Below, one piece after another: positions 1 to 64,000 of a stretch of DNA of 64,000 bases. Both the position numbers and the translations under genes were made by a program. Where the stretch lies: contig NZ_AP026738.1 of assembly GCF_002157685.2 (NCBI RefSeq), positions 2,852,001 to 2,916,000 of the forward strand. The letters run 5' to 3'. Position 1 is the stretch's first letter; each line of letters opens with the position of its first letter. The notes under the pieces are model-generated. The model was not told where the DNA came from and did not search any database. It saw nothing but the letters and a program-made list of their open reading frames with translations. Origin of the DNA: Comamonas thiooxydans (GTDB lineage: Bacteria > Pseudomonadota > Gammaproteobacteria > Burkholderiales > Burkholderiaceae_C).

Positions 1-92
1 TTCCACGCCGGGTCCTCTTGCTTGCCCTTGTCGTAAGCGACTCCGATAGTGGGCACGTGTGATGTGCCGATACAGCCGATGATTTGTGCCAT
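1..92 (-). CDS. Class III extradiol ring-cleavage dioxygenase (LigB-type), N-terminal fragment
   Basis: Only the first 30 codons lie in the window; the gene runs off the left edge. The start MAQIIGCIGTSHVPTIG matches the amino-terminal strand of LigB-superfamily dioxygenases (protocatechuate 4,5-dioxygenase beta, gallate dioxygenase and relatives), in which the GTSHVP His is an iron ligand. These cytoplasmic enzymes open catecholic rings using non-haem Fe(II). The start lies 8 bp after the Rieske oxygenase stop codon, so it is probably the third gene of a leftward reductase-oxygenase-dioxygenase operon. The exact substrate (protocatechuate, gallate or a methylated gallate) cannot be decided from this fragment. 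Confidence 0.75.
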   Translation of the reverse strand, partial: MAQIIGCIGTSHVPTIGVAYDKGKQEDPAW

Positions 93-100
93 TTCGTGCC

Positions 101-1210
101 TCAAAGCTTCACGCCCGCTTCAACCGCTGCCATGCGGTACAGGATTTGGCGCATCATCAAGCCAGGCTTATCCGGTGCGAAATTCAGGTCAAACTGTGGC
201 TCGCTATCATTCAGAATGCCCTCCATGATCCATTCAAGTGCGTCTACATCCTCTTTGTAGGCTTTGGTAGAGGCACTATGCAAATGTTCATCAACGGCGC
301 TGTCCTCAAGCTTGAAGTTTCTGCTGCAAAACCACCAATAGTGGATAGCGTTGTTGCTCTCGGGCGTAAAGATGTGACTAATGTTGAAACGGTAGGTACG
401 CGGCGTGCCACTTGGGTCGTTGTTATCCACGATACGAGCGTAGGCTGTATGCAGCGCAGGTGAGACAAACCGTGCGTCGGAGAAGCGGTCGACCGGCTTG
501 CCTGTCAGGCCGGTAGGCATGGCATAGACACCAGGCGGTGGCGAGTTACGCAACTCCCGATCAATGATGACCGCATTGCCTTCCTCGCGGACCTTCAACC
601 GTGAGCGCGCATATTCGGGCGTTCCGATAGCACCGGGATGAAGGAACGGGAAATGAGTCTGATCCAGTAGGTTCTCATGCATGGCCACGTAGTCAGATTT
701 CAAGTGGAAAAAGCCGCTTACGGATTTCCACTCTGGGCTGGCCAGCCAACTGGTGTCTGGCACCATTGCTTCGTCAGCATGGTCGGCATCACCCATCCAA
801 ATCCATATGAGTGCGCCGCGCTCAACAACCGGAAAGCTGCGAACATTTGCATTCGTCGGCACGATAGGCATAGCCGGCATGTTGACACAGCGACCAGACG
901 GGTCAAATTGCATGCCGTGGTACCCGCATACGAGAACGTCACCAACAAGAGTGCCCTTAGACAAAGGAAACGAACGGTGAGGGCAACGGTTGCGTACGGC
1001 CACTGGCTCACCGGCCAGCGTCCGGTAGAGAGCGACATCGACGCCCAGCAGACGTCGGCTGATGATGTCGCGCGAAACTTCGCTAGCCAGTGCAGCGACG
1101 TACCAGCAGTTGCGCACGAGAGGTGTGGTGTGGTCGGCAAAGCCGCCCAGTTTGAATTCGCGTTCCGTCTGAATCTCGAATTCGATAGGTCGTTCAACGA
1201 TCAAGTCCAT
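101..1210 (-). CDS. VanA-like Rieske aromatic oxygenase, alpha subunit
   Basis: A 369-residue terminal oxygenase of the vanillate O-demethylase/phthalate dioxygenase type. The Rieske [2Fe-2S] motif is visible as CPHR followed 17 residues later by CGYH (about residues 75-100). The mononuclear iron motif is NLLDQTHFPFLH (about residues 185-195), giving the Asp and two His ligands. The length matches VanA (about 350 aa) rather than the longer benzoate or terephthalate oxygenases. The start was placed at the ATG behind AAGGAGA; an upstream in-frame extension lacks a ribosome binding site. The reductase gene ends 23 bp upstream and a ring-cleavage dioxygenase follows, which suggests demethylation or hydroxylation of a methoxylated or substituted aromatic acid before ring opening. 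The substrate is unproven. Confidence 0.85.
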   Translation of the reverse strand: MDLIVERPIEFEIQTEREFKLGGFADHTTPLVRNCWYVAALASEVSRDIISRRLLGVDVALYRTLAGEPVAVRNRCPHRSFPLSKGTLVGDVLVCGYHGMQFDPSGRCVNMPAMPIVPTNANVRSFPVVERGALIWIWMGDADHADEAMVPDTSWLASPEWKSVSGFFHLKSDYVAMHENLLDQTHFPFLHPGAIGTPEYARSRLKVREEGNAVIIDRELRNSPPPGVYAMPTGLTGKPVDRFSDARFVSPALHTAYARIVDNNDPSGTPRTYRFNISHIFTPESNNAIHYWWFCSRNFKLEDSAVDEHLHSASTKAYKEDVDALEWIMEGILNDSEPQFDLNFAPDKPGLMMRQILYRMAAVEAGVKL

Positions 1211-1233
1211 GTGGGTCTCCTTCTTTAAAGCAC

Positions 1234-2211
1234 TTAAGCGTCGAGTACCAGCGATGTGCCGCGTGCGCGGGATACGCAGATACAAAGGCTTTCGTCAGTG
1301 GCCTTTTCTTCGGTTGTCAAATAGTGGTCGTGGTGCTCGATTCCGCCTTCGGCCTTTATTACGCGCAGAGGGCACAGACCGCACTCGCCTCGCCGGCAGT
1401 CCCAAAGCACAGGTACTCCGTCAGCCAGTAGCGCATCCAAAATGCTCACATTGCTGCCTACGTGCACGGTTCGATTGGAGCGCTGCAAATGCACTTCAAA
1501 CGGCTTTGCATCGCCTGAAATTGAGGCAGTGAACATCTCACTGCGGACACGCTCAGCAGCCCACCCGAGCGCGGCTCCTGCTGCGTGGGCTGCATCAATC
1601 ATGGGCTTAGGGCCGCAGATGTAGACCGAGGTGCCTTCAGGCTGTGTACTGAGCAGCGCTAGCAGGTCAGGCTGCCCGTGGCTGTCGCTGTGATGAAAAT
1701 GAGCGCGCTCGCCGGCCAGTTGGTGCAAGGCGTCGTGGTATGCCATGCTGCCCGCGTTGCGGCCTGAATAAAACACCCGGTAATCGCAGCGTCGACGCGC
1801 AAGGCTTCGCGCCATCGAGAATATCGGTGTGATGCCGATGCCACCCGCGATCAGTAGCACATTCTTGTCGCGGCGATCAAGCGGAAAGTTGTTGATCGGT
1901 GGACCAATGTGCAAGCGGGTTCCGATCTCAAATGTCGCATGGATGTGTGCCGAACCTCGTGCGTGATCTTCACGCTGAACGGCAATGCGGTAGATGTTGC
2001 GGGCGTCATCTTGCAGGTCCGGGCCACCAACCAATGAGTAATGCCGCACTATCAACCCCTTCTCTGGGGAATGCGTGTGTACTGCGATATGCGAACCAGC
2101 CGAATAGGTTGGCAATGCACGACCATTAACACTTATCAACAGGTACTCACGCACGCGATCAGTAAGTTGTCGAACGGCCGCGACCTGGACTTCAAAATTT
2201 GGACTTGCCAT
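1234..2211 (-). CDS. VanB-like oxygenase reductase (FMN/NAD, C-terminal 2Fe-2S)
   Basis: A 325-residue electron-transfer protein of the phthalate dioxygenase reductase/VanB class. The N-terminal flavin-binding barrel contains VRHYSLVGG (about residue 55), followed by a NAD-binding region with IAGGIGITP and YICGPKPM. The C-terminal plant-type ferredoxin domain carries CRRGECGLC and a distal CIC cysteine. It passes electrons from NAD(P)H to the downstream Rieske oxygenase. It is the first gene of the leftward operon, and its upstream region holds a 48-bp element shared with the Bug receptor promoter. ATG at 2211 has a GAGG-type ribosome binding site. Confidence in the family is high; cofactor details are taken from the family. 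Confidence 0.88.
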   Translation of the reverse strand: MASPNFEVQVAAVRQLTDRVREYLLISVNGRALPTYSAGSHIAVHTHSPEKGLIVRHYSLVGGPDLQDDARNIYRIAVQREDHARGSAHIHATFEIGTRLHIGPPINNFPLDRRDKNVLLIAGGIGITPIFSMARSLARRRCDYRVFYSGRNAGSMAYHDALHQLAGERAHFHHSDSHGQPDLLALLSTQPEGTSVYICGPKPMIDAAHAAGAALGWAAERVRSEMFTASISGDAKPFEVHLQRSNRTVHVGSNVSILDALLADGVPVLWDCRRGECGLCPLRVIKAEGGIEHHDHYLTTEEKATDESLCICVSRARGTSLVLDA

Positions 2212-2319
2212 GTGCGCCTCAGCCTCGTTGGCAGGTGATTACATGGCGTGGGAAGTGGCCCGCGCAGTTCATGCGTAGTTTCATCATGCTTGTCTCGTGT
2301 TTGTAGTGATGCTGTACAG

Positions 2320-2367
2320 AATTCTAATTATCGAAATCAAAGATAATTAAACTGAATTTTGGTTTTC
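2320..2367 (-). promoter_or_regulatory. Shared 48-bp element, copy A (upstream of reductase operon)
   Basis: This AT-rich block begins AATTCTA and ends TTTTGGTTTTC, and is 41/48 identical without gaps to 6698-6745. It lies about 110 bp upstream of the reductase start. Both copies have the same orientation relative to their leftward target genes. The second copy sits in the LysR divergent region, so it is most likely a LysR-regulator binding site plus promoter. The flanking sequence is not conserved, which argues for selection on the element itself. Confidence 0.7.
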
Positions 2368-2433
2368 AGCTATCGACAAAAAGAATCAATGACGCATCTT
2401 TATGCACGTCAAGCGGCCCGTCTGCGAGATTTA

Positions 2434-2462
2434 TAAAAAAATGGCGCCGCGAACGGCGCCAT
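2434..2462 (-). terminator. Intrinsic terminator of the esterase-porin operon
   Basis: Perfect 9-bp inverted repeat ATGGCGCCG / CGGCGCCAT with a CGAA loop (2441-2462). On the minus strand it is followed by a run of seven T. It lies about 35 bp beyond the porin stop codon. Confidence 0.9.
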
Positions 2463-2497
2463 TAACCTTGGAGATGCTTTCTCGATAAGACGGTAAA

Positions 2498-3595
2498 TCA
2501 GAACGAGTGGCGAATGCCTGCGCCAATGCCCGTCTGCCCAGCACCAGCTGCTGGTGCGCCGCCTGCTGCAGCGCCACTCACTGAAAGAGCCAAACTTCCA
2601 TCGTTGCTGATACGTCCAGCAGTTGCATACACCGCCGTACGTTTGGACAGAGCATAGGTGCCACGCACTGCCCACAGATTTGCTTGGTTAGCAGAGTTGC
2701 GATAGTCGAGCTTAAAGTACTGAGCTTCAACATTCAGCTGTGGCGTGATCGGATACCCTACACCTACCCACCACAACTTACTACGTGGCGTGGCTGCGCT
2801 GCCGTCGTTATGCCGGTCAACAAGGCCGACACCAAGCTTTGCGCCAGCGATCTTTGCCCACCCGTTGATCATTGCCCGGCGATCAGTCTTTGAGCTGCTG
2901 GTCAGCCCTGCGAATGCACCGGCACCACCTTTGAATTCGTCTATCGAGCCTGCCACGCCCCATGATTCTGTGTCGTATTTCACCATCGCAGACCAAGCAC
3001 GGCAGGCAGATTTGTCTGTGCTGCTTTCCCCAGCACAGTTTGTTCCTGAGGGGCTCGGGCCAGCGTTGACTGTATCGCGTCCCAGACTGTAAGTTGCGCC
3101 GACATCGAAACCGCCAAACTTTCCTCGGTAGGCGATTGAGTTGTCCACGCGGGCGTTAGGAAAATAACTGTCCAGCGATCCTGACCCAAAGAGATTCGGA
3201 CCCAGAAGGTCAGAGTCAAGCATGGACCAATACAGCATCGTGTACTGTCGACCCAGTGTCACCGTACCCCATGGGCCTGCGACACCGACGAAACTTTGTC
3301 GGCCGAAACCTCGGCCGCCCTGGTTAAGCGTCCCGGAGTCCACTCCAAACCCCATCTCAAGAGTGAAGATCGCGCGAATGCCATTGCCCAGGTCCTCGGC
3401 CCCGCGAAATCCCAATCTAGACGGCAGGCTGCCGCTGAGATTGGGCATTCGGGTGAGGCTACCAGTAGGCGTATTGCTTAAGTGCTCTACTGCGGTATCA
3501 ACCAAACCGTACATCGTGACGCTGCTTTGGGCATGTGCGGACGTATACGCCACGCAAAGAGCTGCCGCAAGCGGTAGCAAGGCGATTTTCTTCAT
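2498..3595 (-). CDS. Gram-negative trimeric porin (Burkholderiales type)
   Basis: A 365-residue outer-membrane beta-barrel. The signal peptide is MKKIALLPLAAALCVAYTSA cut after AHA, and the mature protein begins QSSVTMYGLVD, the usual start of Omp_C-like beta-proteobacterial porins. The protein ends in Phe (GIRHSF), the barrel-assembly signature. The start was chosen at ATG 3595 behind GGAGACTCC; a longer upstream frame has no signal peptide. It follows the tannase-family esterase by 65 bp in the same direction and is followed by a strong terminator, so the two probably form one transcript. Here it likely lets the ester substrate or its aromatic product cross the outer membrane. Confidence 0.88.
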   Translation of the reverse strand: MKKIALLPLAAALCVAYTSAHAQSSVTMYGLVDTAVEHLSNTPTGSLTRMPNLSGSLPSRLGFRGAEDLGNGIRAIFTLEMGFGVDSGTLNQGGRGFGRQSFVGVAGPWGTVTLGRQYTMLYWSMLDSDLLGPNLFGSGSLDSYFPNARVDNSIAYRGKFGGFDVGATYSLGRDTVNAGPSPSGTNCAGESSTDKSACRAWSAMVKYDTESWGVAGSIDEFKGGAGAFAGLTSSSKTDRRAMINGWAKIAGAKLGVGLVDRHNDGSAATPRSKLWWVGVGYPITPQLNVEAQYFKLDYRNSANQANLWAVRGTYALSKRTAVYATAGRISNDGSLALSVSGAAAGGAPAAGAGQTGIGAGIRHSF

Positions 3596-3660
3596 AAAGG
3601 AGTCTCCTGTTGTCTTGGAATCATTCGAGAGGGTTGCGTGTGATGTCATCCGTCAACCCA

Positions 3661-5385
3661 TCAGGGCTGTGTGCAGGTGAAATTCGCGGCGTCGTTAGCC
3701 TGAGCTTGATTAGCGTTCGCTGGACCTGTATAGCGTGGGTAGCTGGGGTAGGCGCAAAGTGGACGGGTGCGGCCATTGGTTGCTGCAGTAGCTGCTGCCG
3801 AGTTGCCGTCGGTTGCGATGATGCGTTGAGGTGCAGTCCCCTTCTCCACCCATTCCTCTAAAGCAGCTAGCCAACCAGCACGCGCACTGAACTGGCCACT
3901 TCCGTGACCATAGCCAGGGATGTAATAGAACCTGGCAAACCGATCCATTTCGGCCTGGCCGTTCGCGGCAACCAGGCGATTCCAGTTCTCGACATTGGTG
4001 ACGCCAGTGATGGAGTTGTCCACGGTCCCGTGGTTCATCAACATCTTTCCGCCCTTTGCGGCGAAGCGACTGTAATCGAGGCTGACGTCGTCCAGCCAAC
4101 CGGAAACTTGCTGAATCCGCGCCTTGTAGTCGCTTGGATTGAACGTGAAAGGATCAAGAGCAAGGTTTTGCGTCATGATGCCGCGCACAGTAGCAGTCGA
4201 CAGTCCCATCGGCGTGGACGCCCCGTTCAGCGCAAACGTCGTTGAATCCATCGTCACAGTATCACTGGCGCCAAACCAGGACGCGTTCCAGTTCGCCCCC
4301 TCAAGGATGTTCCACTTCGGAAAAGTGGTCCAGCCACCGGCGTATGCGAAGTCAAAAGTCACGGGCGAAGAGATCTTCTCAATCGCGGTGATCTGGGCAT
4401 CGGAAAAGCAAGTGTTTCCCGTGTCAGCACCGCCCGCGCAGCGCATCGTGGTCTTGATGGTGTTGATATTGAAAGCGCTGTTGCAGGCAGAAATATTGCT
4501 AACAATGCCATCGGTAACACCATCTAGTCCATCGCAAGCCGCAAATACCGCATTGAACAGCGTAGCCACCTTGCTAGGAGAAAGCCATGAAGGGCTGGGA
4601 ACGCCCAAGCCTGCTGAGTGGATGGCTTTTCCTGTGGCATTCTGTCCTGACCACATATGGACAACGTTGAATACTGGATACTGCGCGATCACTCCGTCAT
4701 AGTCGTCCGGATAGCGTTGGGCAGCTTGCACTGCCTCATGCCCTCCCTGCGAGCCTCCGTTGAAATAGGTGTACTTGGGCTTTTGCGCATACATCTTGTC
4801 CACGAGGTACTTGGCGACGTCTATCGTCTTCTTGATTGAATGCTGGCCGAAATTGAGCAATTGCTCTTGGTTAAGTGCAAAGGACGCGTTGGCGTTTGAA
4901 GCTGCGTCATGGCCAGAATCAGAGCCTAAGGTCGCATAGCCACGGGCCAGAGGAGTTGGTGTGCTGGGCAGTTCACCAGATGACGAGCCAGTTCCCGTTA
5001 CCACCGATCCATTGAGGCCGCCACCGCCAAACTGAAGCACCCGCTGGTTCCAGCTTTTGGGCAAATTGACCTGAAATCGAATCGGCTGAGCGGCCGAGTC
5101 CACCGGCAAAATAGTGCCTGTCACCAAGCAATACGTTCGCGATTGTCCTCCTGAATCCACATCGTTTGTGTCGACGGCATCGCTTACGTTTGCTCCTTTG
5201 GTGGGAAGACCGATTAACGCCGCCGGGATGAATGCGCCGCGCAACGAGCTGCATGCAAGCTTCTGCTCAACATTTGCAAGCGCCGGCCCTGTAGTGTCCT
5301 GACTGGCCCCCCGGTCGTCGCTCCCATCGCCGCATCCGGCAACTACGACCATTGCAGATGCAACTGCAACGTGGATTGGTTTCAT
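3661..5385 (-). CDS. Tannase/feruloyl-esterase family lipoprotein hydrolase lacking the CS-HC cysteines
   Basis: A 574-residue alpha/beta hydrolase of the tannase family (PF07519, the family that also contains feruloyl esterase B and MHETase). An N-terminal hydrophobic stretch ends in VVVAGC, a lipobox, so it is probably a lipoprotein anchored in a membrane facing the periplasm. The nucleophile elbow is GGSQGGHE (about residue 215). The other triad residues are probably the Asp in HGTVDNS and the His in GYGHGSG. In characterised family members the Ser is preceded, and the His followed, by disulfide-bonded cysteines (the CS-D-HC motif); here both positions are Gly. The neighbouring porin, Rieske oxygenase and LigB-type dioxygenase suggest cleavage of an aromatic ester that feeds ring degradation. 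The substrate is unknown. Confidence 0.82.
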   Translation of the reverse strand: MKPIHVAVASAMVVVAGCGDGSDDRGASQDTTGPALANVEQKLACSSLRGAFIPAALIGLPTKGANVSDAVDTNDVDSGGQSRTYCLVTGTILPVDSAAQPIRFQVNLPKSWNQRVLQFGGGGLNGSVVTGTGSSSGELPSTPTPLARGYATLGSDSGHDAASNANASFALNQEQLLNFGQHSIKKTIDVAKYLVDKMYAQKPKYTYFNGGSQGGHEAVQAAQRYPDDYDGVIAQYPVFNVVHMWSGQNATGKAIHSAGLGVPSPSWLSPSKVATLFNAVFAACDGLDGVTDGIVSNISACNSAFNINTIKTTMRCAGGADTGNTCFSDAQITAIEKISSPVTFDFAYAGGWTTFPKWNILEGANWNASWFGASDTVTMDSTTFALNGASTPMGLSTATVRGIMTQNLALDPFTFNPSDYKARIQQVSGWLDDVSLDYSRFAAKGGKMLMNHGTVDNSITGVTNVENWNRLVAANGQAEMDRFARFYYIPGYGHGSGQFSARAGWLAALEEWVEKGTAPQRIIATDGNSAAATAATNGRTRPLCAYPSYPRYTGPANANQAQANDAANFTCTQP

Positions 5386-5455
5386 GAGTGTCTCCTTTTG
5401 TTATATGCATTGCGCTGATTGATTCGGTGGAAGGTAAATTAGGTGCGATCAACCC

Positions 5456-5625
5456 CCTCCGGTGCAGCCAGCCGGAAGTCTGTCGCGCCTCATTTGCGCG
5501 TCTATATATGGGGATTTTTGGAGTGCTGCGTCGATGCACTTGCGCGCCCAAGAGGAAGGCAAATTTGACGCAAGCAAGCTCCTCCGGTGTAGCCAACCGA
5601 ATTTCTTTCGCGCAACATTTGCGCG
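5456..5625. repeat. Imperfect 45-bp direct repeat in the esterase upstream region
   Basis: 5456-5500 and 5581-5625 align without gaps at 37/45 positions, sharing CCTCCGGTG at the left and CATTTGCGCG at the right. The right copy ends in the dyad CGCGCAA-CAT-TTGCGCG. A further dyad, TGCGCG / CGCGCA, follows near 5653-5675. The repeats lie in the 298-bp gap between the Bug receptor stop and the esterase start. They could be paired regulator sites for the esterase-porin operon or transcript hairpins after the receptor gene. Confidence 0.6.
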
Positions 5626-5683
5626 GGTTTCTACAGCTATTTAGGAGGAGCTGCGCGGAGGCTCCCGCGCACCCAAAAGAGGG

Positions 5684-6664
5684 TCAGTCCAGCTTAATTT
5701 TCGACCTCTGAATCAGTGGGCCCCAGTAGGCCTGCTCTTGTTCCATGAGCTTGGACATTTCAGAGGAAGACATGGTGTAGGGCTCGTAGGTGAAGATCGT
5801 GAGCTTCTCACGTATTTCTGGCGACTGCATCACCTTGGCGATCTCTGTATTGAGGCGTTGGATAACGTCTTTGGGAGTGCCCTTTGGCGCCAGCAGGCCG
5901 TTCCAGCCGCCAACAGTCCAGTCCTTGGGGGCTCCCGATTCTGCGGCTGTTGGCACCTTGTCGTAGCCTCCGATGCGTCGTGGACCTGCCGCAGCCAAGA
6001 ATCGCACCTTTCCAGATTGCAACATAGGGCCAGCTGTAGCTGCTGAGGCGATCGCCCAATCTGTCTCTCCCATCGCGAGGCCCGTATAGAGTTGTGAAGA
6101 CTCCTTATAAGGCACATGGGTCATCTGTATTCCGGTTGAAGCCTCCAACATCAACCCTCCCAGGTGAGCGGGACTGGCGACTCCCCAGGACCCATAGGAA
6201 ACGCTCTTGGGTTTGGCCTTTGCGGCTGCAATTAGATCGCTCATGGTCTGCCACTTGGAGTTTGCAGACACGGCAACAAAGAAGTAGTTCCGCACCAATG
6301 GAGTGATTGGATCAAAGTCACGCGTTGCGCTGTAGGGAAGCTTGTCGAACAGATGCGGCTGAGTACCGATGTGGAAGCTATCCATGTGCACCAGTGTGTA
6401 GCCGTCAGGAGCTGCCGTCCTGGCAGCTTGGAAAGCGATGAAGCCACTACCTCCTGGTTTGTTTTCCACCACCACGGGCTGCCCCAGTACAGGACCGAGT
6501 TTTTCCGCGAGGTTGCGCAACAACACGTCGGGCCCCTGGCCCGCAGGGAACGGTGTCACGATCTTGATGGGCCTTACGGGATAGGTCTGCGCTTGTGCCA
6601 GCGAGGGCGCTGTTTGAGCGATCAGCGCGCATAGGACTGCGCCGAAAAATCCTTGTCTCTTCAT
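5684..6664 (-). CDS. Bug/TctC-family periplasmic solute-binding receptor
   Basis: A 326-residue extracytoplasmic receptor of the tripartite tricarboxylate transporter (Bug) family. It has a cleavable signal peptide ending LAQAQ, then YPVRPIKIVTPFPAG, the hallmark first strand and ligand loop, and the conserved VVVENKPGG motif at about residue 65. These proteins bind carboxylates, often aromatic or dicarboxylic acids, in the periplasm. No TctA/TctB membrane subunits are in the window, as is common for the expanded Bug families of Burkholderiales. It is divergent from the LysR gene, with the shared 48-bp element 33 bp upstream, so it is probably induced together with the reductase-oxygenase operon. 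Confidence 0.9.
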   Translation of the reverse strand: MKRQGFFGAVLCALIAQTAPSLAQAQTYPVRPIKIVTPFPAGQGPDVLLRNLAEKLGPVLGQPVVVENKPGGSGFIAFQAARTAAPDGYTLVHMDSFHIGTQPHLFDKLPYSATRDFDPITPLVRNYFFVAVSANSKWQTMSDLIAAAKAKPKSVSYGSWGVASPAHLGGLMLEASTGIQMTHVPYKESSQLYTGLAMGETDWAIASAATAGPMLQSGKVRFLAAAGPRRIGGYDKVPTAAESGAPKDWTVGGWNGLLAPKGTPKDVIQRLNTEIAKVMQSPEIREKLTIFTYEPYTMSSSEMSKLMEQEQAYWGPLIQRSKIKLD

Positions 6665-6697
6665 ATTTGTCTCGTGGAATTGTTGTTACGGTGAGAA

Positions 6698-6745
6698 AAT
6701 TCTATTGATCGAGATCAAACACAATTAAACTGTTTTTTGGTTTTC
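6698..6745 (-). promoter_or_regulatory. Shared 48-bp element, copy B (LysR-receptor divergent region)
   Basis: Partner of 2320-2367 with 41/48 identical positions. It contains the dyad TTGATC-GA-GATCAA (6705-6718). It lies between the divergent Bug receptor (start 6664) and LysR gene (start 6767), the usual place for a LysR-type operator controlling both directions. Confidence 0.72.
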
Positions 6746-6766
6746 TATTAACGCTTTTTTGAACAA

Positions 6767-7657
6767 ATGGATATCACAACCCACATCCAGACATTTGTCG
6801 AAGTGGTTCGATGCAACGGCTTTTCCGAAGCCGCAAGACAGTTGCATGTAGTGCCATCGGTTATCGCCAAGCGTGTCTCTCAGCTGGAGCAGGAACTACA
6901 AATCAAGCTGTTCGACAGAACCACCCGCAGAGTAACGCTCACGGAGGCTGGTGAACGCCTGCACGCACGTGCAGCGAGCGTTGTAGCTGAATTCGAGGAA
7001 TTGATGCACGACGTACGTCGAGACGAAGGAAAACCGGAAGGGCATCTGCGCGTGATGGCACCAACAACTTTGACAATGGAACAACTCGGGGGCGTCTTCT
7101 GCTGCTTCTTAGCCGCCCATCCACGTATCACTATGGAAATTTCGCTGGTTGACCGCTCGACCAACCCTGCCGAAAGCGGTTTTGACATAGCGATAAGCGG
7201 TCGAGCTGCAAGCTATGAGGGAGTCGTAGATGTACCGCTGTGCCCGGTTAACCTCACGCTATGCGCGGCACCTGCTTACCTTGAACAATTTGGCATGCCG
7301 AACCATCCTCGGGACCTGGCTGACCATGCGTGCCTGGCATTTTCGGCCACCGGCTTGACCTGGGCATTTCAGAGTAATCGCGGCGCGTTGACGATCGATG
7401 TGCGACCGCGTCTGATCGCTGATGACAACCGCACTTTGTTAAGGGCAGCGCTTCAAGCGCTGGGTGTAGTGGCTCTTCCACAATACATTGCAGGCCCGTC
7501 GCTTGATAGTGGTGCACTAGTCGAAGTTCTCCCGAAGTTCCCCCTCCAGGAGAATTGGTTTAAGGCCTATGTACCACGTCGCAAGATGAGTGTTACCAGA
7601 GTTCGGGCGTTGCTAGACTACCTTCAGGCCAACTGGTCAAACGTGGGCACTCAATGA
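6767..7657 (+). CDS. LysR-family transcriptional regulator
   Basis: A 296-residue LysR-type regulator. The N-terminal winged helix-turn-helix covers about residues 1-60 (FVEVVRCNGFSEAARQL, then FDRTTRRVTLTEAG). The substrate-binding domain includes ISLVDRSTNP and the typical LFP-like C-terminal region. It is transcribed away from the Bug receptor gene, and the 48-bp element in the shared intergenic region recurs before the oxygenase reductase. This suggests it activates receptor, oxygenase and dioxygenase genes in response to an aromatic inducer. The inducer is not predictable from the sequence. Confidence 0.9.
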   Translation: MDITTHIQTFVEVVRCNGFSEAARQLHVVPSVIAKRVSQLEQELQIKLFDRTTRRVTLTEAGERLHARAASVVAEFEELMHDVRRDEGKPEGHLRVMAPTTLTMEQLGGVFCCFLAAHPRITMEISLVDRSTNPAESGFDIAISGRAASYEGVVDVPLCPVNLTLCAAPAYLEQFGMPNHPRDLADHACLAFSATGLTWAFQSNRGALTIDVRPRLIADDNRTLLRAALQALGVVALPQYIAGPSLDSGALVEVLPKFPLQENWFKAYVPRRKMSVTRVRALLDYLQANWSNVGTQ

Positions 7658-7754
7658 GTTTCATCTTCGACCCCACTTGCAAAGCGTTTTTGCATGAACC
7701 CACCTTTGCAAATCGGCTTCAACATTAACAATTCAACCGCAACGCGATGCAACG

Positions 7755-8723
7755 CTACCAGCGAACATAGCGCTTGTAGCTAGAACTGCGAGGATGATGA
7801 TGCTCCACCATGGCATGAATGTCCTTGTGAAAGAGAGAGACATAATGTGCCGTAGTCTCTAGGCGTTCATGGCCAAGCAACAACTGGATGGTGTGCAGTG
7901 ACGCCCTGCCCTGATATAGGTGAGACGCGAACGCGTGGCGCAGTGTGTGAGGCGTCAGTTGCAGACCGCATTCGCGTCCATACCGACTAACCATACGTCG
8001 CAATTGGTAGTATCGGTAGTCAGGATAGCGTCCGCTACTCACAAACAACTTCGCCGTCGACCGGTTGCCGTGTCCTCCCGCCCTGAGTATCAGTTGTCGC
8101 GCTGCTTTGTATTGAGCGATCCAATAATATGCATGCTCTCCAACGACAACCAGGCGCTCTTTGCACCCCTTCCCCCAGATCTGCATGGGTTTTCCCCTTG
8201 AAGGAACCTGGTCGAGAGTGAGGTTCAGCAGTTCTGCCGCGCGAAGACCCGACCCATAAAGCAGCTCCAGAACCGCTCGATCTCGCATGCCCTTGGCGGT
8301 TGTTGTGTCAGGCAGCTCCATCAACTGCGCGATGTCACCACTCGATGGCGGCACCTTTGGACGGCGTAGGCCACCACGAAGAGGCAGCAGCGCGCGTTGG
8401 ATACCGAGATCCACAATGCCAGTGTCCTTCGCCCAAGCATATAGTCGTTGAAGCATCCATTGCTTTAGTCGAAGTGCCGACACAGATCTAATACCCCTCC
8501 AGCTCAGTAAGAAGACTTGCAGATCGTCGACAGAAGCATGATCCCAAGATCGTCCGGTTGCTTCTAAAAGCCAATTGTTGAAAGCCCTCAACTGAACCTG
8601 AAGCACTTGGAGCGTGCTTTCCGCAAGCCCATCTTGAAAAAAAAGATCAGTTAGAAAATCTCCAAAACGGAAATCCCAGCCGGCGGGAACATCCATCGTG
8701 CCGGCAACAAGCAAATTATTCAT
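7755..8723 (-). CDS. Tyrosine recombinase (XerC/D-like integrase)
   Basis: A 322-residue site-specific recombinase. The N-terminal SAM-like core-binding domain spans about residues 20-110. The catalytic domain shows the Arg in GSGLRAAELL, the HTLRHAFASH box, GHERLETT and the nucleophile Tyr in AHYVSL. XerC/D proteins are near 300 aa; classical ICE or phage integrases are usually longer. It faces away from the conjugative pilus operon at the left edge of the element backbone. Possible roles are integration or excision of the element, dimer resolution, or recombination of the pilus adhesin gene as done by Rci, but no shufflon repeats were found near pilV. The role is open. Confidence 0.88.
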   Translation of the reverse strand: MNNLLVAGTMDVPAGWDFRFGDFLTDLFFQDGLAESTLQVLQVQLRAFNNWLLEATGRSWDHASVDDLQVFLLSWRGIRSVSALRLKQWMLQRLYAWAKDTGIVDLGIQRALLPLRGGLRRPKVPPSSGDIAQLMELPDTTTAKGMRDRAVLELLYGSGLRAAELLNLTLDQVPSRGKPMQIWGKGCKERLVVVGEHAYYWIAQYKAARQLILRAGGHGNRSTAKLFVSSGRYPDYRYYQLRRMVSRYGRECGLQLTPHTLRHAFASHLYQGRASLHTIQLLLGHERLETTAHYVSLFHKDIHAMVEHHHPRSSSYKRYVRW

Positions 8724-8839
8724 TCATCTACCCGTGTGAATGCCCGCACGAAGAAGCCGCCTCATCGGCGCCTTCTTTGGCTGGCGAGACACACACCTCG
8801 ACAGTTCAAAATATAGATCAATTCGGAATTGATATGTCA

Positions 8840-8877
8840 AGCGGAAACCATGATGTATGTAACGCACGGTTTCCGCT
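8840..8877 (+). promoter_or_regulatory. Perfect 10-bp inverted repeat ahead of the pilus operon
   Basis: AGCGGAAACC (8840-8849) and GGTTTCCGCT (8868-8877) are separated by 18 bases. The dyad lies between the divergent recombinase and the dsbC-like gene, in the only plausible promoter region for the whole rightward operon. It could be an operator for an element regulator, a recombinase site or a leader hairpin. Confidence 0.6.
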
Positions 8878-8912
8878 GGAGGCAACGCCGACCGCTCCCT
8901 AAAGTGCGGTCC

Positions 8913-9701
8913 ATGCAAAAGCAATCACATATCAAAGCAATGCCTCGCGTAGTGAGAGGCAGGCTTGCCGCAGCCGCGGCTTTGTTCGTTGGCCTGACCG
9001 CTGGAGCAATAGCTGCAGACGTATCAGAGAAGGTTGCGGCGCAGATCAAGGCCGGCGTCAACGCAAACACGAACGGAGCGGTGCGTGTAGAGCAAATCAA
9101 TACAACACCGCTCACCAACATCTATGAGGTGATTTCCGAAGGGGAGATATTCTATGTGAATGAAACGGGTCGTTACAGTTTTGTCGGCGGCTCGTTGATG
9201 GATTTGAAGAGCAAAACAGACCTGACCGCCTTGCAACAAGACAAGAGGATGGTCATTCCATTCAACAAGCTTCCCCTGCAGCACGCGATTAAGGAAGTGC
9301 ACGGAGATGGAAGCCGTGTGATGGCGCTCTTCGAAGACCCGTTCTGCCCCATTTGCCGAGTCTTCACAAAGTTTGTCGACCAGATCGACAACGTGACGAT
9401 CTGTCGCTTCATCTTCCCTATCACTGATCGGCGAAGTCAATCTCTTGCACGGATGGCCTGGTGCTCACGCGACCGTGCCGGCGTGTGGAAAGCCATCATG
9501 GACGGCGCACGGCCGCAATTGCCCGAGTCGTGCAACACCGACGGTTTGGTAGAGATCCTCAAGCTCGGTGAGCGCTATGGCATGAACAACACGCCCACCG
9601 TGGTGCTGGCAAGCGGCAAGCGCTTGGTTGGCGCCACACCGCCCGAGCAATTCATGGATGAGTTGGAGCGTGGCGGTCGTTTGAAGGCGGACCAACGATG
9701 A
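8913..9701 (+). CDS. DsbC-like periplasmic disulfide isomerase
   Basis: About 262 residues. A signal peptide (LAAAAALFVGLTAGAIA) precedes a DsbC/DsbG-type dimerisation domain and a thioredoxin-fold domain with active site CPIC in FEDPFCPICRVF (about residue 150) and a cis-Pro region NTPTVVL. Such enzymes correct disulfides in exported proteins; conjugation clusters often carry one for cysteine-containing pilus and transfer proteins. It opens the pilus operon and overlaps the next gene by 4 bp. The start is uncertain: an in-frame ATG at 8850 lies inside the 8840-8877 hairpin, and 8913 was chosen because the signal peptide follows it closely. No convincing ribosome binding site was seen at either. 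Confidence 0.78.
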   Translation: MQKQSHIKAMPRVVRGRLAAAAALFVGLTAGAIAADVSEKVAAQIKAGVNANTNGAVRVEQINTTPLTNIYEVISEGEIFYVNETGRYSFVGGSLMDLKSKTDLTALQQDKRMVIPFNKLPLQHAIKEVHGDGSRVMALFEDPFCPICRVFTKFVDQIDNVTICRFIFPITDRRSQSLARMAWCSRDRAGVWKAIMDGARPQLPESCNTDGLVEILKLGERYGMNNTPTVVLASGKRLVGATPPEQFMDELERGGRLKADQR

Positions 9702-10270
9702 TCGCGCCCGCCTCCGTTCGCCCCCTCATTTCTGCCCTATTCCCTGCGCTTGCCATTGCCATGGCGACAAGCGCTCACGCGCAGTCCTGGGAGACCATGC
9801 GAGAAGTCGTCTTCGACGGCTCGGTGTTTTCGTCCACGGGTACAGCGGAGGACCGGGAGATCCTCAAGACAGTTTGGGCAACAGAGCTTTCCGCTTCACG
9901 ACTGGGCAGTGCAGGAAAGCGCATGCCTGCGTTCGCGCTGCTGGGTGACACCGCAACCGCTGAGGGCAAAGTCATCTTCAGCATGTTCGCCGCTGCGGGG
10001 AACACACTTTGCCTGGATGCACCAAATGGCGCGGCAGCCATGGACATCTACAGCGTCTGCACCATGCGTGTCATCGCTTGGCCGCCAAGACCTGGACTGC
10101 GCGCCATTGAACTCCCCGGCTACTGCATGTTGTACGCCAATACCGACCGATCGCAGAACCGCGTCGAGTACCGCATAGAGCAGTCCCAGCCAGCCCTGAC
10201 GATTCGATTCCGGGCATGGCAGTTCGGCAAAGTCATTCCCGCATGTAATCGCGCTATGCGCCTGAGCTAG
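9698..10270 (+). CDS. Secreted hypothetical protein of the pilus operon
   Basis: 190 residues with a clear signal peptide (LFPALAIAMATSAHA, cut before QSWETM), so periplasmic. It contains four or five cysteines, consistent with being a client of the DsbC-like neighbour. No family was recognised. The start ATG overlaps the preceding stop codon (ATGA) and the next gene begins 2 bp after its stop, so it is translationally coupled within the operon. A role in pilus or transfer apparatus assembly is inferred from position only. Confidence 0.65.
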   Translation: MIAPASVRPLISALFPALAIAMATSAHAQSWETMREVVFDGSVFSSTGTAEDREILKTVWATELSASRLGSAGKRMPAFALLGDTATAEGKVIFSMFAAAGNTLCLDAPNGAAAMDIYSVCTMRVIAWPPRPGLRAIELPGYCMLYANTDRSQNRVEYRIEQSQPALTIRFRAWQFGKVIPACNRAMRLS

Positions 10271-10272
10271 AC

Positions 10273-11169
10273 ATGAGCTGCCGCTTTTTCCTGCGTCTAT
10301 CCAAGCTTGCGTGGCTATTGCCAGCCGTGGCTTTGGCCGCCATCGTCAGCTCTGCAGACATTACCCAAGCCATTCAAAACTCGCCAAATGCGAGTGCCTG
10401 GCTCAAGCAGAACGCGCAGGCCGTGGCCAACCTTGCTATCAACGTTGAATCGGGCGGCAACACCAGCGCATTCAACGGCAGCTGCTGCTATGGCGTCCTG
10501 CAGATGAACAGGACAAACATCGCCAAGTATGCAGGAGTGACACCTGAACAGTATCGCCAACTGCCCCTGCAGGCCCAGATCGATGCTTGGTCCCAACTGA
10601 CCGCCGACGCCATGCGCTCCGGCGTGGTCCGCCAATTGATTGGCTTGGGCACTTTTGATGGGCGCGCCGTTGACGGGAATCTGGTGCTCGCTTGCGTGCA
10701 GCTTGGCATCGGCAACTGCCAGCGAATGATTAACTCAGGGTCTTGCCGTGGCTTTGCCGACAGCAATGGCACATCTATATGCGACATGGCCGACAGGATG
10801 GCCAATGGACGACCTACCAACCCAGGCAACACCAACCCGCCCGGAAACGGCTCTGGAAGCACGGGTGGCAACGGTGGCACCGGGTTGGGGGGGAACAGCT
10901 GCCCGCGAGACGCCACCGGTGCATGCATGGAAGTCTCGGCAGCAATGCAGCAAGGCTTCCTGCAGGGCTCCGGGATGCAGATGCCCAGCCTCAAGCAAAT
11001 GCTCCTTGCAGGAAGCGGCGCGTTTTTCTTTCTTGTCACAGCCAGTGCCTTCAGCGGCCTTTACGGTCGCTACACCTCGGGACGTGTTGCAACGGGCGAG
11101 CTTGTGCACTATCTCGTGAAAGGCACAACAACCTTGCTCATTGGGCTGTTGGCCCTCTCGATGCTGTGA
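10273..11169 (+). CDS. Lysozyme-fold protein with C-terminal membrane segments
   Basis: 298 residues. After a signal sequence there is a transglycosylase-like region with a catalytic-type Glu in NVESGGN (about residue 55) and YGVLQMNRTNIAKYAG. A Gly/Asn/Pro-rich linker follows at about residues 180-212. The C terminus has two hydrophobic segments (GAFFFLVTASAF and TTLLIGLLALSML). This arrangement suggests a peptidoglycan-cutting domain tethered to the inner membrane. It precedes a second, more canonical transglycosylase, so the operon has two wall-remodelling proteins. Enzymatic activity is not certain because the full set of family motifs is not visible. Confidence 0.6.
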   Translation: MSCRFFLRLSKLAWLLPAVALAAIVSSADITQAIQNSPNASAWLKQNAQAVANLAINVESGGNTSAFNGSCCYGVLQMNRTNIAKYAGVTPEQYRQLPLQAQIDAWSQLTADAMRSGVVRQLIGLGTFDGRAVDGNLVLACVQLGIGNCQRMINSGSCRGFADSNGTSICDMADRMANGRPTNPGNTNPPGNGSGSTGGNGGTGLGGNSCPRDATGACMEVSAAMQQGFLQGSGMQMPSLKQMLLAGSGAFFFLVTASAFSGLYGRYTSGRVATGELVHYLVKGTTTLLIGLLALSML

Positions 11170-11176
11170 GGCGCGG

Positions 11177-11758
11177 ATGTTTAGCCTAGCCCACATCACT
11201 CGCAATCTGCTACTAGCAGCCCTCGTCGCCGCACCTGGCCTGTCCATGGCCCAGGTGCCGCCGAAAAAGCTCCCGACCTACGACTGCCTTCGCGGAAACT
11301 CCAGGTCTGCCCACTGTGAGCAACTGCTCCGCAACTATTGGCAGCACGAGCCGGCCATTCGCGCGATCGCTGTTCATTACGGACTGGAGCCTGCGCTGCT
11401 AATGGCTCTCGTGGCTATCGAGAGCCAATTCAACTCGCGTGCGAGATCGCCTGCAGGTGCGCTCGGCCTCACTCAAGTCATGCCAGATACGGCCCGTGGC
11501 GAAGGCTTGCAGGACCCAAAGGTGAACTTGTATCAGCCCGAGCTTGGGCTGGCCACCGGCGCAGCCTACCTGCGAAAGATGTGGTTCGAGTTTCGAGACT
11601 GGGAGCTGGCACTCGCCGCATACAACGCCGGCCCTGGCGCCGTGCGTAAGCACAAAGGCATTCCGCCGTACCGCGAAACACAAGCCTACGTCCCCATGGT
11701 TCTCGCTTTGTACCGCGAGTTTGCCTGGGCAGACGCCATGGCCCGAGCAAGCAAATGA
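11177..11758 (+). CDS. Lytic transglycosylase (SLT family, PilT/VirB1-like)
   Basis: 193 residues. A signal peptide ends LSMAQ, and a soluble-lytic-transglycosylase domain follows with catalytic Glu in VAIESQFN, then GALGLTQVMP, AAYNAGPGAV and ETQAYV, all in canonical order. It cleaves peptidoglycan strands to make room for envelope-spanning machines; in R64-type thin pilus operons PilT has this role. The start was set at ATG 11177 rather than an upstream frame overlapping the previous gene. The next gene's first in-frame ATG overlaps this stop codon. Confidence 0.88.
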   Translation: MFSLAHITRNLLLAALVAAPGLSMAQVPPKKLPTYDCLRGNSRSAHCEQLLRNYWQHEPAIRAIAVHYGLEPALLMALVAIESQFNSRARSPAGALGLTQVMPDTARGEGLQDPKVNLYQPELGLATGAAYLRKMWFEFRDWELALAAYNAGPGAVRKHKGIPPYRETQAYVPMVLALYREFAWADAMARASK

Positions 11759-11766
11759 GGAACGCA

Positions 11767-12570
11767 ATGAAATTTCATCACCTAGGACGATGTGTGGCAG
11801 CTGTCGCTGTTGCGCTTACTGCCTGGCCGACCATGGCACAGGAAGCTGAAGGCACTAGCGCCAAGTCAACGCTCCTGCAATCAGAAATCGAAGTCACATG
11901 GCAGGACAAGGCGCAAGGCCTGGCTCAACTCTTGGCAGATCGACTGGGCGTTCCCTTCACCAGCCCAGTGCCACTGGACACTCAGGTGTCCGTCAAACAG
12001 GCAGGGGGCTCCACGGTCGCCACGCTGATCTCGACGGTCAACAGCCAACTCCCCCCTGGGATCAAGCTTCAGCTCACGGAGACTGCTGCCGGCACCAAGC
12101 TGGAAGCAGTAGCCGCGAGCGCGCCGACTACAGCGGTGGCCACTGCAGTGGTACAGGGAAGCGCACCATCGCGCACGCAGATTGAGGGACTGTTCACAAC
12201 CAGCGCAGTTCCAGGCTCGGGCTCGTGGGTGGACCAGGCACGCCAACACTGGAAAGCCTCCTTCACTGAAGGCTCTGGACAGCCTGCACGTCGCTGGGAG
12301 CTCAAGCTCCAGGACGTAACGCTGAACAAGGCCTTCACACGCTGGGCCGCAGAAGCAGGTTATCGGGTGCGCTGGGATGCGCGCAAGCATGTCGTGATCG
12401 GAAGCCCCGAGACCTACGAAATGCCATTCGAGCAGGCCGTGACCGCCGCTCTGTCGTCACCAGGCATTCAAGCGAGCGAATACCCGCTCGATGTCTGCTT
12501 CTACCCAAATAACCCGCCCTTGGCCCGTATCACCCGCCGTGGCGAGCAAGACAAGGAATGCACCCAATGA
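11767..12570 (+). CDS. pilL: PilL/TcpQ-like periplasmic pilus protein
   Basis: 267 residues with a signal peptide (VAAVAVALTAWPTMAQ). The C-terminal third (WELKLQDVTLNKAFTRWAAE, then YEMPFEQAVTAAL and CFYPNNPPLARI) matches the TcpQ/PilL C-terminal fold found with type IVb pilus secretins, where it acts as a secretin-associated protein. The start was placed at ATG 11767, five bases after AGGA; an ATG at 11755 overlaps the upstream stop codon but lacks spacing. It lies directly upstream of the secretin gene, matching the R64 pilL-pilN neighbourhood. PilM was not found. Confidence 0.72.
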   Translation: MKFHHLGRCVAAVAVALTAWPTMAQEAEGTSAKSTLLQSEIEVTWQDKAQGLAQLLADRLGVPFTSPVPLDTQVSVKQAGGSTVATLISTVNSQLPPGIKLQLTETAAGTKLEAVAASAPTTAVATAVVQGSAPSRTQIEGLFTTSAVPGSGSWVDQARQHWKASFTEGSGQPARRWELKLQDVTLNKAFTRWAAEAGYRVRWDARKHVVIGSPETYEMPFEQAVTAALSSPGIQASEYPLDVCFYPNNPPLARITRRGEQDKECTQ

Positions 12571-14357
12571 TTCTGGCCAACCTAAAGCACAGCGTCGTAC
12601 CCACGGCCCTCGTTTCTGCTCTGCTGCTCGCAGGATGTGTTTCGCCCGCAGTCACCCAGCAAGTTCGTGGCCACATTGACAGCTCCATGGCGGCCGCAGG
12701 TGTCATGAATCGGAGTCTGCGCGTCGAAGAGTCCACACAGGGCCACAAGGCTGCCACAAATGCAGCGGCCGCCCGTCAGCTCTCGCCCATCGTTGCTCGC
12801 CGTGCTTCGCGTCCATGGATCGGCTCCGAGATGATCGAGATCAGTTCCGAAGACTCCCTTCCCGCCATCTTCGATGAAACCTTCAAGCTCATCAGCTTTG
12901 AAGACAAAAGCACTGGCGGCAAGGTCAGCATCGCAGTTTGGGCCGAACGCATGTCCCGCATCACGGGTGTTCCGTTTCGCATCAAGCAGGACGTATACAG
13001 CCCGGCGTCATCGGCAGTCGCCTCTAGCCCAAGCACCGCCCAGCCTGCCAAACCCGCGACAGCCACAGTTGCAGGAATGAGCATGCCAGCACCTCTGGCA
13101 GCTGCAGGCCAGGCGAGCGTCGAGGTCATTCGCCCTGGTCCAAACCTCATGCTCGACACGGTTGAGATGGACTGGAAGAACAACACGCCGCGCGGCATCA
13201 CCGAGTTCGTGACAGCCAGGCTGGGACTGTCGTATGCGTATCGCGATGGCGTGATCATCATCGAGCGCTACGTCACCGAAACCTTTGAGATCGCAGCTCT
13301 TGAAGGAAGCAAGGACTTTGCTATGAATTTGCAAGGCGGCTCAACATCGGGTGCAAGCAGCACCACCGGCGCCACCGGCAATTCCCAGTCCAATTTCCGC
13401 ATCGACGAAGCTGGATCACTGGACATCTTCAATTCATTCATGAATAGCCTGCAGCAGATGGTGGCTGCAGTCCCCGGATCATCCATCGCCGTCAACCAGG
13501 GTACCGGTAGATTTGCCGTGACCACGACCAAGGAGGCCATGCAGCGCATTCGCCAAGTGGTCAAGTCCGAGAACGAGTCACTGAAACGCCAGGTCCGCAT
13601 TCAGATGGACATCTACTCCATCACGACGAAAGACGGCGACGAGAAAGGCGTGAACTGGGGCGTGGTGCTCAATTCGCTGACCTCCAAATGGGGCGCCACC
13701 ATTGATTCGCCCACTTCGCTGGTGGGCGACACGGCTGGCCAATTCGGGATGACGATCCTCTCTTTGGCAAATGGAGGCAACCCGAACAGCGGCACGGTAG
13801 CACGCTGGGGAGGCTCACAGGCGGCCATTCAGGCGCTGAACGAGTATGGCACCAACATCCAGCATCGCCCCATTGAAATGCAGGCGATGAACCGCCAATG
13901 GGCTCGAAAGACCAACCTCAACGACCGTTCATACGTGTCTGAGACGCTGCCGTCGACCTCCACTGCAGCCGGCTCAGGGTCAGTGGGCATGAAGACTGCC
14001 AATGTCACTACGGGCGATCGCTTCATGATCCAACCCGCGATCTTGGACGACGGCTCAGTGCAGTTGAGATTCGGCATCAGCATGACCAACCTGGTGGCGA
14101 TGACTGAGACGACCTCGGGCCAGGGAACTTCGATCTCAAGGGTCCAAAACCCAGAAAGGTCAGGCATCGACGATCAATCGACGGTCATGCTCAAAGCTGG
14201 CCAAGTCATGGTCCTCACCGGCATGGCCCGCTACAAGGCCAAAGACAACCGCCGCCGTCTGGCTGAAGGTTGGAGTTTGCTCGCTGGTGGTTCTGACGCG
14301 CAAAGCCTGGAACGTGAGGAATTCCTCGTTGTGGTTCGTCCTGTGCTCATGAACTGA
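12567..14357 (+). CDS. pilN: PilN: type IVb pilus secretin lipoprotein
   Basis: 596 residues. The lipobox LLLAGC (about residue 18) marks a lipoprotein. An N-terminal periplasmic domain is followed by a GSP-D/BfpB-type secretin domain with RQVRIQMDIYSITTKDG, later SYVSETLPST and the closing GQVMVLTGMARYK and FLVVVRPV motifs. It forms the outer-membrane channel for the thin pilus. ATG 12567 was chosen over 12558 because AAGGA is nine bases upstream, and it overlaps the pilL-like stop by 4 bp. The length is normal for PilN (about 560-600). Confidence 0.88.
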   Translation: MILANLKHSVVPTALVSALLLAGCVSPAVTQQVRGHIDSSMAAAGVMNRSLRVEESTQGHKAATNAAAARQLSPIVARRASRPWIGSEMIEISSEDSLPAIFDETFKLISFEDKSTGGKVSIAVWAERMSRITGVPFRIKQDVYSPASSAVASSPSTAQPAKPATATVAGMSMPAPLAAAGQASVEVIRPGPNLMLDTVEMDWKNNTPRGITEFVTARLGLSYAYRDGVIIIERYVTETFEIAALEGSKDFAMNLQGGSTSGASSTTGATGNSQSNFRIDEAGSLDIFNSFMNSLQQMVAAVPGSSIAVNQGTGRFAVTTTKEAMQRIRQVVKSENESLKRQVRIQMDIYSITTKDGDEKGVNWGVVLNSLTSKWGATIDSPTSLVGDTAGQFGMTILSLANGGNPNSGTVARWGGSQAAIQALNEYGTNIQHRPIEMQAMNRQWARKTNLNDRSYVSETLPSTSTAAGSGSVGMKTANVTTGDRFMIQPAILDDGSVQLRFGISMTNLVAMTETTSGQGTSISRVQNPERSGIDDQSTVMLKAGQVMVLTGMARYKAKDNRRRLAEGWSLLAGGSDAQSLEREEFLVVVRPVLMN

Positions 14358-14364
14358 GGCCACC

Positions 14365-15708
14365 ATGAGCGCATACCTCATCGAACGGCGCTATGTGATC
14401 GGCGTGACTTGGCAGCAGACCGTCCAAGCCGTGAATCTCAAGAAGCACGCACAACAACTTGCTCGCAAGGCGAAGGCAGACTACTACTGCACGGTCGCAC
14501 CAGCCACCGTAGGCACCGCGAAACTCAAAGTCTCCAACCAGGGGGAAAAGCTTATCGCCTTGGCTGCCGGCGTGGCCGCCTTCGCCAATGGCCATGTGTT
14601 TGCAGCCATCAGGCTCCCGCAAGGGATCTGGATCTGCGCCGCAATCGACGGAGCACCAGCGACTGGCTTCGATGCGCTTGTGACGGACGAAGAAGCGGCT
14701 CGCGCGCGGCTGGCTGCATTTGAGCGCTTGGCCACCTCGTCCATCTCACTGTTCACGAGTGAGCCAGATTTACTTTACCCTGCCCCACAGGTTCAGCCCG
14801 TAACGCTGAGCCAGGTCATCAGCGCAGCAGCCAGTAATGAGGCCAGCGAGCCCTTGGCCAAGGTCGGCACCAGCATCCCTCCAGCTGTGCTCTACACCGT
14901 CGCCGGCGCGCTCCTTTTGCTCGGAGGCGTACGCGCTTGGGACTATTGGCAACTAGAGCAAAGACGGCAAGCAGAGCTCTTGGCCAACGCCAATGAGCTG
15001 GACCCCAAGACCGCATGGACTCAAGCCTTCCAAGCATATGCACAGGAGAAATCTTCCTACGGGCACGAAGCGCTACGTGCATTGCGCGAAGCCACCGAAA
15101 AACTACCCACCAGCATCGCCGGGTGGCGCCTAAAGGAGACGGACTGCAAGCCAGGCGCTGGCAGCACTTGGGGCTGCACGCTGAAATTCGAGCGCACCGC
15201 TGATGTGGGTCTCGACCCCACCAACGAGGACTTCGATCGTTTGCGCCCTCGCGAGTGGACGGTCCGCTATTCCACAGTGGATGAAATAGAGGCGGTGATG
15301 CAAGTTTCAGCCCCTGCACGTCGCCTCAACTTCGATGAGCTGACCCCGCTGGCCATCCAGCAAGTACGTGGACTCAGTTCCCTGCAACTGATCTTGCGCG
15401 CTTTCAGCGGAAAAACCATTGGGCCCTTCCAGCCGGAAGCCGTTCCAGCACCGCTCAACAAGGTCGGAGAGCCCGTGTCCATGCCTGCAGAGCTAGGGCT
15501 GGCCATCTACAAAGCTGCGTTGACCAACCTTAGCGGCCCCCTGCTCAGCGTGGACCTGCTGATCGCTCCAGAGGTGCCAGTGGCATGGACCTCTTTCAAG
15601 GTTGACTTTGCCCGACTGCCCAACGACTGGCAGGCCAACGGCGAAGCGTCTCTCAAGAAAAGCCTCATGACGGCCACATTGGCCGGAGAAATCTATGCAA
15701 AGAACTAA
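14365..15708 (+). CDS. pilO: PilO: type IVb pilus accessory protein
   Basis: 447 residues, resembling the pilin accessory protein PilO of conjugative thin pili. It has a cytoplasmic N-terminal half (about residues 1-170), one transmembrane helix (VLYTVAGALLLLGGVRAW, about residues 174-191) and a periplasmic C-terminal half with two cysteines in DCKPGAGSTWGC. It probably links the ATPase/inner-membrane platform with the secretin. The gene starts 7 bp after pilN and its end overlaps the pilP start by 14 bp. Confidence 0.82.
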   Translation: MSAYLIERRYVIGVTWQQTVQAVNLKKHAQQLARKAKADYYCTVAPATVGTAKLKVSNQGEKLIALAAGVAAFANGHVFAAIRLPQGIWICAAIDGAPATGFDALVTDEEAARARLAAFERLATSSISLFTSEPDLLYPAPQVQPVTLSQVISAAASNEASEPLAKVGTSIPPAVLYTVAGALLLLGGVRAWDYWQLEQRRQAELLANANELDPKTAWTQAFQAYAQEKSSYGHEALRALREATEKLPTSIAGWRLKETDCKPGAGSTWGCTLKFERTADVGLDPTNEDFDRLRPREWTVRYSTVDEIEAVMQVSAPARRLNFDELTPLAIQQVRGLSSLQLILRAFSGKTIGPFQPEAVPAPLNKVGEPVSMPAELGLAIYKAALTNLSGPLLSVDLLIAPEVPVAWTSFKVDFARLPNDWQANGEASLKKSLMTATLAGEIYAKN

Positions 15709-16147
15709 GCCCGCCGTTGCAGCCGCGCTGATTGGCTTCGCTATGCATGCTGCCGCACAGGATCTCGCTGCGGCCGCATCGCAGCCACAGCCAGGCTATG
15801 GCTTTGCTCCAACCGTGAAGAAGCTCATGCAACTCGAAGCCGATAAAGCCGTTGAGGCTGCGCTCGGCCAAACGGGCGGCTCCACTCCTTCAGCCGCGGC
15901 TCCACAAGCATCGGCACCAACGGTGCAGCCAGCCGTAGAAGTCCCGCCGGAGCCTCGCCCACTTCTTACCCTCAATGGCATCTACGGGCGCGGAGGCCGC
16001 TGGACGGCCGAGGTCGCTATCGACGGTCGAATCTACGCCTTTATGCCTGCAGAGACGAAGGCAGGCTACACAGCGAAGCGCATTGATGCGCGGTGCATCG
16101 AACTGCAGCACAGCAAGTTCCCGCAGAAGCTCTGCAGCGACCGCTGA
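15695..16147 (+). CDS. pilP: PilP-like pilus assembly protein
   Basis: 150 residues: a signal peptide (AVAAALIGFAMHAAAQ), a Pro/Ala-rich linker at about residues 55-85 and a small C-terminal beta domain (LLTLNGIYGRGGRWTAEVAI). This form and the position between pilO and pilQ fit PilP of type IVb pili, a periplasmic assembly protein. Sequence recognition is weaker than for its neighbours, so the name rests partly on order. It overlaps pilO by 14 bp. Confidence 0.72.
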   Translation: MQRTKPAVAAALIGFAMHAAAQDLAAAASQPQPGYGFAPTVKKLMQLEADKAVEAALGQTGGSTPSAAAPQASAPTVQPAVEVPPEPRPLLTLNGIYGRGGRWTAEVAIDGRIYAFMPAETKAGYTAKRIDARCIELQHSKFPQKLCSDR

Positions 16148-16157
16148 GGAACCAAAG

Positions 16158-17948
16158 ATGCAGTGGCCATTCTTCTCACGTCAACGCTCAACAGTCCCAG
16201 CTCCACCGACTGCGACCACTTTCGTCCTCAGTCAACGTGTCATAAAGACCGAGACCGAGCTGCTCAAGGAAGTGAGCTTCCATCGCCCGCTCGGGAAGGA
16301 CAAGGACATCAACCTGGCGGGAAGTCTGGCCCAGCACATCTGTCCTCTCGAAACACGAAAAGACAGCAAACAGTTCATTCTGCTCGTGAGCAACCGCCAC
16401 CGAAGCTCGCAGGAACTACGGGCTACGACCGAGCTCCTTCTGTCCAAAAACTACCGTCTCGCACCAGGCGCCAACGTCTATCTGGTCGAGAGTGAAACCA
16501 TCATCCATGCCGTCTCGCGTGGCCACATCGACGGGACCCAGGGGGAGCGCCTTCGCAACATCTTGGGCGACAGGGCAAAAGCCGGCTACTACCAGTCGTT
16601 CGAGGAACTGGTGCGTTACGGCGTAACCAACCGCGCCTCTGACATTCACCTGAACATCTTCACTGCCCAAACACGCAGCGAGGTCCGGTTCACCATCGAG
16701 GGCAAGTACGTAGCCCCTCCACGCTTCCACTTGCCAACTGCAACGCTACTGTCCATCGCTGGAGTCGCGTACCAAACTGCCAAGGGCGTCAAAGACCCCG
16801 TTTTCAATGGCACTGTCGAATCCCAGTGCCGGATCTTCATCGATCTGGCCGAGCTTGGACAGTTCATGCTGCGCTGGGCGTCGATGGCCTGTGACGAAGG
16901 CCCGCAGATCACCATGCGGATCACGCCCATTAATGCCAAGAAAGAACCGCTGACGCTGGAACAACTTGGCTACCTCCCTACGCAGATCGCCATGCTGATG
17001 CGAGCCATGCGATCCGAGGGCGGTGCAATCATCCTCTCGGGGGTCGTTGACTCGGGCAAATCGACAACGATATCGACACTACTCAGTGGTGTTCCAAGCA
17101 CGCGCAAAGTGATGACAGTGGAAGACCCGCGAGAAAACATCTTGCCTGGCAGTCACTTCCACCAGAACACAGTGAGTCGCGACCTTGAAAGCGATGAGGA
17201 CCCTTTCAAGCCAAAGAAGAGAACATTAAAGCGAACCGCTCTTAACGATCTATTCATCGGCGAGATTCGTGACCAGCAAACCGCAGCACTGCTTCAAGAT
17301 GCTATCGAATCGGGTACTAACTGCTACACGACTGTGCACGCTCGTAATTGCATGGGTATACCAGCACGCTTGATATCGCCAGGTATTGGCATTGACATCG
17401 ATGTCGTTTCCACCCCAGGGAACCTCAAGCTACTGGGATATCAGGCGCTACTTCCGAAAAACTGCCCAGGCTGCAAGCTAAAGGCCACAAAGCTCCTCCG
17501 AGGTGAAGACGCAATGGAGTGGGAAGACTATTTCTCGCGCATCAAACGTCTCTACGACATCGATCCAGAAGGAATATATGTCAGAAACCCCGATGGATGC
17601 GATCAATGCCGGCGTGATGGATTACCTGAATTGAATGGATTACTTGGCCGCACCGTAGTCGCCGAGTTGGTCGAGCCGGACGACTATTTCCTGGAATGTA
17701 TCCGCGACTCGAAAACAATTGAACTGAGCCGGTATCTGGCGTCATTGCGCACCTCGCGATATGACGATCCAGATATGACCGGAAAATCTGCAATGGACTG
17801 CGCCATATACAAAATGAGCAGAGGCGAAATAGACCCTAGAGAGATCGAGCCTCGATTTATGTCATTCGTCACAGTAGAAAGACGCCGCGAAATGGCTGCA
17901 GTTCACACAAAAAATATTCCATCCAACAAGAAGTTGCAGGCTGTGTGA
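16158..17948 (+). CDS. pilQ: PilQ: type IVb pilus assembly ATPase (GspE family)
   Basis: 596 residues of the secretion-ATPase superfamily. Walker A is GVVDSGKST (about residue 297), the Asp-box region is VMTVEDPRE, Walker B is LFIGEIRD and a His-box-type TVHAR follows. A Cys4-type zinc site is suggested by CPGC and CDQC in the C-terminal third. It powers pilin assembly at the cytoplasmic face. The start is ATG 16158 behind GAGG, ten bases after pilP; a longer upstream frame is only overlap. Base composition changes visibly from about 17,200, after which A/T-ending codons dominate through pilR. Confidence 0.9.
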   Translation: MQWPFFSRQRSTVPAPPTATTFVLSQRVIKTETELLKEVSFHRPLGKDKDINLAGSLAQHICPLETRKDSKQFILLVSNRHRSSQELRATTELLLSKNYRLAPGANVYLVESETIIHAVSRGHIDGTQGERLRNILGDRAKAGYYQSFEELVRYGVTNRASDIHLNIFTAQTRSEVRFTIEGKYVAPPRFHLPTATLLSIAGVAYQTAKGVKDPVFNGTVESQCRIFIDLAELGQFMLRWASMACDEGPQITMRITPINAKKEPLTLEQLGYLPTQIAMLMRAMRSEGGAIILSGVVDSGKSTTISTLLSGVPSTRKVMTVEDPRENILPGSHFHQNTVSRDLESDEDPFKPKKRTLKRTALNDLFIGEIRDQQTAALLQDAIESGTNCYTTVHARNCMGIPARLISPGIGIDIDVVSTPGNLKLLGYQALLPKNCPGCKLKATKLLRGEDAMEWEDYFSRIKRLYDIDPEGIYVRNPDGCDQCRRDGLPELNGLLGRTVVAELVEPDDYFLECIRDSKTIELSRYLASLRTSRYDDPDMTGKSAMDCAIYKMSRGEIDPREIEPRFMSFVTVERRREMAAVHTKNIPSNKKLQAV

Positions 17949-19072
17949 TGCGTTCCATACTTGAGTTTTTCTCGCCATTAAATCGCGCTGCACGTCAATT
18001 TAGAAGGCATCGTGCGGACTATTACGAGTATCTCGCAGACGTGCTTTCAGATTCCGATGGCCGAATCCTGATGCACGACATATTCGTGAAGGATGCTCAA
18101 CGCTACGCGCCAAAGAACCGTTGGCAGAAGCTCCGCCCCCATCCGCGAGCAGTGCTTTCTGAATACTGGGCAGGCAAATTTTTGGACACAGGCACAGACA
18201 TTGGCGCAACTTGGCGAGGCACGCTGCCCGATGCAGACATGCTGATTATTGCTTCAGCAGCTAACCACGGAGGCACTGGATCAGTACCAGATGCATTGAA
18301 AGAGGCTGCGCGCTTGGTGAGAGTGGTTGATGAGGCCCGCAGCCTGTTTCTCTCAATCATTGCTGTTGCAATATTCGCGATTATTGTTGTCCTTGCAACT
18401 CTCACAAGCGTACCTGCTTTTGTGTGGCCGCAAATTAAGGCGACCTTCGACTTTGTTCCTGAAACACTATATGGTCCGCATGCATTGGATCTGGATCATT
18501 TCTCCAAGGTCTTCGCCTCATACATCATTCCTCTAGCAATAGGAATACTAATACTTTGCATCGCATTTAGTTGGTCCTTGACACGCTGGAGCGGTCGTTC
18601 TCGTCAATGGGCGGAAAAGATAATTATTTATCGCGTCTACCGAAATTATCGCGGCGCGATGTTTCTTTCGACCCTATCTACTTTGGTGAAGCGCGGCTCA
18701 GGCCTAAATCTTCGAGAAGGCATTCAGGCAATTTCATTGCAGGCTGAGCCTTGGTTGCAATGGTATTGCCAACGCATTCAAGAAAACATTGAGCTCGGCT
18801 TTGTGGATGGTAGGCTATTCGATGTAGGCCTAATGGAGCCGGATGCGCTTTATTACTTGTTCGATATTTCTGAAGCAAAGTCTTTAGAAGCCGGCCTTCA
18901 ATTAACAGGCCGCCGCACAGAGCGAGATATGGGCAAGAGCATTAAAAAGCGCGCATTCATCCTCCGATGGAGCATTCTATTTGTATCGTTAGCAATAGTC
19001 GGCTGGGTTGTTTTCAACACATTTTCTGCCATTCAGGAAATGACCGATGCCGCAAAAATGGTTTTCCTGTAA
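17948..19072 (+). CDS. pilR: PilR: inner-membrane pilus platform protein (GspF family)
   Basis: 374 residues with three hydrophobic segments (about residues 135-160, 195-220 and 345-365), as in GspF/PilC-type platform proteins. Conserved patches include FLSTLSTLVKRGSGL and GLMEPDALYYL. It anchors PilQ and the pilin subunits in the inner membrane. The start ATG overlaps the pilQ stop codon (TGATG). The gene is noticeably AT-richer than pilS and pilN, like the end of pilQ, suggesting a recombined segment. Confidence 0.85.
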   Translation: MRSILEFFSPLNRAARQFRRHRADYYEYLADVLSDSDGRILMHDIFVKDAQRYAPKNRWQKLRPHPRAVLSEYWAGKFLDTGTDIGATWRGTLPDADMLIIASAANHGGTGSVPDALKEAARLVRVVDEARSLFLSIIAVAIFAIIVVLATLTSVPAFVWPQIKATFDFVPETLYGPHALDLDHFSKVFASYIIPLAIGILILCIAFSWSLTRWSGRSRQWAEKIIIYRVYRNYRGAMFLSTLSTLVKRGSGLNLREGIQAISLQAEPWLQWYCQRIQENIELGFVDGRLFDVGLMEPDALYYLFDISEAKSLEAGLQLTGRRTERDMGKSIKKRAFILRWSILFVSLAIVGWVVFNTFSAIQEMTDAAKMVFL

Positions 19073-19109
19073 GTCTATTTCAACCCGCTTTATCAAGGAG
19101 CAACAAACT

Positions 19110-19691
19110 ATGCAAAGCTTTATCAATCAATCTCGTCGCCTGCGCAAGTCGTTTCGACGCAAAGGAAAAGAAGATGGCTTCACGCTGATCGAATTGATGG
19201 TCGTTGCGGGCATTATCGTGATCCTCGCGGTGCTGGCATTTCCAGCGCTGCAAGGACTCTATCGAGAATACCGGGCGCCCTACTTTGCACGTGATCTAGC
19301 CAAGGCCGTGGCGTCGATCCAGGGTGCAGCAAACACCGTGGCCACCGCGACGCCGTATACGGGCGTGACAACGGCCACGCTGGCCAGCGCACTGAAAGAC
19401 TCTGCTTTCAGCGTTTCCGGCGCTACTGCGACCCACTCCATACAAGCTACCGGATTGAACCCCCAGGCTATTGCCGTAACCGGCACGCCTGGCGCCAACC
19501 TGCTGGTCACGGTCTCAAAGGTTCACGAAAAGGCCTGCATGCCGATGATTACGCAGATGGTACGAGCTGCTGAAAGCATCAAGGTGGGAACGGTCGTCGT
19601 AAAGGCCGCTGGTGGCCAACCTGCTATCGCGACGCTGCAAAGCAGCTGCGCGGTGCCGGCGGGCGTCGACATTGAGTACACCTTCCAATAA
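19110..19691 (+). CDS. pilS: PilS: major type IVb prepilin
   Basis: 193 residues. The leader MQSFINQSRRLRKSFRRKGK ends at the prepilin cleavage site EDG-FTLIE, followed by the hydrophobic helix ELMVVAGIIVILAVLAF. Two C-terminal cysteines (KACMP and SSCAVP) bound the expected D-region loop. ATG 19110 has AAGGAG nine bases upstream, and an in-frame extension overlapping pilR was rejected. It is the likely main subunit of the thin pilus. No prepilin peptidase (PilU) gene is present nearby, so processing may use the host enzyme. Confidence 0.9.
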   Translation: MQSFINQSRRLRKSFRRKGKEDGFTLIELMVVAGIIVILAVLAFPALQGLYREYRAPYFARDLAKAVASIQGAANTVATATPYTGVTTATLASALKDSAFSVSGATATHSIQATGLNPQAIAVTGTPGANLLVTVSKVHEKACMPMITQMVRAAESIKVGTVVVKAAGGQPAIATLQSSCAVPAGVDIEYTFQ

Positions 19692-19735
19692 CTCCCCTGC
19701 ACGCCGTGCCGCATCTGGCACGGCGAAAGGACACT

Positions 19736-21100
19736 ATGCTGCGCAAGCGCCCTCATCGCAAACAACAGGCTGGCTTCCTCATGCTTGAGCTCGTCGCAGT
19801 GCTCGGCTTGACCGCCGTACTTGGCGTCTATGCATCCAAGGAGGCAATCGACAAGATCAACAGCGGCCGCGCAGAAGCCTCCGGCGTCTACCTTTCGACG
19901 CTCAAGGATGGACTGGACAAATTCCTGAACCTCAATGCCCAGGCCCTTGCCATGGGATCAGTTGTGGTCGGCTTCTCCGACCCCCTCGCCCCCACGGTCG
20001 ACGAGTTGCGCACTGCCAAGTATTTGCCTGCCTCATTTCCTCTCATCGACCCCATGAGACGCAGGCAACTCATCACGGTGGATCGATCTGGCTGCCCAGG
20101 ATCGACATGCTCGCTTACCGCGTATTCGTATAGCCACCTACCACTGACCGCCAGCTGCAACGGATATGCAACCGATGGAGCCTGCGCGACTGCAACGGGC
20201 TCCGTTTGGCATGTGCAAGCAGAAGAGATCAGATCCGCAAGCCAGGGGTATGGCACTACTGTGACCTTGCTTGCGCCCACTCGCCTGCGTGGTAGCAGCT
20301 GTGACTATCCGGCTCCAGGGGGCGCTGGCCCAGCCACTTATGGCGTCTGCACGACCAGGACTGCAGCGATCTATTCTCAATTTGTACGCATCCGTGACGA
20401 CCGCGATCCCGATCTGCAAGGCGACCTGAGCGTAGTGGGGAAAGTGAAATCAGGTTCGCTCGCGTCTCAGTCGTTGTCAATCAGCAATGGACCAACCGAG
20501 ACCACCAGTATCAACAGCAGCGGCGACCTGACTGTTAAGAATGGCTCTGGTGTCCCCACAGCCGGAATCTCGATGAGCGATGGATCTGGTCGAGCCTATG
20601 GCCAAGTCATCAAGCCAACTAGCATTCAAATCAAGGGCAACTGGTGCGGAGGCACACACCAGCAAGGCGATATCGCTCAGGACTCGAATGGCATGGGTTT
20701 GGTGATGTGTAACGGTAGTTATTGGATCGGAGTATCCCCGCAAAAAGATGCCGTTGCTGGAGGATGGTGTCCGAGTAACGAAGCCGTGGCTTGGAATAGC
20801 CAAGATGTCGCCCTTTACTGCTCAGGGAATCAATGGGTCACGCTTGCTGACCGATTTGGAAGAAAAATATTCTTTGACTCCTATTCGGCATGGAATGGAA
20901 GCTGGATCAGTAAGCCAGCTTGTACCTCTGGAACAAGAGGCGCAATGATTATTCTTACCCCTAAAAATCAAAGTACCGACTCATTCAAACTAAATCACTA
21001 CGCAATGGACTATGGATGGGCATGGGCTGTATCTATTGTCGATAACAACGGAATTGCAGTATCAGGAGAAGCCATTGCACAGACCTACTGCGTATATTAA
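19736..21100 (+). CDS. pilV: PilV: minor pilin / tip adhesin
   Basis: 454 residues with a prepilin-like N terminus (QAGFLMLELVAVLGLTAVLG) and a long, mostly beta extracellular part. In the C-terminal third two related Cys/Trp-containing stretches occur (WCGGTHQQGDIAQ and later WCPSNEAVAWNSQDV). R64 PilV recognises recipient surface sugars through a C terminus switched by a shufflon. Here I found no repeated recombination sites or silent C-terminal cassettes. Composition becomes AT-richer toward the 3' end. The start follows GAAAGGACACT. Confidence 0.82.
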   Translation: MLRKRPHRKQQAGFLMLELVAVLGLTAVLGVYASKEAIDKINSGRAEASGVYLSTLKDGLDKFLNLNAQALAMGSVVVGFSDPLAPTVDELRTAKYLPASFPLIDPMRRRQLITVDRSGCPGSTCSLTAYSYSHLPLTASCNGYATDGACATATGSVWHVQAEEIRSASQGYGTTVTLLAPTRLRGSSCDYPAPGGAGPATYGVCTTRTAAIYSQFVRIRDDRDPDLQGDLSVVGKVKSGSLASQSLSISNGPTETTSINSSGDLTVKNGSGVPTAGISMSDGSGRAYGQVIKPTSIQIKGNWCGGTHQQGDIAQDSNGMGLVMCNGSYWIGVSPQKDAVAGGWCPSNEAVAWNSQDVALYCSGNQWVTLADRFGRKIFFDSYSAWNGSWISKPACTSGTRGAMIILTPKNQSTDSFKLNHYAMDYGWAWAVSIVDNNGIAVSGEAIAQTYCVY

Positions 21101-21109
21101 AGGTGATCT

Positions 21110-21511
21110 ATGAAATTTAGAAAATATATAATTCTGTTCGCGTCTTTTGGAGCCTTTGGCTTGGCTATCGCGCAAAATTATGACTCGACTGGGTCAGCAA
21201 GATTATGGGCTCCAAATCCGCCACCTTACGTCCCTGAAAAAATAGTAGTGCCTGGATATGGTGCTTACGCTGAAGGATCTGTTGTTAGTACCTTTGAGGC
21301 ATTTTACCAAGATGGACAATGTGGAAATCTATTCGAGCGAGGCGTCTGCACGGCTAAACAAGGAGCTCAAGGATACTTGAAAAAAACGTTTATTGGATCT
21401 GGTCCAAACGAGTTTAACGGCTGGCGGAAGTACCCAGAAGGACCGTCATGCCCCATGAATACAGAAGGTTATGCAATTACAACCCTCGGTGGGCATGGCG
21501 TCTGCAATTAA
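21110..21511 (+). CDS. Small secreted protein after pilV
   Basis: 133 residues: signal peptide (IILFASFGAFGLAIA, cut before QNYDSTGS) and a mature part with four cysteines (GQCGNLFERGVC, then SCPMN and a terminal VCN). It is AT-rich like the end of pilV and begins 9 bp after it; an operon terminator follows. I do not recognise the family. Position and secretion suggest a pilus-associated or surface protein, possibly specific to this adhesin variant. Confidence 0.6.
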   Translation: MKFRKYIILFASFGAFGLAIAQNYDSTGSARLWAPNPPPYVPEKIVVPGYGAYAEGSVVSTFEAFYQDGQCGNLFERGVCTAKQGAQGYLKKTFIGSGPNEFNGWRKYPEGPSCPMNTEGYAITTLGGHGVCN

Positions 21512-21538
21512 GTCCTCATAAATAGATCTGACAAAATC

Positions 21539-21565
21539 TCCCCCTTGTTGAAGGGGGAACTTTTC
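21539..21565 (+). terminator. Intrinsic terminator closing the pilus operon
   Basis: TCCCCCTT / AAGGGGGA with a GTTG loop (21539-21558), then ACTTTT. It sits between the convergent last pilus gene and the CAP-domain gene and may serve both. Confidence 0.85.
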
Positions 21566-21572
21566 ATCTAAA

Positions 21573-22619
21573 CTAGCTCTGATTACCTGTTGTGAATCGG
21601 ATTGCTTTTCTAAAGCTCTTGCCATCCGATGATCCGTCAACGGACACGTTGTAGGCAGTGTTCGGCTTTAACGGCTGATTGGGGATCACAAATGCTTGAT
21701 CCAGTGTCAGCATCTTGTGCACATCATCTGACGCGTTAAAGATCTTAGTATCAACCAGAGCACCAGATGCTACATCTGTCATGCTTGCAGAAGTCACAGT
21801 GATCTCACCTCCATTGCCTGAGGTGAGGATGACAGGATGCCCCATCGGAGACACATTGAAGTCACGATTTGGGTAAGGGTTCGGTGCTTCTGACGTAAAG
21901 ATTGGTGACAGGTCTGTGATTCCATCGCAAGGGAACGATCGAATCTCACCACCGCCATACACCGGGGAACTGGAGCCGGAAGGAGTACCAAAATTGACTA
22001 CTGCTGCCGAATAGAAAACCGTTTTCCCTGGGATGGAGGTCAGATTGGAGGACATCGAATATCCCACACCCATTTCGTTCCATTCGCTAACCGCCCCTGC
22101 CAGATGATAGACGGTCGCAAACAGCCCTCGAATATAGGTTCGACCAGCCGGGTTAACCGGCGCCTCAATCCCTGAGTTACTCGTACCTGCAAACAAGGAC
22201 CCACTGTCACCACCGCCGGCAATCTCACCCAAGACGCTCGGCTGGTATCCCGCAGCTTTCGCACGCGCCAAAAGATCAGACCCAGTGAATCCTGGGTTGG
22301 TACTAATTTGATTATGTCCCATCGTCTTATTTGCTTGCAAATAACCGGCGTGCCCCTGGGCAGAAATATCCAGCAAGGAGTTTTGCTTGATGGAACTGAA
22401 GCCGCATGTCGTGCGGTTCCTGTTGATAATGTCGAAGATTTGCGCACGATTCACATCCGAATAATTGCTGGAAGGAATCTCCGTTGGGTAGTTTGCTTTA
22501 GGAGTTTCCGGGATCGGCTTGGCTTCAGAAGGAGTGCTACCACTATCACCACCACCACCACCGCATGCAGCGAGTGCACAGGCAATTGCGACAAGGGAAA
22601 ATGTGCTAGAAATCTTCAT
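21573..22619 (-). CDS. CAP-domain lipoprotein
   Basis: 348 residues. A signal peptide with lipobox (IACALAACG) is followed by a Gly run. A CAP/SCP-like domain at about residues 50-210 contains HAGYLQANKTMGHNQ and the later AVSEWNEMGVGYS, the paired His/Glu regions of the fold. A C-terminal part (about residues 255-345) looks like an immunoglobulin-like domain (PNTAYNVSVDG). CAP proteins are secreted; bacterial functions are poorly defined. ATG 22619 has AGAGG upstream. It is transcribed toward the pilus operon and separates it from the next element block, so it may be a later insertion. Confidence 0.78.
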   Translation of the reverse strand: MKISSTFSLVAIACALAACGGGGGDSGSTPSEAKPIPETPKANYPTEIPSSNYSDVNRAQIFDIINRNRTTCGFSSIKQNSLLDISAQGHAGYLQANKTMGHNQISTNPGFTGSDLLARAKAAGYQPSVLGEIAGGGDSGSLFAGTSNSGIEAPVNPAGRTYIRGLFATVYHLAGAVSEWNEMGVGYSMSSNLTSIPGKTVFYSAAVVNFGTPSGSSSPVYGGGEIRSFPCDGITDLSPIFTSEAPNPYPNRDFNVSPMGHPVILTSGNGGEITVTSASMTDVASGALVDTKIFNASDDVHKMLTLDQAFVIPNQPLKPNTAYNVSVDGSSDGKSFRKAIRFTTGNQS

Positions 22620-22872
22620 ATGGAACCTCTGTTTCAAATATGGAAGCCGCACTCGATGTATCAAGTAATCGAGTGCTAAGAACTTATGGGAATCTTGGAA
22701 GAGATGCGACAGTCTGTATGGACTGTGCTTGGTAACGATATGGCGTTATTTCATTGGTACTCCGCGTGGGACATATCTTGTGGGCTTCTCACAAGGGGTG
22801 ACGCGAAGATTTCCAACGAAGCCTTTTGTAACTGTGCGTGACAATTGTATGTTTGTCAAGTGACTCCAAAAT
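22620..22872. other. Intergenic region upstream of the CAP lipoprotein
   Basis: No gene is apparent. It holds the probable promoter of the leftward CAP gene. A small dyad CTTGTG / CACAAG lies near 22,770-22,795. Confidence 0.5.
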
Positions 22873-22909
22873 AAAAAAAATGGCCACAAGCTGTGAAAAC
22901 AGCTTGTGG
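22873..22909 (-). terminator. Intrinsic terminator of the helicase gene
   Basis: Perfect 11-bp inverted repeat CCACAAGCTGT / ACAGCTTGTGG with a 4-base loop (22884-22909), followed on the minus strand by CCA and a run of eight T. It lies 11 bp beyond the helicase stop codon. Confidence 0.92.
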
Positions 22910-22919
22910 TCAAAATGGG

Positions 22920-25313
22920 CTACATCGTCAAAAGGTCTCTCGCGAGAGCCATCTCAATGCTTTCGCCCTCGTTATCGTTGAGAACGTCCAGTCCACTTTC
23001 GGGCATATCGCCAGAGGTGGACTGCGATACTGCGATTTTCTTGGCCATGAGTCGCAGGCATTCCATTTGTGAAGTGCCGGCGTAGCCAAGGAAGATCACG
23101 CGAACATCGTGCTTCTGACCAATGCGCCAGGAGCGCCGGGCAGCCTGAAGCATCGTGTAGACGTTGAATCCCGATTGCATGAAAACAATCGTAGGAAACT
23201 CCAGCAGATCCAAGCCAGTCTTCACCAGCTCGGGGTTGGTGATAAGCACATCGATGCCCCGCTCTACCTGGTCGGCTACCCAGTCTTCACGCTTGGCCGC
23301 ATCCACGCTGGCGCGCAGCACAGCTACCTTGAACCCCCTGGCTTCGAGCAGCATGCGCAACCGGGCCGTGGTGTCGCGGGTGCCTGAGTAGATTGAATAG
23401 ACCAGAACCTTGCGGCCGAGGGCTTTCTCGTCCATGCAGAGCTGAATGAGTTTGGCCTCTTTCGGAGTGCATTCAACATCATCGAACAGAGCCGGCTGCA
23501 TGTGCAGCAGCTCCTTGCTTCTAGGATGCCTCACCGTTTCCGAACGAAAGCAGCATTCTGGCCAAGCAAGCAGCACGTTCATGACCACCCCCAACAGCGT
23601 GCTGTCTTTCATGGCCAAGGCCAGCTTCAGGATCTGCACCAATTTCCTCGACATATCGGCGTATGCCTCAGCTTGGTCATCGCGCATTTGCACGTCAACA
23701 AAGGACTCGTCATAGGCCGGCAGCACCTTCTGCCCAATGTCCCGCAGCTTTAGGAATACCGTAATTGGCAGCACATAGCGCAAGATACCCACGGGGCCGA
23801 ACCCTGGAGCCTTGCTTGTACGCACAGTCACGCCTTTGCCCTTGGCCGTGCGGTGGGAAGTCGTTGCGGTCTCTTTGTAGATGTCCTTGAGCACCCCATG
23901 CACGCGCATGAAACCCATGGTTGCGGCTGCCATGGAGCCGGTCTTGGATGGCTTGAAGCCGTCCTCGATCAGCACCTTGGGATTGACGCGCCAGAGCAGG
24001 TGGAAAAGATCATCCGCGTAGCCGCCCATAAGCGTGCCCGTCAGCAACAGCACCTTTTCGCACTGGCTGGCCAACACGCCCATTGCTTGGCCCTGGGCCG
24101 AGCCCTCGTTCTTGTACTCGTGTCCTTCATCGACCACCAGCAAACCAAAATAGTTGGTCGGCAGATAGCGCTTGATGAACTCGGTGGGCTGATATCCCCC
24201 CTGCCCGATTGAAAACTCGAACGTGGCCAGGCTGCGCTCCATGCGCTTCGCCTGCTTGTCGCTGAATACCAGCTCCCCGTTCTCGTCCATCAAGTTCAAG
24301 AACTCGTAGACGTTGTCCTCCAGCATCGCAGCTAGGGTGTTCTCCCCAAACTTGCCGAGCAGCCGTTTGGCAGAAACCGGGCCGATGGTTGGCATCTGCT
24401 GTAGTGCGTTCAGCACCAGGTCGGACATGGAGTCCATGGGCCGCCCATTGCGAATGAGCGTCCACAGCGTCGAGTTGCAGTGTTCGCACTTTCGCCGGCG
24501 GTCACTGAGGATCTGCTTGGCCAAGGGCACGGACATGGGCAAGGTCTCGTCGTCATTGCCCTTCGATTCGAGCGGCCGCATGCAGCAAGGGCAGCATGCA
24601 GCCACGAAACGCTGGCCGCCAACGAGGATGGTGCGCTCGATGAAGGCCGGACGCCAATGAAACCCCATACGCATCCGCACACGGCCAAGCACGAAGAACT
24701 CCGGCTGGCTTGTTGTAATGCCCAAGCGGGCACGCATCTGCAGTAACTTGCGCAGCGTGTCCGGGCCATTCAAGATCCAGACCCGAGCGCCGGGTACCGT
24801 GTCAAGAATCTCGCGCCGCCACTTGTAGACAAGGTGCGGAGGTGAGATCACAAGCGTGCGCGGATTGCGTCGCTGCAGCTGCTGCAGCAGCACCGACACG
24901 CAGATGGCCATCATGGTCTTGCCCGTGCCCATCTCCGCGTTCAGGACAGCAGCTGGCTCGCCTCGATCAGCCAGAAGCTTCACGATGGCCTGAACCGCTT
25001 CGGATTGCTCTTTGAATGGCTTGCGCTTTAGATGGTCTAGGATCTGCTGGCGGGCCTGCCAGGCCTCGGACAGCTGATCGCGCTGCGGTAGATAGACAGG
25101 CGGGTTCTGTGACCGAACCTGATCGAGCAGGCCTTGGCCAAACTCGCGGATGAAATCTCCAAGGGGCAGGGTTTCATCAATCACTTCGGCCAGAAAACCT
25201 GCGCCCTCGATCGCGCCGAGTTCGTCAGCGACTTCCTGTACCGCCGGGGCGGCCTCTGCCAAAGTAGTAGATGCCACTTCCGCAGCGGTCTCAGCAATTG
25301 CCAAATCGTTCAT
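22920..25313 (-). CDS. SNF2/DEAD-like ATP-dependent helicase of the element backbone
   Basis: 797 residues of superfamily 2. Motif I is AEMGTGKT (about residue 130), Ia is VISPPHLVYKWRRE, motif II is VDEGHEYKN, motif III is LLTGT, and the second RecA domain ends with LQAARRSWRIGQ, the SNF2 motif VI. Between motifs Ia and II an insertion carries CCPCC and CEHC, probably a zinc ribbon. Related long helicases are frequent in PFGI-1/SPI-7-type integrative elements. The start was placed at ATG 25313; an upstream frame has no basis. The leader contains a terminator hairpin about 20 bases before the start, suggesting attenuation. Confidence 0.82.
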   Translation of the reverse strand: MNDLAIAETAAEVASTTLAEAAPAVQEVADELGAIEGAGFLAEVIDETLPLGDFIREFGQGLLDQVRSQNPPVYLPQRDQLSEAWQARQQILDHLKRKPFKEQSEAVQAIVKLLADRGEPAAVLNAEMGTGKTMMAICVSVLLQQLQRRNPRTLVISPPHLVYKWRREILDTVPGARVWILNGPDTLRKLLQMRARLGITTSQPEFFVLGRVRMRMGFHWRPAFIERTILVGGQRFVAACCPCCMRPLESKGNDDETLPMSVPLAKQILSDRRRKCEHCNSTLWTLIRNGRPMDSMSDLVLNALQQMPTIGPVSAKRLLGKFGENTLAAMLEDNVYEFLNLMDENGELVFSDKQAKRMERSLATFEFSIGQGGYQPTEFIKRYLPTNYFGLLVVDEGHEYKNEGSAQGQAMGVLASQCEKVLLLTGTLMGGYADDLFHLLWRVNPKVLIEDGFKPSKTGSMAAATMGFMRVHGVLKDIYKETATTSHRTAKGKGVTVRTSKAPGFGPVGILRYVLPITVFLKLRDIGQKVLPAYDESFVDVQMRDDQAEAYADMSRKLVQILKLALAMKDSTLLGVVMNVLLAWPECCFRSETVRHPRSKELLHMQPALFDDVECTPKEAKLIQLCMDEKALGRKVLVYSIYSGTRDTTARLRMLLEARGFKVAVLRASVDAAKREDWVADQVERGIDVLITNPELVKTGLDLLEFPTIVFMQSGFNVYTMLQAARRSWRIGQKHDVRVIFLGYAGTSQMECLRLMAKKIAVSQSTSGDMPESGLDVLNDNEGESIEMALARDLLTM

Positions 25314-25323
25314 AGTTTGATCC

Positions 25324-25373
25324 AAAAAAAATAAGCGCACACCCCACAAAGGAGTGCGCGCTCAACGGTTAGA
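25324..25373 (-). promoter_or_regulatory. Terminator-type attenuator in the helicase leader
   Basis: A 12-bp stem (25334-25345 with 25351-25362, allowing G-U pairs) is followed on the minus strand by ATTTTTTTT, ending only about 10 bases before the helicase start. A CTAACCG element precedes it, a variant of the TCAACCC leader signature. The previous gene already has its own hairpin at 25389-25408, so this one is extra. Confidence 0.7.
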
Positions 25374-25383
25374 TGAATGAGGG

Positions 25384-25408
25384 TAAGAAAGGCCTCTGGC
25401 GAGGCCTT
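25384..25408 (-). terminator. Terminator-like hairpin after the 198-residue gene
   Basis: Perfect AAGGCCTC / GAGGCCTT with a 4-base loop (25389-25408), followed by TTCTTA on the minus strand. It lies 8 bp past the upstream gene's stop codon. Confidence 0.7.
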
Positions 25409-25415
25409 GACGGAG

Positions 25416-26012
25416 TTAAGGAAGGAGAACGCGGTTGCGTACGCCCTCGCTCACATGCCGAATGAAGTGATCAGAAATACTCACACGCATTGCGCGAAGA
25501 TTTCCGATCCGCGGATAGAGGCCCCCCCCGAGCTCGTGGACAGCGCCCTTCTCTCCACACCAGGCAATCAAGGGTGCTTGCCAGTGATCGAGCAGCGCAA
25601 TGGGAGCCAAGGTTTTCACCAGGGCCCACACCTTCTCCTCGATGCCGGCGTCGACGTTGGACACGATCCAGCCAATGCGGTTGGGCTTGTCGATCTCCTG
25701 TAAGCGTTTGTCGTAGACGAACAGATGGTTCAAAGATCCAAAGAGGTTCTGACGCGGCAGACGGCCGGTGAACTTTCCCAGGCGCTCCGCAGATCCAACC
25801 TGGACATGGTTTCGCGTTCCTTCAGGGCTCACCAACGTGAAATCCGTGATTCCGTGCTCAGTCCTGCCCAGCTCCATAGCCGCGATGAACTGCATGGCAG
25901 AAGCATCGCGCCCATAGAACGAGAGAAACATGAGCTCGCCCTCATCGTTGCGCAGGCAAGCGTCGGCCCATAGATCCGCGAAACCCTCTATACGGTGAAG
26001 CGCTCTTTGCAT
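25416..26012 (-). CDS. Conserved-type hypothetical protein of the ICE block
   Basis: 198 residues, soluble, with no signal or membrane segment and a mixed alpha/beta pattern (LMFLSFYGRDASAMQF, LNHLFVYDKRLQEID). The family was not recognised. Start: ATG 26012 is six bases after GGAG, whereas the upstream in-frame ATG 26024 overlaps that ribosome binding site; 26012 is preferred. The GGAG sits inside a 7-bp hairpin (26017-26034), so translation may be structure-controlled. It lies between the 83-residue protein gene and the helicase in a uniformly leftward block. Confidence 0.65.
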   Translation of the reverse strand: MQRALHRIEGFADLWADACLRNDEGELMFLSFYGRDASAMQFIAAMELGRTEHGITDFTLVSPEGTRNHVQVGSAERLGKFTGRLPRQNLFGSLNHLFVYDKRLQEIDKPNRIGWIVSNVDAGIEEKVWALVKTLAPIALLDHWQAPLIAWCGEKGAVHELGGGLYPRIGNLRAMRVSISDHFIRHVSEGVRNRVLLP

Positions 26013-26065
26013 GAAATGCTCCATTTATGGAGCAGCCCACAAGGGGCGTGCCCCATGTGGGTTGA
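26013..26065 (-). promoter_or_regulatory. Structured leader (TCAACCC type) with sequestered ribosome binding site
   Basis: On the minus strand TCAACCC (26059-26065) opens stem 1: CCCACA-GGGG / CCCC-TGTGGG with one mismatch (26036-26061). Stem 2 follows: TGCTCCA / TGGAGCA (26017-26034). Stem 2 contains the GGAG of the downstream gene. Confidence 0.65.
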
Positions 26066-26072
26066 TGAAAGA

Positions 26073-26324
26073 CTACGGATTCGGTATCCAGAGCCAGGCG
26101 GCGACGTAGGTACCGTCTTCCGCCGGCGCAACCAGCGGCAAGGGATCGATTACGCATTGGTCATCGGCGTGGATCTCCCTGGCACGGGCGATTGCATCGG
26201 CGCACTCAGCGCGATTCAGATCCTGGTTGTTGAGAAGCCTGCCTAGCTGTGTGACAGCACCGGCAAGGTCGCCCGACTCCCAGGAGTCAACGACATCCCG
26301 CGCTGTTTCCTCCAGCTCATGCAT
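26073..26324 (-). CDS. Small hypothetical protein (83 aa)
   Basis: Acidic, soluble, mostly helical (MHELEETARDVVDSWE; REIHADDQCVIDPLPLV). No family was recognised. It overlaps the end of the preceding 115-residue gene by 8 bp, so it is probably translationally coupled to it; no strong ribosome binding site of its own was seen. It belongs to the leftward ICE block. Confidence 0.6.
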   Translation of the reverse strand: MHELEETARDVVDSWESGDLAGAVTQLGRLLNNQDLNRAECADAIARAREIHADDQCVIDPLPLVAPAEDGTYVAAWLWIPNP

Positions 26325-26664
26325 GGGCAGCCGCCTTTCGTTTTTCCAAAGCGTCGTAGTGCATCTCGACCTGCAGTTTGAGGTCCTCGATCTGCGTCAA
26401 CGCTTGCGTATGCTGTTCGCGGACAACCTTCTCAGTCACACGCTTAGGCTTTGAAGCCACGAGCGTCTTGCTGAAATCGCCATCGCCGCCGAAGCCCATG
26501 ACAAAGCGCTTGAAACCTCCCTCTACCAATGACACAGAGGCCGATGTGACGAGGGAGCTATTCAACTTACGTGTTGAGACGGTGAGCACACGCCGGTCGC
26601 CGAGATCAATCTCGGTGTTCCCACGGTGACCATCACGGATGTTGTTAGAAAAAGATGTATTCAT
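26317..26664 (-). CDS. Hypothetical protein (115 aa)
   Basis: Soluble. The N-terminal half has a beta-rich pattern (EIDLGDRRVLTVSTRKLNSS), and a C-terminal helix, possibly coiled coil, spans about residues 80-112 (HTQALTQIEDLKLQVEMHYD). No family was recognised. ATG 26664 follows CCAGGAGCGATCC, a good ribosome binding site, and is preceded by a leader with the recurring TTCAACC-hairpin pattern. Confidence 0.65.
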   Translation of the reverse strand: MNTSFSNNIRDGHRGNTEIDLGDRRVLTVSTRKLNSSLVTSASVSLVEGGFKRFVMGFGGDGDFSKTLVASKPKRVTEKVVREQHTQALTQIEDLKLQVEMHYDALEKRKAAAHA

Positions 26665-26733
26665 GGATCGCTCCTGGTTGAAGTGGATAGAGCGAGCCCC
26701 TCCCCTGCGGGGAAGGCCCGCACGGGTGGTTGA
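26665..26733 (-). promoter_or_regulatory. Structured leader (TCAACC type) of the 115-aa gene
   Basis: On the minus strand TTCAACC (complement of 26728-26733) is followed by CCCGTGCGGG and CCCCGCAGGGG hairpins and then AGGAG before ATG. An AGGTC-GAGA-GACCT hairpin followed by TTTCTT lies just upstream. Confidence 0.55.
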
Positions 26734-26886
26734 AGAAATGCCAAGGTCTCTCGACCTGGTGCGCTTTCATGGCTCAGCGCGCCTTAAAACCGTTTCTGAT
26801 AGGTCAAACGGTTTTCCGCAGCTCACCCTACAGGTGGGCTGGGGAAAACCGGCTGCAGCCGGTTCTCGTGGGTTTAATGGGGCGTT
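26734..26886 (-). terminator. Two hairpins in the gap after the 102-aa gene
   Basis: 26847-26864 is a perfect 18-bp palindrome (AACCGGCTGCAGCCGGTT) followed on the minus strand by TTCC, a likely terminator. 26786-26815 is a perfect 10-bp inverted repeat (AAAACCGTTT / AAACGGTTTT). No gene is apparent here. Confidence 0.6.
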
Positions 26887-27195
26887 TTACGAACCGTCAC
26901 TGGTGCATGGCTGGCTGGAGGAACCAAGCAGGCCAAGCGCCAGTGAGAGATCGAGTGCAACCAGATTGCGAAACGTCCGGTCCGATTCCGTCATGCGCTC
27001 CCCGAGGTGAAGCATGACGTTCTCAAGACTTGCAGATGCATCACACGCCTTGTTGAGCGCATCCAGGATCTGGGGGATCTTGGCGGGCAGCTCGGCGATT
27101 GCGGTGAGCATGGGCTCGTCTTGCATGGTCAGCCCCTGCAGATGGAGGCTGAGGATGTGTTCAAGCAGCTGGACGGTATTTATCGAGCTCACCAT
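26887..27195 (-). CDS. Hypothetical protein (102 aa)
   Basis: Soluble and mainly helical (LLEHILSLHLQGLTMQ; IPQILDALNKACDASASLEN). No family was recognised. The ATG overlaps the stop codon of the upstream plasmid-related protein gene (TGATG), so the two are translationally coupled. A palindromic terminator follows. Confidence 0.62.
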   Translation of the reverse strand: MVSSINTVQLLEHILSLHLQGLTMQDEPMLTAIAELPAKIPQILDALNKACDASASLENVMLHLGERMTESDRTFRNLVALDLSLALGLLGSSSQPCTSDGS

Positions 27196-27500
27196 CAATA
27201 TTCCGAAGGCAGCAAAATGGTGGTGACCGCCCAATCTGCATCCGTTATGACCCAGACCTTCTTATCTCCTATCAAGTAGGAAGACATGAGACGGCTTCTG
27301 TCCAATAGCGCCCGTTGATTCAATGACTTATCTGACTCGTCCAAGTCCCCCCAATCTCCGCACACATGCCTAGACAGCAGGTCGTATGGATTGAGAGAAA
27401 GACGACGAAGTAGATCGTCGGCTCCAACTGTGGCCACACAGCGGCCCAACTGAAAAAGTGGAATTGTTGCCGTAGTAGCTGCTTGTAAATGTGTTTGCAT
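27195..27500 (-). CDS. Plasmid/ICE-related conserved protein, paralogue 1
   Basis: 101 residues. The pattern PLFQLGRCVATVGADDLL, then RHVCGDWGDL, then KVWVITDADWAVTTILLPSEY is the signature of a small conserved protein often annotated 'plasmid related protein' in integrative elements; its biochemical role is unknown. A second copy follows upstream (27595-27939), sharing GRCVAT, RH(V/I)CGD and ADW(A/S)VT. The start is ATG 27500 with only GAG as ribosome binding site. The leader has the TCAACCC-hairpin pattern. Confidence 0.75.
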   Translation of the reverse strand: MQTHLQAATTATIPLFQLGRCVATVGADDLLRRLSLNPYDLLSRHVCGDWGDLDESDKSLNQRALLDRSRLMSSYLIGDKKVWVITDADWAVTTILLPSEY

Positions 27501-27564
27501 GGTGGATCTCGTTTGGTAAATCGGGTACCACCGGCCCTAGGGGGCTGGTGTCCCCAAGGGTTGA
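27501..27564 (-). promoter_or_regulatory. Structured leader (TCAACCC type) of paralogue 1
   Basis: On the minus strand TCAACCC (complement of 27558-27564) is followed by TTGGGGACAC and a CACC-A-GCCC / GGGC-C-GGTG stem. The segment TGGGGACAC is shared with the leader of paralogue 2. Confidence 0.58.
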
Positions 27565-27594
27565 AAAGATGTGCGGCGTGAATTCGATATAGAA

Positions 27595-27939
27595 CTACGC
27601 AGCGCGCGCTTCAGCGCGCCATTCGGATGGAAGCATCAGTTTTGTTACCGACCAGTCAGCGCTTGTCACGACCCATACATACTCGCTGTTGACGATGAAT
27701 GCAGATAGTCGCTGGCCACGCGCTTCTTCCAAGTCGCGCGTAAGCATGACCAACTTGGTGTTGGCCAGCTCGCCTGGATCGCCACAGATGTGCCGCTGCA
27801 GCAGCTCGTGGGGATTGATGGTCCCCTGGCAAATTAGGTTGTCCAGACCCAGCGTTGCTACGCATCGGCCCGGTCGAAACAGCGGTGTGTCATAGCGCTG
27901 CGATGGTTGTGCTGGCTTCACAGCATTTCTCAAAGTCAT
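27595..27939 (-). CDS. Plasmid/ICE-related conserved protein, paralogue 2
   Basis: 114 residues, homologous along its length to the next gene: PLFRPGRCVATLGLDNL, RHICGDPGEL, VWVVTSADWSVTKLMLPSEW. The start is ambiguous. ATG 27939 is directly adjacent to GGAG; a TTG at 27933 has ideal six-base spacing from the same GGAG, so initiation may be at TTG. Divergence between the paralogues is highest in the middle (after the CGD motif), which hints at different binding partners. Confidence 0.72.
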   Translation of the reverse strand: MTLRNAVKPAQPSQRYDTPLFRPGRCVATLGLDNLICQGTINPHELLQRHICGDPGELANTKLVMLTRDLEEARGQRLSAFIVNSEYVWVVTSADWSVTKLMLPSEWRAEARAA

Positions 27940-28020
27940 CTCCAATCAAGTGAATGAACGAGGACGACCTTCCCTGGGAAAGTGTCCCCAGGGGGTTCTG
28001 GTGCGCTGGCCGAGGCCAGC
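27940..28020 (-). promoter_or_regulatory. Structured leader of paralogue 2 and hairpin after the methyltransferase gene
   Basis: GCTGGCC / GGCCAGC (28005-28020) follows the methyltransferase stop codon. Then AACCC (complement of 27993-27997) opens a perfect 7-bp stem CCCTGGG / CCCAGGG (27972-27978 with 27987-27993), followed by GTCCTC. Confidence 0.58.
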
Positions 28021-28036
28021 AGTGGTTACAGAATGG

Positions 28037-29164
28037 CTATGCGATGTTGACGATGTGGCCCAGCCGGTGATCGGGGGTGAACTCAATGGCATTGATGACG
28101 GGGACGAATCGGTCCAACATCACCGTGGTCTGCGAGGCTTGACCCTTCTCGTCAAAGTCAACGGACACTTTGCGCTCCTTGCGTTTGTAGGTATCCCCCT
28201 TTATCAGGAGAGTTCTGCCGCCGGCGCCGTGGATCATTCCGACCACCTGGCCAGCCGCAAGTGCAAGCGCAAGGTGCCATGGAGTCAGATCGCGCAACGG
28301 CGGTCGACAAGCGCCGCCGACTTGGCTGAACTGAGAGGAAAGCCCACTCCACAGGAGACTGGATTCAAACTTGGCCAGCTCGTCGCCGAGCTGCTCGGCA
28401 TCGATCTGCACAGCATGGAAGTCGAATTCCTGATCAGCCTGCAGGGCAGGAATGACATATGGCTCCAACTCCCAGGAGTCTGGAATGACAGGGGCGCCCT
28501 CCTCCGAGGCCTGGGCCTCTATCAGTGGCTGCAGGGCCGCTTTGGTGGCATGAGTTGCTCGGCATCGCTTGCCAATCACAATGCATTGTCGAAACTGCTG
28601 CACTGGTGCCATGAAAACCTGCAGATCCTCGAAGTTGCGCACCAGGTAGCTGCGTATCTCGTCGTCGAGCGCGTAGTGCGGAATGATGTAGACCAGCACA
28701 CCGCCGTAGGCGAGGTAAGGCACGGTTTTACGCAGAAAGGTTCGCTCCAGGCGCTCGGCCTTGTCAGGCTCAGCCAACAGCGAACGCTGGGCTGACTGAT
28801 CTGCAACGCCGAAGCCATATGGAGGATTTAGAAACAGCAGGCCCATGCTTCTCGGCTTGAGCACCACATCGTGCACGTCCGAATGAATCACACGGTCAAG
28901 GATTCGCTTCGCGTGGCGCGCTCTGTCGCGGTCGAGCTCAATGCCGAAGGCCTCGGCACCACCTGAGTGGCCACGATCGACGGTAAGAAGCTGCCGTACA
29001 TCGGCGAGCGCGCTGCCCTCGCCGCAGCAAGGGTCAAACATGCGAATGCCACCCTTCTCGGGCATCTGCAGCAAGTTTGAGATCCGGCGTATGGACTCCT
29101 CGTCCGTGGGGTAGTAGCCGTTTTTGACATAGTTGTGCGCCAGGCGCGAAAACATTAGGGCCAA
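28037..29164 (-). CDS. SAM-dependent DNA methyltransferase-like protein (DUF6094 type)
   Basis: 375 residues. An AdoMet-binding region FDPCCGEGSALADV (about residue 45) is followed by the catalytic motif NPPYGFG (about residue 113), typical of N6-adenine or N4-cytosine methyltransferases. The C-terminal half (about residues 200-375) is less conserved and may be a recognition domain. DUF6094-type proteins are common in PFGI-1/SPI-7-like elements, where they may modify element DNA. Start: a TTG at 29164 has GGAG six bases upstream, while the first ATG (29155) is 15 bases away, so a TTG start is preferred. A terminator hairpin lies just before the ribosome binding site. Confidence 0.8.
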   Translation of the reverse strand: MALMFSRLAHNYVKNGYYPTDEESIRRISNLLQMPEKGGIRMFDPCCGEGSALADVRQLLTVDRGHSGGAEAFGIELDRDRARHAKRILDRVIHSDVHDVVLKPRSMGLLFLNPPYGFGVADQSAQRSLLAEPDKAERLERTFLRKTVPYLAYGGVLVYIIPHYALDDEIRSYLVRNFEDLQVFMAPVQQFRQCIVIGKRCRATHATKAALQPLIEAQASEEGAPVIPDSWELEPYVIPALQADQEFDFHAVQIDAEQLGDELAKFESSLLWSGLSSQFSQVGGACRPPLRDLTPWHLALALAAGQVVGMIHGAGGRTLLIKGDTYKRKERKVSVDFDEKGQASQTTVMLDRFVPVINAIEFTPDHRLGHIVNIA

Positions 29165-29173
29165 GGGCAGCTC

Positions 29174-29213
29174 CAGAAATAGAAAAGCCAGTCTCCTTAT
29201 GGAGAACTGGCTT
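29174..29213 (-). promoter_or_regulatory. Terminator/attenuator hairpin before the methyltransferase gene
   Basis: AAGCCAG(T)TCTCC / GGAGACTGGCTT with an ATAA loop (29185-29213), then TTTTCTATTT on the minus strand. It ends within about 10 bases of the GGAG of the downstream gene and follows a TTTAACC element, so it may work both as terminator of the previous gene and as attenuator. Confidence 0.7.
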
Positions 29214-29241
29214 GGTTAAAGAGGTGGTACTTCAGTACCGC

Positions 29242-29802
29242 TTAGAACGGGATCTCGTCGGGATCAAGGCCCACGCCGGTAAGTTCTTGCACCCTTCCGT
29301 AGATGTCGAGGCGCGGCAATGCGCGTTTCAAAGCATCTCGATAGAGAGGGTTAGAACGTGCATGCACGGCGATAACGGCCGCAGCCGACTGCTGAGCAGG
29401 CAAGTCTTGAATGCGGCGAAAGGCCACGGTATCGGCAAGCGCCATCACTTCTTCTACGTCTGGCGACTGCAGCTCGTCAATCTCAGCACGCAGCTCTAGG
29501 CGACGCATGATATGAAAGAGCGCCTCATGATCGAACAGCGTCTGCACGGTCGAGAGCATGTTGCCCCCTTCGTGCATCCATATGCCATTGACACATCTGA
29601 TCTGCTCCACGGTACGGTCCATGAGACGACACTGGAATGCGGTTGAGCTCAGCTCAGTTGCCTTCGCAATAGCGTCCTTCGCGATATAGAGCCGGTAGGT
29701 GACCTCCATACGCGTGTCGTAGACCTCATACCGATGTGCGGGCTCATTCTGAGTCCACAGGAGAAGCTCTTTGAACGCAGCTTCATTTGCACAAATGGAC
29801 AT
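29242..29802 (-). CDS. Hypothetical protein (186 aa) of the ICE block
   Basis: Soluble, without signal peptide; mixed pattern with RYEVYDTRMEVTYRLYIA near the N terminus and a helical C-terminal half (QDLPAQQSAAAVIAVHARS). No family was recognised. ATG 29802 is preceded by GGAGGACTCT, a strong ribosome binding site that excludes the upstream frame. It lies between the methyltransferase and the 77-residue gene. Confidence 0.65.
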   Translation of the reverse strand: MSICANEAAFKELLLWTQNEPAHRYEVYDTRMEVTYRLYIAKDAIAKATELSSTAFQCRLMDRTVEQIRCVNGIWMHEGGNMLSTVQTLFDHEALFHIMRRLELRAEIDELQSPDVEEVMALADTVAFRRIQDLPAQQSAAAVIAVHARSNPLYRDALKRALPRLDIYGRVQELTGVGLDPDEIPF

Positions 29803-29862
29803 AGAGTCCTCCAAACTAGGCTCAGGGAACTCCAGCCCAATGGGACCGAAGCCCCATAGGGA
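29803..29862 (-). promoter_or_regulatory. Structured leader of the 186-aa gene
   Basis: TTTCTTTCCC is followed by a 7-bp stem ATGGGGC-TTCG-GTCCCAT (UUCG-type tetraloop, one G-U pair), then CTGGAG and TTCCC before the GGAGG ribosome binding site. The AACCC signature is degenerate here. Confidence 0.5.
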
Positions 29863-29899
29863 AAGAAAATGCCAGCCCTGATTTCTCAGGGACTGGCAT
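29861..29899 (-). terminator. Intrinsic terminator after the 77-aa gene
   Basis: Long stem ATGCCAG(T)CCCTGA / TCAGGGCTGGCAT, with one bulged base and a GAAA loop (29869-29899), followed by TTTTCTTT on the minus strand. Confidence 0.88.
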
Positions 29900-29903
29900 G
29901 GGT

Positions 29904-30137
29904 TTAAAGGTGATCCTTCTGAGACCAGTGACCCTTCGCCCAGGCTTTTTCAGCCTTGGCTTGGGTATTCCAAGTCTCCAGAGATTCACGGGTGAACGGG
30001 CCACGCTCGGTACAAGTACCGAGATAGAACCCGCCTCCACTACGGAGAACCTGCATCGGCAGAACCTCGCCACATTTAGCAGCGAGAACGCCGAAAGTCA
30101 CACCAGTAGTTGCTTGCGATTGAACGATTTGCGTCAT
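29904..30137 (-). CDS. Small hypothetical protein (77 aa)
   Basis: Basic soluble protein (VTFGVLAAKCGEVLPMQVL; RESLETWNTQAKAEKAW). No family was recognised. The true start is ATG 30137, with AGGAG eight bases upstream; the long upstream frame runs through the leader and is not coding. It is flanked by its own TCAACCC leader and terminator, a self-contained unit. Confidence 0.65.
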   Translation of the reverse strand: MTQIVQSQATTGVTFGVLAAKCGEVLPMQVLRSGGGFYLGTCTERGPFTRESLETWNTQAKAEKAWAKGHWSQKDHL

Positions 30138-30206
30138 GTCTTTTCTCCTGTTGATGGGGGAAAAGGACGAGCGCGCCCGAATGGGACACGGCCCATCCGG
30201 GGTTGA
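30138..30206 (-). promoter_or_regulatory. Structured leader (TCAACCC type) of the 77-aa gene
   Basis: TCAACCC (complement of 30200-30206) is followed by GGATGGG / CCCATTC (30179-30198, one G-U pair) and a GGGC...GTCC stem, then AGGAG before the start. Confidence 0.6.
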
Positions 30207-30345
30207 GAGAGGTTGAAAACGTGAGACACTTTCCAGATGACTGAAAAGCGTCCCCAGTTGAGAGTGATAACAGGGACTCCTCGCCATGAGGAGCCTCTGG
30301 ACCTTGTGCATCTTTTCGAGGAAATGGATGCGCGAGATGCGCTAC

Positions 30346-30636
30346 CTATTCTTCGAACGAGGATGCGCCAGCAGACGGCGGCGGCAAATTCCGCTCTTTC
30401 AATAGTTGAACCAAGCTCGACGGCATCCCGTCAAGCAGTTCCGGCTTTTGATAGCAAGAACTGATCAGCGTCACGATCGAACAAACCTGCCCCGGTGCAA
30501 CCTGCTCGCGCAGTCGCATCAGTGCTTCGTAGTCCTGCTCGGTACACATCGCCACGAACTTGCGATAGGCGTCATGCATTTGCATGCGCTGGTCCTCAGA
30601 CCAAGCAATGAGCTTCAGACTGGAAGGTGTGCCCAT
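30346..30636 (-). CDS. Small hypothetical protein (96 aa)
   Basis: Helical soluble protein (DQRMQMHDAYRKFVAMCTEQ; LREQVAPGQVCSIVTLISS). No family was recognised. The start is ATG 30636 with GGAG seven bases before; a longer frame runs into the hairpin leader. It is separated from the previous gene by the hairpin-rich non-coding stretch 30713-31082. Confidence 0.62.
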   Translation of the reverse strand: MGTPSSLKLIAWSEDQRMQMHDAYRKFVAMCTEQDYEALMRLREQVAPGQVCSIVTLISSCYQKPELLDGMPSSLVQLLKERNLPPPSAGASSFEE

Positions 30637-30700
30637 GGAGACTCCTCCCGATAAGGAGCGGGCACGCCAGCCCTTGCGGACAGTTGTGCCCGCGAGGGTT
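30637..30700 (-). promoter_or_regulatory. Structured leader (AACCC type) of the 96-aa gene
   Basis: AACCC (complement of 30696-30700) is followed by a perfect 8-bp stem GCGGGCAC / GTGCCCGC (30658-30665 with 30686-30693) enclosing a small GTCC/GGGC stem. Then CTCC (complement of 30655-30658) can pair with the GGAG of the ribosome binding site (complement of 30642-30645). Confidence 0.62.
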
Positions 30701-30712
30701 ATAGAAAAAATG

Positions 30713-31082
30713 ATGCCCAGGGCATTGCTGCCTGCACTTTTCAAGGGCTCAAAGTGCGCGAAACCATATTGATGGTCAGATGGTTTCCCAGAAGATCCGC
30801 AAGTGCTGCAGACACTCTGGGAACCCATCGGGCTCCCGGCATTGCCAGATTACAGTACCCAGGCCGCCTATAGGCTGGCCGGCTGTCACAACGGGCTCAG
30901 ACAGCCAAGGAACGGCGCGGTCACGAGGCCGGCTTGGCTTTCACCGGACACGCACTATCGCAAAGCCACTGCGCATCAGGTCGCAGCCACCCTAATTCCA
31001 CTTTCCCGCTGCCTGGCTACCAGGCAGTAGGCTGATCCATAGACGCGCGATCACGCATATGGATCAGCCCGCTGATGCGGGC
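30713..31082 (-). ncRNA. Hairpin-rich non-coding stretch (candidate structured RNA or DNA origin)
   Basis: In this 370-bp gene-free region I count at least eight inverted repeats: 30713-30725, 30734-30757, 30760-30787, 30785-30823, 30866-30875, 30881-30906, 31009-31027 and 31031-31068, plus 31068-31081. Arms of 7-11 bp are perfect in most. Two overlap and exclude each other: GAAACCAT with ATGGTTTC, and TTCCCAGA with TCTGGGAA. The first hairpin, followed by CATTTTTT on the minus strand, is a terminator. Whether the rest is an RNA or a DNA structure (oriT, single-strand origin) is undecided. Confidence 0.45.
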
Positions 31083-31090
31083 GATGGGCT

Positions 31091-31765
31091 TTACTTTGGA
31101 CGCCAAGTTTGATCTTGGAATCCGAATTGATAGCTGCCCAGTTGGCCGATGGCCTTGGTCTGCTCCCGCAACATCGAGCGATCGACAGTGGGATCGAGCT
31201 TCACTGGTTGAAGACTGCGGATCTGCGCCCAGTATTCCCGAAGCACTTCAGGAAGTTCAGGTGTGTCGACCTGACCTACGTCGTCGACTGATGAAGCTTG
31301 TGCAGTTGCTTGGGTTGTTTGCCCAGTGTTCCGCTTTATTCTCTCAATGCGCTCGCGCATCTGGTCACCCAACCGTGTGGGCCCTTCTGTCTTCGACTGG
31401 GTACGCGGCGCGGGCAACGGAGCTGGCCACACAGGCGTTTGAGACGCCAGGGATGGCGATTCAAGTAGTGGGTCGGGCTCAGCCAATTCGGTCTCGACGG
31501 GAGCATCGGAAGCGCTATCGAGCTGCATGTCATGCAGCGTTGCTCTCATCTCCGTCACGGCTTTTCCGTACGCAATGTACTGATGCAGGAAGATTCTGTT
31601 GATCCACACAGTACCGTGATACTCGCCTTCTGCGAACTGATCCAGGAATGAATCCTTGACCTTGAGTTCGCAGCACTCGTGGAATAGCTCCCCGACACAG
31701 AAATCGCCGTAGCGGCCACCTCTAATTTGTTTGACACGCAACGTCACGTTTTCGAGCTTTATCAA
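31091..31765 (-). CDS. DUF3275-family ICE protein
   Basis: 224 residues. The N-terminal domain (RGGRYGDFCVGELFHECCEL, KDSFLDQFAEGEYHGTVWI, then ATLHDM) matches DUF3275, a family found almost only in SPI-7/PFGI-1-type integrative elements. A Pro-rich linker (about residues 95-125) and a charged C-terminal part follow. Function is unknown. Start: TTG 31765, with TGGAG seven bases upstream; there is no suitable ATG at the domain edge. Its leader carries a CACCC-hairpin pattern behind a strong terminator. Confidence 0.78.
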   Translation of the reverse strand: MIKLENVTLRVKQIRGGRYGDFCVGELFHECCELKVKDSFLDQFAEGEYHGTVWINRIFLHQYIAYGKAVTEMRATLHDMQLDSASDAPVETELAEPDPLLESPSLASQTPVWPAPLPAPRTQSKTEGPTRLGDQMRERIERIKRNTGQTTQATAQASSVDDVGQVDTPELPEVLREYWAQIRSLQPVKLDPTVDRSMLREQTKAIGQLGSYQFGFQDQTWRPK

Positions 31766-31826
31766 GCTTTTGCTCCATCAGATTGCGGAGCACCAGTCCA
31801 ACGCGGGGCCAGGCCCGCGTGGGTGA
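31766..31826 (-). promoter_or_regulatory. Structured leader of the DUF3275 gene
   Basis: TTTCACCC (complement of 31821-31826 region) is followed by an ACGCGGGCC / GGCCCCGCGT stem, then GGTGCTCC. A later GGAG, the ribosome binding site, could pair with that CTCC. Confidence 0.55.
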
Positions 31827-31862
31827 AAGAAAAACACTCCACACGCATGCGCCTGTGGAGTG
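31827..31862 (-). terminator. Intrinsic terminator upstream of the DUF3275 leader
   Basis: Perfect 9-bp stem CACTCCACA / TGTGGAGTG (31835-31862) with a 10-base loop, followed by TTTTTCTTT on the minus strand. It lies nearly 300 bp after the nearest upstream gene end, so it may end an independent non-coding transcript. Confidence 0.85.
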
Positions 31863-32109
31863 CTGTTTGGAATTACCAAAGGACTTCCGATCCTTTGGGA
31901 ATGAGACAGAACACACCGGTTCGAGGTGTGCGTCAACGAGTGAAGTGTGTACGGTCTATAAGTGCCTCGGCCCGTAGGGCGCGCAAGTTTCAGAGGCTCA
32001 CCTGCTTCGCTAGTTGCCTAGCATCCGGTTTGGTTTGAGTGATACCGGCAAACACTTGGAAAGGCTGAGAGCATAGCGCAATTCCAGGGTATTCGGGCCA
32101 CAAATCACG
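31863..32109 (-). ncRNA. Gene-free stretch between two terminator-like hairpins (possible small RNA)
   Basis: No credible protein gene was seen on either strand. It contains CCAAAGGA / TCCTTTGG (31876-31898) and CACACC / GGTGTG (about 31912-31930) hairpins close to the 31835-31862 terminator. That layout could be the 3' part of a small RNA transcribed leftward. No promoter could be assigned. Confidence 0.35.
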
Positions 32110-32135
32110 CCCTGAATTGCTTTCGCAATTCAGGG
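32110..32135 (-). terminator. Strong hairpin after the STY4534 gene
   Basis: Perfect 11-bp inverted repeat CCCTGAATTGC / GCAATTCAGGG with a TTTC/GAAA loop, 20 bp past the stop codon. No T-run follows on either strand, so termination is not assured. Confidence 0.55.
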
Positions 32136-32153
32136 GTGGGTGGCTACTGCTGA

Positions 32154-32885
32154 TTACGCGTAATCATGTTCGCGTCGATCAGCATATCCGCCTTGCCGTT
32201 GCTGGCCAGACGTACTGCCGTACCCGCCTGAGCGAGCTGGCTGGCGCGTAGGCGCCGAAGGTGTACGGCCCTGCGGAGCAGGAGCACGATACTGAGGTTG
32301 CTGACGTGGAGCTTGAGCTGGTACACGTTCCTGCGATGCAGGTCCATGTGGTTGCTCATCTTGGCCACCCTGTTCAGAGTTGCCAGCATGTTCCTCGTAG
32401 AACGCCTCATCGCCATGCGGTTGACTGCCGACATGAGCAGCCTCCACATTCGACTCGGCACGTTGATACACGAGCTCGCCTTCAACCCTCACGGAGTTGA
32501 CAAGTATCAGACGGCCCTTGATGAGGCCGGCTAGTTCCTTCTGCCCCGTGGGGCGTCCACCTTGATCTCGCACATCTCGCTCGTAAGAGTGAGCGTAGAG
32601 GTCAGCAATACGGAAAGAGATCAGCACCTTGCGGCGCTCATCAACTTCCTTTTGCAGACTTTCGATGAGCTCGATGGCCTCGGCAGAGGACACGCGCAAA
32701 TCGAAGTAGGTGTAGTCGGGAGAATCCGTTGCCCCACGCAGCGCACTGATAGCGCAAGCGAGGAACGGTTCAGCCTTGCGACCACGACCAGTGGGCGTAA
32801 CCCAACGAACACGGGACAAATATCCAATGCCGTTAGCGTGCAGGTTGAAAAACTCACGTTGAGCAGGTGCTTGTTGTTGCTGCAT
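32154..32885 (-). CDS. STY4534-family (DUF3577) ICE protein
   Basis: 243 residues. The N-terminal domain (FFNLHANGIGYLSRVRWVTP, PFLACAISALRGATDSPDYT, KVLISFRIADLY, then GRLILVNSVRVEGELVYQR) matches the STY4534/DUF3577 family of SPI-7/PFGI-1-type elements, proposed to act in element replication. The C terminus (about residues 165-243) is Gln/Pro/Gly-rich and probably disordered, like single-strand DNA-binding protein tails. ATG 32885 has GGAG five bases upstream. It is the most upstream gene of the leftward block in this window. Confidence 0.8.
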   Translation of the reverse strand: MQQQQAPAQREFFNLHANGIGYLSRVRWVTPTGRGRKAEPFLACAISALRGATDSPDYTYFDLRVSSAEAIELIESLQKEVDERRKVLISFRIADLYAHSYERDVRDQGGRPTGQKELAGLIKGRLILVNSVRVEGELVYQRAESNVEAAHVGSQPHGDEAFYEEHAGNSEQGGQDEQPHGPASQERVPAQAPRQQPQYRAPAPQGRTPSAPTRQPARSGGYGSTSGQQRQGGYADRREHDYA

Positions 32886-32971
32886 GATGACTCCAAATTT
32901 CCAAAGTTTGGACGGAGCACAGCCACACCTGACCGCAAGGTCTGGATGGGGCGATGATCCCCATCCGGGTT
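32886..32971 (-). promoter_or_regulatory. Structured leader (AACCC type) of the STY4534 gene
   Basis: GCAACCC (complement of 32967-32971) is followed by a perfect 8-bp stem GGATGGGG / CCCCATCC (32944-32966), a small GACC-TTGC-GGTC stem, GTGCTCC and a CCAAACTTTGG dyad before GGAG. Confidence 0.65.
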
Positions 32972-33281
32972 GCGAGGTAATGCTTTGACCAATCCTTGGG
33001 GGATCGGCTAACGACTCTCAAAAGCTCAGTCGTCTATGTGTGCCCTAGGGCTTTCACAGGCTTGAGAATAAACGGTGGATTTCAACTCGTCAAACAGTGT
33101 TGACAGTTGGCGCCCCACCGGCTTTAGAACCAGTCCGTGTTCCGGTTGAAATGACCACTTGCGCAGGTTACGCGTGACTAGGCTATTGATCTTGACCGGA
33201 TGCGAGCGGCTGTGAGCAGTCCCCAAGGGCATCCCTATAGATGACTACTATAGGTTGATCTGATCAGCCTATAGTACCGCG
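32972..33281. other. Junction between ICE block and catabolic operon, with a 29-bp dyad
   Basis: No convincing gene. A 68-codon minus-strand frame (33026-33232) without ribosome binding site or recognised family is not called. At 33247-33275 lies a near-perfect inverted repeat, ACTATAGGTTGATC / GATCAGCCTATAGT (13 of 14 pairs, 1-base centre). It sits 6 bp beyond the MmgE/PrpD stop codon and has no T-run. It may be an operator or a recombination junction. Confidence 0.5.
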
Positions 33282-34616
33282 TCAATGGATATCGAACAGC
33301 CTGGCTGCACGTTCCAGCGTCCACAGATGAGCAAGCAGGTTCTTGGCTCCCGCAGCACCGATTACCGGCTCCGACAGTTCCAGGAACTTGCTTGTTAGTT
33401 CTGCATCGGACAGCGGCAACTCCGGGTCACCTTTGCGGTTGGGCTGCAGATGCACTAGCTTAGCACCACTATGGGTGGTGATCTCAACGCGCGCCGACCG
33501 CTGGCCCGGGAACGCAGCGTCGATCACGGGGTCCACGCGCGGTTCGATGCGGGTCATCAGCTCGCGCACACGCGCATCCTCCAGTTGTGCAGGCTCGTAG
33601 GCAGCCAAGCGTACGCTCCCACGCGTCAGCGCCGTAGCGACGACGTAACGAAGGCTGAAGCGGGCTTCGTTGGCGCTGGCCGGTTTCTCGTAACAGGCTA
33701 TGTCCAGTGCAGGCCTGTAGGTGTCCACACGAACGTGGGCAATGTCCTCTGCATGCAGGCCGTGCTTCTCACGTAGCTCCAATGCGCCGTCAATGGCAGC
33801 GAAAGTGTGGCCGCAGCCGATATGGTTCTTGAAGGTCAGTCGCGTGATGTGAAAGTCGCTCCCAAGCGTGGCGCCGACCTCTGACCAGTCCGGACCGTTG
33901 CTCATGGCTTGACCCAGGCCTGACTTTCCGTCCAGCACGTCCAGCGAACCCGTCACGTCGCGCGCTGCCATCTGCGCAGCCAATAATCCCGCCTCGGCTG
34001 CACGACCCGCATGCAATGGTTTGGACATGGAATCCATGCGAAAGGCCTGCTGTAGTCCCGCCGCGAATGTTGCGGCCGTGGCCAAGGCATGCGCGAAAGG
34101 CAGCGCACCCAAGCCCAACACGCCAGCGGAAGCTGCGGCCGCGCCGAAGGTGCCAACCGTACCTGTGTTGTGCCAAAAGCGGTAGTGCGGACGTCCCATC
34201 ACCACACCAATGCGGGTTGAGACCTCGTAGCCAAGCACCAGCGCACGCAGGAAGTCCAGACCACTGACACCGGCGTCCTGGCTGGCCGCCAGGGCCGCGG
34301 CGATGGTCGCTGCGCCGGGATGGTACATGGCGTCGCGGAAGCTGTCGTCCACCTCAGCTGCATGGGCTGCTGTGCCGTTGTACAGTGCGGCAGCGCGAGC
34401 CGTGGCGGTGCGGCCATTGCCCAGTCGAGCGCGCCCATGGTCCAGATCCTCGGCCAAAACCTGTTCGAGCTGAGCAAGAGGGGCGGCCGCCAGACCGGGG
34501 AACAGGGAGGCGTACCAGTCGATTACGGCACGTTTGGCGTGGTGAACTACCTCGTCGGGCAAACGGGTGCTGTGGAATTGCTCGGCATACTGGCCGAAGA
34601 CTTCTGTGGCGTGCAT
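33282..34616 (-). CDS. MmgE/PrpD-family dehydratase-like protein
   Basis: 444 residues of the MmgE/PrpD superfamily (2-methylcitrate dehydratase, cis-aconitate decarboxylase and relatives). Visible conserved patches are ATARAAALYNGTAAHAAEVD near residue 75, HNTGTVGTFGAAAASA near residue 165 and KNHIGCGHTFAAIDG near residue 270. The last contains the usual catalytic-region His and Lys. It is cytoplasmic and is the last gene of the leftward acyl-CoA operon. ATG 34616 has AAGGA nine bases upstream. The substrate is unknown; a 3-hydroxy or tricarboxylic acid intermediate is plausible from family knowledge. Confidence 0.85.
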   Translation of the reverse strand: MHATEVFGQYAEQFHSTRLPDEVVHHAKRAVIDWYASLFPGLAAAPLAQLEQVLAEDLDHGRARLGNGRTATARAAALYNGTAAHAAEVDDSFRDAMYHPGAATIAAALAASQDAGVSGLDFLRALVLGYEVSTRIGVVMGRPHYRFWHNTGTVGTFGAAAASAGVLGLGALPFAHALATAATFAAGLQQAFRMDSMSKPLHAGRAAEAGLLAAQMAARDVTGSLDVLDGKSGLGQAMSNGPDWSEVGATLGSDFHITRLTFKNHIGCGHTFAAIDGALELREKHGLHAEDIAHVRVDTYRPALDIACYEKPASANEARFSLRYVVATALTRGSVRLAAYEPAQLEDARVRELMTRIEPRVDPVIDAAFPGQRSARVEITTHSGAKLVHLQPNRKGDPELPLSDAELTSKFLELSEPVIGAAGAKNLLAHLWTLERAARLFDIH

Positions 34617-34630
34617 GGGATGGATTTCCT

Positions 34631-35458
34631 TCAATCGGAGCTAGGGGTTGCGAGCCATTGGCTAAGTAGCGTGTTGATGGCGGTGGCGGATTCGTACTGA
34701 ACCCAGTGTCCTGCGTCTGGCAGGGTGGCGGTGATGCAGTGTGGGTGGCAGGCAGCCAAGGCTGGTGCAAGCGATATCGGATCGGCGGTCACGTCATGCT
34801 CTCCCCAGACAAGCAGCAGTCTGGGCGCCGTGCGGCTCAACAGAGCCTGCAAGCCACCAGATCGGGAGATGGGCTTGCTATGAAAGCGCGTACGCAGGCA
34901 AGCATCTGTATGGATTTGCAGGGTCTGCGCGTCGATGCTGGCCTCTGCGTGCAGCATGTGGGCCAGCAGGTTGTGCCGCATAGCTTGCTGCAAAGCCTGC
35001 GTGTCGCCCGTCTGCGCGTGGGCACGCCACTCCAGCAACGGAGCCCTAGGACGACGAGTGCCGCCGTGACCAACGGCACCCAGAAGCGCCAGTCGGTCCA
35101 CGTCGCCTCGGCTTGCAGCCAGGTGTGCCGCCATCAAGCCGCCGAAGGAAAATCCTCCCAGGTCGATGCGCGTACCAGCGCCTAGCAAAATGGTCAGAGA
35201 GCTTTCCAGACGTTCCAGCAGAGCCTTCACCGTGGACTCATCGGTCGGGTCAGAATCTCCGTAGCCAGGCATATCGGGCACACAGACCATACGCTGCTCG
35301 GCTAAAGCATGGATGTTTCGAATCCAGTGCCTCCATGTCCCATGGCCACCATGCAACAGTACCAAAGGACGGCCATGGCCAAACATTCGCCATGCCACAC
35401 GGCCACCGTGGCTGTCCACCATTTGGAGCTCCTGCAGCCGTTCGAGCGCGTCCATCAT
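34631..35458 (-). CDS. Alpha/beta hydrolase (meta-cleavage hydrolase-like)
   Basis: 275 residues. The oxyanion HGG motif is LVLLHGGHGTW (about residue 35), the nucleophile elbow GGFSFGGLM (about residue 103), the Asp is in GEHDVTAD and the His in DAGHWVQYES. The fold and length fit esterases, lactonases or C-C bond hydrolases. Its ATG overlaps the stop codon of the upstream Bug receptor (ATGA), and the MmgE/PrpD gene follows 14 bp later. It may hydrolyse an ester or cleavage product inside the cell. The specific substrate is not predictable. Confidence 0.83.
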   Translation of the reverse strand: MMDALERLQELQMVDSHGGRVAWRMFGHGRPLVLLHGGHGTWRHWIRNIHALAEQRMVCVPDMPGYGDSDPTDESTVKALLERLESSLTILLGAGTRIDLGGFSFGGLMAAHLAASRGDVDRLALLGAVGHGGTRRPRAPLLEWRAHAQTGDTQALQQAMRHNLLAHMLHAEASIDAQTLQIHTDACLRTRFHSKPISRSGGLQALLSRTAPRLLLVWGEHDVTADPISLAPALAACHPHCITATLPDAGHWVQYESATAINTLLSQWLATPSSD

Positions 35459-36456
35459 ACGGCCTTGATGGACTGTGACTTGATCACCTGGCGCCACTTG
35501 GCTTCCTCTGCGCGCACGATGCGAGCCGTTTCCTGTGGATCGTCCAGTGTCAATGCTAACCCCTCGGCGGCGGCTCGGCGCCGCAGTGCATCGGTCTGGG
35601 CTGCACGTCGGACGGCGGCGTGCAACTGCTCAACGATGGAGGTAGGCGTAGCGCCTGCCACGAACACGCCATACCAAACGTCGGCGTCGTAGCCTGTTAC
35701 GCCGGCCTCGGCGAAAGTCGGCACGTTCGGAAGCAACGGCGAACGCTTATTGCTCGTCACCGCCAGCGCTCGCAATTTGCCGCCGGCGAGCAGCGGCGCT
35801 ACGCTGGGTAGTGTGCCAAAGGCCAGGTCAATCTGGCCTGCCATTACATCGTTCATCGCAGGCGCCGCGCCACGGTAGGGGACATGTGGCACGAACAGGT
35901 TCGCTGTACTTTTGAGCAGCTCAGCGGCCAAGTGGGTAGAGGTTCCGTTGCCGGCGGACCCGTAGGAAAATTGACTAGGCTTGGCCCGGGCCTGCGTCAA
36001 GAAGTCCTCGGCCGACTTGAGAGGACTGTTGGTACGAACTACTGCTACGATGGGAGCACGCCCGAGCAAAATGACCGGCGCGAATGCCGACTCTGATGGG
36101 TAAGGAAGTTTCGGGTGCAGGCTGGGCACGATGGCGATGGCACTGGTGTTTAAGAGCAGCGTGTAGCCATCCGCTTGGCTCTTTGCGACTGAATCATTGC
36201 CTATTACGGTACCTGCGCCTGACTTGTTATCTACGATCACGGACTGCCCCAGATCGCGCGTCAGAGCGTCTCCCAGTGCTCGCGCCATCGCATCGGTACC
36301 GCCGCCAGCGGGAAAAGGAACAACAAGGCGCAGCGGCCTGTTGGGAAAGGACTGTGCGTTAGCAGGTGCGGTGAAGTACAACGCCATGCTGGCAGCGGTG
36401 CCCGTCAACAGGCTACGACGCAGTGTCGAGACGGTTTGTGTGGAGTTTCGTTTCAT
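35455..36456 (-). CDS. Bug/TctC-family solute-binding receptor 1 of the acyl-CoA operon
   Basis: 333 residues. A signal peptide with a twin-Arg start (LRRSLLTGTAAS) ends PANAQ. FPNRPLRLVVPFPAGGGTD and SVIVDNKSGAG are the Bug ligand-loop motifs, and PHVPYRGAAPA follows in the second lobe. It is a periplasmic binding protein for carboxylates. It is followed by an overlapping hydrolase gene. It differs substantially from the other two receptors of this operon, so each may bind a different acid. Confidence 0.9.
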   Translation of the reverse strand: MKRNSTQTVSTLRRSLLTGTAASMALYFTAPANAQSFPNRPLRLVVPFPAGGGTDAMARALGDALTRDLGQSVIVDNKSGAGTVIGNDSVAKSQADGYTLLLNTSAIAIVPSLHPKLPYPSESAFAPVILLGRAPIVAVVRTNSPLKSAEDFLTQARAKPSQFSYGSAGNGTSTHLAAELLKSTANLFVPHVPYRGAAPAMNDVMAGQIDLAFGTLPSVAPLLAGGKLRALAVTSNKRSPLLPNVPTFAEAGVTGYDADVWYGVFVAGATPTSIVEQLHAAVRRAAQTDALRRRAAAEGLALTLDDPQETARIVRAEEAKWRQVIKSQSIKAV

Positions 36457-36669
36457 TCAAGGGTTTCCTGTACTTCTGGGACTGCACGCAGCGGCGTCAA
36501 GGCCTGTTCAGGCATGATCCAGCTCCGCAGCGAGAATCCCGGTGCTGTCGTCGGTACACATGTACGCAATGCATCCTCTGCACGGCGATGTTCGAGGCAA
36601 GTGTCGTCCTCAGTTCTGCCCGTGCCTACTCGATGCAGGTACTGGAGTGACACTTGTGCACCTTCAGCG
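36457..36669. other. Gap between receptor 1 and the broken hydrolase gene
   Basis: 213 bp with no supported gene. All overlapping frames lack ribosome binding sites and recognisable sequence. Apart from a short GTACA/TGTAC dyad near 36,561 nothing stands out. It could contain a promoter for the last three genes or the remains of a deleted gene. Confidence 0.4.
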
Positions 36670-37500
36670 TCAGATGGCCTCGGACGTCGCACCGACCGTA
36701 CTATCCAGGAACATGCGTAGCGCCCGGTTGAAGCGCTCGGGCTGCTCAATGCAGGTCATGTGTGCTGCGTCAGCGATCACGGCGAGCGTGGATCGGGGAA
36801 GGTGCCGGTGCATTTCTAGTGATGCAGCCAGAGGCGTGCCGATGTCGTGCTCGCCAACGATCACAAGCGCCGGGCAGTCGATCCGGGGGAGGTCCTCCGT
36901 GGTATGCACCGAGGCAATGGCTGCGCAGGCACCGGTCCAGCCTTCAATGGTGGTAGACGCGATGACGCGCGCCACGTCCGCCACAACAGCGGGCTCGGCC
37001 TCGCGGAATGCGGCCGTGAACAAGCGCCCGATGGCCGGATCCACAAGGGGCGCAATGCCATGCGAGCGAGCGACACGGATGCGTTCGTACCAGACCGATT
37101 GGGGTGTTGCGTCGTGCTGACTGGTGGTATCAGCAAGCACAAGTGCCTGCACGCGATGCGGGTACTTGAGCGCAAAGGTCTAGCCAATCATGCCACCCAT
37201 GGAGAAGCCGATCCAAGTGACCGCCGTGATGCCAAGATGGTCCATCAGTTGTGCGACGTCATCGGCCAACTGGTCCAACGTGTAGGGAGCCTGGCCAGCA
37301 CCACTGCGTCCGTGCCCGCGCGCGTCGTAACGAAGCACGCGATAGCGCCCGGCCAGTGCCGCAACCTGAGCATCCCACATGGAAACGTCGCAGCCGAGGG
37401 AGTGAGACAGCAGAAGCCAGGGGCCTTGCGTTCCGTCGATGGTGTAGTGGATGGCCGGTGCACCGGCCGGTTCGAACATGCTCATTGGGTCTGCTTTCAT
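36670..37500 (-). pseudogene. Alpha/beta hydrolase (PcaD/3-oxoadipate enol-lactonase-like), interrupted by one amber codon
   Basis: The reading frame is intact over 277 codons except for a TAG at 37180-37182. Upstream are MKADPMSM, LLSHSLGCDVSMWD, DARGHGRSG and the elbow GFSMGGMIG. Downstream, in the same frame, are TFALKYPHRVQALVLADT, VIVGEHDIGTP (Asp) and IADAAHMTCIEQPE (His). The broken position follows GGMIG, where relatives usually have Gln or another residue; a CAG-to-TAG change would explain it. The whole triad is otherwise conserved, so the mutation is recent or suppressed. The start ATG overlaps the upstream receptor stop codon (ATGA). Without suppression the product would lack Asp and His and be inactive. 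Confidence 0.85.
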
Positions 37501-38513
37501 TGCGCGGTAATGTTTGCTGCCTTAGCGATGCGTGCGTACTTAGCCACTTCCGATTCAATTAGTTTTTGAAATTCGGCGGGAGTGCCGGCCGCCACCTTCA
37601 CGCCCATGTCTGCCAGTTGCGCCTTTACCTGCGGCAGGCGCAGGACGTTATTGATGTCCTTGTTCAGTTGGGCGACTACCGGCGCAGGGGTCTTTGCAGA
37701 GGCCAGCAACCCGTACCAGAAGCTCCATTCGTAGCCTGGCACGCCGGCCTGTGCAGTGGTGGGCACGTCCGGCATCTCGGCGATGCGTGAGGCTGAAGTC
37801 ACCGCCAGCGCACGCACCCGCCCGTCCTTAACCATACCGACAGCCGAGACGTAGGGCGCGATATGAAACTGCACGCGCCCGGCGATGGTTTCGGTCATCG
37901 CCTCGCCCACGCTCTTGTACGGAATGTTCACGGCCTCGATGCCAGCCTGTTGGCAGAACAGCGCGGCTGCGAAGTGCGAGCTGCTTCCCACTCCGGCCGA
38001 CGAGTAGCTGACCGAACCAGGGCGCGCCTTGGCCTGCGCCACTAGCTCCGACAGCTTCTTGGCGGGAAGGTCCTTGGGCACCACGATCAGCGCTGGGCCT
38101 TCGCCGATTAGCGTGACCGGGGCGAAATCGCGCAGCGTGTCGTAGCCCGGGTTGCGGAAAACGGCCGGAGCCGTCGCATGGGCGGGCGACACGCTGAGCA
38201 AAGTACTGCCGTCGGCCGGCGCGGCCAGTACGGCACGTGCCGCCAGCGTTCCGCCCACGCCTACCTTGTTCTCCACGATGGCTGGTAGCCACCAGCGTTC
38301 GGACAGGGTCGCCGCGATCAAGCGTGCAGCCGCATCGGGCACACCGCCCGCGCCGAAGCCCACGATGAAGCGGTAACTGGCTAGAGCCGGCGCCGGAAGT
38401 TCGCTGCCGGCAGGTGACTGCGCCCAAGCCGGAGCTGCGGCACAGGCGAGGCCCGCCGGTACGCACTTCAGCAGTGCGCGGCGCGACGGAGTATGAACAG
38501 AGGTGTAGGACAT
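37497..38513 (-). CDS. Bug/TctC-family solute-binding receptor 2 of the acyl-CoA operon
   Basis: 338 residues. The signal begins SRRALLKCVPAG (twin-Arg type) and ends AWAQ. The first-lobe strand is YRFIVGFGAGGVPDAAARL, which differs from the usual PF-x-AGG loop, and AIVENKVGVGG and VNIPYKSVGEAM follow. It is a periplasmic carboxylate receptor. The stop codon overlaps the start of the interrupted hydrolase. The atypical ligand loop suggests a ligand unlike those of receptors 1 and 3. Confidence 0.87.
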   Translation of the reverse strand: MSYTSVHTPSRRALLKCVPAGLACAAAPAWAQSPAGSELPAPALASYRFIVGFGAGGVPDAAARLIAATLSERWWLPAIVENKVGVGGTLAARAVLAAPADGSTLLSVSPAHATAPAVFRNPGYDTLRDFAPVTLIGEGPALIVVPKDLPAKKLSELVAQAKARPGSVSYSSAGVGSSSHFAAALFCQQAGIEAVNIPYKSVGEAMTETIAGRVQFHIAPYVSAVGMVKDGRVRALAVTSASRIAEMPDVPTTAQAGVPGYEWSFWYGLLASAKTPAPVVAQLNKDINNVLRLPQVKAQLADMGVKVAAGTPAEFQKLIESEVAKYARIAKAANITAQ

Positions 38514-38585
38514 GTTGTCTCCTGGATTTGTGCTGCCTTAAGGCAGTCTGATGGGAATAGCACGGGGACTGCCCGCGTTAGTTGG

Positions 38586-40640
38586 TCACAGCAGTAGGTA
38601 TCGCGGGTCACCGACCCTACTTGCGGGGCCGCTGATCTCGGCCAGCCAGGCAAAATCTTCTCGTAGGCTGGCTTCGCTGCGTTCGCGGGCCCAAAAAACC
38701 ACGCCGCCTTCCCAACGCGGGAAGCCGTAGCCATTGACCAGAGCTAGGTCCACATCGGTGGCATAGACCGCAACTCCTTCGGCCAGGAGCAGTGCAGCCT
38801 CGTTGGCCAGAGCCAGTAGCGCACGGCGCACGATTTCTTCGTCAGTAATGACACGCGGTGCAATACCCTTATCAGCCCGTGCCTGCTCGATTAGCGCATG
38901 CACTTCCGGGTCCACCGCCGGCTTACCACCCTCTGCATAAGCGTAGTAACCAGCGTTAGTCTTTCGTCCCAGCCGCCCGGTCTCGCACAACCGGTCGGCT
39001 ATGTCAACGTAGCGCGTTTGCGGATCACGTGTTGCTGCCTGGGCCTGGCGCATGCGCCAAGCAATATCCAGTCCAGACAGGTCGGCCACCGCAAATGGGC
39101 CCATGGCGAAGCCAAAGCGCTGCAGTGCTGCGTCCACCTGCTCAGGCCAAGCGCCCTCCTCGACTAGGAACTCGCACTGGCGCCGGTAAGCGGCATACAG
39201 CCGGTTGCCGATAAAGCCGAAGGCATTGCCGGTCAGCAGCGGCAGCTTACCGAGCCTCTTGGCCACAGTCAGTCCTGTGACTAGAACGTCAGGCGCCGAC
39301 GCCTGGCCGCGCACCACTTCCATGAGCCGCATGACGTTGGCCGGACTGAAGAAATGCAGACCAACCACGTCCTGTGGGCGCGACGTAGCTGCAGCGATGG
39401 CGTCCAGGTCCAGGTATGACGTGTTGCTTGCAAGCACAGCACCGCGCCGGGCCACAGAATCGATGCGCTCGAACACCTGCCGCTTGACGTCCAGATCCTC
39501 GAAAACGGCCTCGATCACAATGTCTGCTGAGGCCAGGTCGTCCCATCGCAAGCTGCTGCGTAGACGCCCCTGGCGCGCCAGGGCTGTATCGGACGCCATC
39601 TTGGCTGCGCGCACACGGCCAGCGTAGTGGTCCTGGATGCGAGTTGTTCCACGTTCCAGCGCCACACCGTCCTGCTCCAGCAGCAGCACTTCGTAGCCAG
39701 CATCCAGTGCCGCGATGGCAATGCCGGAGCCCATGGTTCCGGCGCCGATGACTGCAATGACCCGCACTGAACGCGGTGTTACGCCGGCCAGCGAAGGATG
39801 TTTGGCGCTCTCACGCTCGGCGAAGAACTGATAGCGCAGAGCTGAGGCCTCGCGCGACCTGCGCAACTGCTGGAACACTGCGCGTTCGTCGGCTAGCGCG
39901 GTGTCGAAGTCGTGCACAACCGAGGCCTTGATGGCTTCGATCGCCGCAACTACGGCAGGGCGGTACTTGCCAGCTTTCAGTGCGGCTGTGGAAGCGTCTT
40001 CCACGGCTTTGGGATCGGCCGGAGGCACGGAACGATCTCGCAAGCGCCGCTTACGCCCTACCAGGCTTCGTGCCAGGGCCAGCGCCTCAGAGCGAAGCTC
40101 GCCTATGGCCTCGGCGTCGATAAGGCCCGCAGCCAAGGCGGATGGGCTCTTAACCCGCTTGCCGCTGCAGATCATTTCTATGGCGCTAGGTACGCCGACC
40201 AGACGCGGCAGGCGCTGGGTGCCGCCCGCGCCCGGAATGATGCCCAGCGTGACCTCTGGCAGGCCGACGACGGTGTCGGGCGCTGCGATGCGCGCATCGC
40301 AACCCAGAGCCAGCTCAAAGCCGCCGCCCAGCGCCGCGCCGTGCAGCGCGGCCACAAAGGGCTTGCTGCAGGCATCGATGGCTGCTATCACGCTGGGCAA
40401 CTGAGGCTCGGCAAGCGGCTGGCCAAACTCGCGGATATCCGAGCCGGACATGAAAGTGGTGCCGACGCCGATTAGTACGGCGGCCACCAGGCTGTCGTCG
40501 CGTGCCACTGTATCAATGGCCTGTAGAAGTCCAGCACGGACAGTCGCAGAACCGGCGTTAATGGGTGGGTTGTCGATGCCGATGATGGCGACGTCGCCGT
40601 CGCGCTCCAGGCGTACCTGGCCCAAAGCTGCGGGATCCAT
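38586..40640 (-). CDS. FadB/FadJ-like bifunctional enoyl-CoA hydratase / 3-hydroxyacyl-CoA dehydrogenase
   Basis: 684 residues. The crotonase domain (about residues 1-190) carries both catalytic Glu regions (LGGGFELALGCD and GLPEVTLGIIPGAGG). The 3-hydroxyacyl-CoA dehydrogenase domain starts with the NAD-binding motif VIGAGTMGSGIA (about residue 290), contains the catalytic-His region GLHFFSPANVMRLMEVV, and is followed by a duplicated C-terminal domain. It catalyses hydration and NAD-dependent oxidation of acyl-CoAs in the cytoplasm. Its ATG overlaps the acyl-CoA synthetase stop codon (TGATG). No thiolase gene is in the window, so the final cleavage step must be encoded elsewhere. Confidence 0.92.
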   Translation of the reverse strand: MDPAALGQVRLERDGDVAIIGIDNPPINAGSATVRAGLLQAIDTVARDDSLVAAVLIGVGTTFMSGSDIREFGQPLAEPQLPSVIAAIDACSKPFVAALHGAALGGGFELALGCDARIAAPDTVVGLPEVTLGIIPGAGGTQRLPRLVGVPSAIEMICSGKRVKSPSALAAGLIDAEAIGELRSEALALARSLVGRKRRLRDRSVPPADPKAVEDASTAALKAGKYRPAVVAAIEAIKASVVHDFDTALADERAVFQQLRRSREASALRYQFFAERESAKHPSLAGVTPRSVRVIAVIGAGTMGSGIAIAALDAGYEVLLLEQDGVALERGTTRIQDHYAGRVRAAKMASDTALARQGRLRSSLRWDDLASADIVIEAVFEDLDVKRQVFERIDSVARRGAVLASNTSYLDLDAIAAATSRPQDVVGLHFFSPANVMRLMEVVRGQASAPDVLVTGLTVAKRLGKLPLLTGNAFGFIGNRLYAAYRRQCEFLVEEGAWPEQVDAALQRFGFAMGPFAVADLSGLDIAWRMRQAQAATRDPQTRYVDIADRLCETGRLGRKTNAGYYAYAEGGKPAVDPEVHALIEQARADKGIAPRVITDEEIVRRALLALANEAALLLAEGVAVYATDVDLALVNGYGFPRWEGGVVFWARERSEASLREDFAWLAEISGPASRVGDPRYLLL

Positions 40641-42733
40641 CACGCTAGTACCACCACGCCGTCTGCTGCACACACACCTTGTCCCTGCGGCAATACGAAC
40701 ACTGGGTTGATTTCGGCCTCGACCAAGCGGTCGCCCAACTGCGCCGCCATCTCCGAGAAGGCGACGATGGCCGAGACCAGCGCTTCCACGTCAGCCTTGG
40801 GCCGGCCGCGGAAGCCATCCAGCAGCGGCCAGGTCTTGAGATCCTGGGCCATAGTCAGTGCGTCGGCGCGCGAAAGGCCGCCGCTTGGCGGCAACAGGCG
40901 CAGCGTGGTGTCCTTGAACAGCTCTGCCGCCACGCCGCCCATACCCAACATAATGGCGGTTCCCAGAGCGTCGCGGTGCATGCCCAGGATCAGCTCAGTG
41001 CCGCCACTGACCATCTTCTGTACTAGGAAGCGCCGGGGTCGCACACCGGCCTTGGTTTCGACCTCGGCGGCCATCTGAGTGAGCCGTGCTCCTATGGTCT
41101 CGGGTGACAGGCCTACAGCTACACCACCTACGTCACTTTTGTGCGTGATCTGGGCGGACAGAATCTTCAGTACAACGCGGCCACCCAGGGTGCGTGCGGC
41201 AGCCTGCGCCTCTTCGGCAGTGGTGACCACTAGCTCAGCCGCGCATGGCAAGCCGAAGCGGGTGAACAGCTGTTTGGCCTCGGCCTCGTCCAGTGATCCA
41301 CTCGGTAGAGTATCGAGTGCAACGGGTTTAGCCGCCTCGCAACCGTCGGCCGGAGCTGGTTCCTGGAAGTTAGCCACGCGCAACATTCCTGCCAGCGCCG
41401 CAGTGCAGCTTTCCGCTGCTCCGAACGCCGGCACCCCGCGTTCTGTCAGCAGTGCACCGATCTCGGGCGCGTGCGGGCTTACGTACGCTAAGACAGGCTT
41501 GTCGGAGTTCGGCAAGCACTCTTGAATGGCGCCCACTAGTAGCTCAGGCATAGCTAGGCTGGACGATCCGACGATGATGACCAAAGCGTCGTAGCTCGGA
41601 CTGGCCAGCAGCGCATTGATGGCTCCGCGCAGAAGGTCAGGCCGCAACCCGGCTAGGGTCACGTCTATAGGGTTTCGGTCCAGCACCGCCTCGCTGCCGG
41701 TTTGCAGCGCCCGCAGCGCGTCGGCCGTGGCAAGGTCGGGCGCGGGCGTCTCGAACCCGGCCACGCCCAAATCATCGGAAACAAGCGTGCCGGCACCGCC
41801 GGTGGAGGTGAGGATTGCCACGCGCTTACCGCGCAGATGACGGCCGGTGGTCAGTGCGGCGGAGATGTCGAGCAGGTCGGAGAAAGTCTGTGCGCGGATC
41901 ACACCGACCTGCTTGAACAGCGCGTCGTACATGCTGTCGGCACCAGCCATCGCTCCTGTGTGCGACACAGCGGCTTGGGCGCCAGCCTCGGAGCGACCAA
42001 TCTTGAAGGCCACGACTGGCTTGCCCGCATGCGCTGCCTTCAGGCAGGCAGCGCGGAATTTCGACGGATTGCGCACCGTCTCCACGTACAGCGCAATCAC
42101 TTTGGTGGCAGGGTCATCGACCAGGTGGTCAATAAAATCAGCAAGCTCCAGATCAACTTCGTTGCTGGTAGAGATCAGTTTGGAAAGACCAATGCCGCGA
42201 GCTGAAGCACGCGACAGCAGTGACCCAAGGATGCCGCCACTTTGCGAGACGACGCCGATCCCTCCGGCCTTAAAGTCGTCCATCTCCAACGCACCAGAAG
42301 GCGAAAGCACTATCTTGTCAGTCAGATTGACTAGTCCGATCGTATTGGGCCCCAGAATTCGCATCGTGCCGGCCGCTTCGACCAGTTGCTGCTGACGGCG
42401 AGCGCCTTCTTCACCGGTTTCGGTATAGCCACTGGCCAACACGATGGCCGCAGCACAACCGCGCTCCGACAATTCCTTTACCGTAAGATGCGCTCGCTCT
42501 GCGCCCAGCAACACAACTGCGACATCAGGAACCTCGGGAAGTGAGGCAACATCTGGGTAACATGGCAGATCACCGATGGCTTCGACCTTGGGGTTCACGG
42601 GCATGATTCGACCGGAGTACCCATGCTTTCGCAGGTACGCGACAGGTCGGCCTGTAGTTTTCTTCGGGTCAGCCGAGGCTCCGATGACGGCAACACTTCG
42701 TGGAGAAAGCAGCTTTGAAATGGCGCTGTTCAT
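40640..42733 (-). CDS. ADP-forming acyl-CoA synthetase (fused alpha-beta)
   Basis: 697 residues of the acetate-CoA ligase (ADP-forming)/NDP-sugar-type CoA ligase family. The CoA-binding Rossmann domain begins SVAVIGASADPKKTTG. A succinyl-CoA ligase-like domain holds the phospho-His in AVSHTGAMAG (about residue 260). The ATP-grasp domain (about residues 480-690) has GGRVVLKILSAQITHKSDVG and EINPVFV. It activates a carboxylic acid to its CoA thioester. In the operon it would feed the isomerase/hydratase and FadB-like enzymes. Some family members act on feruloyl or other aromatic acids, so aromatic and aliphatic substrates are both possible. Confidence 0.9.
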   Translation of the reverse strand: MNSAISKLLSPRSVAVIGASADPKKTTGRPVAYLRKHGYSGRIMPVNPKVEAIGDLPCYPDVASLPEVPDVAVVLLGAERAHLTVKELSERGCAAAIVLASGYTETGEEGARRQQQLVEAAGTMRILGPNTIGLVNLTDKIVLSPSGALEMDDFKAGGIGVVSQSGGILGSLLSRASARGIGLSKLISTSNEVDLELADFIDHLVDDPATKVIALYVETVRNPSKFRAACLKAAHAGKPVVAFKIGRSEAGAQAAVSHTGAMAGADSMYDALFKQVGVIRAQTFSDLLDISAALTTGRHLRGKRVAILTSTGGAGTLVSDDLGVAGFETPAPDLATADALRALQTGSEAVLDRNPIDVTLAGLRPDLLRGAINALLASPSYDALVIIVGSSSLAMPELLVGAIQECLPNSDKPVLAYVSPHAPEIGALLTERGVPAFGAAESCTAALAGMLRVANFQEPAPADGCEAAKPVALDTLPSGSLDEAEAKQLFTRFGLPCAAELVVTTAEEAQAAARTLGGRVVLKILSAQITHKSDVGGVAVGLSPETIGARLTQMAAEVETKAGVRPRRFLVQKMVSGGTELILGMHRDALGTAIMLGMGGVAAELFKDTTLRLLPPSGGLSRADALTMAQDLKTWPLLDGFRGRPKADVEALVSAIVAFSEMAAQLGDRLVEAEINPVFVLPQGQGVCAADGVVVLA

Positions 42734-42737
42734 ACAA

Positions 42738-43529
42738 TCATTCCTTCGCTGCAGCTTTAGCTAAAAAGGCTTCTACCGAGGCGCGGTGTTCGCTACTCGT
42801 GTAGCAGATACCTTGTGCCTGACTGCCCTGCGCGAACACGTCGTGGGACGACAACTCGAAGCTTTGATTGAGGATGGTCTTGGTCAATGCCAATGCGGTC
42901 GATGAGGCTTTGGAAAGCTCCGCAGCCCATGCCTGCGCATCGGTCCGCAAGGTGTCGGCACTGGCTTTTCGATCGACGATGCCCAAATCGAGGGCTTCGT
43001 CCACTTTGACTTGGCGCCCAGTGAAGATCAGTTCCTTGGCCTTTGAAAGACCTACGCGTCTCGGCAGAAAATACATGCCGCCGCCGTCAGGAATGATGCC
43101 GCGGTGAATGTAAGACCAGGTGAAGCTTGCCCACTCGCTGGCGATGATGAAATCGCAGGCCAGCGCAGTGTCGGCCCCCAGCCCAGAAGCTGCTCCGTTG
43201 ACAGCGGCAACCACCGGTTTAGGCATTGTGTGCAGCAGCGCTTGAGTACGGTGCACACGTTGCTGACGATGCCAACCGTTAAAGCCAACTTCGCCGGCCG
43301 GTGCATTCATTCGCTTTTGCATGCCACTGATGTCTCCACCTGCACAGAAGCCTTTTCCTGCTCCGGTGAGAACCAACGCCCTGATGCTTTTATCGGCTGC
43401 AACACGTTCCAGCGCGTCGATAAACTCCGTGCGCATGTCATCGCTCATCGCATTGCGCTTGTCCGGACGATTCAACGTAAGCGTTGCCACCGCGTCATTG
43501 ACTTGAAGTTCTATTAGGGAATAGCTCAT
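42738..43529 (-). CDS. Enoyl-CoA isomerase/hydratase (crotonase family, PaaG-like)
   Basis: 263 residues. The CoA-binding motif is GKGFCAGGDISGM and the oxyanion region NGAASGLGADTALACD. The two hydratase Glu positions are not conserved (Asp and Tyr by alignment to GGGCELA and QPEILLG), but IIPDGGGMYFLPR retains the Asp seen in PaaG-type isomerases, so double-bond isomerisation is more likely than hydration. ATG 43529 has GGAG six bases upstream. It starts the acyl-CoA enzyme series, 4 bp before the synthetase gene. Confidence 0.85.
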   Translation of the reverse strand: MSYSLIELQVNDAVATLTLNRPDKRNAMSDDMRTEFIDALERVAADKSIRALVLTGAGKGFCAGGDISGMQKRMNAPAGEVGFNGWHRQQRVHRTQALLHTMPKPVVAAVNGAASGLGADTALACDFIIASEWASFTWSYIHRGIIPDGGGMYFLPRRVGLSKAKELIFTGRQVKVDEALDLGIVDRKASADTLRTDAQAWAAELSKASSTALALTKTILNQSFELSSHDVFAQGSQAQGICYTSSEHRASVEAFLAKAAAKE

Positions 43530-43563
43530 TGTTTTCTCCAAAAATTACTCGACACAATGCCGA

Positions 43564-44541
43564 TCAGTCCGGCTTGATGCCGCTTGCCTTGATCACGCGA
43601 GCCCAACGTTGCTCCTCGGCTTGTACATATGCATCCAATTCGGCTGGAGTGCCCGCGCTGACAATCAGACCTTCGTGTTCGACCTTGCGGACAAAATCAG
43701 GTGAGCGCGCCGCCTTCCGAGCTGCTGCATTCAGGCGCTCTATCACAGCTGGAGGGGTGGCTGCGGGGACATACAGTCCGTACCAGCTATCGACGACATA
43801 ACCAGGCACCGTGGCAGCAATAGGCGCAATTCCCTTGAACGCCGGCGAAGGCTCAGAAGTTGTGACACCCAGTGCTCTAAGCTTTCCACCGTCCACAAAT
43901 GGCGAAACTGCAGCTGCTGTTGCAAACATCATGTCCACCTGACCTCCCATCAGATCGGTCAGTGCCGGCCCTGCGCCGCGATAAGGGATATGGTTGATCT
44001 TTATCTGGGCCAGATTGGCGAACAGCTCTCCGGCGAGATGGGCTGAAGTGCCAGCCCCTTGGGAAGCAAACGTCAGTTTTCCCGGGCTAGCCTTGGCAGC
44101 TGCTACGACATCGGCTACTGACTTGAATTGACTGTTGGGCCGCACAACCAGTACGTTGGGCCCTTTACCAATGAGCATCACCGGCGCAAATGCTTTGTTG
44201 CTTCCATATGGAAGCCTGGGTTGCAGTGCTGGATTCACCGCATGCGCGAATGATGCAACGACGATGCTATATCCGTCAGGAGCGCTCTTGGCAACGTTGT
44301 CGGTTCCGATCATGGTTCCTCCGCCAGGCTTGTTCTCCACTATGACGGGCTGTCCTAAGTCCTTGGACATTTCTGCCCCCAATGTGCGAGCGATCAAATC
44401 CGTGCCACCTCCCGGTGCAAACGGAACAACCATGCGAATGGTTTTATCTGGGAACGTTGCCATAGCAGATCCTGCTGAAGCAACAACGGCCATGAAAAGT
44501 GCAATGGATCTCGCACCTCGGCGAACCAGGGAAGCAGTCAT
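43564..44541 (-). CDS. Bug/TctC-family solute-binding receptor 3 (first gene of the operon)
   Basis: 325 residues. The signal peptide (IALFMAVVASAGSAMA) is followed by FPDKTIRMVVPFAPGGGTD and PVIVENKPGGG, canonical Bug motifs, and by INHIPYRGAGPALTDL in lobe 2. As the first gene after the IclR-controlled promoter region it probably captures the inducing or primary substrate of the pathway. It is separated from the isomerase by 34 bp. Confidence 0.92.
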   Translation of the reverse strand: MTASLVRRGARSIALFMAVVASAGSAMATFPDKTIRMVVPFAPGGGTDLIARTLGAEMSKDLGQPVIVENKPGGGTMIGTDNVAKSAPDGYSIVVASFAHAVNPALQPRLPYGSNKAFAPVMLIGKGPNVLVVRPNSQFKSVADVVAAAKASPGKLTFASQGAGTSAHLAGELFANLAQIKINHIPYRGAGPALTDLMGGQVDMMFATAAAVSPFVDGGKLRALGVTTSEPSPAFKGIAPIAATVPGYVVDSWYGLYVPAATPPAVIERLNAAARKAARSPDFVRKVEHEGLIVSAGTPAELDAYVQAEEQRWARVIKASGIKPD

Positions 44542-44659
44542 TGAGTTGTCTCCTTGTTATGCGGCATCTGCCGCCTGTCTCTCAAAGCCGGAACATCGCG
44601 GCTCTCGATGTCGGTCTTTTAAAGCTTAGGGAGAGATAGCAATCCTGGCACCCCCCTAT

Positions 44660-44674
44660 TTCCAACAGATGGAA
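44660..44674. promoter_or_regulatory. Putative IclR operator, site 1
   Basis: TTCCA-ACAGA-TGGAA, a perfect 5-bp inverted repeat with a 5-bp spacer. Its centre is 43 bp (about four helical turns) from site 2. Confidence 0.72.
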
Positions 44675-44702
44675 TTTGCAGGCAAAGTTGGCATGTCTCG
44701 AA

Positions 44703-44717
44703 TTCCACGGGATGGAA
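44703..44717. promoter_or_regulatory. Putative IclR operator, site 2
   Basis: TTCCA-CGGGA-TGGAA, the same arms and spacing as site 1 but a different spacer sequence apart from its shared final GA. Conservation of arms only supports a protein-binding dyad. Confidence 0.72.
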
Positions 44718-44827
44718 CACTCCTTGCCAGTTGGGTGGGTGCAAGAGCGATCAAAATTGCACTAATTCAGCGCCCTCCTTGAGAACCGACGCTATCCCGG
44801 TGTGAACTCCGAACCATCAAAAAGCTA

Positions 44828-45625
44828 ATGATCAAAAGCCGCTCTGCCATCCTTAATGACAAGCCGGGTCAATCGCCCTCCAATCGATCGCTTGAGCGAG
44901 GAATAGAAATACTTCGCGCTTTCCGACCTGGATCGGAGCTGCTTGGAAATGGCGATATTGCAGAGCGAACAGGGCTATCGAGGTCTACCGTCAGTCGACT
45001 AACTCAGACGCTGGTCGGAACTGGGATGCTGCAGGTAGACACATCTGTGCGCGCCTACCGCCTGGCGCCGGCTGTTCTAAGCCTGGCACATGCCATGCGT
45101 ACCGGCTCGCAGGTCCTAGCCATTGCCGCACCGCTGATGCGGACGCTTGCAGAGGCCCAACGCATCAACGTTGGCCTAGCCGCCCCCGACAGAGATGAAA
45201 TGGTCTACCTGGAATCCATCCGCTACAGCCGGCGCGTGGTGCTTCGCCATGTGGTTTCAGGCCAGCGAGTCCCCATGGAGCTCACTTCCTTGGGGCGTGC
45301 CTATCTGGCGGTCGCGTCCGAACCCAAACGTGAGGCACTGCTAGCCACATTTCAACACCGCAGAGCAGCACAGTGGGAAGTCCTTGAGCACGCGATCGAA
45401 GACGCGCGCCAAAGCGTGAGAGCGCGAGGCTTCTGTGCCGCAGCATGGCAGCCTGAGGTGGTTGCCCTGGCAACGCCCTTGGTCACGCCGGATGCAATCT
45501 ATGTTCTAAACCTTAGCATCTCTACAGAGGAGGCTCTGGCAAAAGTCGTGGAGGACCTGTGGAGCCCGTTGATAGCACTACGAGACGAAATCCAGAAAAG
45601 ACTGAACGCTCTGCAATCGATGTAA
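44828..45625 (+). CDS. IclR-family transcriptional regulator
   Basis: 265 residues. The N-terminal winged helix (about residues 20-85) contains SLERGIEILRAF, DIAERTGLSRSTVSRLTQTL and MLQVDTSVRAYRL. The effector domain (about residues 95-260) contains VYLESIRYSRRVVLRHVVSG, PMELTSLGRAYLA and ARGFCAAAW. IclR proteins bind short palindromes as dimer pairs and respond to aromatic or organic acids. Two identical-arm dyads lie in the divergent region, so it very likely controls the leftward operon and itself. Activator or repressor mode is not predictable. Confidence 0.9.
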   Translation: MIKSRSAILNDKPGQSPSNRSLERGIEILRAFRPGSELLGNGDIAERTGLSRSTVSRLTQTLVGTGMLQVDTSVRAYRLAPAVLSLAHAMRTGSQVLAIAAPLMRTLAEAQRINVGLAAPDRDEMVYLESIRYSRRVVLRHVVSGQRVPMELTSLGRAYLAVASEPKREALLATFQHRRAAQWEVLEHAIEDARQSVRARGFCAAAWQPEVVALATPLVTPDAIYVLNLSISTEEALAKVVEDLWSPLIALRDEIQKRLNALQSM

Positions 45626-45737
45626 ATGGGATTTTTCATCATGCTTATGCTCTGCATCGAAGCCATTGCGATGACGACAGTGCCAAAGCTAGAGTTATCC
45701 CAAAAATCCAGCGAAGAAAAGCCGCTATTTCCAAGCA

Positions 45738-45775
45738 GGGGTCGCCTCAGAAAACGGAAAATAAAGCACGCTAAG
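45738..45775 (+). repeat. Left terminal inverted repeat of the Tn501-like element
   Basis: 38 bp starting GGGGTCGCCTCAG and ending GCACGCTAAG. It overlaps the tnpA stop codon. It differs from the right end at one position (GCC against GTC near the outer edge). Confidence 0.93.
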
Positions 45776-48737
45776 CCGGTTGCAGCGGTCGTAGCGGCCT
45801 GAACTTGCCCGCGCCGATCTTGGCGCTGCTGCGCCAGAGGTAATCGCCGGTGAGGTTGATGTGCTCCCAACCGAGCGGCGACAGGTACTGCAACAGCGCG
45901 TCATCAACGGCATGGCCGTTGCCACGCAGCGCGTGCGCAGCCCGTTCCAGATAGACCGTGTTCCACAACACGACGGCAGCCGTTACCAGATTGAGGCCGC
46001 TAGCCCGGTAGCGCTGCTGCTCGAAACTGCGGTCGCGGATTTCACCCAGGCGGTTGAAAAACACTGCCCTGGCCAGCGCATTGCGCGCCTCGCCCTTGTT
46101 CAGGCCGGCATGCACGCGGCGGCGCAGTTCCACGCTTTGCAGCCAGTCCAGGATGAACAGCGTGCGCTCGATGCGGCCCAGCTCGCGGAGCGCCACGGCC
46201 AGGCCGTTCTGGCGTGGGTAGCTGCCGAGCTTTCGGAGCATCAGGGAGGCCGTCACCGTGCCCTGCTTGATCGAGGTGGCCAGCCGCAGGATTTCGTCCC
46301 AATGGGCGCGGACGTGCTTGATGTTGAGCGTGCCGCCGATCATGGGTTTCAGCGCGTCATAGGCGGCGTCGCCCTTCGGGATGTAGAGCTTGGTGTCGCC
46401 CAGGTCGCGGATGCGCGGCGCGAAGCGGAAGCCCAGGAGGTGCATCAGGGCGAAGACGTGATCGGTGAAGCCCGCCGTGTCGGTGTAATGCTCCTCGATC
46501 CGCAAGTCGGACTCGTGGTACAGCAGGCCGTCGAGCACGTAGGTCGAATCGCGCACGCCGACGTTCACGACCTTGGTGTGAAATGGCGCGTACTGGTCAG
46601 AAATGTGGGTGTAGAACGTCCGCCCTGGGCTGCTCCCGTATTTCGGGTTGATGTGGCCGGTGCTCTCGGCCTTGCTGCCGGTGCGGAAGTTCTGGCCGTC
46701 CGACGATGAGGTGGTGCCGTCGCCCCAGTGCTCGGCGAAGGGATGGCGGAACTGTGCGTTGACCAGATCGGCCAGCGCCGCCCCGTAGGTTTCGTCGCGG
46801 ATGTGCCAGGCTTGCAGCCAAGCCAGCTTGGCGTAGGTCGTGCCGGGGCAAGACTCCGCCATCTTGGTCAGGCCCAGGTTGATCGCGTCGGCGAGGATCG
46901 TGGTCAGCAACAGGTTCTTGTCTTTGGCCGGGTCGCCCGATTTCAGATGCGCGAAATGCCGAGTGAAGCCCGTCCATTCGTCCACCTCCAGCAGCAGTTC
47001 GGTGATCTTGACGTGCGGCAGGATCATTGCCGTCTGGTCGATCAGCGCTTGGGCGGTGTCGGGTACCGCCGCGTCGAGCGGCGTGATCTTCAAGCCTGAC
47101 TCGGTGATGATGGCGTCCGGCAGCTCGTTGGCCGTCGCCATACGGTTGACGGTGGCAAGCTGTGTTTCCAGCAGCGTCAGCCGGTCGTTCAGGTACCGGT
47201 TGCAGTCGGTGGCCACGGCCAGCGGCAATTCGCTGGCCTGCTTGAGGCTGGCGAATTTCGCGGGCGGCACCAGGTAGTCCTCGAAGTCCTTGAACTGGCG
47301 CGACCCCTGCACCCAGATGTCGCCGGAACGCAACGCGTTCTTCATCTCCGACAGCGCGCACAGTTCGTAGTAGCGCCGGTCGATGCCGGTGTCGGTCATG
47401 ACCAGCTTCTGCCAGCGCGGCTTGATGAACTCGGTCGGCGCGTCGGCGGGCACCTTGCGGGCGTTGTCGCTGTTCATGCCGCGCAGCACCTCGATGGCGT
47501 CGAGCACGTCCTTCGCGGCGGGAGCGGCCCGCAGCTTGAGCACGGCAAGGAATTCCGGCGCGTAGCGGCGCAGCGTGGCGTAGCTTTCGCCGATGCGGTG
47601 CAGGAAATCGAAGTCCTCGGGCTGCGCAAGCTTCTGCGCTTCGGTGACGCTCTCGGCGAAGGCATCCCAGGACATGACGGCCTCGATGGCGGCGAACGGA
47701 TCGCGGCCCGCCTGCTTGGCCTCGATCAGCGCCTGGCCGATGCGGCCGAACAGCCGCACCTTGGCGTTGATCGCCTTGCCGGACGCCTGGAATTGCTGCT
47801 GATGCTTGTTCTTGGCGGCGTTGAACAGCTTGCCCAGGATGCGGTCGTGCAGGTCGATGATTTCGTCGGTGACGGTGGCCATGCCCTCGATGGCAAGCGC
47901 CACCAGGGTGGCATAGCGTCGCTGCGCCTCGAACTTGGCCAGGTCGGCGGGCGTCATCTGGCCACCCTCACGGGCGATCTTGAGCAGGCGGTTCTGGTGC
48001 ACCGACCGCTCGATGCCAGAAGGCAGGTCGAGCGCCTGCCACGCTTTGAGGCGTTCGATGTGTTCCAGCATGTGCCGCGAATTCGGTTTGACGGGCGATT
48101 GGCGCAGCCAGGCCAGCCAGGTCGTTTTGCCGTTGTCCCGACGCTTGAGCAGATCGTCGAGGCGGCGGCGATGCGCGTCCGACAGCGGTTCGGCCAAGGC
48201 ATCGTAGATGCGCCGGTTGGCGCGGGTGATTGCTTCGGCGCTCGCCCGCTCGACGGCGTTGAGGGCAGGCAGAATGACCGACTGCTGCCGCAGGTGCTCG
48301 ATCAAGGTGCTGGCCAGCACGATGCCCTTGTCGGTCTGCAAGGCCATCTCGGTCAGCAACTGGACGGCCTGCCGGTAGTGGCCCATGGTAAAGGGCTGGA
48401 AGCCGAACACCGTTTGCAGTTCGACCAGGTGCTCGCGCCGGGTCTGCTCCCGCTGCCCGTATTCGTCCCAGCTTTCGACGCTGACCTTGAGCTGGTCGGC
48501 GACCAGTTTCAACAAGGGCGGAAACGGCGGCTCATCGACGCCCAGGATGACACCAGGAAAGCGCAGGTAACAGAGCTGCACGGCGAAGCCCAGCCGGTTG
48601 GCCGGGCCGCGCCGCTGCCGGATGATGGAGAGGTCGGTTTCGCTGAACGTGTAGTGACGGATCAACTCATCCTTGGTGTCCGGCAACGCCAGCAGGCTTT
48701 CGCGCTCGGCGGCGGACAGGATTGAACGACGTGGCAT
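45771..48737 (-). CDS. tnpA: Tn3-family transposase TnpA (Tn501/Tn21 type)
   Basis: 988 residues, full length for Tn21-group transposases. The N terminus [20 protein letters not shown] and C-terminal blocks such as [20 protein letters not shown] and [19 protein letters not shown] (containing catalytic Asp and Glu regions of the DDE domain) are characteristic. It catalyses replicative transposition between 38-bp ends. It starts 3 bp after the tnpR stop codon and ends inside the left inverted repeat. No frameshift was seen. Confidence 0.96.
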
Positions 48738-48739
48738 AT

Positions 48740-49300
48740 TTACTGATCCGTTCTCAAGTATTGATACAGGGTTTCGCGACTGATTCCGAATTCACGAGCC
48801 AGCTTGGTCTTTTGCTCGCCAGCCTCGACACGTTGGCGCAGTTCGGCAATACGCTCAGACGACAGGGATTTCTTCCTGCCACGGTAGGCCCCGCGCTGCT
48901 TGGCGAGCGCGATGCCCTCGCGCTGCCGCTCGCGGATCAAGGCGCGTTCGAACTCGGCGAACGCGCCCATTACCGACAGCATCAGGTTCGCCATCGGTGA
49001 GTCCTCGCCGGTGAAGGTCAAATGCTCCTTAAGGAACTCGATGCGTACGCCGCGCTGGGTGAGGCCCTGCACCAGGCGGCGCAGGTCGTCGAGGTTGCGC
49101 GCCAGACGATCCATGCTGTGCACCACGACCGTGTCGCCTTCGCGCACGAAGGCGAGCAGCCGTTCCAGTTCGGGCCGCCGTGTGTCCTTGCCCGACGCCT
49201 TGTCGGTGAACACTTTATCCACCTGGATCTGTTCGAGCTGCCGTTCTGGGTTCTGGTCGAAGCTGCTGACGCGGACGTAACCGATGCGCTGACCGTGCAA
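48740..49300 (-). CDS. tnpR: Resolvase TnpR (serine recombinase)
   Basis: 186 residues. The catalytic Ser is in [32 protein letters not shown] and [18 protein letters not shown] follow. The C-terminal helix-turn-helix is [17 protein letters not shown]. It resolves cointegrates at the adjacent res site. The start is TTG at 49300, fixed by a near-perfect AGGAGG five bases upstream. Confidence 0.95.
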
Positions 49301-49430
49301 GGTATCCTCCTGAGGGAAATGTGTCAGGAAGAAATCTATGACCCTTGACGGCGTATGTCAATCAATTCGGAAGGCAACTCTATTCTGACGATTTAGCGCC
49401 GGATGGTCTGACGCCAAGTTAGGGTATGCC
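49301..49430. promoter_or_regulatory. res site and tnpR promoter region
   Basis: 130-bp gap between tnpR and urf2, the position of the three-subsite res in Tn21-group transposons. It contains several TGTCA/TGACA- and GTCAG/CTGAC-like half sites, but the subsites were not delimited. Confidence 0.6.
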
Positions 49431-50420
49431 TCAGTCTGACAGTGATGAGTCGCAGGCGTTCGGATCGGCATCGGTTTCGCTCCCGGTCTTGGCGCGCGCC
49501 TGGAAGCGCTGATAGCACTCCAGCCCGCAGAAGTGCTCGACGTATTCCGCGCCTTCCGGGGTGAAGGCGGCATCGAGCGGGATTTCCTTGCAGCACACGC
49601 AGCAACTGGTGGCAGTCGGATCATTTGCATTCATGGTGGCACCCCTCCATTGACTGACGAAGACGGCGAATGCCGCCGCCGGCATCGGCTTGGCGAACAG
49701 GAAGCCTTGTCCTGTGTCGCAGTCCGCTTGTCGCAACAAATCAAGACTCGCCGATGTTTCCACGCCTTCGGCCACTACTTCCATGCCAAGCCCATGCGCA
49801 AGCTGAATCACGGTGCGCACGATGGTCTGGTCGCGGTGGTCGTTGGCGAGTCCGGCGACAAACGATTGGTCGATCTTGAGCGTGCTGATGGGGCAGCATT
49901 TCAGGTGTTGCAGGCAGGAATAGCCGGTGCCGAAGTCGTCGGCGGCGAAGCGCACACCGATCTGTCGCAAAGCTTCCAGGGCGGGGAAGATCGCCGGATC
50001 ACCGAACGCAACCGATTCGGTCAGCTCAATTTCAAGATACGCGGCGGGCAACCCGGCATCGGCCAGCACGCCCTTTACCCACTTGTCGAAATCTGGCCCC
50101 ACTTGGCTCGCCGAAACATTGACGGCCAGCCGGAACGGTTGCCATGCCAGCACCCGCCAGTCGCGCATTTGACGGCAGGCTGCGCCCAGCACCCATGCGC
50201 CGATTTCCGGCATCAGGCCGGACGATTCGATCACGGGCAGGAACTGGCCCGGCGGCAACAGTCCGAGCGTCGGATGACGCCAGCGCAACAGGGCTTCCGC
50301 GCCGACAATCTGCTCACTGCGCAAATCGACAATCGGCTGGTAGTGCAGCTCAAGCTGCCCGCGCTCGACCGCCTGCGCCAGTTGCGCCACTGTCCATTCA
50401 ATTGGCTGGGAAGCGCTCAT
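49431..50420 (-). CDS. urf2: Urf2: EAL-domain protein of mercury transposons with C-terminal DUF3330
   Basis: 329 residues. The EAL domain (about residues 10-250) contains [40 protein letters not shown] and EVVAEGVET, so the main cyclic-di-GMP phosphodiesterase motifs look intact. The C terminus (about residues 265-329) has a CCVCCKEIP...HFCGLECY cysteine pattern (DUF3330). Its function in transposons is unsettled. ATG 50420 overlaps the merE stop codon; a longer frame upstream only reads through merE. Confidence 0.9.
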
Positions 50421-50653
50421 GATCGACCTCTGAAGGCCCGCAGCAGCCGCGTCACAGACAGGACAAACAAGCCGGTCAGCGTGAGGGCTGCAATACCCCA
50501 GTGCTCGCCGATGAACGCGCCGGCCGTCGTGCCGGCCAGCACAATGGCGAGAATCGGCAAATGACAGGGACAGGTGAGCACCGCCAACGCACCCCACAGG
50601 TAGCCGGTGAACGGCTTGTGTGTCTCGGTCGGCAAGCGCTCGGGGCTGTTCAT
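50417..50653 (-). CDS. merE: MerE, small mercury membrane transporter
   Basis: 78 residues with two membrane segments. A Cys pair lies in the first ([17 protein letters not shown]), the metal-handling site of MerE. It is implicated in uptake of inorganic and methyl mercury. It overlaps merD by 4 bp at its start and urf2 at its end. Confidence 0.95.
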
Positions 50654-51015
50654 GGCAGACTCTCCGCTTGCTGGGCCGGCGCGGTCGGCATCGCGGCCAA
50701 CTGCACTTCCAGATCGGCCAACGCTTCGCGTCGGCGTTCGACGAACTGACTCAGCACGGCAAGCTGTGCGGCTGTTTCATCGCAGTCCGCCGCATCCAGC
50801 GCCCGGCACAACCGCGCCAATGCGTCCAGGCCGATGCCCGCCTCAAAAGCGGCCCGCACAAAGCACAGCCGCTGCAAGGCGGCGTCATCGAACAAGCCGT
50901 AGCCGCCCGTGGTGCAGGCGACTGGCCGCAGCAATCCGCGCAGCAGGTAGTCGCGCACGATATGCACGCTCACCCCGGCCTCAAGGGCCAGTCGGGACAC
51001 TGTGTAGGCGTTCAT
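50650..51015 (-). CDS. merD: MerD, secondary regulator of the mer operon
   Basis: 121 residues of the MerR superfamily. The helix-turn-helix is [20 protein letters not shown], followed by [14 protein letters not shown]. It competes with MerR at the mer operator to shut the operon down after detoxification. It follows merA by 17 bp. Confidence 0.95.
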
Positions 51016-51032
51016 CGAACACCTCCTTTTCC

Positions 51033-52781
<1,749 letters not shown>

Positions 52782-52789
52782 TCAGTGCC

Positions 52790-53065
52790 TCACTTCTTGA
52801 CGCTGGACGGATAGCCTGCGTCTTCGGTGGCCTTGGTCAGCTTCTGCACGCTGGCCTTGGCATCATCGAAGGTGACAACCGCTTCGCGTGTCTCGAAGGT
52901 CACGTTAACTTTGCTGACGCCTTCGACCTTGGAAATCGCCTTCTTGACGGTGATCGGACAAGCGGAGCAGGTCATGCCCGGTACGGACAGCGTGACGGTC
53001 TGGGTGGCGGCCCACACGGGGGCAACAACGGCAGCGATGGCGAGAGAGGCAAACAGTTTTTTCAT
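52790..53065 (-). CDS. merP: MerP, periplasmic mercury-binding protein
   Basis: 91 residues. The signal peptide is LFASLAIAAVVAPVWA and the metal motif GMTCSACPITVKKAI. It captures Hg(II) in the periplasm and hands it to MerT. It lies 15 bp after merT and 71 bp before merA. Confidence 0.96.
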   Translation of the reverse strand: MKKLFASLAIAAVVAPVWAATQTVTLSVPGMTCSACPITVKKAISKVEGVSKVNVTFETREAVVTFDDAKASVQKLTKATEDAGYPSSVKK

Positions 53066-53080
53066 GATGAACTCCTGTGA

Positions 53081-53431
53081 TTAATAGAAAAATGGCATGA
53101 CGTAGGGAAATCCGAGCGCGACCAGAACCAGCGCGGCCACGACCCAGAAAATGAGCTTGTAAGTAGCGCGCACTTGGGGAATCGCACACACATCCCCTGG
53201 TTTGCAGGCTTGCGCCGGTCGGTAGATGCGCCGCCAGGCGAAAAACAGCGCCACCAACGCCGCGCCGATGAAGATCGGGCGATAAGGTTCCAACACCGTC
53301 AAGTTGCCGATCCAAGCGCCGCTGAACCCCAGGGCGATCAGAACCAGCGGCCCCAGGCAGCAAGCCGAGGCGAGGATGGCGGCTAGCCCGCCAGTGAAGA
53401 GCGCCCCGCGCCCGTTTTGAGGTTCAGACAT
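53081..53431 (-). CDS. merT: MerT, mercuric ion inner-membrane transporter
   Basis: 116 residues with three membrane helices. The first contains the Cys pair [14 protein letters not shown]; a cytoplasmic loop has CKPGDVC. It is the first gene of the leftward mer operon and is followed by merP. Confidence 0.96.
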
Positions 53432-53466
53432 ACGCTTGTCCTTTCAAATCTGGATTGGATAGCTTA

Positions 53467-53497
53467 AGCTTACTTCCGTACCAATGTACGGAGTCAA
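53467..53497 (-). promoter_or_regulatory. mer promoter-operator (MerR site)
   Basis: -35 TTGACT (complement of 53492-53497) and -10 TAAGCT (complement of 53467-53472) are separated by the overlong 19-bp spacer typical of MerR-controlled promoters. The spacer holds the dyad TCCGTAC-N4-GTACGGA (53475-53492). Confidence 0.95.
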
Positions 53498-53502
53498 GCG
53501 AT

Positions 53503-53937
53503 ATGGAAAAAAATTTGGAGAATCTGACTATTGGCGTTTTCGCCAAGGCGGCCGGGGTCAACGTGGAAACAATCCGGTTCTATCAGCGCAAGGGCTTGTT
53601 GCCGGAGCCGGACAAGCCCTATGGCAGCATCCGCCGCTATGGCGAGGCGGATGTGACGCGGGTGCGCTTCGTGAAATCAGCCCAGCGGCTCGGATTCAGC
53701 CTCGACGAGATCGCAGAGCTGCTGAGGCTGGATGACGGCACCCACTGCGAGGAAGCCAGCAGCCTGGCCGAGCACAAGCTTCAGGACGTGCGCGAAAAAA
53801 TGACCGACCTGGCGCGCATGGAAACCGTGCTATCCGAACTTGTGTTCGCCTGCCATGCGCGGCAAGGGAACGTTTCTTGCCCGCTGATTGCTTCGCTGCA
53901 AGGGGAGAAAGAGCCGCGTGGTGCCGACGCGGTGTAG
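53503..53937 (+). CDS. merR: MerR, mercury-responsive regulator
   Basis: 144 residues. The helix-turn-helix is [19 protein letters not shown]. The Hg-binding cysteines are in [16 protein letters not shown] and NVSCPLI. It activates merTPADE by twisting the 19-bp-spaced promoter and represses itself. The start ATG 53503 gives the standard protein; an upstream frame reads through the operator. Confidence 0.97.
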
Positions 53938-53953
53938 CCGAGGGTAGTTACGC

Positions 53954-53991
53954 CTTAGCGTGCTTTATTTTCCGTTTTCTGAGACGACCCC
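53954..53991 (-). repeat. Right terminal inverted repeat of the Tn501-like element
   Basis: 38 bp, CTTAGCGTGC at the inner edge to GAGACGACCCC at the outer edge; it pairs with 45738-45775 at 37/38 positions. Confidence 0.95.
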
Positions 53992-54195
53992 GAGTTTGTT
54001 CAGGAAGGCGGAAAATACGTCATTACTTCAGTGAAGTAAGAACAATGATCGAGCCGCGGCGCCTTCCGGTCCACCTCTCAGACTGGAACTCGCCGCGTCC
54101 GCCGCGCATGCTGCCACACGGTTGTAAGGCAGATCAAGCGCCCTGGCTGCGAGCTTGGGCGTCGGACAAACGCTCGACGGTCTCGAATCGACGGC
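53992..54195. other. Gap right of the mercury transposon with a 17-bp palindrome
   Basis: No gene is apparent. TTACTTCA-G-TGAAGTAA (54023-54039) is a perfect palindrome and could be an operator left over from an interrupted locus. A rightward frame through the transposon end is not coding. Confidence 0.45.
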
Positions 54196-54468
54196 TTAAG
54201 GCGTGCGGGTGGAGGGATGTCCGGATGGTGCAGCGCGGCGTGCGGCGTCATCTGCGGCTGAGCGCGCGGTTAGCATGCGACCGGCCGCGTCGACCTTCAC
54301 CAGGCCGAGCCGGGGGTGGCTCCAGTAGCGCGCCTTTCCCTTCGCGGCCTGCACTTTGGCCGGAGACGCTTGATCGCGCACTTCGTTGTCGGTGGGCGCG
54401 GAGAAAGATGCCGCGGAAGCCAGCGACAGTGCCGCGGCAAGGATGGAAGCAAAAAGTTTGTTGGACAT
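54196..54468 (-). CDS. Small secreted protein divergent from the two-component system
   Basis: 90 residues: signal peptide (LFASILAAALSLASAASFSA) and a basic mature part (SPAKVQAAKGKARYWSHPRL). No family was recognised. ATG 54468 was preferred because the signal peptide begins there. It is divergent from the response regulator gene 193 bp away, so it may be a target of that regulator. Periplasmic metal-response proteins of this size occur near such systems, but no metal-binding motif beyond a few His is visible. Confidence 0.6.
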   Translation of the reverse strand: MSNKLFASILAAALSLASAASFSAPTDNEVRDQASPAKVQAAKGKARYWSHPRLGLVKVDAAGRMLTARSAADDAARRAAPSGHPSTRTP

Positions 54469-54661
54469 GGTCTCAACCCTCATCATTGGTTGACGAAAAC
54501 GTCAGCAGACTGACGACCTCACTCGGACCCAAGCGATTGGTGTGCGTCGAGATGAGAGGAAGTTTGGAATCCGGCGAGCCACCAGAATGTGATGCGTCGA
54601 TGACATTTTTGTAATCTGGGAAAACTCCGCTTTGGGAGCGCCCGCAAAGCCGTTCAAGAAC

Positions 54662-55336
54662 ATGAAAATCCTGTTGATCGAAGACGAAGCGAGTGCCGCG
54701 GCCTACCTGAAGCAGGGCCTCACCGAGAGCGGATTCACGGCGGAGGTTGCCACCAATGGCAGCGATGGCCTGCACGCAGCTATGACCGGCGACCATGACC
54801 TGGTGGTCTTGGACGTGATGCTCCCCGGCATCGACGGCTTCGCGGTGCTGTCCGCGCTTCGAACGTCCAAGCAAACACCGGTGTTAATGCTGACTGCACG
54901 CTCCAAGGTCGATGACAAGCTCAAGGGCTTCGATCTCGGCGCCGACGACTACCTGGTCAAGCCGTTCCAATTCCCGGAGCTGATCGCGCGCATCCGCGCA
55001 CTCCTCAAGCGCGGGACCAAGGTGGCGTTCGACGACGTACTGCGCATCGCGGATCTAGAGGTCGATTCCGTCAGGCACCACGCGACCCGGGCCGGCCAGC
55101 GCATCGATTTGACGGCCAAGGAGTTCGCCTTGCTAGTGCTGTTCATGCGCAAGAGCGGCGAGGTGCTATCCAGAACGCAGATTGCTTCGCTGGTATGGGA
55201 CATTAACTTCGATTCTGACACGAACGTCGTGGACGTGGCGGTGCGACGCCTGCGCATCAAGATCAGCGACCCCTTCGAGACGAAACTGATCCATACCGTG
55301 CGTGGCGTGGGCTATGTCTTCGAGCCTCGGTCATGA
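54662..55336 (+). CDS. OmpR-family response regulator (CzcR/CopR-like)
   Basis: 224 residues. The receiver domain has the acidic pair IEDE, the phospho-acceptor Asp in VVLDVMLPG (about residue 51), Thr in MLTARSKVDD and Lys in YLVKPF. The C-terminal winged helix contains LTAKEFALLVLFMRKSGEVL and TNVVDVAVRRLRIKI. Closest in pattern to regulators of heavy-metal resistance. It overlaps the sensor kinase start by 4 bp. The adjacent CzcE-like gene supports a metal stimulus. Confidence 0.9.
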   Translation: MKILLIEDEASAAAYLKQGLTESGFTAEVATNGSDGLHAAMTGDHDLVVLDVMLPGIDGFAVLSALRTSKQTPVLMLTARSKVDDKLKGFDLGADDYLVKPFQFPELIARIRALLKRGTKVAFDDVLRIADLEVDSVRHHATRAGQRIDLTAKEFALLVLFMRKSGEVLSRTQIASLVWDINFDSDTNVVDVAVRRLRIKISDPFETKLIHTVRGVGYVFEPRS

Positions 55337-56736
55337 GGCTAAAAAGCCTGTCGGTACGGCTCGCGCTGTGGGTCGGCCTGTTGGGCCTGCTGCAGGGGGC
55401 CGGTGTTCTGTGGTTTTCTTATCTCACGATGCAGCAGGAGCTGGGGTCGCAACGGCGGCTCGTGCTGCGTGACAAGGTCGACCAGGCCCAACAATTGATC
55501 GGCGACATGCCTGACGATGCGGCCATTCGCGGAAAGGCCTTCGAGCTTGTGGATCTCGTCACTGGACACGCCGAGTTGCATCTGGCGATTGCGCGACAAG
55601 GGTCCACCGAGCCGACGGTCGCGTTCAGCCGCGAAGCCAGTGAATCGCTGAAGCGGTTGAAGGACGACATCTGGGGAACCGACGCATTCCTGGAATGGCG
55701 CGCGCAAACCAGCGGTGCGCCGATGCTGTCGCAGGCCGGAGCCGTGCAACTTAAAAGTGGTGAAGCCTACGAGATCGTCGTCACCGTCGAGCGCAGCGAA
55801 GACCAGCGGCTGTTGCGCAGCTTGCTGGTCACCGCGCTGACCGCGGCACCATTCGGCTTGGCTGTGGTGATCGGCAGTGCTCTGGCCATCGTCATTTTTG
55901 GCCTGCGGCCGTTGCGACGCTTCCAGAAGACTGCCACCGACATCACGGCCCGCAACCTCTCGGCGCGGATTGACTCGAGGGGCCTGCCCACCGAGCTGCA
56001 AGGCCTTTGCCACGCGTTCAATACCATGCTGGAGCGCCTGGATAACGGCATGCACCGGCTGTCCGAGTTTTCGGAAGACCTAGCGCATGAGCTGCGTACG
56101 CCTCTGGCAACGCTGCTGGGGCGCACTCAGGTCGTGCTGTCGCATCCGCGCTCAGTCGAGCAACTGACGAACCTGCTTGAAAACAACGTCGACGAATTGC
56201 AGCGGCTCGGGCGACTGGTTTCAGACATGCTGTTTCTGGCACAGGCCGACAATGCGCAAACGGCCCTGGAGCGGCGCGAACTTGATCTGGCTGACCAGGC
56301 GCGCATCGTCGCCGAGTTTCTGCAACTGCTGGCCGACGAGCGCGGCATCGAGATCTTGGTGGAAGGTAGCGCGCGCGTGATAGTCGACGGCGGTCTGGTG
56401 CAACGGGCGATCACCAACCTGCTGTCCAATGCCGTGCGCCATGGTGCGCTGGGCATGCCGGTGACCGTAAATGTGTCCTATGCCGACGATCTCGATGCGG
56501 TGCTGGTGGTGACCAATTACGGGGAACCGATCCCGCCCGCACAGCTGGAGCGGCTCTTCGATCGCTTCTACCGCGTGGACAACTCGCGTGCCCGCGATCT
56601 GGGCGGCACCGGACTCGGGCTGGCAATCGTTAAAGCAATCATGGGACTTCATGGCGGGAGGGTTACGGCCAACAGCAGTGCCAGTGGCGAAACGCGCTTC
56701 ACGCTCTACCTTCCGCGGGGGAACCAGGGTCTGTGA
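55333..56736 (+). CDS. Heavy-metal sensor histidine kinase (CzcS/CopS-like)
   Basis: 467 residues. Two membrane helices (about residues 10-30 and 160-185) enclose a periplasmic sensor of about 130 residues. A HAMP domain follows. The phospho-His is in SEDLAHELRTPLATLLG (about residue 257), the N box is NLLSNAVRHGA and the G box GGTGLGLAIVKAI. It phosphorylates the upstream response regulator. The start ATG overlaps the regulator stop codon (ATGA). Confidence 0.92.
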   Translation: MRLKSLSVRLALWVGLLGLLQGAGVLWFSYLTMQQELGSQRRLVLRDKVDQAQQLIGDMPDDAAIRGKAFELVDLVTGHAELHLAIARQGSTEPTVAFSREASESLKRLKDDIWGTDAFLEWRAQTSGAPMLSQAGAVQLKSGEAYEIVVTVERSEDQRLLRSLLVTALTAAPFGLAVVIGSALAIVIFGLRPLRRFQKTATDITARNLSARIDSRGLPTELQGLCHAFNTMLERLDNGMHRLSEFSEDLAHELRTPLATLLGRTQVVLSHPRSVEQLTNLLENNVDELQRLGRLVSDMLFLAQADNAQTALERRELDLADQARIVAEFLQLLADERGIEILVEGSARVIVDGGLVQRAITNLLSNAVRHGALGMPVTVNVSYADDLDAVLVVTNYGEPIPPAQLERLFDRFYRVDNSRARDLGGTGLGLAIVKAIMGLHGGRVTANSSASGETRFTLYLPRGNQGL

Positions 56737-56901
56737 CCGATCCTCGGGCTTATGTATTTCGCATAGGAACATACCAGCCCGAGTCGAATCGAGAAGTAGC
56801 GCTGCATGCGAAGAGACCCTCCCAACTAAACTTTTGGGCTGGCCCTGCGGTGGATGCGCTCCAGATGAAGGGCCGTTTGGTTTTCGTCAGCGCCGGATGT
56901 G

Positions 56902-57246
56902 TCAGTGACGATTGAGGACGTTGCGGCCCACATACACCTTGTAGTCTTTGGCGCTGAATCCGGCCGGTGCAATTTTTGCCAAATCCAACGCGCGGCTAGG
57001 AAGGCCATTGAAGGTCCACGCAAATTGCTTGGCGCCATCTGCGCGGAAGATGAGCGTTTCGCCATAGTTGACGTTGGCGTATTTCGTGGTATTCAAGTCG
57101 ACCACACGGGCAGTGGCGCCGGCAGTCGCCGGTTGGCCATAAAGCGACTCACCGTTTCGAAACGTGTCGGCGGCGGCAGCACTGCCAAGGGAAGCAGCGA
57201 CCGCTACTGCGAAGGCGGCTTGACGAATGATGTGAAAGTTGTTCAT
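56902..57246 (-). CDS. czcE: CzcE-like periplasmic heavy-metal protein
   Basis: 114 residues. A signal peptide (AAFAVAVAASLGSAAA) precedes DTFRNGESLYGQPATAGATA, TKYANVNYGETLIFRADG, FAWTFNG and APAGFSAKDYKVYVG, the pattern of the CzcE family (copper/metal-binding periplasmic protein first known from the czc locus of Cupriavidus). ATG 57246 has GGGAG. It is convergent with the sensor kinase gene. No efflux genes (czcCBA, czcD) occur in the window, so it is an orphan of a larger metal locus. Confidence 0.78.
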   Translation of the reverse strand: MNNFHIIRQAAFAVAVAASLGSAAAADTFRNGESLYGQPATAGATARVVDLNTTKYANVNYGETLIFRADGAKQFAWTFNGLPSRALDLAKIAPAGFSAKDYKVYVGRNVLNRH

Positions 57247-57455
57247 GGAAACTCCCATTGGTTGGTCAGGTGGCCTCATTGCTGAGGGGAAAGTAGCCGT
57301 AACGGCACTGGAATGAACTTTAGATTGCTGACCCAAACAAAACGGAGTCCGTCAAATGACAAATTCGTCCTTTTTTGAAGCCAGAGATTCAGTGAAAGAT
57401 GAACAACCGACGAGTTGAGAATGTTCTGGCCTTCTCCTGAGTGTCAGAGCCAAGA
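57247..57455. other. Gap between the CzcE-like gene and the IS element
   Basis: 209 bp without a gene; contains the czcE-like promoter region. No target duplication or remnant could be matched to the right flank of the IS. Confidence 0.4.
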
Positions 57456-58489
57456 GGCGCTGTTGCATAAATCGTCACTTGCCGTCAGGTAGCCTTGGGT
57501 GATGAGTCAGCCACCGCATTCCAAGCCCCGCTACCGCACCACCAACTGGAAGCAGTACAACGCTGCGCTCAAAGCGCGAGGCTCTCTGACTATTTGGCTG
57601 GACAAAGGTATGTCATGGTTTGCCGCTGCCAGCGGCAAGCGCGGGCGCAGTCCGCAGTTCTCCGATGCCGCCATCCAGTTTTGCCTGACCATAAAGAACC
57701 TGTTTGGCTTGGCTTTGCGGCAAACCACCGGTTTTGTGCAATCTCTACTGGCCTTGTCTGGGTTGTCGTGGTTTGCTCCGGACTTCAGCACGCTGTGCCG
57801 TCGGCAGCGTAGCCTGGATGTACAGGTGGCGTACCGACCCAGCTCGGCTGGACTGAACTTGCTGCTCGACTCCACGGGAATCAAGTTCCTGGGGGAAGGC
57901 GAATGGAAGTGCAAGAAGCATGGAGCAGAACGTCGACGTCAATGGCGCAAGCTGCACATCGGTATTGATGCTCAGACACTGCAGGTGCGGGCTATCTTGC
58001 GTCACCTCCAACAACGTGACCGATGCTGCGGTCGTGCCGCAATTGTTGGCGCAGCTGCCGACAGATGAGCCCTTGCTGAGTGTCACAGGCGATGGTGCTT
58101 ATGACACTCAGCCGGTATACGCTGCAGTGATGGGATGCAACGCCATGCCCATCATTCCTCCGAGAAAGAATGCCCGGATGCGCAAAGGCGCTGCCTTTGT
58201 TCACCGCAATGCGGCTATCGCCGCATGCCAGCGCTTCGGACGCAAGTTATGGAAAAGCTGGAGTGGGTATCACCGCCGCAGTTTGGTGGAAACCAAGATG
58301 TACTGAATCAAGCGACTGGGCGAGCGGGTGATGTCCAGAACGTTCGAACGCCAAGTCAATGAACTACATGTCCGAGTTGCCATACTGAATCGATTCACTG
58401 AACTGGGCTGTCCCCAGACGGTGGCTGTGGCATAGCCACGTCTGGGGTTAGGGGAAATCTGGCCCCGAGCTGATTTGTGCAACAGCGCC
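57456..58489 (+). mobile_element. IS903-like insertion sequence (IS5 family), degenerate
   Basis: 1034 bp bounded by inverted repeats GGCGCTGTTGCATAAATC (57456-57473) and the complement of 58472-58489, differing at one position (T/C). The ends resemble IS903 ends. The 9-bp flanks (left GAGCCAAGA, right GCGCAGCCC) do not match, so there is no target duplication. The transposase is broken (next entry). The right end abuts an IS110-family remnant. Confidence 0.85.
57502..58435 (+). pseudogene. IS5-family transposase with frameshift and nonsense codon
   Basis: Frame 1 encodes the N-terminal half: KPRYRTTNWKQYNAALKARG, FCLTIKNLFGLALRQTTGF and LDSTGIKFLGEGEWKCKKHG, with the first catalytic Asp. 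Around 57,985-58,000 homology jumps to another frame (VTSNNVTDAAVVPQLLAQLP, TGDGAYDTQPVYAAV, then GYHRRSLVETKMY), which carries the second Asp and the Glu. There a TGA replaces the residue after KMY (Cys in relatives), and similarity continues (IKRLGERVMSRTFERQVNEL) to 58435. At least two disabling changes are present, so this copy cannot transpose by itself. Confidence 0.88.
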
Positions 58490-59025
58490 GCGCAGCCCGC
58501 ATTGCGCTGCAGCGTGCACTCATGCATTGGAAAGAGCTCGATGAACATCTTCACTGGTGTGAGCATCGTATTACCGCTCACTGTAAAGAAGATGCACAGG
58601 TGCAGCGAGCTGCCGCCATCAAGGGCTTGGGGCCACTCACTGCATCAGCGATGGTCGCCACTGTGGGCGACTTCAAGCAGTTTAAGAACGGTGCACAGTT
58701 TGCCGCCAGGCTTGGCTTGACACCTCGGCAAAACTCCAGCGGGGGCAAATCCAATCTAGGTGCCATCACCAAACGAGTCGATAGTTACCTGCGCACTTTA
58801 CTGGTGCAAGGAGCCAAGGCCGTAGTGCTGACCGGCAAACACAACCTTGATCCCATCTCTCAATGGGTGATGGCCTTGAGGCAGCGCAGTGGCTGGCAAA
58901 AGGCCGTCGTGGCTTTAGCCAACAAAATGCACGCATCCTGTGGGCGCTCATGACACAGGAGCGTACCTACGAAGCAGCCCATATCAGCGAAAGTCCCAGG
59001 CCACCCGTCTCTGCCGTTGCCTGAG
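58490..59025 (+). pseudogene. IS110-family transposase remnant (C-terminal part)
   Basis: From the IS903-like right end, the frame reads ALMHWKELDEHLHWCEHRIT, IKGLGPLTASAMVATVGDF, FAARLGLTPRQNSSGGKSN and YLRTLLVQGAKAVVLTGK, the C-terminal Transposase_20 region of IS110/IS116/IS902 proteins. The N-terminal DEDD half is missing. Near 58,920 a one-base deletion in an A run shifts the frame; the continuation (NARILWALMTQERTYEAAH) is found in the next frame up to the stop at 59025. Left truncation and frameshift make it non-functional. Confidence 0.85.
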
Positions 59026-59253
59026 ACAGGCACTTCAACATGCCAGACGTGAAATCAAAGATGCAATGAACAGGTTAGACCAGCAGCAGGCAAGCTCGGT
59101 TGTTGCATTGTGAGTCGCAAGACGTCACGAGATATGAATGGAGCCCTGCTGCGCGGTTTGTTTCTGGGGGCGCACACCTCGTGCCTAACCTCGTCTGTAC
59201 AAATCTCTTCCGAGTAGAACTCTTGGGTTCGCTGAGTAGACGACCGATATCTT
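59026..59253. other. Gap between the IS110 remnant and the metal regulator gene
   Basis: 228 bp. The left part is probably the 3' end of the IS110-type element; the rest holds no recognisable gene. Confidence 0.4.
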
Positions 59254-59673
59254 TCATAACATCCTTGGCTCCGGACTTTGCAACGCCGACGACAGGCCAT
59301 CGAGTATTCCACACAGCTCGACGACCTGCCCGGAACAGCATTGCGCTCTGAGGGCGATCAACTGTCCCTCAAGAGCCTTCAGCTCCTCAATGCGTTTGAC
59401 TAGCTGGAGGATATGTTTGTCCAGAAGCTCATTTACCTCGCCACAAGGTTCACGCTGCCTATCTTTCAATTGAAGTAAAGACCGGATATCGTCCAGCCCA
59501 ATATCCAGCGAGCGGCAATTTCGCACAAACGCTAGTCGCTGGACGTGCGATTCGTCATATCGCCTGTAGTTGCCTGCCGTGCGCGCTGCAAGCGGCAGTA
59601 ATCCCTCCTGCTCGTAGAAACGAATTGTTGGGATCTGCACCCCAGTCGCACTGGCCAATTCACCGATCTTCAT
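59254..59673 (-). CDS. MerR-family Pb/Cd-type regulator (PbrR/CadR-like)
   Basis: 139 residues. The helix-turn-helix is LASATGVQIPTIRFYEQEGL; then YRRYDESHVQRLAFV. The metal-binding cysteines are in REPCGEVNELL (dimer helix) and RAQCCSGQVVELC near the C terminus, as in PbrR/CadR. It would activate the divergent P-type ATPase gene through the 19-bp-spaced promoter at 59707-59737. Its tail (after CGILDGLSS) lacks the His-rich end of Pseudomonas CadR. Confidence 0.9.
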   Translation of the reverse strand: MKIGELASATGVQIPTIRFYEQEGLLPLAARTAGNYRRYDESHVQRLAFVRNCRSLDIGLDDIRSLLQLKDRQREPCGEVNELLDKHILQLVKRIEELKALEGQLIALRAQCCSGQVVELCGILDGLSSALQSPEPRML

Positions 59674-59706
59674 TATGTATTCCCAGACGCTAATTGCGGG
59701 TTTCCC

Positions 59707-59737
59707 TTGACTCTCAATCTACTTTAGGGTTTTTAAT
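59707..59737 (+). promoter_or_regulatory. MerR-type promoter-operator of the metal ATPase gene
   Basis: -35 TTGACT (59707-59712) and -10 TTTAAT (59732-59737) with a 19-bp spacer. The spacer contains an imperfect ACTCT...AGGGT dyad, as at pbr/cad promoters. Confidence 0.82.
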
Positions 59738-59859
59738 CATGCGCTAGATGGCCTCCGAGGTCAAGTGACGGCGTGATGACCTACCAGAGTGCGCAGCCGC
59801 ACCAGATGCCGTTGCTTCGTGCAGCGAACCAAAGATCAGAAATTCAAGGACAACTGACT

Positions 59860-62787
59860 ATGAAAAATGCAATGACGCAAGCAACTTGCGGCTCAGCATG
59901 TGGGTGCTCTTCAGGAACCATGAAAGCGACAGTTGAATCGCTCGTGACTGGTTTTTTCATCCGCAATATGGACTGCCCTAGTGAGGAAGCCCAGATCCGC
60001 AAGCGGCTAGCGCAAATTGATGGCATCCAAGATGTAGTTTTTGACTTACCCGGTCATTACTTGGAAGTAGTGCATGAACCTGCCGGCCAAAATGCAATCC
60101 TGCGTGCACTCCACGACATTGGCATGCAGGCGGTCGTGCAACCCAGGTCTTCGCAGCTTGTCTATCTCATCCAGCAAATGGATTGCCCCAGCGAAGAACG
60201 CCAGTTGCGCGCAACGCTGGAGCCTTTGGAGGAGGTACAGAAGTTGGACTTCGACCTGAAGGCCCACACGTTGACGGTATCCCATACGCTCACCGATACC
60301 ACTCCGATTGCCCAGGCCATCGTGAATCTGGGTATGCAGCCGGTAGAAAAGACGGCGGGTAGCATGCCAATCGCTGTCGAAGCCCTCACCCCTCGCATGG
60401 TGGCGTCGTCAATCCGGACACCGGCGACAGGAAACGGTACACGCTTCCTTATTCCGAATATGGATTGCCCCACCGACGAGGCAACGATCCGCAAGCGCCT
60501 GGGTGCAATCAACGGTATCGAGCGACTGGATTTCAACCTGATGGGGCGACGGCTCGATGTGCTGCATCATTTGCCGGACCCTGCGCCGATCCTCAAGGCG
60601 CTGAACGATGTCGGCATGAAGGCCAGCATCGAGCGCAGCGGCGACACCGCGCCGCAGGGCCAGGCCGTCTACCTCATCGAAAAAATGGACTGTCCAACCG
60701 AGGAGGGGCTGCTGCGCAAGGCGCTCGAAGGCATGCCAGGGGTGAAAGCCCTGAATTTCAATCTGATGGGCCGTATGCTCACGGTGAGCCACGATCTTGC
60801 CGATCTGGCTCCGGTGACGACCGCGATTGAGCGACTCGGCATGGCTCCAGTGCTCCAAAGCACCTCCGACCCAGAGCCATCCGCGCCCCGTGATTTCGGC
60901 ACCAGTATCTCGCGCGGGCAATGGATTCGGATGGCGGTCTCCGGCGTACTAGCGCTCGGCGCAGAGGCCATGGTCTTCGCGGGGGCATCCGAGGCCTCCT
61001 GGCCCATCATTCTTGCTTGCCTCGCGGCCATCAGCTTGGGTGGGGTCGAGACCCTCAAGAAGGGCTGGATTGCGCTGAAGACGCGCTCGCTGAACATGAA
61101 CCTGTTGATGACGGTCGCCGTCATCGGTGCGGCCCTGATTGGCCAGTGGCCTGAGGCGGCGGTGGTCATCTGGCTCTTCGGTATCGCTGAGATGATTGAG
61201 GCCTTGAGCCTGGATCGGGCCCGCAATGCCATCCGCAAGCTGATGGATCTGGCGCCGGAGAACGCATTGGTACGCCAGCCGGACGGGCAATGGCGTGAAG
61301 TCAAGGCGGATTCCGTGCCACTCGGCAGTGTTGTGCGGGTGCGTCCGGGCGAACGCATCGCATTGGATGGTGAAGTCGTCGCGGGCCAATCATCGGTAAA
61401 CCAGGCGCCGATCACCGGTGAGAGCATGCCCGTGGAGAAAACCGCCGGTGCCACGGTCTTCGCCGGCACCATCAACGAGCGCGGCACGCTGGAGTTCCGC
61501 GTCACCTCTCGAAAGGGTGAAACCACCCTCGACCGTATTGCACGATCGGTGCAGGAAGCGCAGGGGCAACGCGCACTCACGCAGCGCTTCGTGGACAAGT
61601 TCGCCAGCATCTATACACCGGCGGTCTTCGCGGTTGCTCTCGCCGTTGCAGTCATTCCTCCGTTCGCTTTCGGGCAGCCCTGGTTCGAATGGGTCTACAA
61701 AGCGCTGGTGATGCTGGTCATTGCCTGCCCCTGCGCATTGGTGATCTCCACGCCGGTTACCGTGGTCAGCGGCCTGGCAGCTGCCGCACGCCGGGGCATC
61801 CTCGTCAAGGGCGGTCTTTACCTCGAACAGGGGCGGCACCTGAAATCGGTGGCTTTGGACAAGACGGGGACCCTGACCCATGGTCGCCCTTCTCTGACCG
61901 ATGTCATACCGTTGCGTGGCCAGCCGACGGAAGAAGTTCTGCGCATTGCAGCGAGCATCGATGCGCTGTCGGAGCATCCTGTGGCCACTGCCATCGTGGC
62001 CGGCTACAACCAACCGCATGCTCAGGTGGGCAATTTCGAAGCGATCCCTGGACGAGGCGTCAAAGGCAACGTCGATGGAGATGTCTATTACGTCGGCAAC
62101 CACCGGCTGATCAAAGAGCTGGGACTTTCAACACTCGAGATCGAGACTCAGCTCGATGCGTTGGAGAACGAGGCCAAGACCGTTGTGCTCCTCGCAACTG
62201 ACCAGCAAGTACTCGCCCTGCTGGCCGTGGCCGACACGGTGCGCGACACCAGCCGGCAAGCGATCGCCGAACTCAGGTCGCTGGGGATCGAGCCAGTCAT
62301 GTTGACTGGCGATAATTCGAAAACCGCGCAAGCCGTGGCTGCGCAGGTGGGCATCACCGACGCCAAGGGCGAACTACTTCCGCAGGACAAACTGTTGGCA
62401 ATCGAAGGGCTACTCGCGCGCGGGCCAGTCGGTATGGTGGGGGATGGCGTTAACGATGCGCCAGCGTTGGCCAAGTCGAGCATTGGCTTTGCGATGGGCG
62501 CTGCTGGCACCGATACAGCGATCGAAACGGCTGACGTCGCATTGATGCAAGACAACCTCCGTAAGCTTCCGGAGTTCATCCGGCTATCGCAACGCGTTGC
62601 GGGCATCTTGACGGCCAATATCGTGTTTGCGCTTGGGACAAAGGCGGTGTTCATGGCCTTGGCCTTTACTGGACATGCAAGTCTGTGGCTGGCGATTCTG
62701 GCCGACATGGGGGCTAGCCTGGCCGTCGTTTTCAATGGGATGCGCTTGCTGCGGTCGTCTGAGGAAATCAAGCCCCATGGCCATTAA
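59860..62787 (+). CDS. P1B-type Pb/Cd/Zn-exporting ATPase with four N-terminal HMA repeats
   Basis: 975 residues. A Cys-rich start (TCGSACGCSSG) precedes four heavy-metal-associated repeats, each with MDCP(S/T)(E/D)E in place of MxCxxC; metal Cys at about residues 39, 109, 203 and 278. The core has CPC in VIACPCALVISTPV (membrane metal site), DKTGTLTHGRP (phosphorylated Asp), SEHPVATAIV (His-Pro), MLTGDNSKTA and MVGDGVNDAPALAKS. It exports soft divalent metals across the inner membrane. ATG 59860 has AAGGA upstream. ZntA is about 730 aa; the extra length is the four repeats. It overlaps lspA by 11 bp. Confidence 0.93.
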   Translation: MKNAMTQATCGSACGCSSGTMKATVESLVTGFFIRNMDCPSEEAQIRKRLAQIDGIQDVVFDLPGHYLEVVHEPAGQNAILRALHDIGMQAVVQPRSSQLVYLIQQMDCPSEERQLRATLEPLEEVQKLDFDLKAHTLTVSHTLTDTTPIAQAIVNLGMQPVEKTAGSMPIAVEALTPRMVASSIRTPATGNGTRFLIPNMDCPTDEATIRKRLGAINGIERLDFNLMGRRLDVLHHLPDPAPILKALNDVGMKASIERSGDTAPQGQAVYLIEKMDCPTEEGLLRKALEGMPGVKALNFNLMGRMLTVSHDLADLAPVTTAIERLGMAPVLQSTSDPEPSAPRDFGTSISRGQWIRMAVSGVLALGAEAMVFAGASEASWPIILACLAAISLGGVETLKKGWIALKTRSLNMNLLMTVAVIGAALIGQWPEAAVVIWLFGIAEMIEALSLDRARNAIRKLMDLAPENALVRQPDGQWREVKADSVPLGSVVRVRPGERIALDGEVVAGQSSVNQAPITGESMPVEKTAGATVFAGTINERGTLEFRVTSRKGETTLDRIARSVQEAQGQRALTQRFVDKFASIYTPAVFAVALAVAVIPPFAFGQPWFEWVYKALVMLVIACPCALVISTPVTVVSGLAAAARRGILVKGGLYLEQGRHLKSVALDKTGTLTHGRPSLTDVIPLRGQPTEEVLRIAASIDALSEHPVATAIVAGYNQPHAQVGNFEAIPGRGVKGNVDGDVYYVGNHRLIKELGLSTLEIETQLDALENEAKTVVLLATDQQVLALLAVADTVRDTSRQAIAELRSLGIEPVMLTGDNSKTAQAVAAQVGITDAKGELLPQDKLLAIEGLLARGPVGMVGDGVNDAPALAKSSIGFAMGAAGTDTAIETADVALMQDNLRKLPEFIRLSQRVAGILTANIVFALGTKAVFMALAFTGHASLWLAILADMGASLAVVFNGMRLLRSSEEIKPHGH

Positions 62788-63283
62788 GAGGACTAATTTG
62801 TGGGTATACCTGCTGGCCGTGACTGTGCTTACCGCCGACATAGCGACCAAGGCGGCCATCGTCGCGTGGATTCCTTTGTATGGCTCCCATGAAATCACAC
62901 CATGGTTCAACATCGGGCATTGGCTGAATCCAGGTGCGGCCTTCAGCTTCTTGGCGCAGGCGGGTGGATGGCAACGCAGCTTTTTAGTTGCTCTTGGCAT
63001 CGCTGCTTCTGCCTTTCTCACCTGGCTTATTGCCCGCGAGAAGACTGCAACACCTGAGGCTGTGGGCTATGCGGCAATTCTCGGAGGCGCGCTCGGCAAT
63101 GTTATTGATCGCGTGCGGCATGGGGCCGTGGTGGACTGGCTCGATTTCCATTGGGGTGATTGGCACTGGCCGGCGTTCAATGCAGCCGACATTGGCATCA
63201 CCCTGGGAGCGGGGGTTCTGCTGATCGCTGCTTTTCGCGGCCATGAACGAAACGGCGCAGATTCCCATACGCCAGCAAGATGA
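62777..63283 (+). CDS. lspA: Signal peptidase II (LspA) of a metal-resistance operon
   Basis: 168 residues with four membrane helices. The family motifs are present: the first-helix Asp (TADIATKAAIVAW), WLNPGAAFSFLA, LGGALGNVIDRVRHGAVVDWL with catalytic Asp, and FNAADIGITLGAGVL with the second catalytic Asp. Housekeeping LspA matures lipoproteins; copies in pbr-type operons accompany the Pb/Cd ATPase. It overlaps the ATPase gene end by 11 bp, so the two are translationally coupled. Confidence 0.9.
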   Translation: MAIKRTNLWVYLLAVTVLTADIATKAAIVAWIPLYGSHEITPWFNIGHWLNPGAAFSFLAQAGGWQRSFLVALGIAASAFLTWLIAREKTATPEAVGYAAILGGALGNVIDRVRHGAVVDWLDFHWGDWHWPAFNAADIGITLGAGVLLIAAFRGHERNGADSHTPAR

Positions 63284-63370
63284 TCCATCTTTTCATTGAC
63301 ACATGCGGAGCCGTGAACATGGCTTCGGAGAAACTGATGTCCCACTCGACTCTACCAATGCCGCCTGCAA

Positions 63371-64000
63371 ATGCACGCTGAACTTGTTCTCAAGACGCTA
63401 ATGATGGGCGTCGTCGAAGGCATCACGGAATTCTTGCCAGTCTCCTCGACAGGGCACTTGATCCTGGCGGGCAATGCGCTCTCATTCCTTGCGAAAGAGA
63501 AACGCGACGTCTTTGAAGTGTTCATCCAGTTCGGCGCGATGCTCGCGGTCATCTGGGAATATAGGGCTCGTCTGGCAAACGTTGTTGTCTCAGCGCGTGC
63601 CGATCAGGGCGCTCGCCGGTTCTTAGTGAACCTCGCCATTGCATTCATGCCTGCGGCAGTGCTCGGATTGCTGATTGGATCTCATGTGCAGAGGCTGCTA
63701 TTTAGCCCAGGGCCAGTGGCCGTCGCACTCGTAATCGGTGGTATCGCGATTCTGTGGGCCGAGCGGCGGCCCGTGCATGTAAAGGCCGAGCGTGCCGAAG
63801 AGATCAGCCGAATCGACGCATTGAAGATTGGTTTCGTGCAGTGCCTTGCACTTTGGCCGGGTACTTCGCGCTCAGGCGCGACGATTATCGGCGGGCTATG
63901 GTTCGGGGCTTCACGCCAGGCGGCGACGGAGTTTTCGTTTTTCCTTGGCATTCCAGTCTTGGGGGCCGCCTCCGGATACAACCTCTTCAAGCACTGGAAC
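63371..64000 (+). CDS. uppP: Undecaprenyl-diphosphate phosphatase UppP/BacA (partial, runs off the window)
   Basis: The first 210 codons are present. The motifs MGVVEGITEFLPVSSTGHL and LALWPGTSRSGATIIGGLW are the two active-site signatures of UppP (BacA). It is an inner-membrane enzyme that releases inorganic phosphate from undecaprenyl diphosphate. In Pb resistance systems phosphate released in the periplasm is thought to trap exported Pb(II) as an insoluble salt (PbrB role); here UppP may substitute for that PAP2-type enzyme. It starts 87 bp after lspA. Confidence 0.9.
   Translation, partial: MHAELVLKTLMMGVVEGITEFLPVSSTGHLILAGNALSFLAKEKRDVFEVFIQFGAMLAVIWEYRARLANVVVSARADQGARRFLVNLAIAFMPAAVLGLLIGSHVQRLLFSPGPVAVALVIGGIAILWAERRPVHVKAERAEEISRIDALKIGFVQCLALWPGTSRSGATIIGGLWFGASRQAATEFSFFLGIPVLGAASGYNLFKHWN

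Follow-up and report, generated by a model that had tools for sequence, protein, structure and literature searches.

Leaders with three competing helices, repeated before genes of a Comamonas thiooxydans region, as probable translational RNA switches

Closest described systems

By analogy, the nearest functional precedent for the leaders described here is a pair of RNA switches in the gonococcal genetic island, located in the traH and parA leaders; both are covered in PMC8716806, which reports the traH work of Ramsey et al. 2015. The parA leader is closed by two stem-loops, whose disruption yields ~10-fold more LacZ in E. coli and leaves the transcript level in gonococci unchanged (PMC8716806). 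Weakening parA stem-loop 1 lowers expression, contrary to the simplest switch prediction. Unlike the present leaders, these switches comprise two leaders of one island, and no alternative fold was found for parA (PMC8716806). The covariance model R2 (described below) gave no match at E ≤ 1 in 10 TraH loci of one family from the same order. Four of the 10 loci carry, by eye, a different two-hairpin design.

The expression platforms of translational riboswitches also combine a strand that hides the Shine–Dalgarno site (SD) with a competing strand that captures it. The present leaders differ in that they have no recognisable ligand-binding domain, measure ~60–90 nt and stand in copies before successive genes. 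In the pseudoknot control of IncI-type repZ, the loop of an upstream hairpin pairs with the SD-closing strand, as in the leaders; repZ control differs in that it involves a leader peptide as well as an antisense RNA and serves one gene per plasmid. The MS2 maturation gene, hok and aapA3 are single genes in which nascent and complete RNA are reported to adopt different structures that time translation (PMC6733600). The transient hairpins of aapA3 close the SD, whereas the early structure of the leaders, like that of MS2, would keep it open. No description of such leaders was found among the titles and abstract starts of the open-licence PMC literature. A "DUF3577 RNA motif" has reportedly been named by Weinberg et al. 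2017.

The leader array in the window

The window is the whole 64,000-nucleotide stretch analysed. Its minus strand carries ten leaders of a common plan: a U-rich stretch, CAACCC, a GGG/CCC hairpin and a second hairpin over the SD. The array is real. The AACCC-type marks listed in the first-pass annotation lie where it placed them, and its claim of at least nine minus-strand gene starts with leaders is borne out by ten sites, which are the ten best minus-strand R2 rows between 20000 and 34000. The pattern AACC N2-9 GGG N3-10 CCC N1-7 GG matches five times on the minus strand of 25314–33000, against a mean of 0.08 and a maximum of 2 in 300 shuffles, and has no plus-strand match there. At three genes, with starts at 29155, 27198 and 26324, no leader of this type was seen.

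Three competing helices are formed from strands in the order a (CCC1), b (GGG1 plus loop), b′ (CCC2), a′ (GGG2), c (anti-SD) and d (SD region). P1 spans CCC1–GGG1..CCC2–GGG2, P3 pairs the anti-SD with the SD, and in P2 the anti-SD pairs with the loop of P1 and its 5′ arm. In the proposed closed state, P1 (a:a′, b:b′) and P3 (c:d) would hide the SD. In the open state, P2 (b:c, with b′:a′ inside) would remove the anti-SD from the SD and free CAACCC. Pairing of a GTCC/CTCC element with the GGAG ribosome binding site had been recognized earlier and corresponds to P3; that the same element can instead form P2, by pairing with the loop and 5′ arm of the first hairpin, had been missed.

DUF3577 served as bait for collecting loci. 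Model R1 was built from six leaders, all of other genomes, chosen as a seed because they aligned consistently; when 58 leaders were aligned with MAFFT, RNAalifold had yielded no structure because loop lengths vary. R1 recovers 7/10 window leaders (E 6.5e-7 to 0.61; 743 kb searched). Model R2 was built from 150 leaders, five from the window and the others from loci L025–L065; alignment A5 consists of the 150 best among 271 matches. With filters off, R2 returns the same seven between 20000 and 34000 at E 6.2e-11 to 4.6e-5 and the other three at 0.037, 0.066 and 0.22. The E-values of both models are rough, and the R2 results on the window and on the counterparts of the 25367 site are not independent, because the training rows cover L025–L065 and five window leaders. 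Among plus-strand rows of that run, 29826–29900 (E = 0.012) overlaps a leader and the others are weaker; several of the weaker ones are complements of P1 stems.

Seven leaders of the array, all on the minus strand, were found by both models. The leader at 29800–29867 (gene 29242–29802; R1 E = 0.013, R2 E = 3.1e-8, and fold) is predicted to adopt P2 when truncated and P1 with P3 when complete. The same holds for the leader at 27498–27569 (27498–27570 by R1; gene 27195–27500; R1 E = 2.9e-5, R2 E = 9.6e-10, and fold). At 26662–26738 (gene 26317–26664; R1 E = 1.8e-4, R2 E = 4e-10, and fold), P3 is CGCTC/GAGCG and the truncated form is predicted in P2. At 26010–26070 (gene 25416–26012; R1 E = 3.7e-4, R2 E = 6.8e-9, and fold), P3 is GCTCC/GGAGC and a possible P2 is GGGGCA/TGCTCC. 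Four window leaders in all are predicted to move from P2 to P1 and P3. The DUF3275 gene (31091–31765) has its leader at 31763–31832 (R1 E = 0.61 for 31767–31831, R2 E = 4.6e-5). Two small genes, 30346–30636 and 29904–30137, are preceded by leaders at 30634–30707 (R1 E = 6.5e-7, R2 E = 6.2e-11, and fold) and 30135–30211 (R1 E = 0.07, R2 E = 2.7e-6, and fold). The predicted fold of the former is P2 (GCGGGCAC/GTGCCCGC), kept at full length, and P2 is likewise predicted to persist in the latter.

The remaining three were found by R2. The leader at 27934–28004 (gene 27595–27939, start TTG; E = 0.037 for 27934–27993, and fold) is predicted to form P1 and a long P3 extending into the start codon. The DUF3577/STY4534 gene (32154–32885) has an atypical leader at 32883–32978 (E = 0.22, filters off, and fold), whose P1 stem (GGATGGGG/CCCCATCC) is followed by a small extra hairpin and a P3 covering the SD; this site, marked at 32967, is without CCC1:GGG2. 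The helicase gene (22920–25313) has an atypical leader at 25311–25377 (E = 0.066), marked at 25367, with a single long hairpin, then a T run, and a weak P3. Counterparts of the 25367 site, scored by R2, occur in C. testosteroni and C. terrae (L025:12163–12228, E = 0.019; L026:17496–17561, E = 0.022). The two leaders that hold P2 at full length and the two atypical ones count against a switch.

Covariation and conserved sequence

Pairing was assessed by a swap test. With 76 leaders (regex hits with a start codon found, under a length limit and ≤80% alike), z was 10.3 for P1, 12.0 for P2 and 11.3 for P3, and −1.9 to 1.2 for four controls. With 102 leaders, kept from 150 rows, P2 scored 13.1 and P3 18.2 (six controls, −0.9 to 0.0). 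A third set, drawn from genomes that were not used for training and comprising 125 leaders (125/141 rows kept, 0/141 present in the training loci), gave 19.8, 21.1 and 22.8 for P1, P2 and P3, with six controls at −0.4 to 0.9. P2 is part of no model. Two-sided changes fill 507 cells in alignment A4, against 173.7 in shuffles and 31–74 in slid versions, and 488 cells in A6, against 157.6 and 20–50; both counts are biased towards structure because both alignments were fitted to it. Such changes occur at 18/20 A4 pairs, slightly above shuffles (14.7; reached by 4/500).

At the level of sequence, these comparative data show that P1, P2 and P3 are all under selection, which upholds the selection on structure proposed earlier. 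P3 covaries as a helix covering the SD does, and P2 as an alternative helix excluding the SD helix does. Static SD hairpins would damp translation of each gene, or exclude the ribosomes of the upstream gene, without switching. They fit the strongest signal being that of P3 and most complete leaders being predicted closed, yet leave selection on P2, a competitor of both P1 and P3, unexplained, and we consider them improbable.

The leaders have no convincing counterpart in Rfam 15, in agreement with the earlier view that no named RNA family applies. At gathering score, Rfam 15 has no match in the window or in 7 loci. With the limit relaxed to E = 10 (16 kb of the window) or 5 (3 loci), the only matches are weak and below gathering scores; two of them touch leaders, CRISPR-DR35 (E = 1.4) at 29865–29899 and SpR10 (E = 4.8) in locus L030.

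Outside the helices, conservation on the 5′ side is confined to the U tract and CAACCC. In 102 leaders, the unpaired positions before CCC favour A at −2 (0.77) and −1 (0.78), C at −3 (0.80) and T at −8 (0.73). Positions −50 to −17 carry ≤0.06 bits, and nothing is conserved upstream of the U tract. The 5′ side thus lacks the conserved ligand-binding domain of a metabolite riboswitch. A promoter before each leader was rejected on the same positions, in keeping with the earlier remark that individual genes have no obvious promoter.

The conserved unpaired positions, and the release of CAACCC by P2, would suit a trans-acting factor, either an element or host protein or an sRNA, that recognises CAACCC and the U tract and switches the leaders of an element jointly as an RNA regulon. 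This explanation and the translational switch proposed below differ only in the trigger. Against it, the sequence before CCC varies in pKLC102 and ICEhin1056, DUF3577 is not always present, and no factor emerged as a candidate. In 41 loci (≤10 kb each side), the strand that bears the leaders shows no excess of GGGTTGA (31 vs 38 expected), no match to GGGTTGATGAA and one to a looser form. An element sRNA carrying GGGTTGA thus gained no support within these flanks. We regard a regulon of this kind as possible, if rather unlikely.

The succession of U tract, three unpaired bases and GC hairpin could also belong to a processing or stabilising module. Cleavage of the tract between genes, for example by RNase E, would leave P1 as a protective 5′ hairpin behind three unpaired bases. 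As a possible parallel, core transcripts of ICEclc have breakpoints that the authors attribute to possible processing (PMC2892462). Such a module leaves P2 and P3 unexplained, and the U tract is weak in pKLC102, so that we give it little credence.

Control of transcription is a still less probable reading, in which P2 and a U-rich loop would act as an intrinsic terminator and P1 as antiterminator, or the leaders would be antitermination sites on a long transcript. P2 is indeed a long GC-rich hairpin, followed by a U run in part of the leaders, and some leaders are preceded by hairpins that have T-rich tails. However, the U run directly after the alternative hairpin that marks an attenuator is present in only 55/150 and 40/136 leaders (TTTT ≤8 nt after c). 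The lack of conservation upstream of the U tract also speaks against it, and P3 and the register to the start codon are left unexplained by it.

Comparative data likewise show, as judged from annotated sequences, that the leader sits directly at start codons. In four annotated elements inspected by eye (own-genome L104 left out), the start codon is the exact end of 28/34 matches, and 15/34 leaders lie 2–41 nt past the previous annotated stop. The T-rich stretch had been taken for the tail of a terminator; some leaders do have a hairpin upstream, whereas others begin right after a stop codon, and terminator plus leader does not hold as a general unit given these 15/34. These 15/34 leaders within 41 nt of an upstream stop, together with the ≤0.06 bits at −50 to −17, make one long transcript spanning the leader-bearing genes likely. 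The single transcript of the first-pass annotation therefore stands as likely, but its processive antitermination is not supported: the covarying helices converge on the SD and start codon, which indicates translation instead.

Predicted switching and the proposed mechanism

Ensemble folding without the SD favours P2 over P1 in 67/102 and 84/124 leaders; with the SD, it does so in 10/102 and 16/124. P2 is thus predicted to prevail while the SD is absent, and P1 with P3 once it is present. The SD core pairs to c with a mean probability of 0.73–0.74, and the complete leader is predicted to be mostly closed. The full switch (P2 > 0.5 without, P3 > 0.5 with the SD) is predicted in only 51/102 and 56/124 leaders. 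When P2 is forced, the mean unpaired probability of the SD core is 0.42, versus 0.08–0.09 in the free ensemble, and exceeds 0.5 in 32/99 and 45/121 leaders. In minimum-energy folds with P2 imposed, 85/99 leaders have two or more of the first four SD bases paired elsewhere. P2 is accordingly predicted to open the SD in part. Forced-fold energies retained 99/102 and 121/127 leaders, and comparisons of them tilt towards P2 because every model P1 pair was forced.

We propose, with a probability of about 0.7, that the leaders act as translational RNA switches, a design repeated per gene. The data suggest that the ten window genes and many in related elements are individually controlled at translation. 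On an mRNA that spans several genes, the switches would adjust translation gene by gene, and the balance may be shifted by nascent RNA, by ribosome occupancy of the SD or by a factor that acts at CAACCC and the U tract. The ribosome fixes the SD, and the chain of alternative pairings would push c, b, b′, a′ and a to CUCC, GGGG, CCCC, GGGG and CCC. Because this chain starts from a ribosome-fixed SD, constant GGG/CCC marks would need no protein reader. More tentatively, and with a low chance of being right, the switch may be factor-free and self-latching. Strand b would mimic the SD arm and catch the anti-SD whenever the SD is unable to pair, either untranscribed or held by a ribosome. The site would then be open on nascent or busy mRNA and shut when idle.

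The leader is present in at least 53/300 genomes of the order and at least 40/369 of the class, and also in pKLC102 and ICEhin1056. These counts are lower bounds because few candidates (13–16) were scored per genome under stricter filters. The three surveys share some genomes and cover mostly other sequence, yet the order and class surveys and a third search include the genome of the window, and the order survey also holds one genome of the training loci (G041, as L053/L055). The search of the window's own genome, in which 150 of 1496 candidates were scored, missed the leader at 30135–30211. DUF3577 was found in 18/39 leader-bearing genomes and not in G167, a genome with 12 leader matches at E ≤ 1e-3 on its 320-kb contig, and was rejected as a required or universal regulator.

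If the proposal is true, Rfam 15 lacks a widespread regulatory RNA that precedes as many as ~12 genes of a single conjugative element in Pseudomonas, Haemophilus, Comamonas, Paraburkholderia and others. How a little-understood gene block (DUF3577, DUF3275, DUF6094, RadC, helicase) is controlled would become directly testable, and the leaders would show where the start codons of small genes lie. With its three strands and SD mimic, the leader would also be a natural model, and a compact one, for RNA switching during transcription. Were the switch also self-latching, mobile elements would have spread a hysteretic device to successive genes, and the operon would be a row of all-or-none translation gates that needs no host-specific regulator.

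A common leader before ten genes of the block

The block at 22920-32885 on the minus strand encodes DUF3577/STY4534, DUF3275, a DUF6094 methyltransferase, an SNF2/ResIII helicase, and small genes to which Pfam assigns no family. Genes resembling those of type IV pili (PilO, T2SSE, and T2SSF; the secretin scored under its threshold) are located at 12558-19069. The DUF3577 protein (window:32154-32885, minus strand) shares 92% and 90% identity with proteins on C. testosteroni and C. terrae contigs, respectively. By eye, it resembles a single-strand binding protein, its folded domain being joined to a tail rich in Gln, Pro, and Gly.

Ten gene starts in the block are preceded by leaders with one common plan. 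From 5' to 3', they consist of a U-rich tract, (U)CAA, CCC1, several bases, GGG1 with a loop, CCC2, several bases, and GGG2, followed by a linker, an anti-Shine-Dalgarno (anti-SD) strand, an often U-rich loop, the SD strand, and the start codon. A simple leader pattern was counted five times on the coding strand, where chance would give 0.08, and never on the other. In 41 named loci collected with a DUF3577 alignment as query, a related pattern has 110 occurrences in the orientation of the DUF3577 gene, compared with 14 in the opposite one.

Covariance model R1, trained on six leaders, all from other genomes, was run on the 41 loci plus the window and yielded 240 matches at E ≤ 1, including seven window leaders. 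For R2, 150 of these rows served as the training set, with the window supplying five; it yielded 271 at E ≤ 0.1, three of them on the opposite strand. With filters off, the ten sites are the ten best coding-strand rows of R2, three of them weak; the first-pass annotation had counted at least nine minus-strand gene starts with such leaders. It had also matched them to no named RNA family, and Rfam 15 likewise gave no convincing match.

Across the genome of the window, R2 has at least nine matches at E ≤ 10. Six matches at E ≤ 0.02 fall within the block and one at G000:C1:2995056-2995126 (L104:11057-11127); two elsewhere both have E above 3. The distant leader, some 110 kb away from the block, precedes a 145-aa gene. 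A 667-aa ORF adjoins it on the same strand and is perhaps a topoisomerase, judging from its position in related elements. The stretch between the block and this leader contains MmgE/PrpD, TctC, and further metabolic genes, so a large cargo may be part of the element.

Distribution and genomic setting

The class, phylum, and order surveys overlap and their counts are lower bounds. R2 matched 40 of 369 genomes (38 of 271 genera) in the class sample and 11 of 299 genomes in the phylum sample at E ≤ 1e-4, one of the 11 being outside the class. At E ≤ 1e-3, it matched 53 of 300 genomes (36 of 134 genera) in the order sample, with up to 16 matches per genome. pKLC102 (1-100,000 of 103,532 scanned) contains nine matches, all within 40,831-48,751, and ICEhin1056 (1-40,000 of 59,393 scanned) contains four within 12,336-14,303. 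In the scanned element parts, no leader precedes secretion, parA, dnaB, or topoisomerase genes.

DUF3577 was found in 18 of 39 matching genomes. In three genomes without it (G149, G167, and G379), leaders precede DUF3150, MoxR-like ATPase, CobT-like, RecT, and primase-like genes; those of G167 are dispersed over a 320-kb contig. Loci L120, L122, and L115-L119 represent such leader-bearing elements without DUF3577, with these same kinds of gene behind the leader.

In four annotated elements inspected by eye, the 3' end of the match is the exact annotated start in 28 of 34 cases; of the remainder, four end at another in-frame start lying 24-54 nt away and two at no annotated gene. Leaders at L111:42561-42631 and L110:36295-36364 have no annotated gene on their strand, and the pKLC102 leader of this kind is followed by a reading frame of roughly 50 codons. 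Small genes missing from the annotation may be marked by the leader.

In the same elements, 15 of the 34 leaders start 2-41 nt past the previous annotated stop. This leaves little or no promoter space, so the leaders likely sit on one long transcript, in line with the first-pass annotation. Information before the first C of CCC is at most 0.06 bits at -50 to -17 and 0.10 at -16 to -11. A study of ICEclc (PMC2892462) describes core genes on long stationary-phase transcripts with breakpoints, possibly reflecting processing according to its authors.

A second repeated module, GGTTTC-(AA)GGCGCG-TTCAACTCTGAAAA-CGCGCC plus a further hairpin, lies upstream of some leaders. Its strict pattern occurs five times on the leader strand (L030:18587, L030:19443, L031:12763, L033:14200, and L033:17286), always shortly before a CAACCC leader, and never on the other strand. 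Variants in the window precede the leaders at 30707 and 26738.

Selection on three helices

Three helices can be drawn. P1 pairs CCC1 with GGG2 and GGG1 with CCC2, P3 pairs the anti-SD with the SD strand, and P2 pairs GGG1 and its loop (strand b) with the anti-SD. P2 therefore competes with both, sharing the anti-SD strand with P3 and strand b with P1.

A swap test compared the best pairing of two segments within a leader with that after exchanging one segment among leaders. The z-values of P1 and P3 benefit from the model used to find the leaders; P2 is in no model. For 76 leaders, P1, P2, and P3 gave z = 10.3, 12.0, and 11.3, and four controls -1.9 to 1.2. In 102 leaders of A5, the best 150 of 271 matches, P2 reached 13.1 (stem part 7.5, loop part 4.9) and P3 18.2, with six controls at -0.9 to 0.0; strand b with its loop also directly resembles the SD region (z = 3.1). 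In A6, 125 leaders from other genomes, P1, P2, and P3 reached 19.8, 21.1, and 22.8 (P2 stem 6.7, loop 12.9), with six controls at -0.4 to 0.9. No A6 source row, of 141, has an identical copy in the training loci, and removal of the one near match left P2 at 20.9 and P3 at 22.7. Pair counts agree with the swap test: alignment cells changed on both sides number 507 in leader set A4, versus 173.7 shuffled and 31-74 slid, and 488 in A6, versus 157.6 and 20-50.

This covariation indicates that P1, P2, and P3 are all under selection, extending the first-pass proposal of selection on structure. By eye, the strands of ICEhin1056 illustrate the three-helix logic: b with its loop, GGGGGATAAC(AC); anti-SD, GTGTTATCCCC; SD strand, GGAGAAACAC.

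Predicted switching and function

In ensemble folding of two leader sets, P2 is predicted to exceed P1 in 67/102 and 84/124 leaders when the SD is absent, and in 10/102 and 16/124 when it is present. Full switching is predicted, at a 0.5 criterion, for 51/102 and 56/124. The SD core of complete leaders has a mean unpaired probability of 0.13-0.14. Forced-structure energies agree with this calculation: the median E(P2)-E(P1) without the SD is -2.5 and -3.1 kcal/mol, and the median E(P2)-E(P1+P3) with it is +4.3 and +4.2 kcal/mol, P2 still being lower in 28/99 and 39/121. Among window leaders lacking the last 21 nt, six (DUF3577, 30636, 30137, 29802, 27500, and 26664) are predicted to fold into a P2-like hairpin; when complete, four are predicted to pass to P1+P3, and 30636 and 30137 to stay in P2.

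The mean unpaired probability of the SD core is 0.42 with P2 forced, 0.08-0.09 in the free ensemble, and 0.00 with P1+P3 forced. Forced P2 is more open at the SD than the free ensemble in 96/99 and 115/121 leaders and exceeds 0.5 in 32/99 and 45/121. This predicted partial opening counts against a simple open state.

The combination of an anti-SD and a competing strand is a known principle. A measured precedent with the same logic is parA of the gonococcal island (PMC8716806), where stem-loop disruption gave about 10-fold more lacZ-fusion output in E. coli without gonococcal factors. However, weakening stem-loop 1 lowered expression there, contrary to the simplest prediction. Upstream of TraH in L156-L159, loci from a family of the same order as the window, two hairpins of another design extend over the start codon; R2 does not match these leaders. 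The open-licence literature searched contained no paper on these leaders. Nor did it yield a description of their recurrence gene by gene in conjugative elements, of the chain of SD mimics, or of how widely they occur.

A translational function is the best-supported reading, since the helices meet at the SD and keep their register with the start codon. The switch could be triggered by the nascent RNA or by ribosome occupancy, either of which would suffice in the ensemble calculation. The conserved part consists of the U tract and CAACCC, and a factor acting there is a possible trigger.
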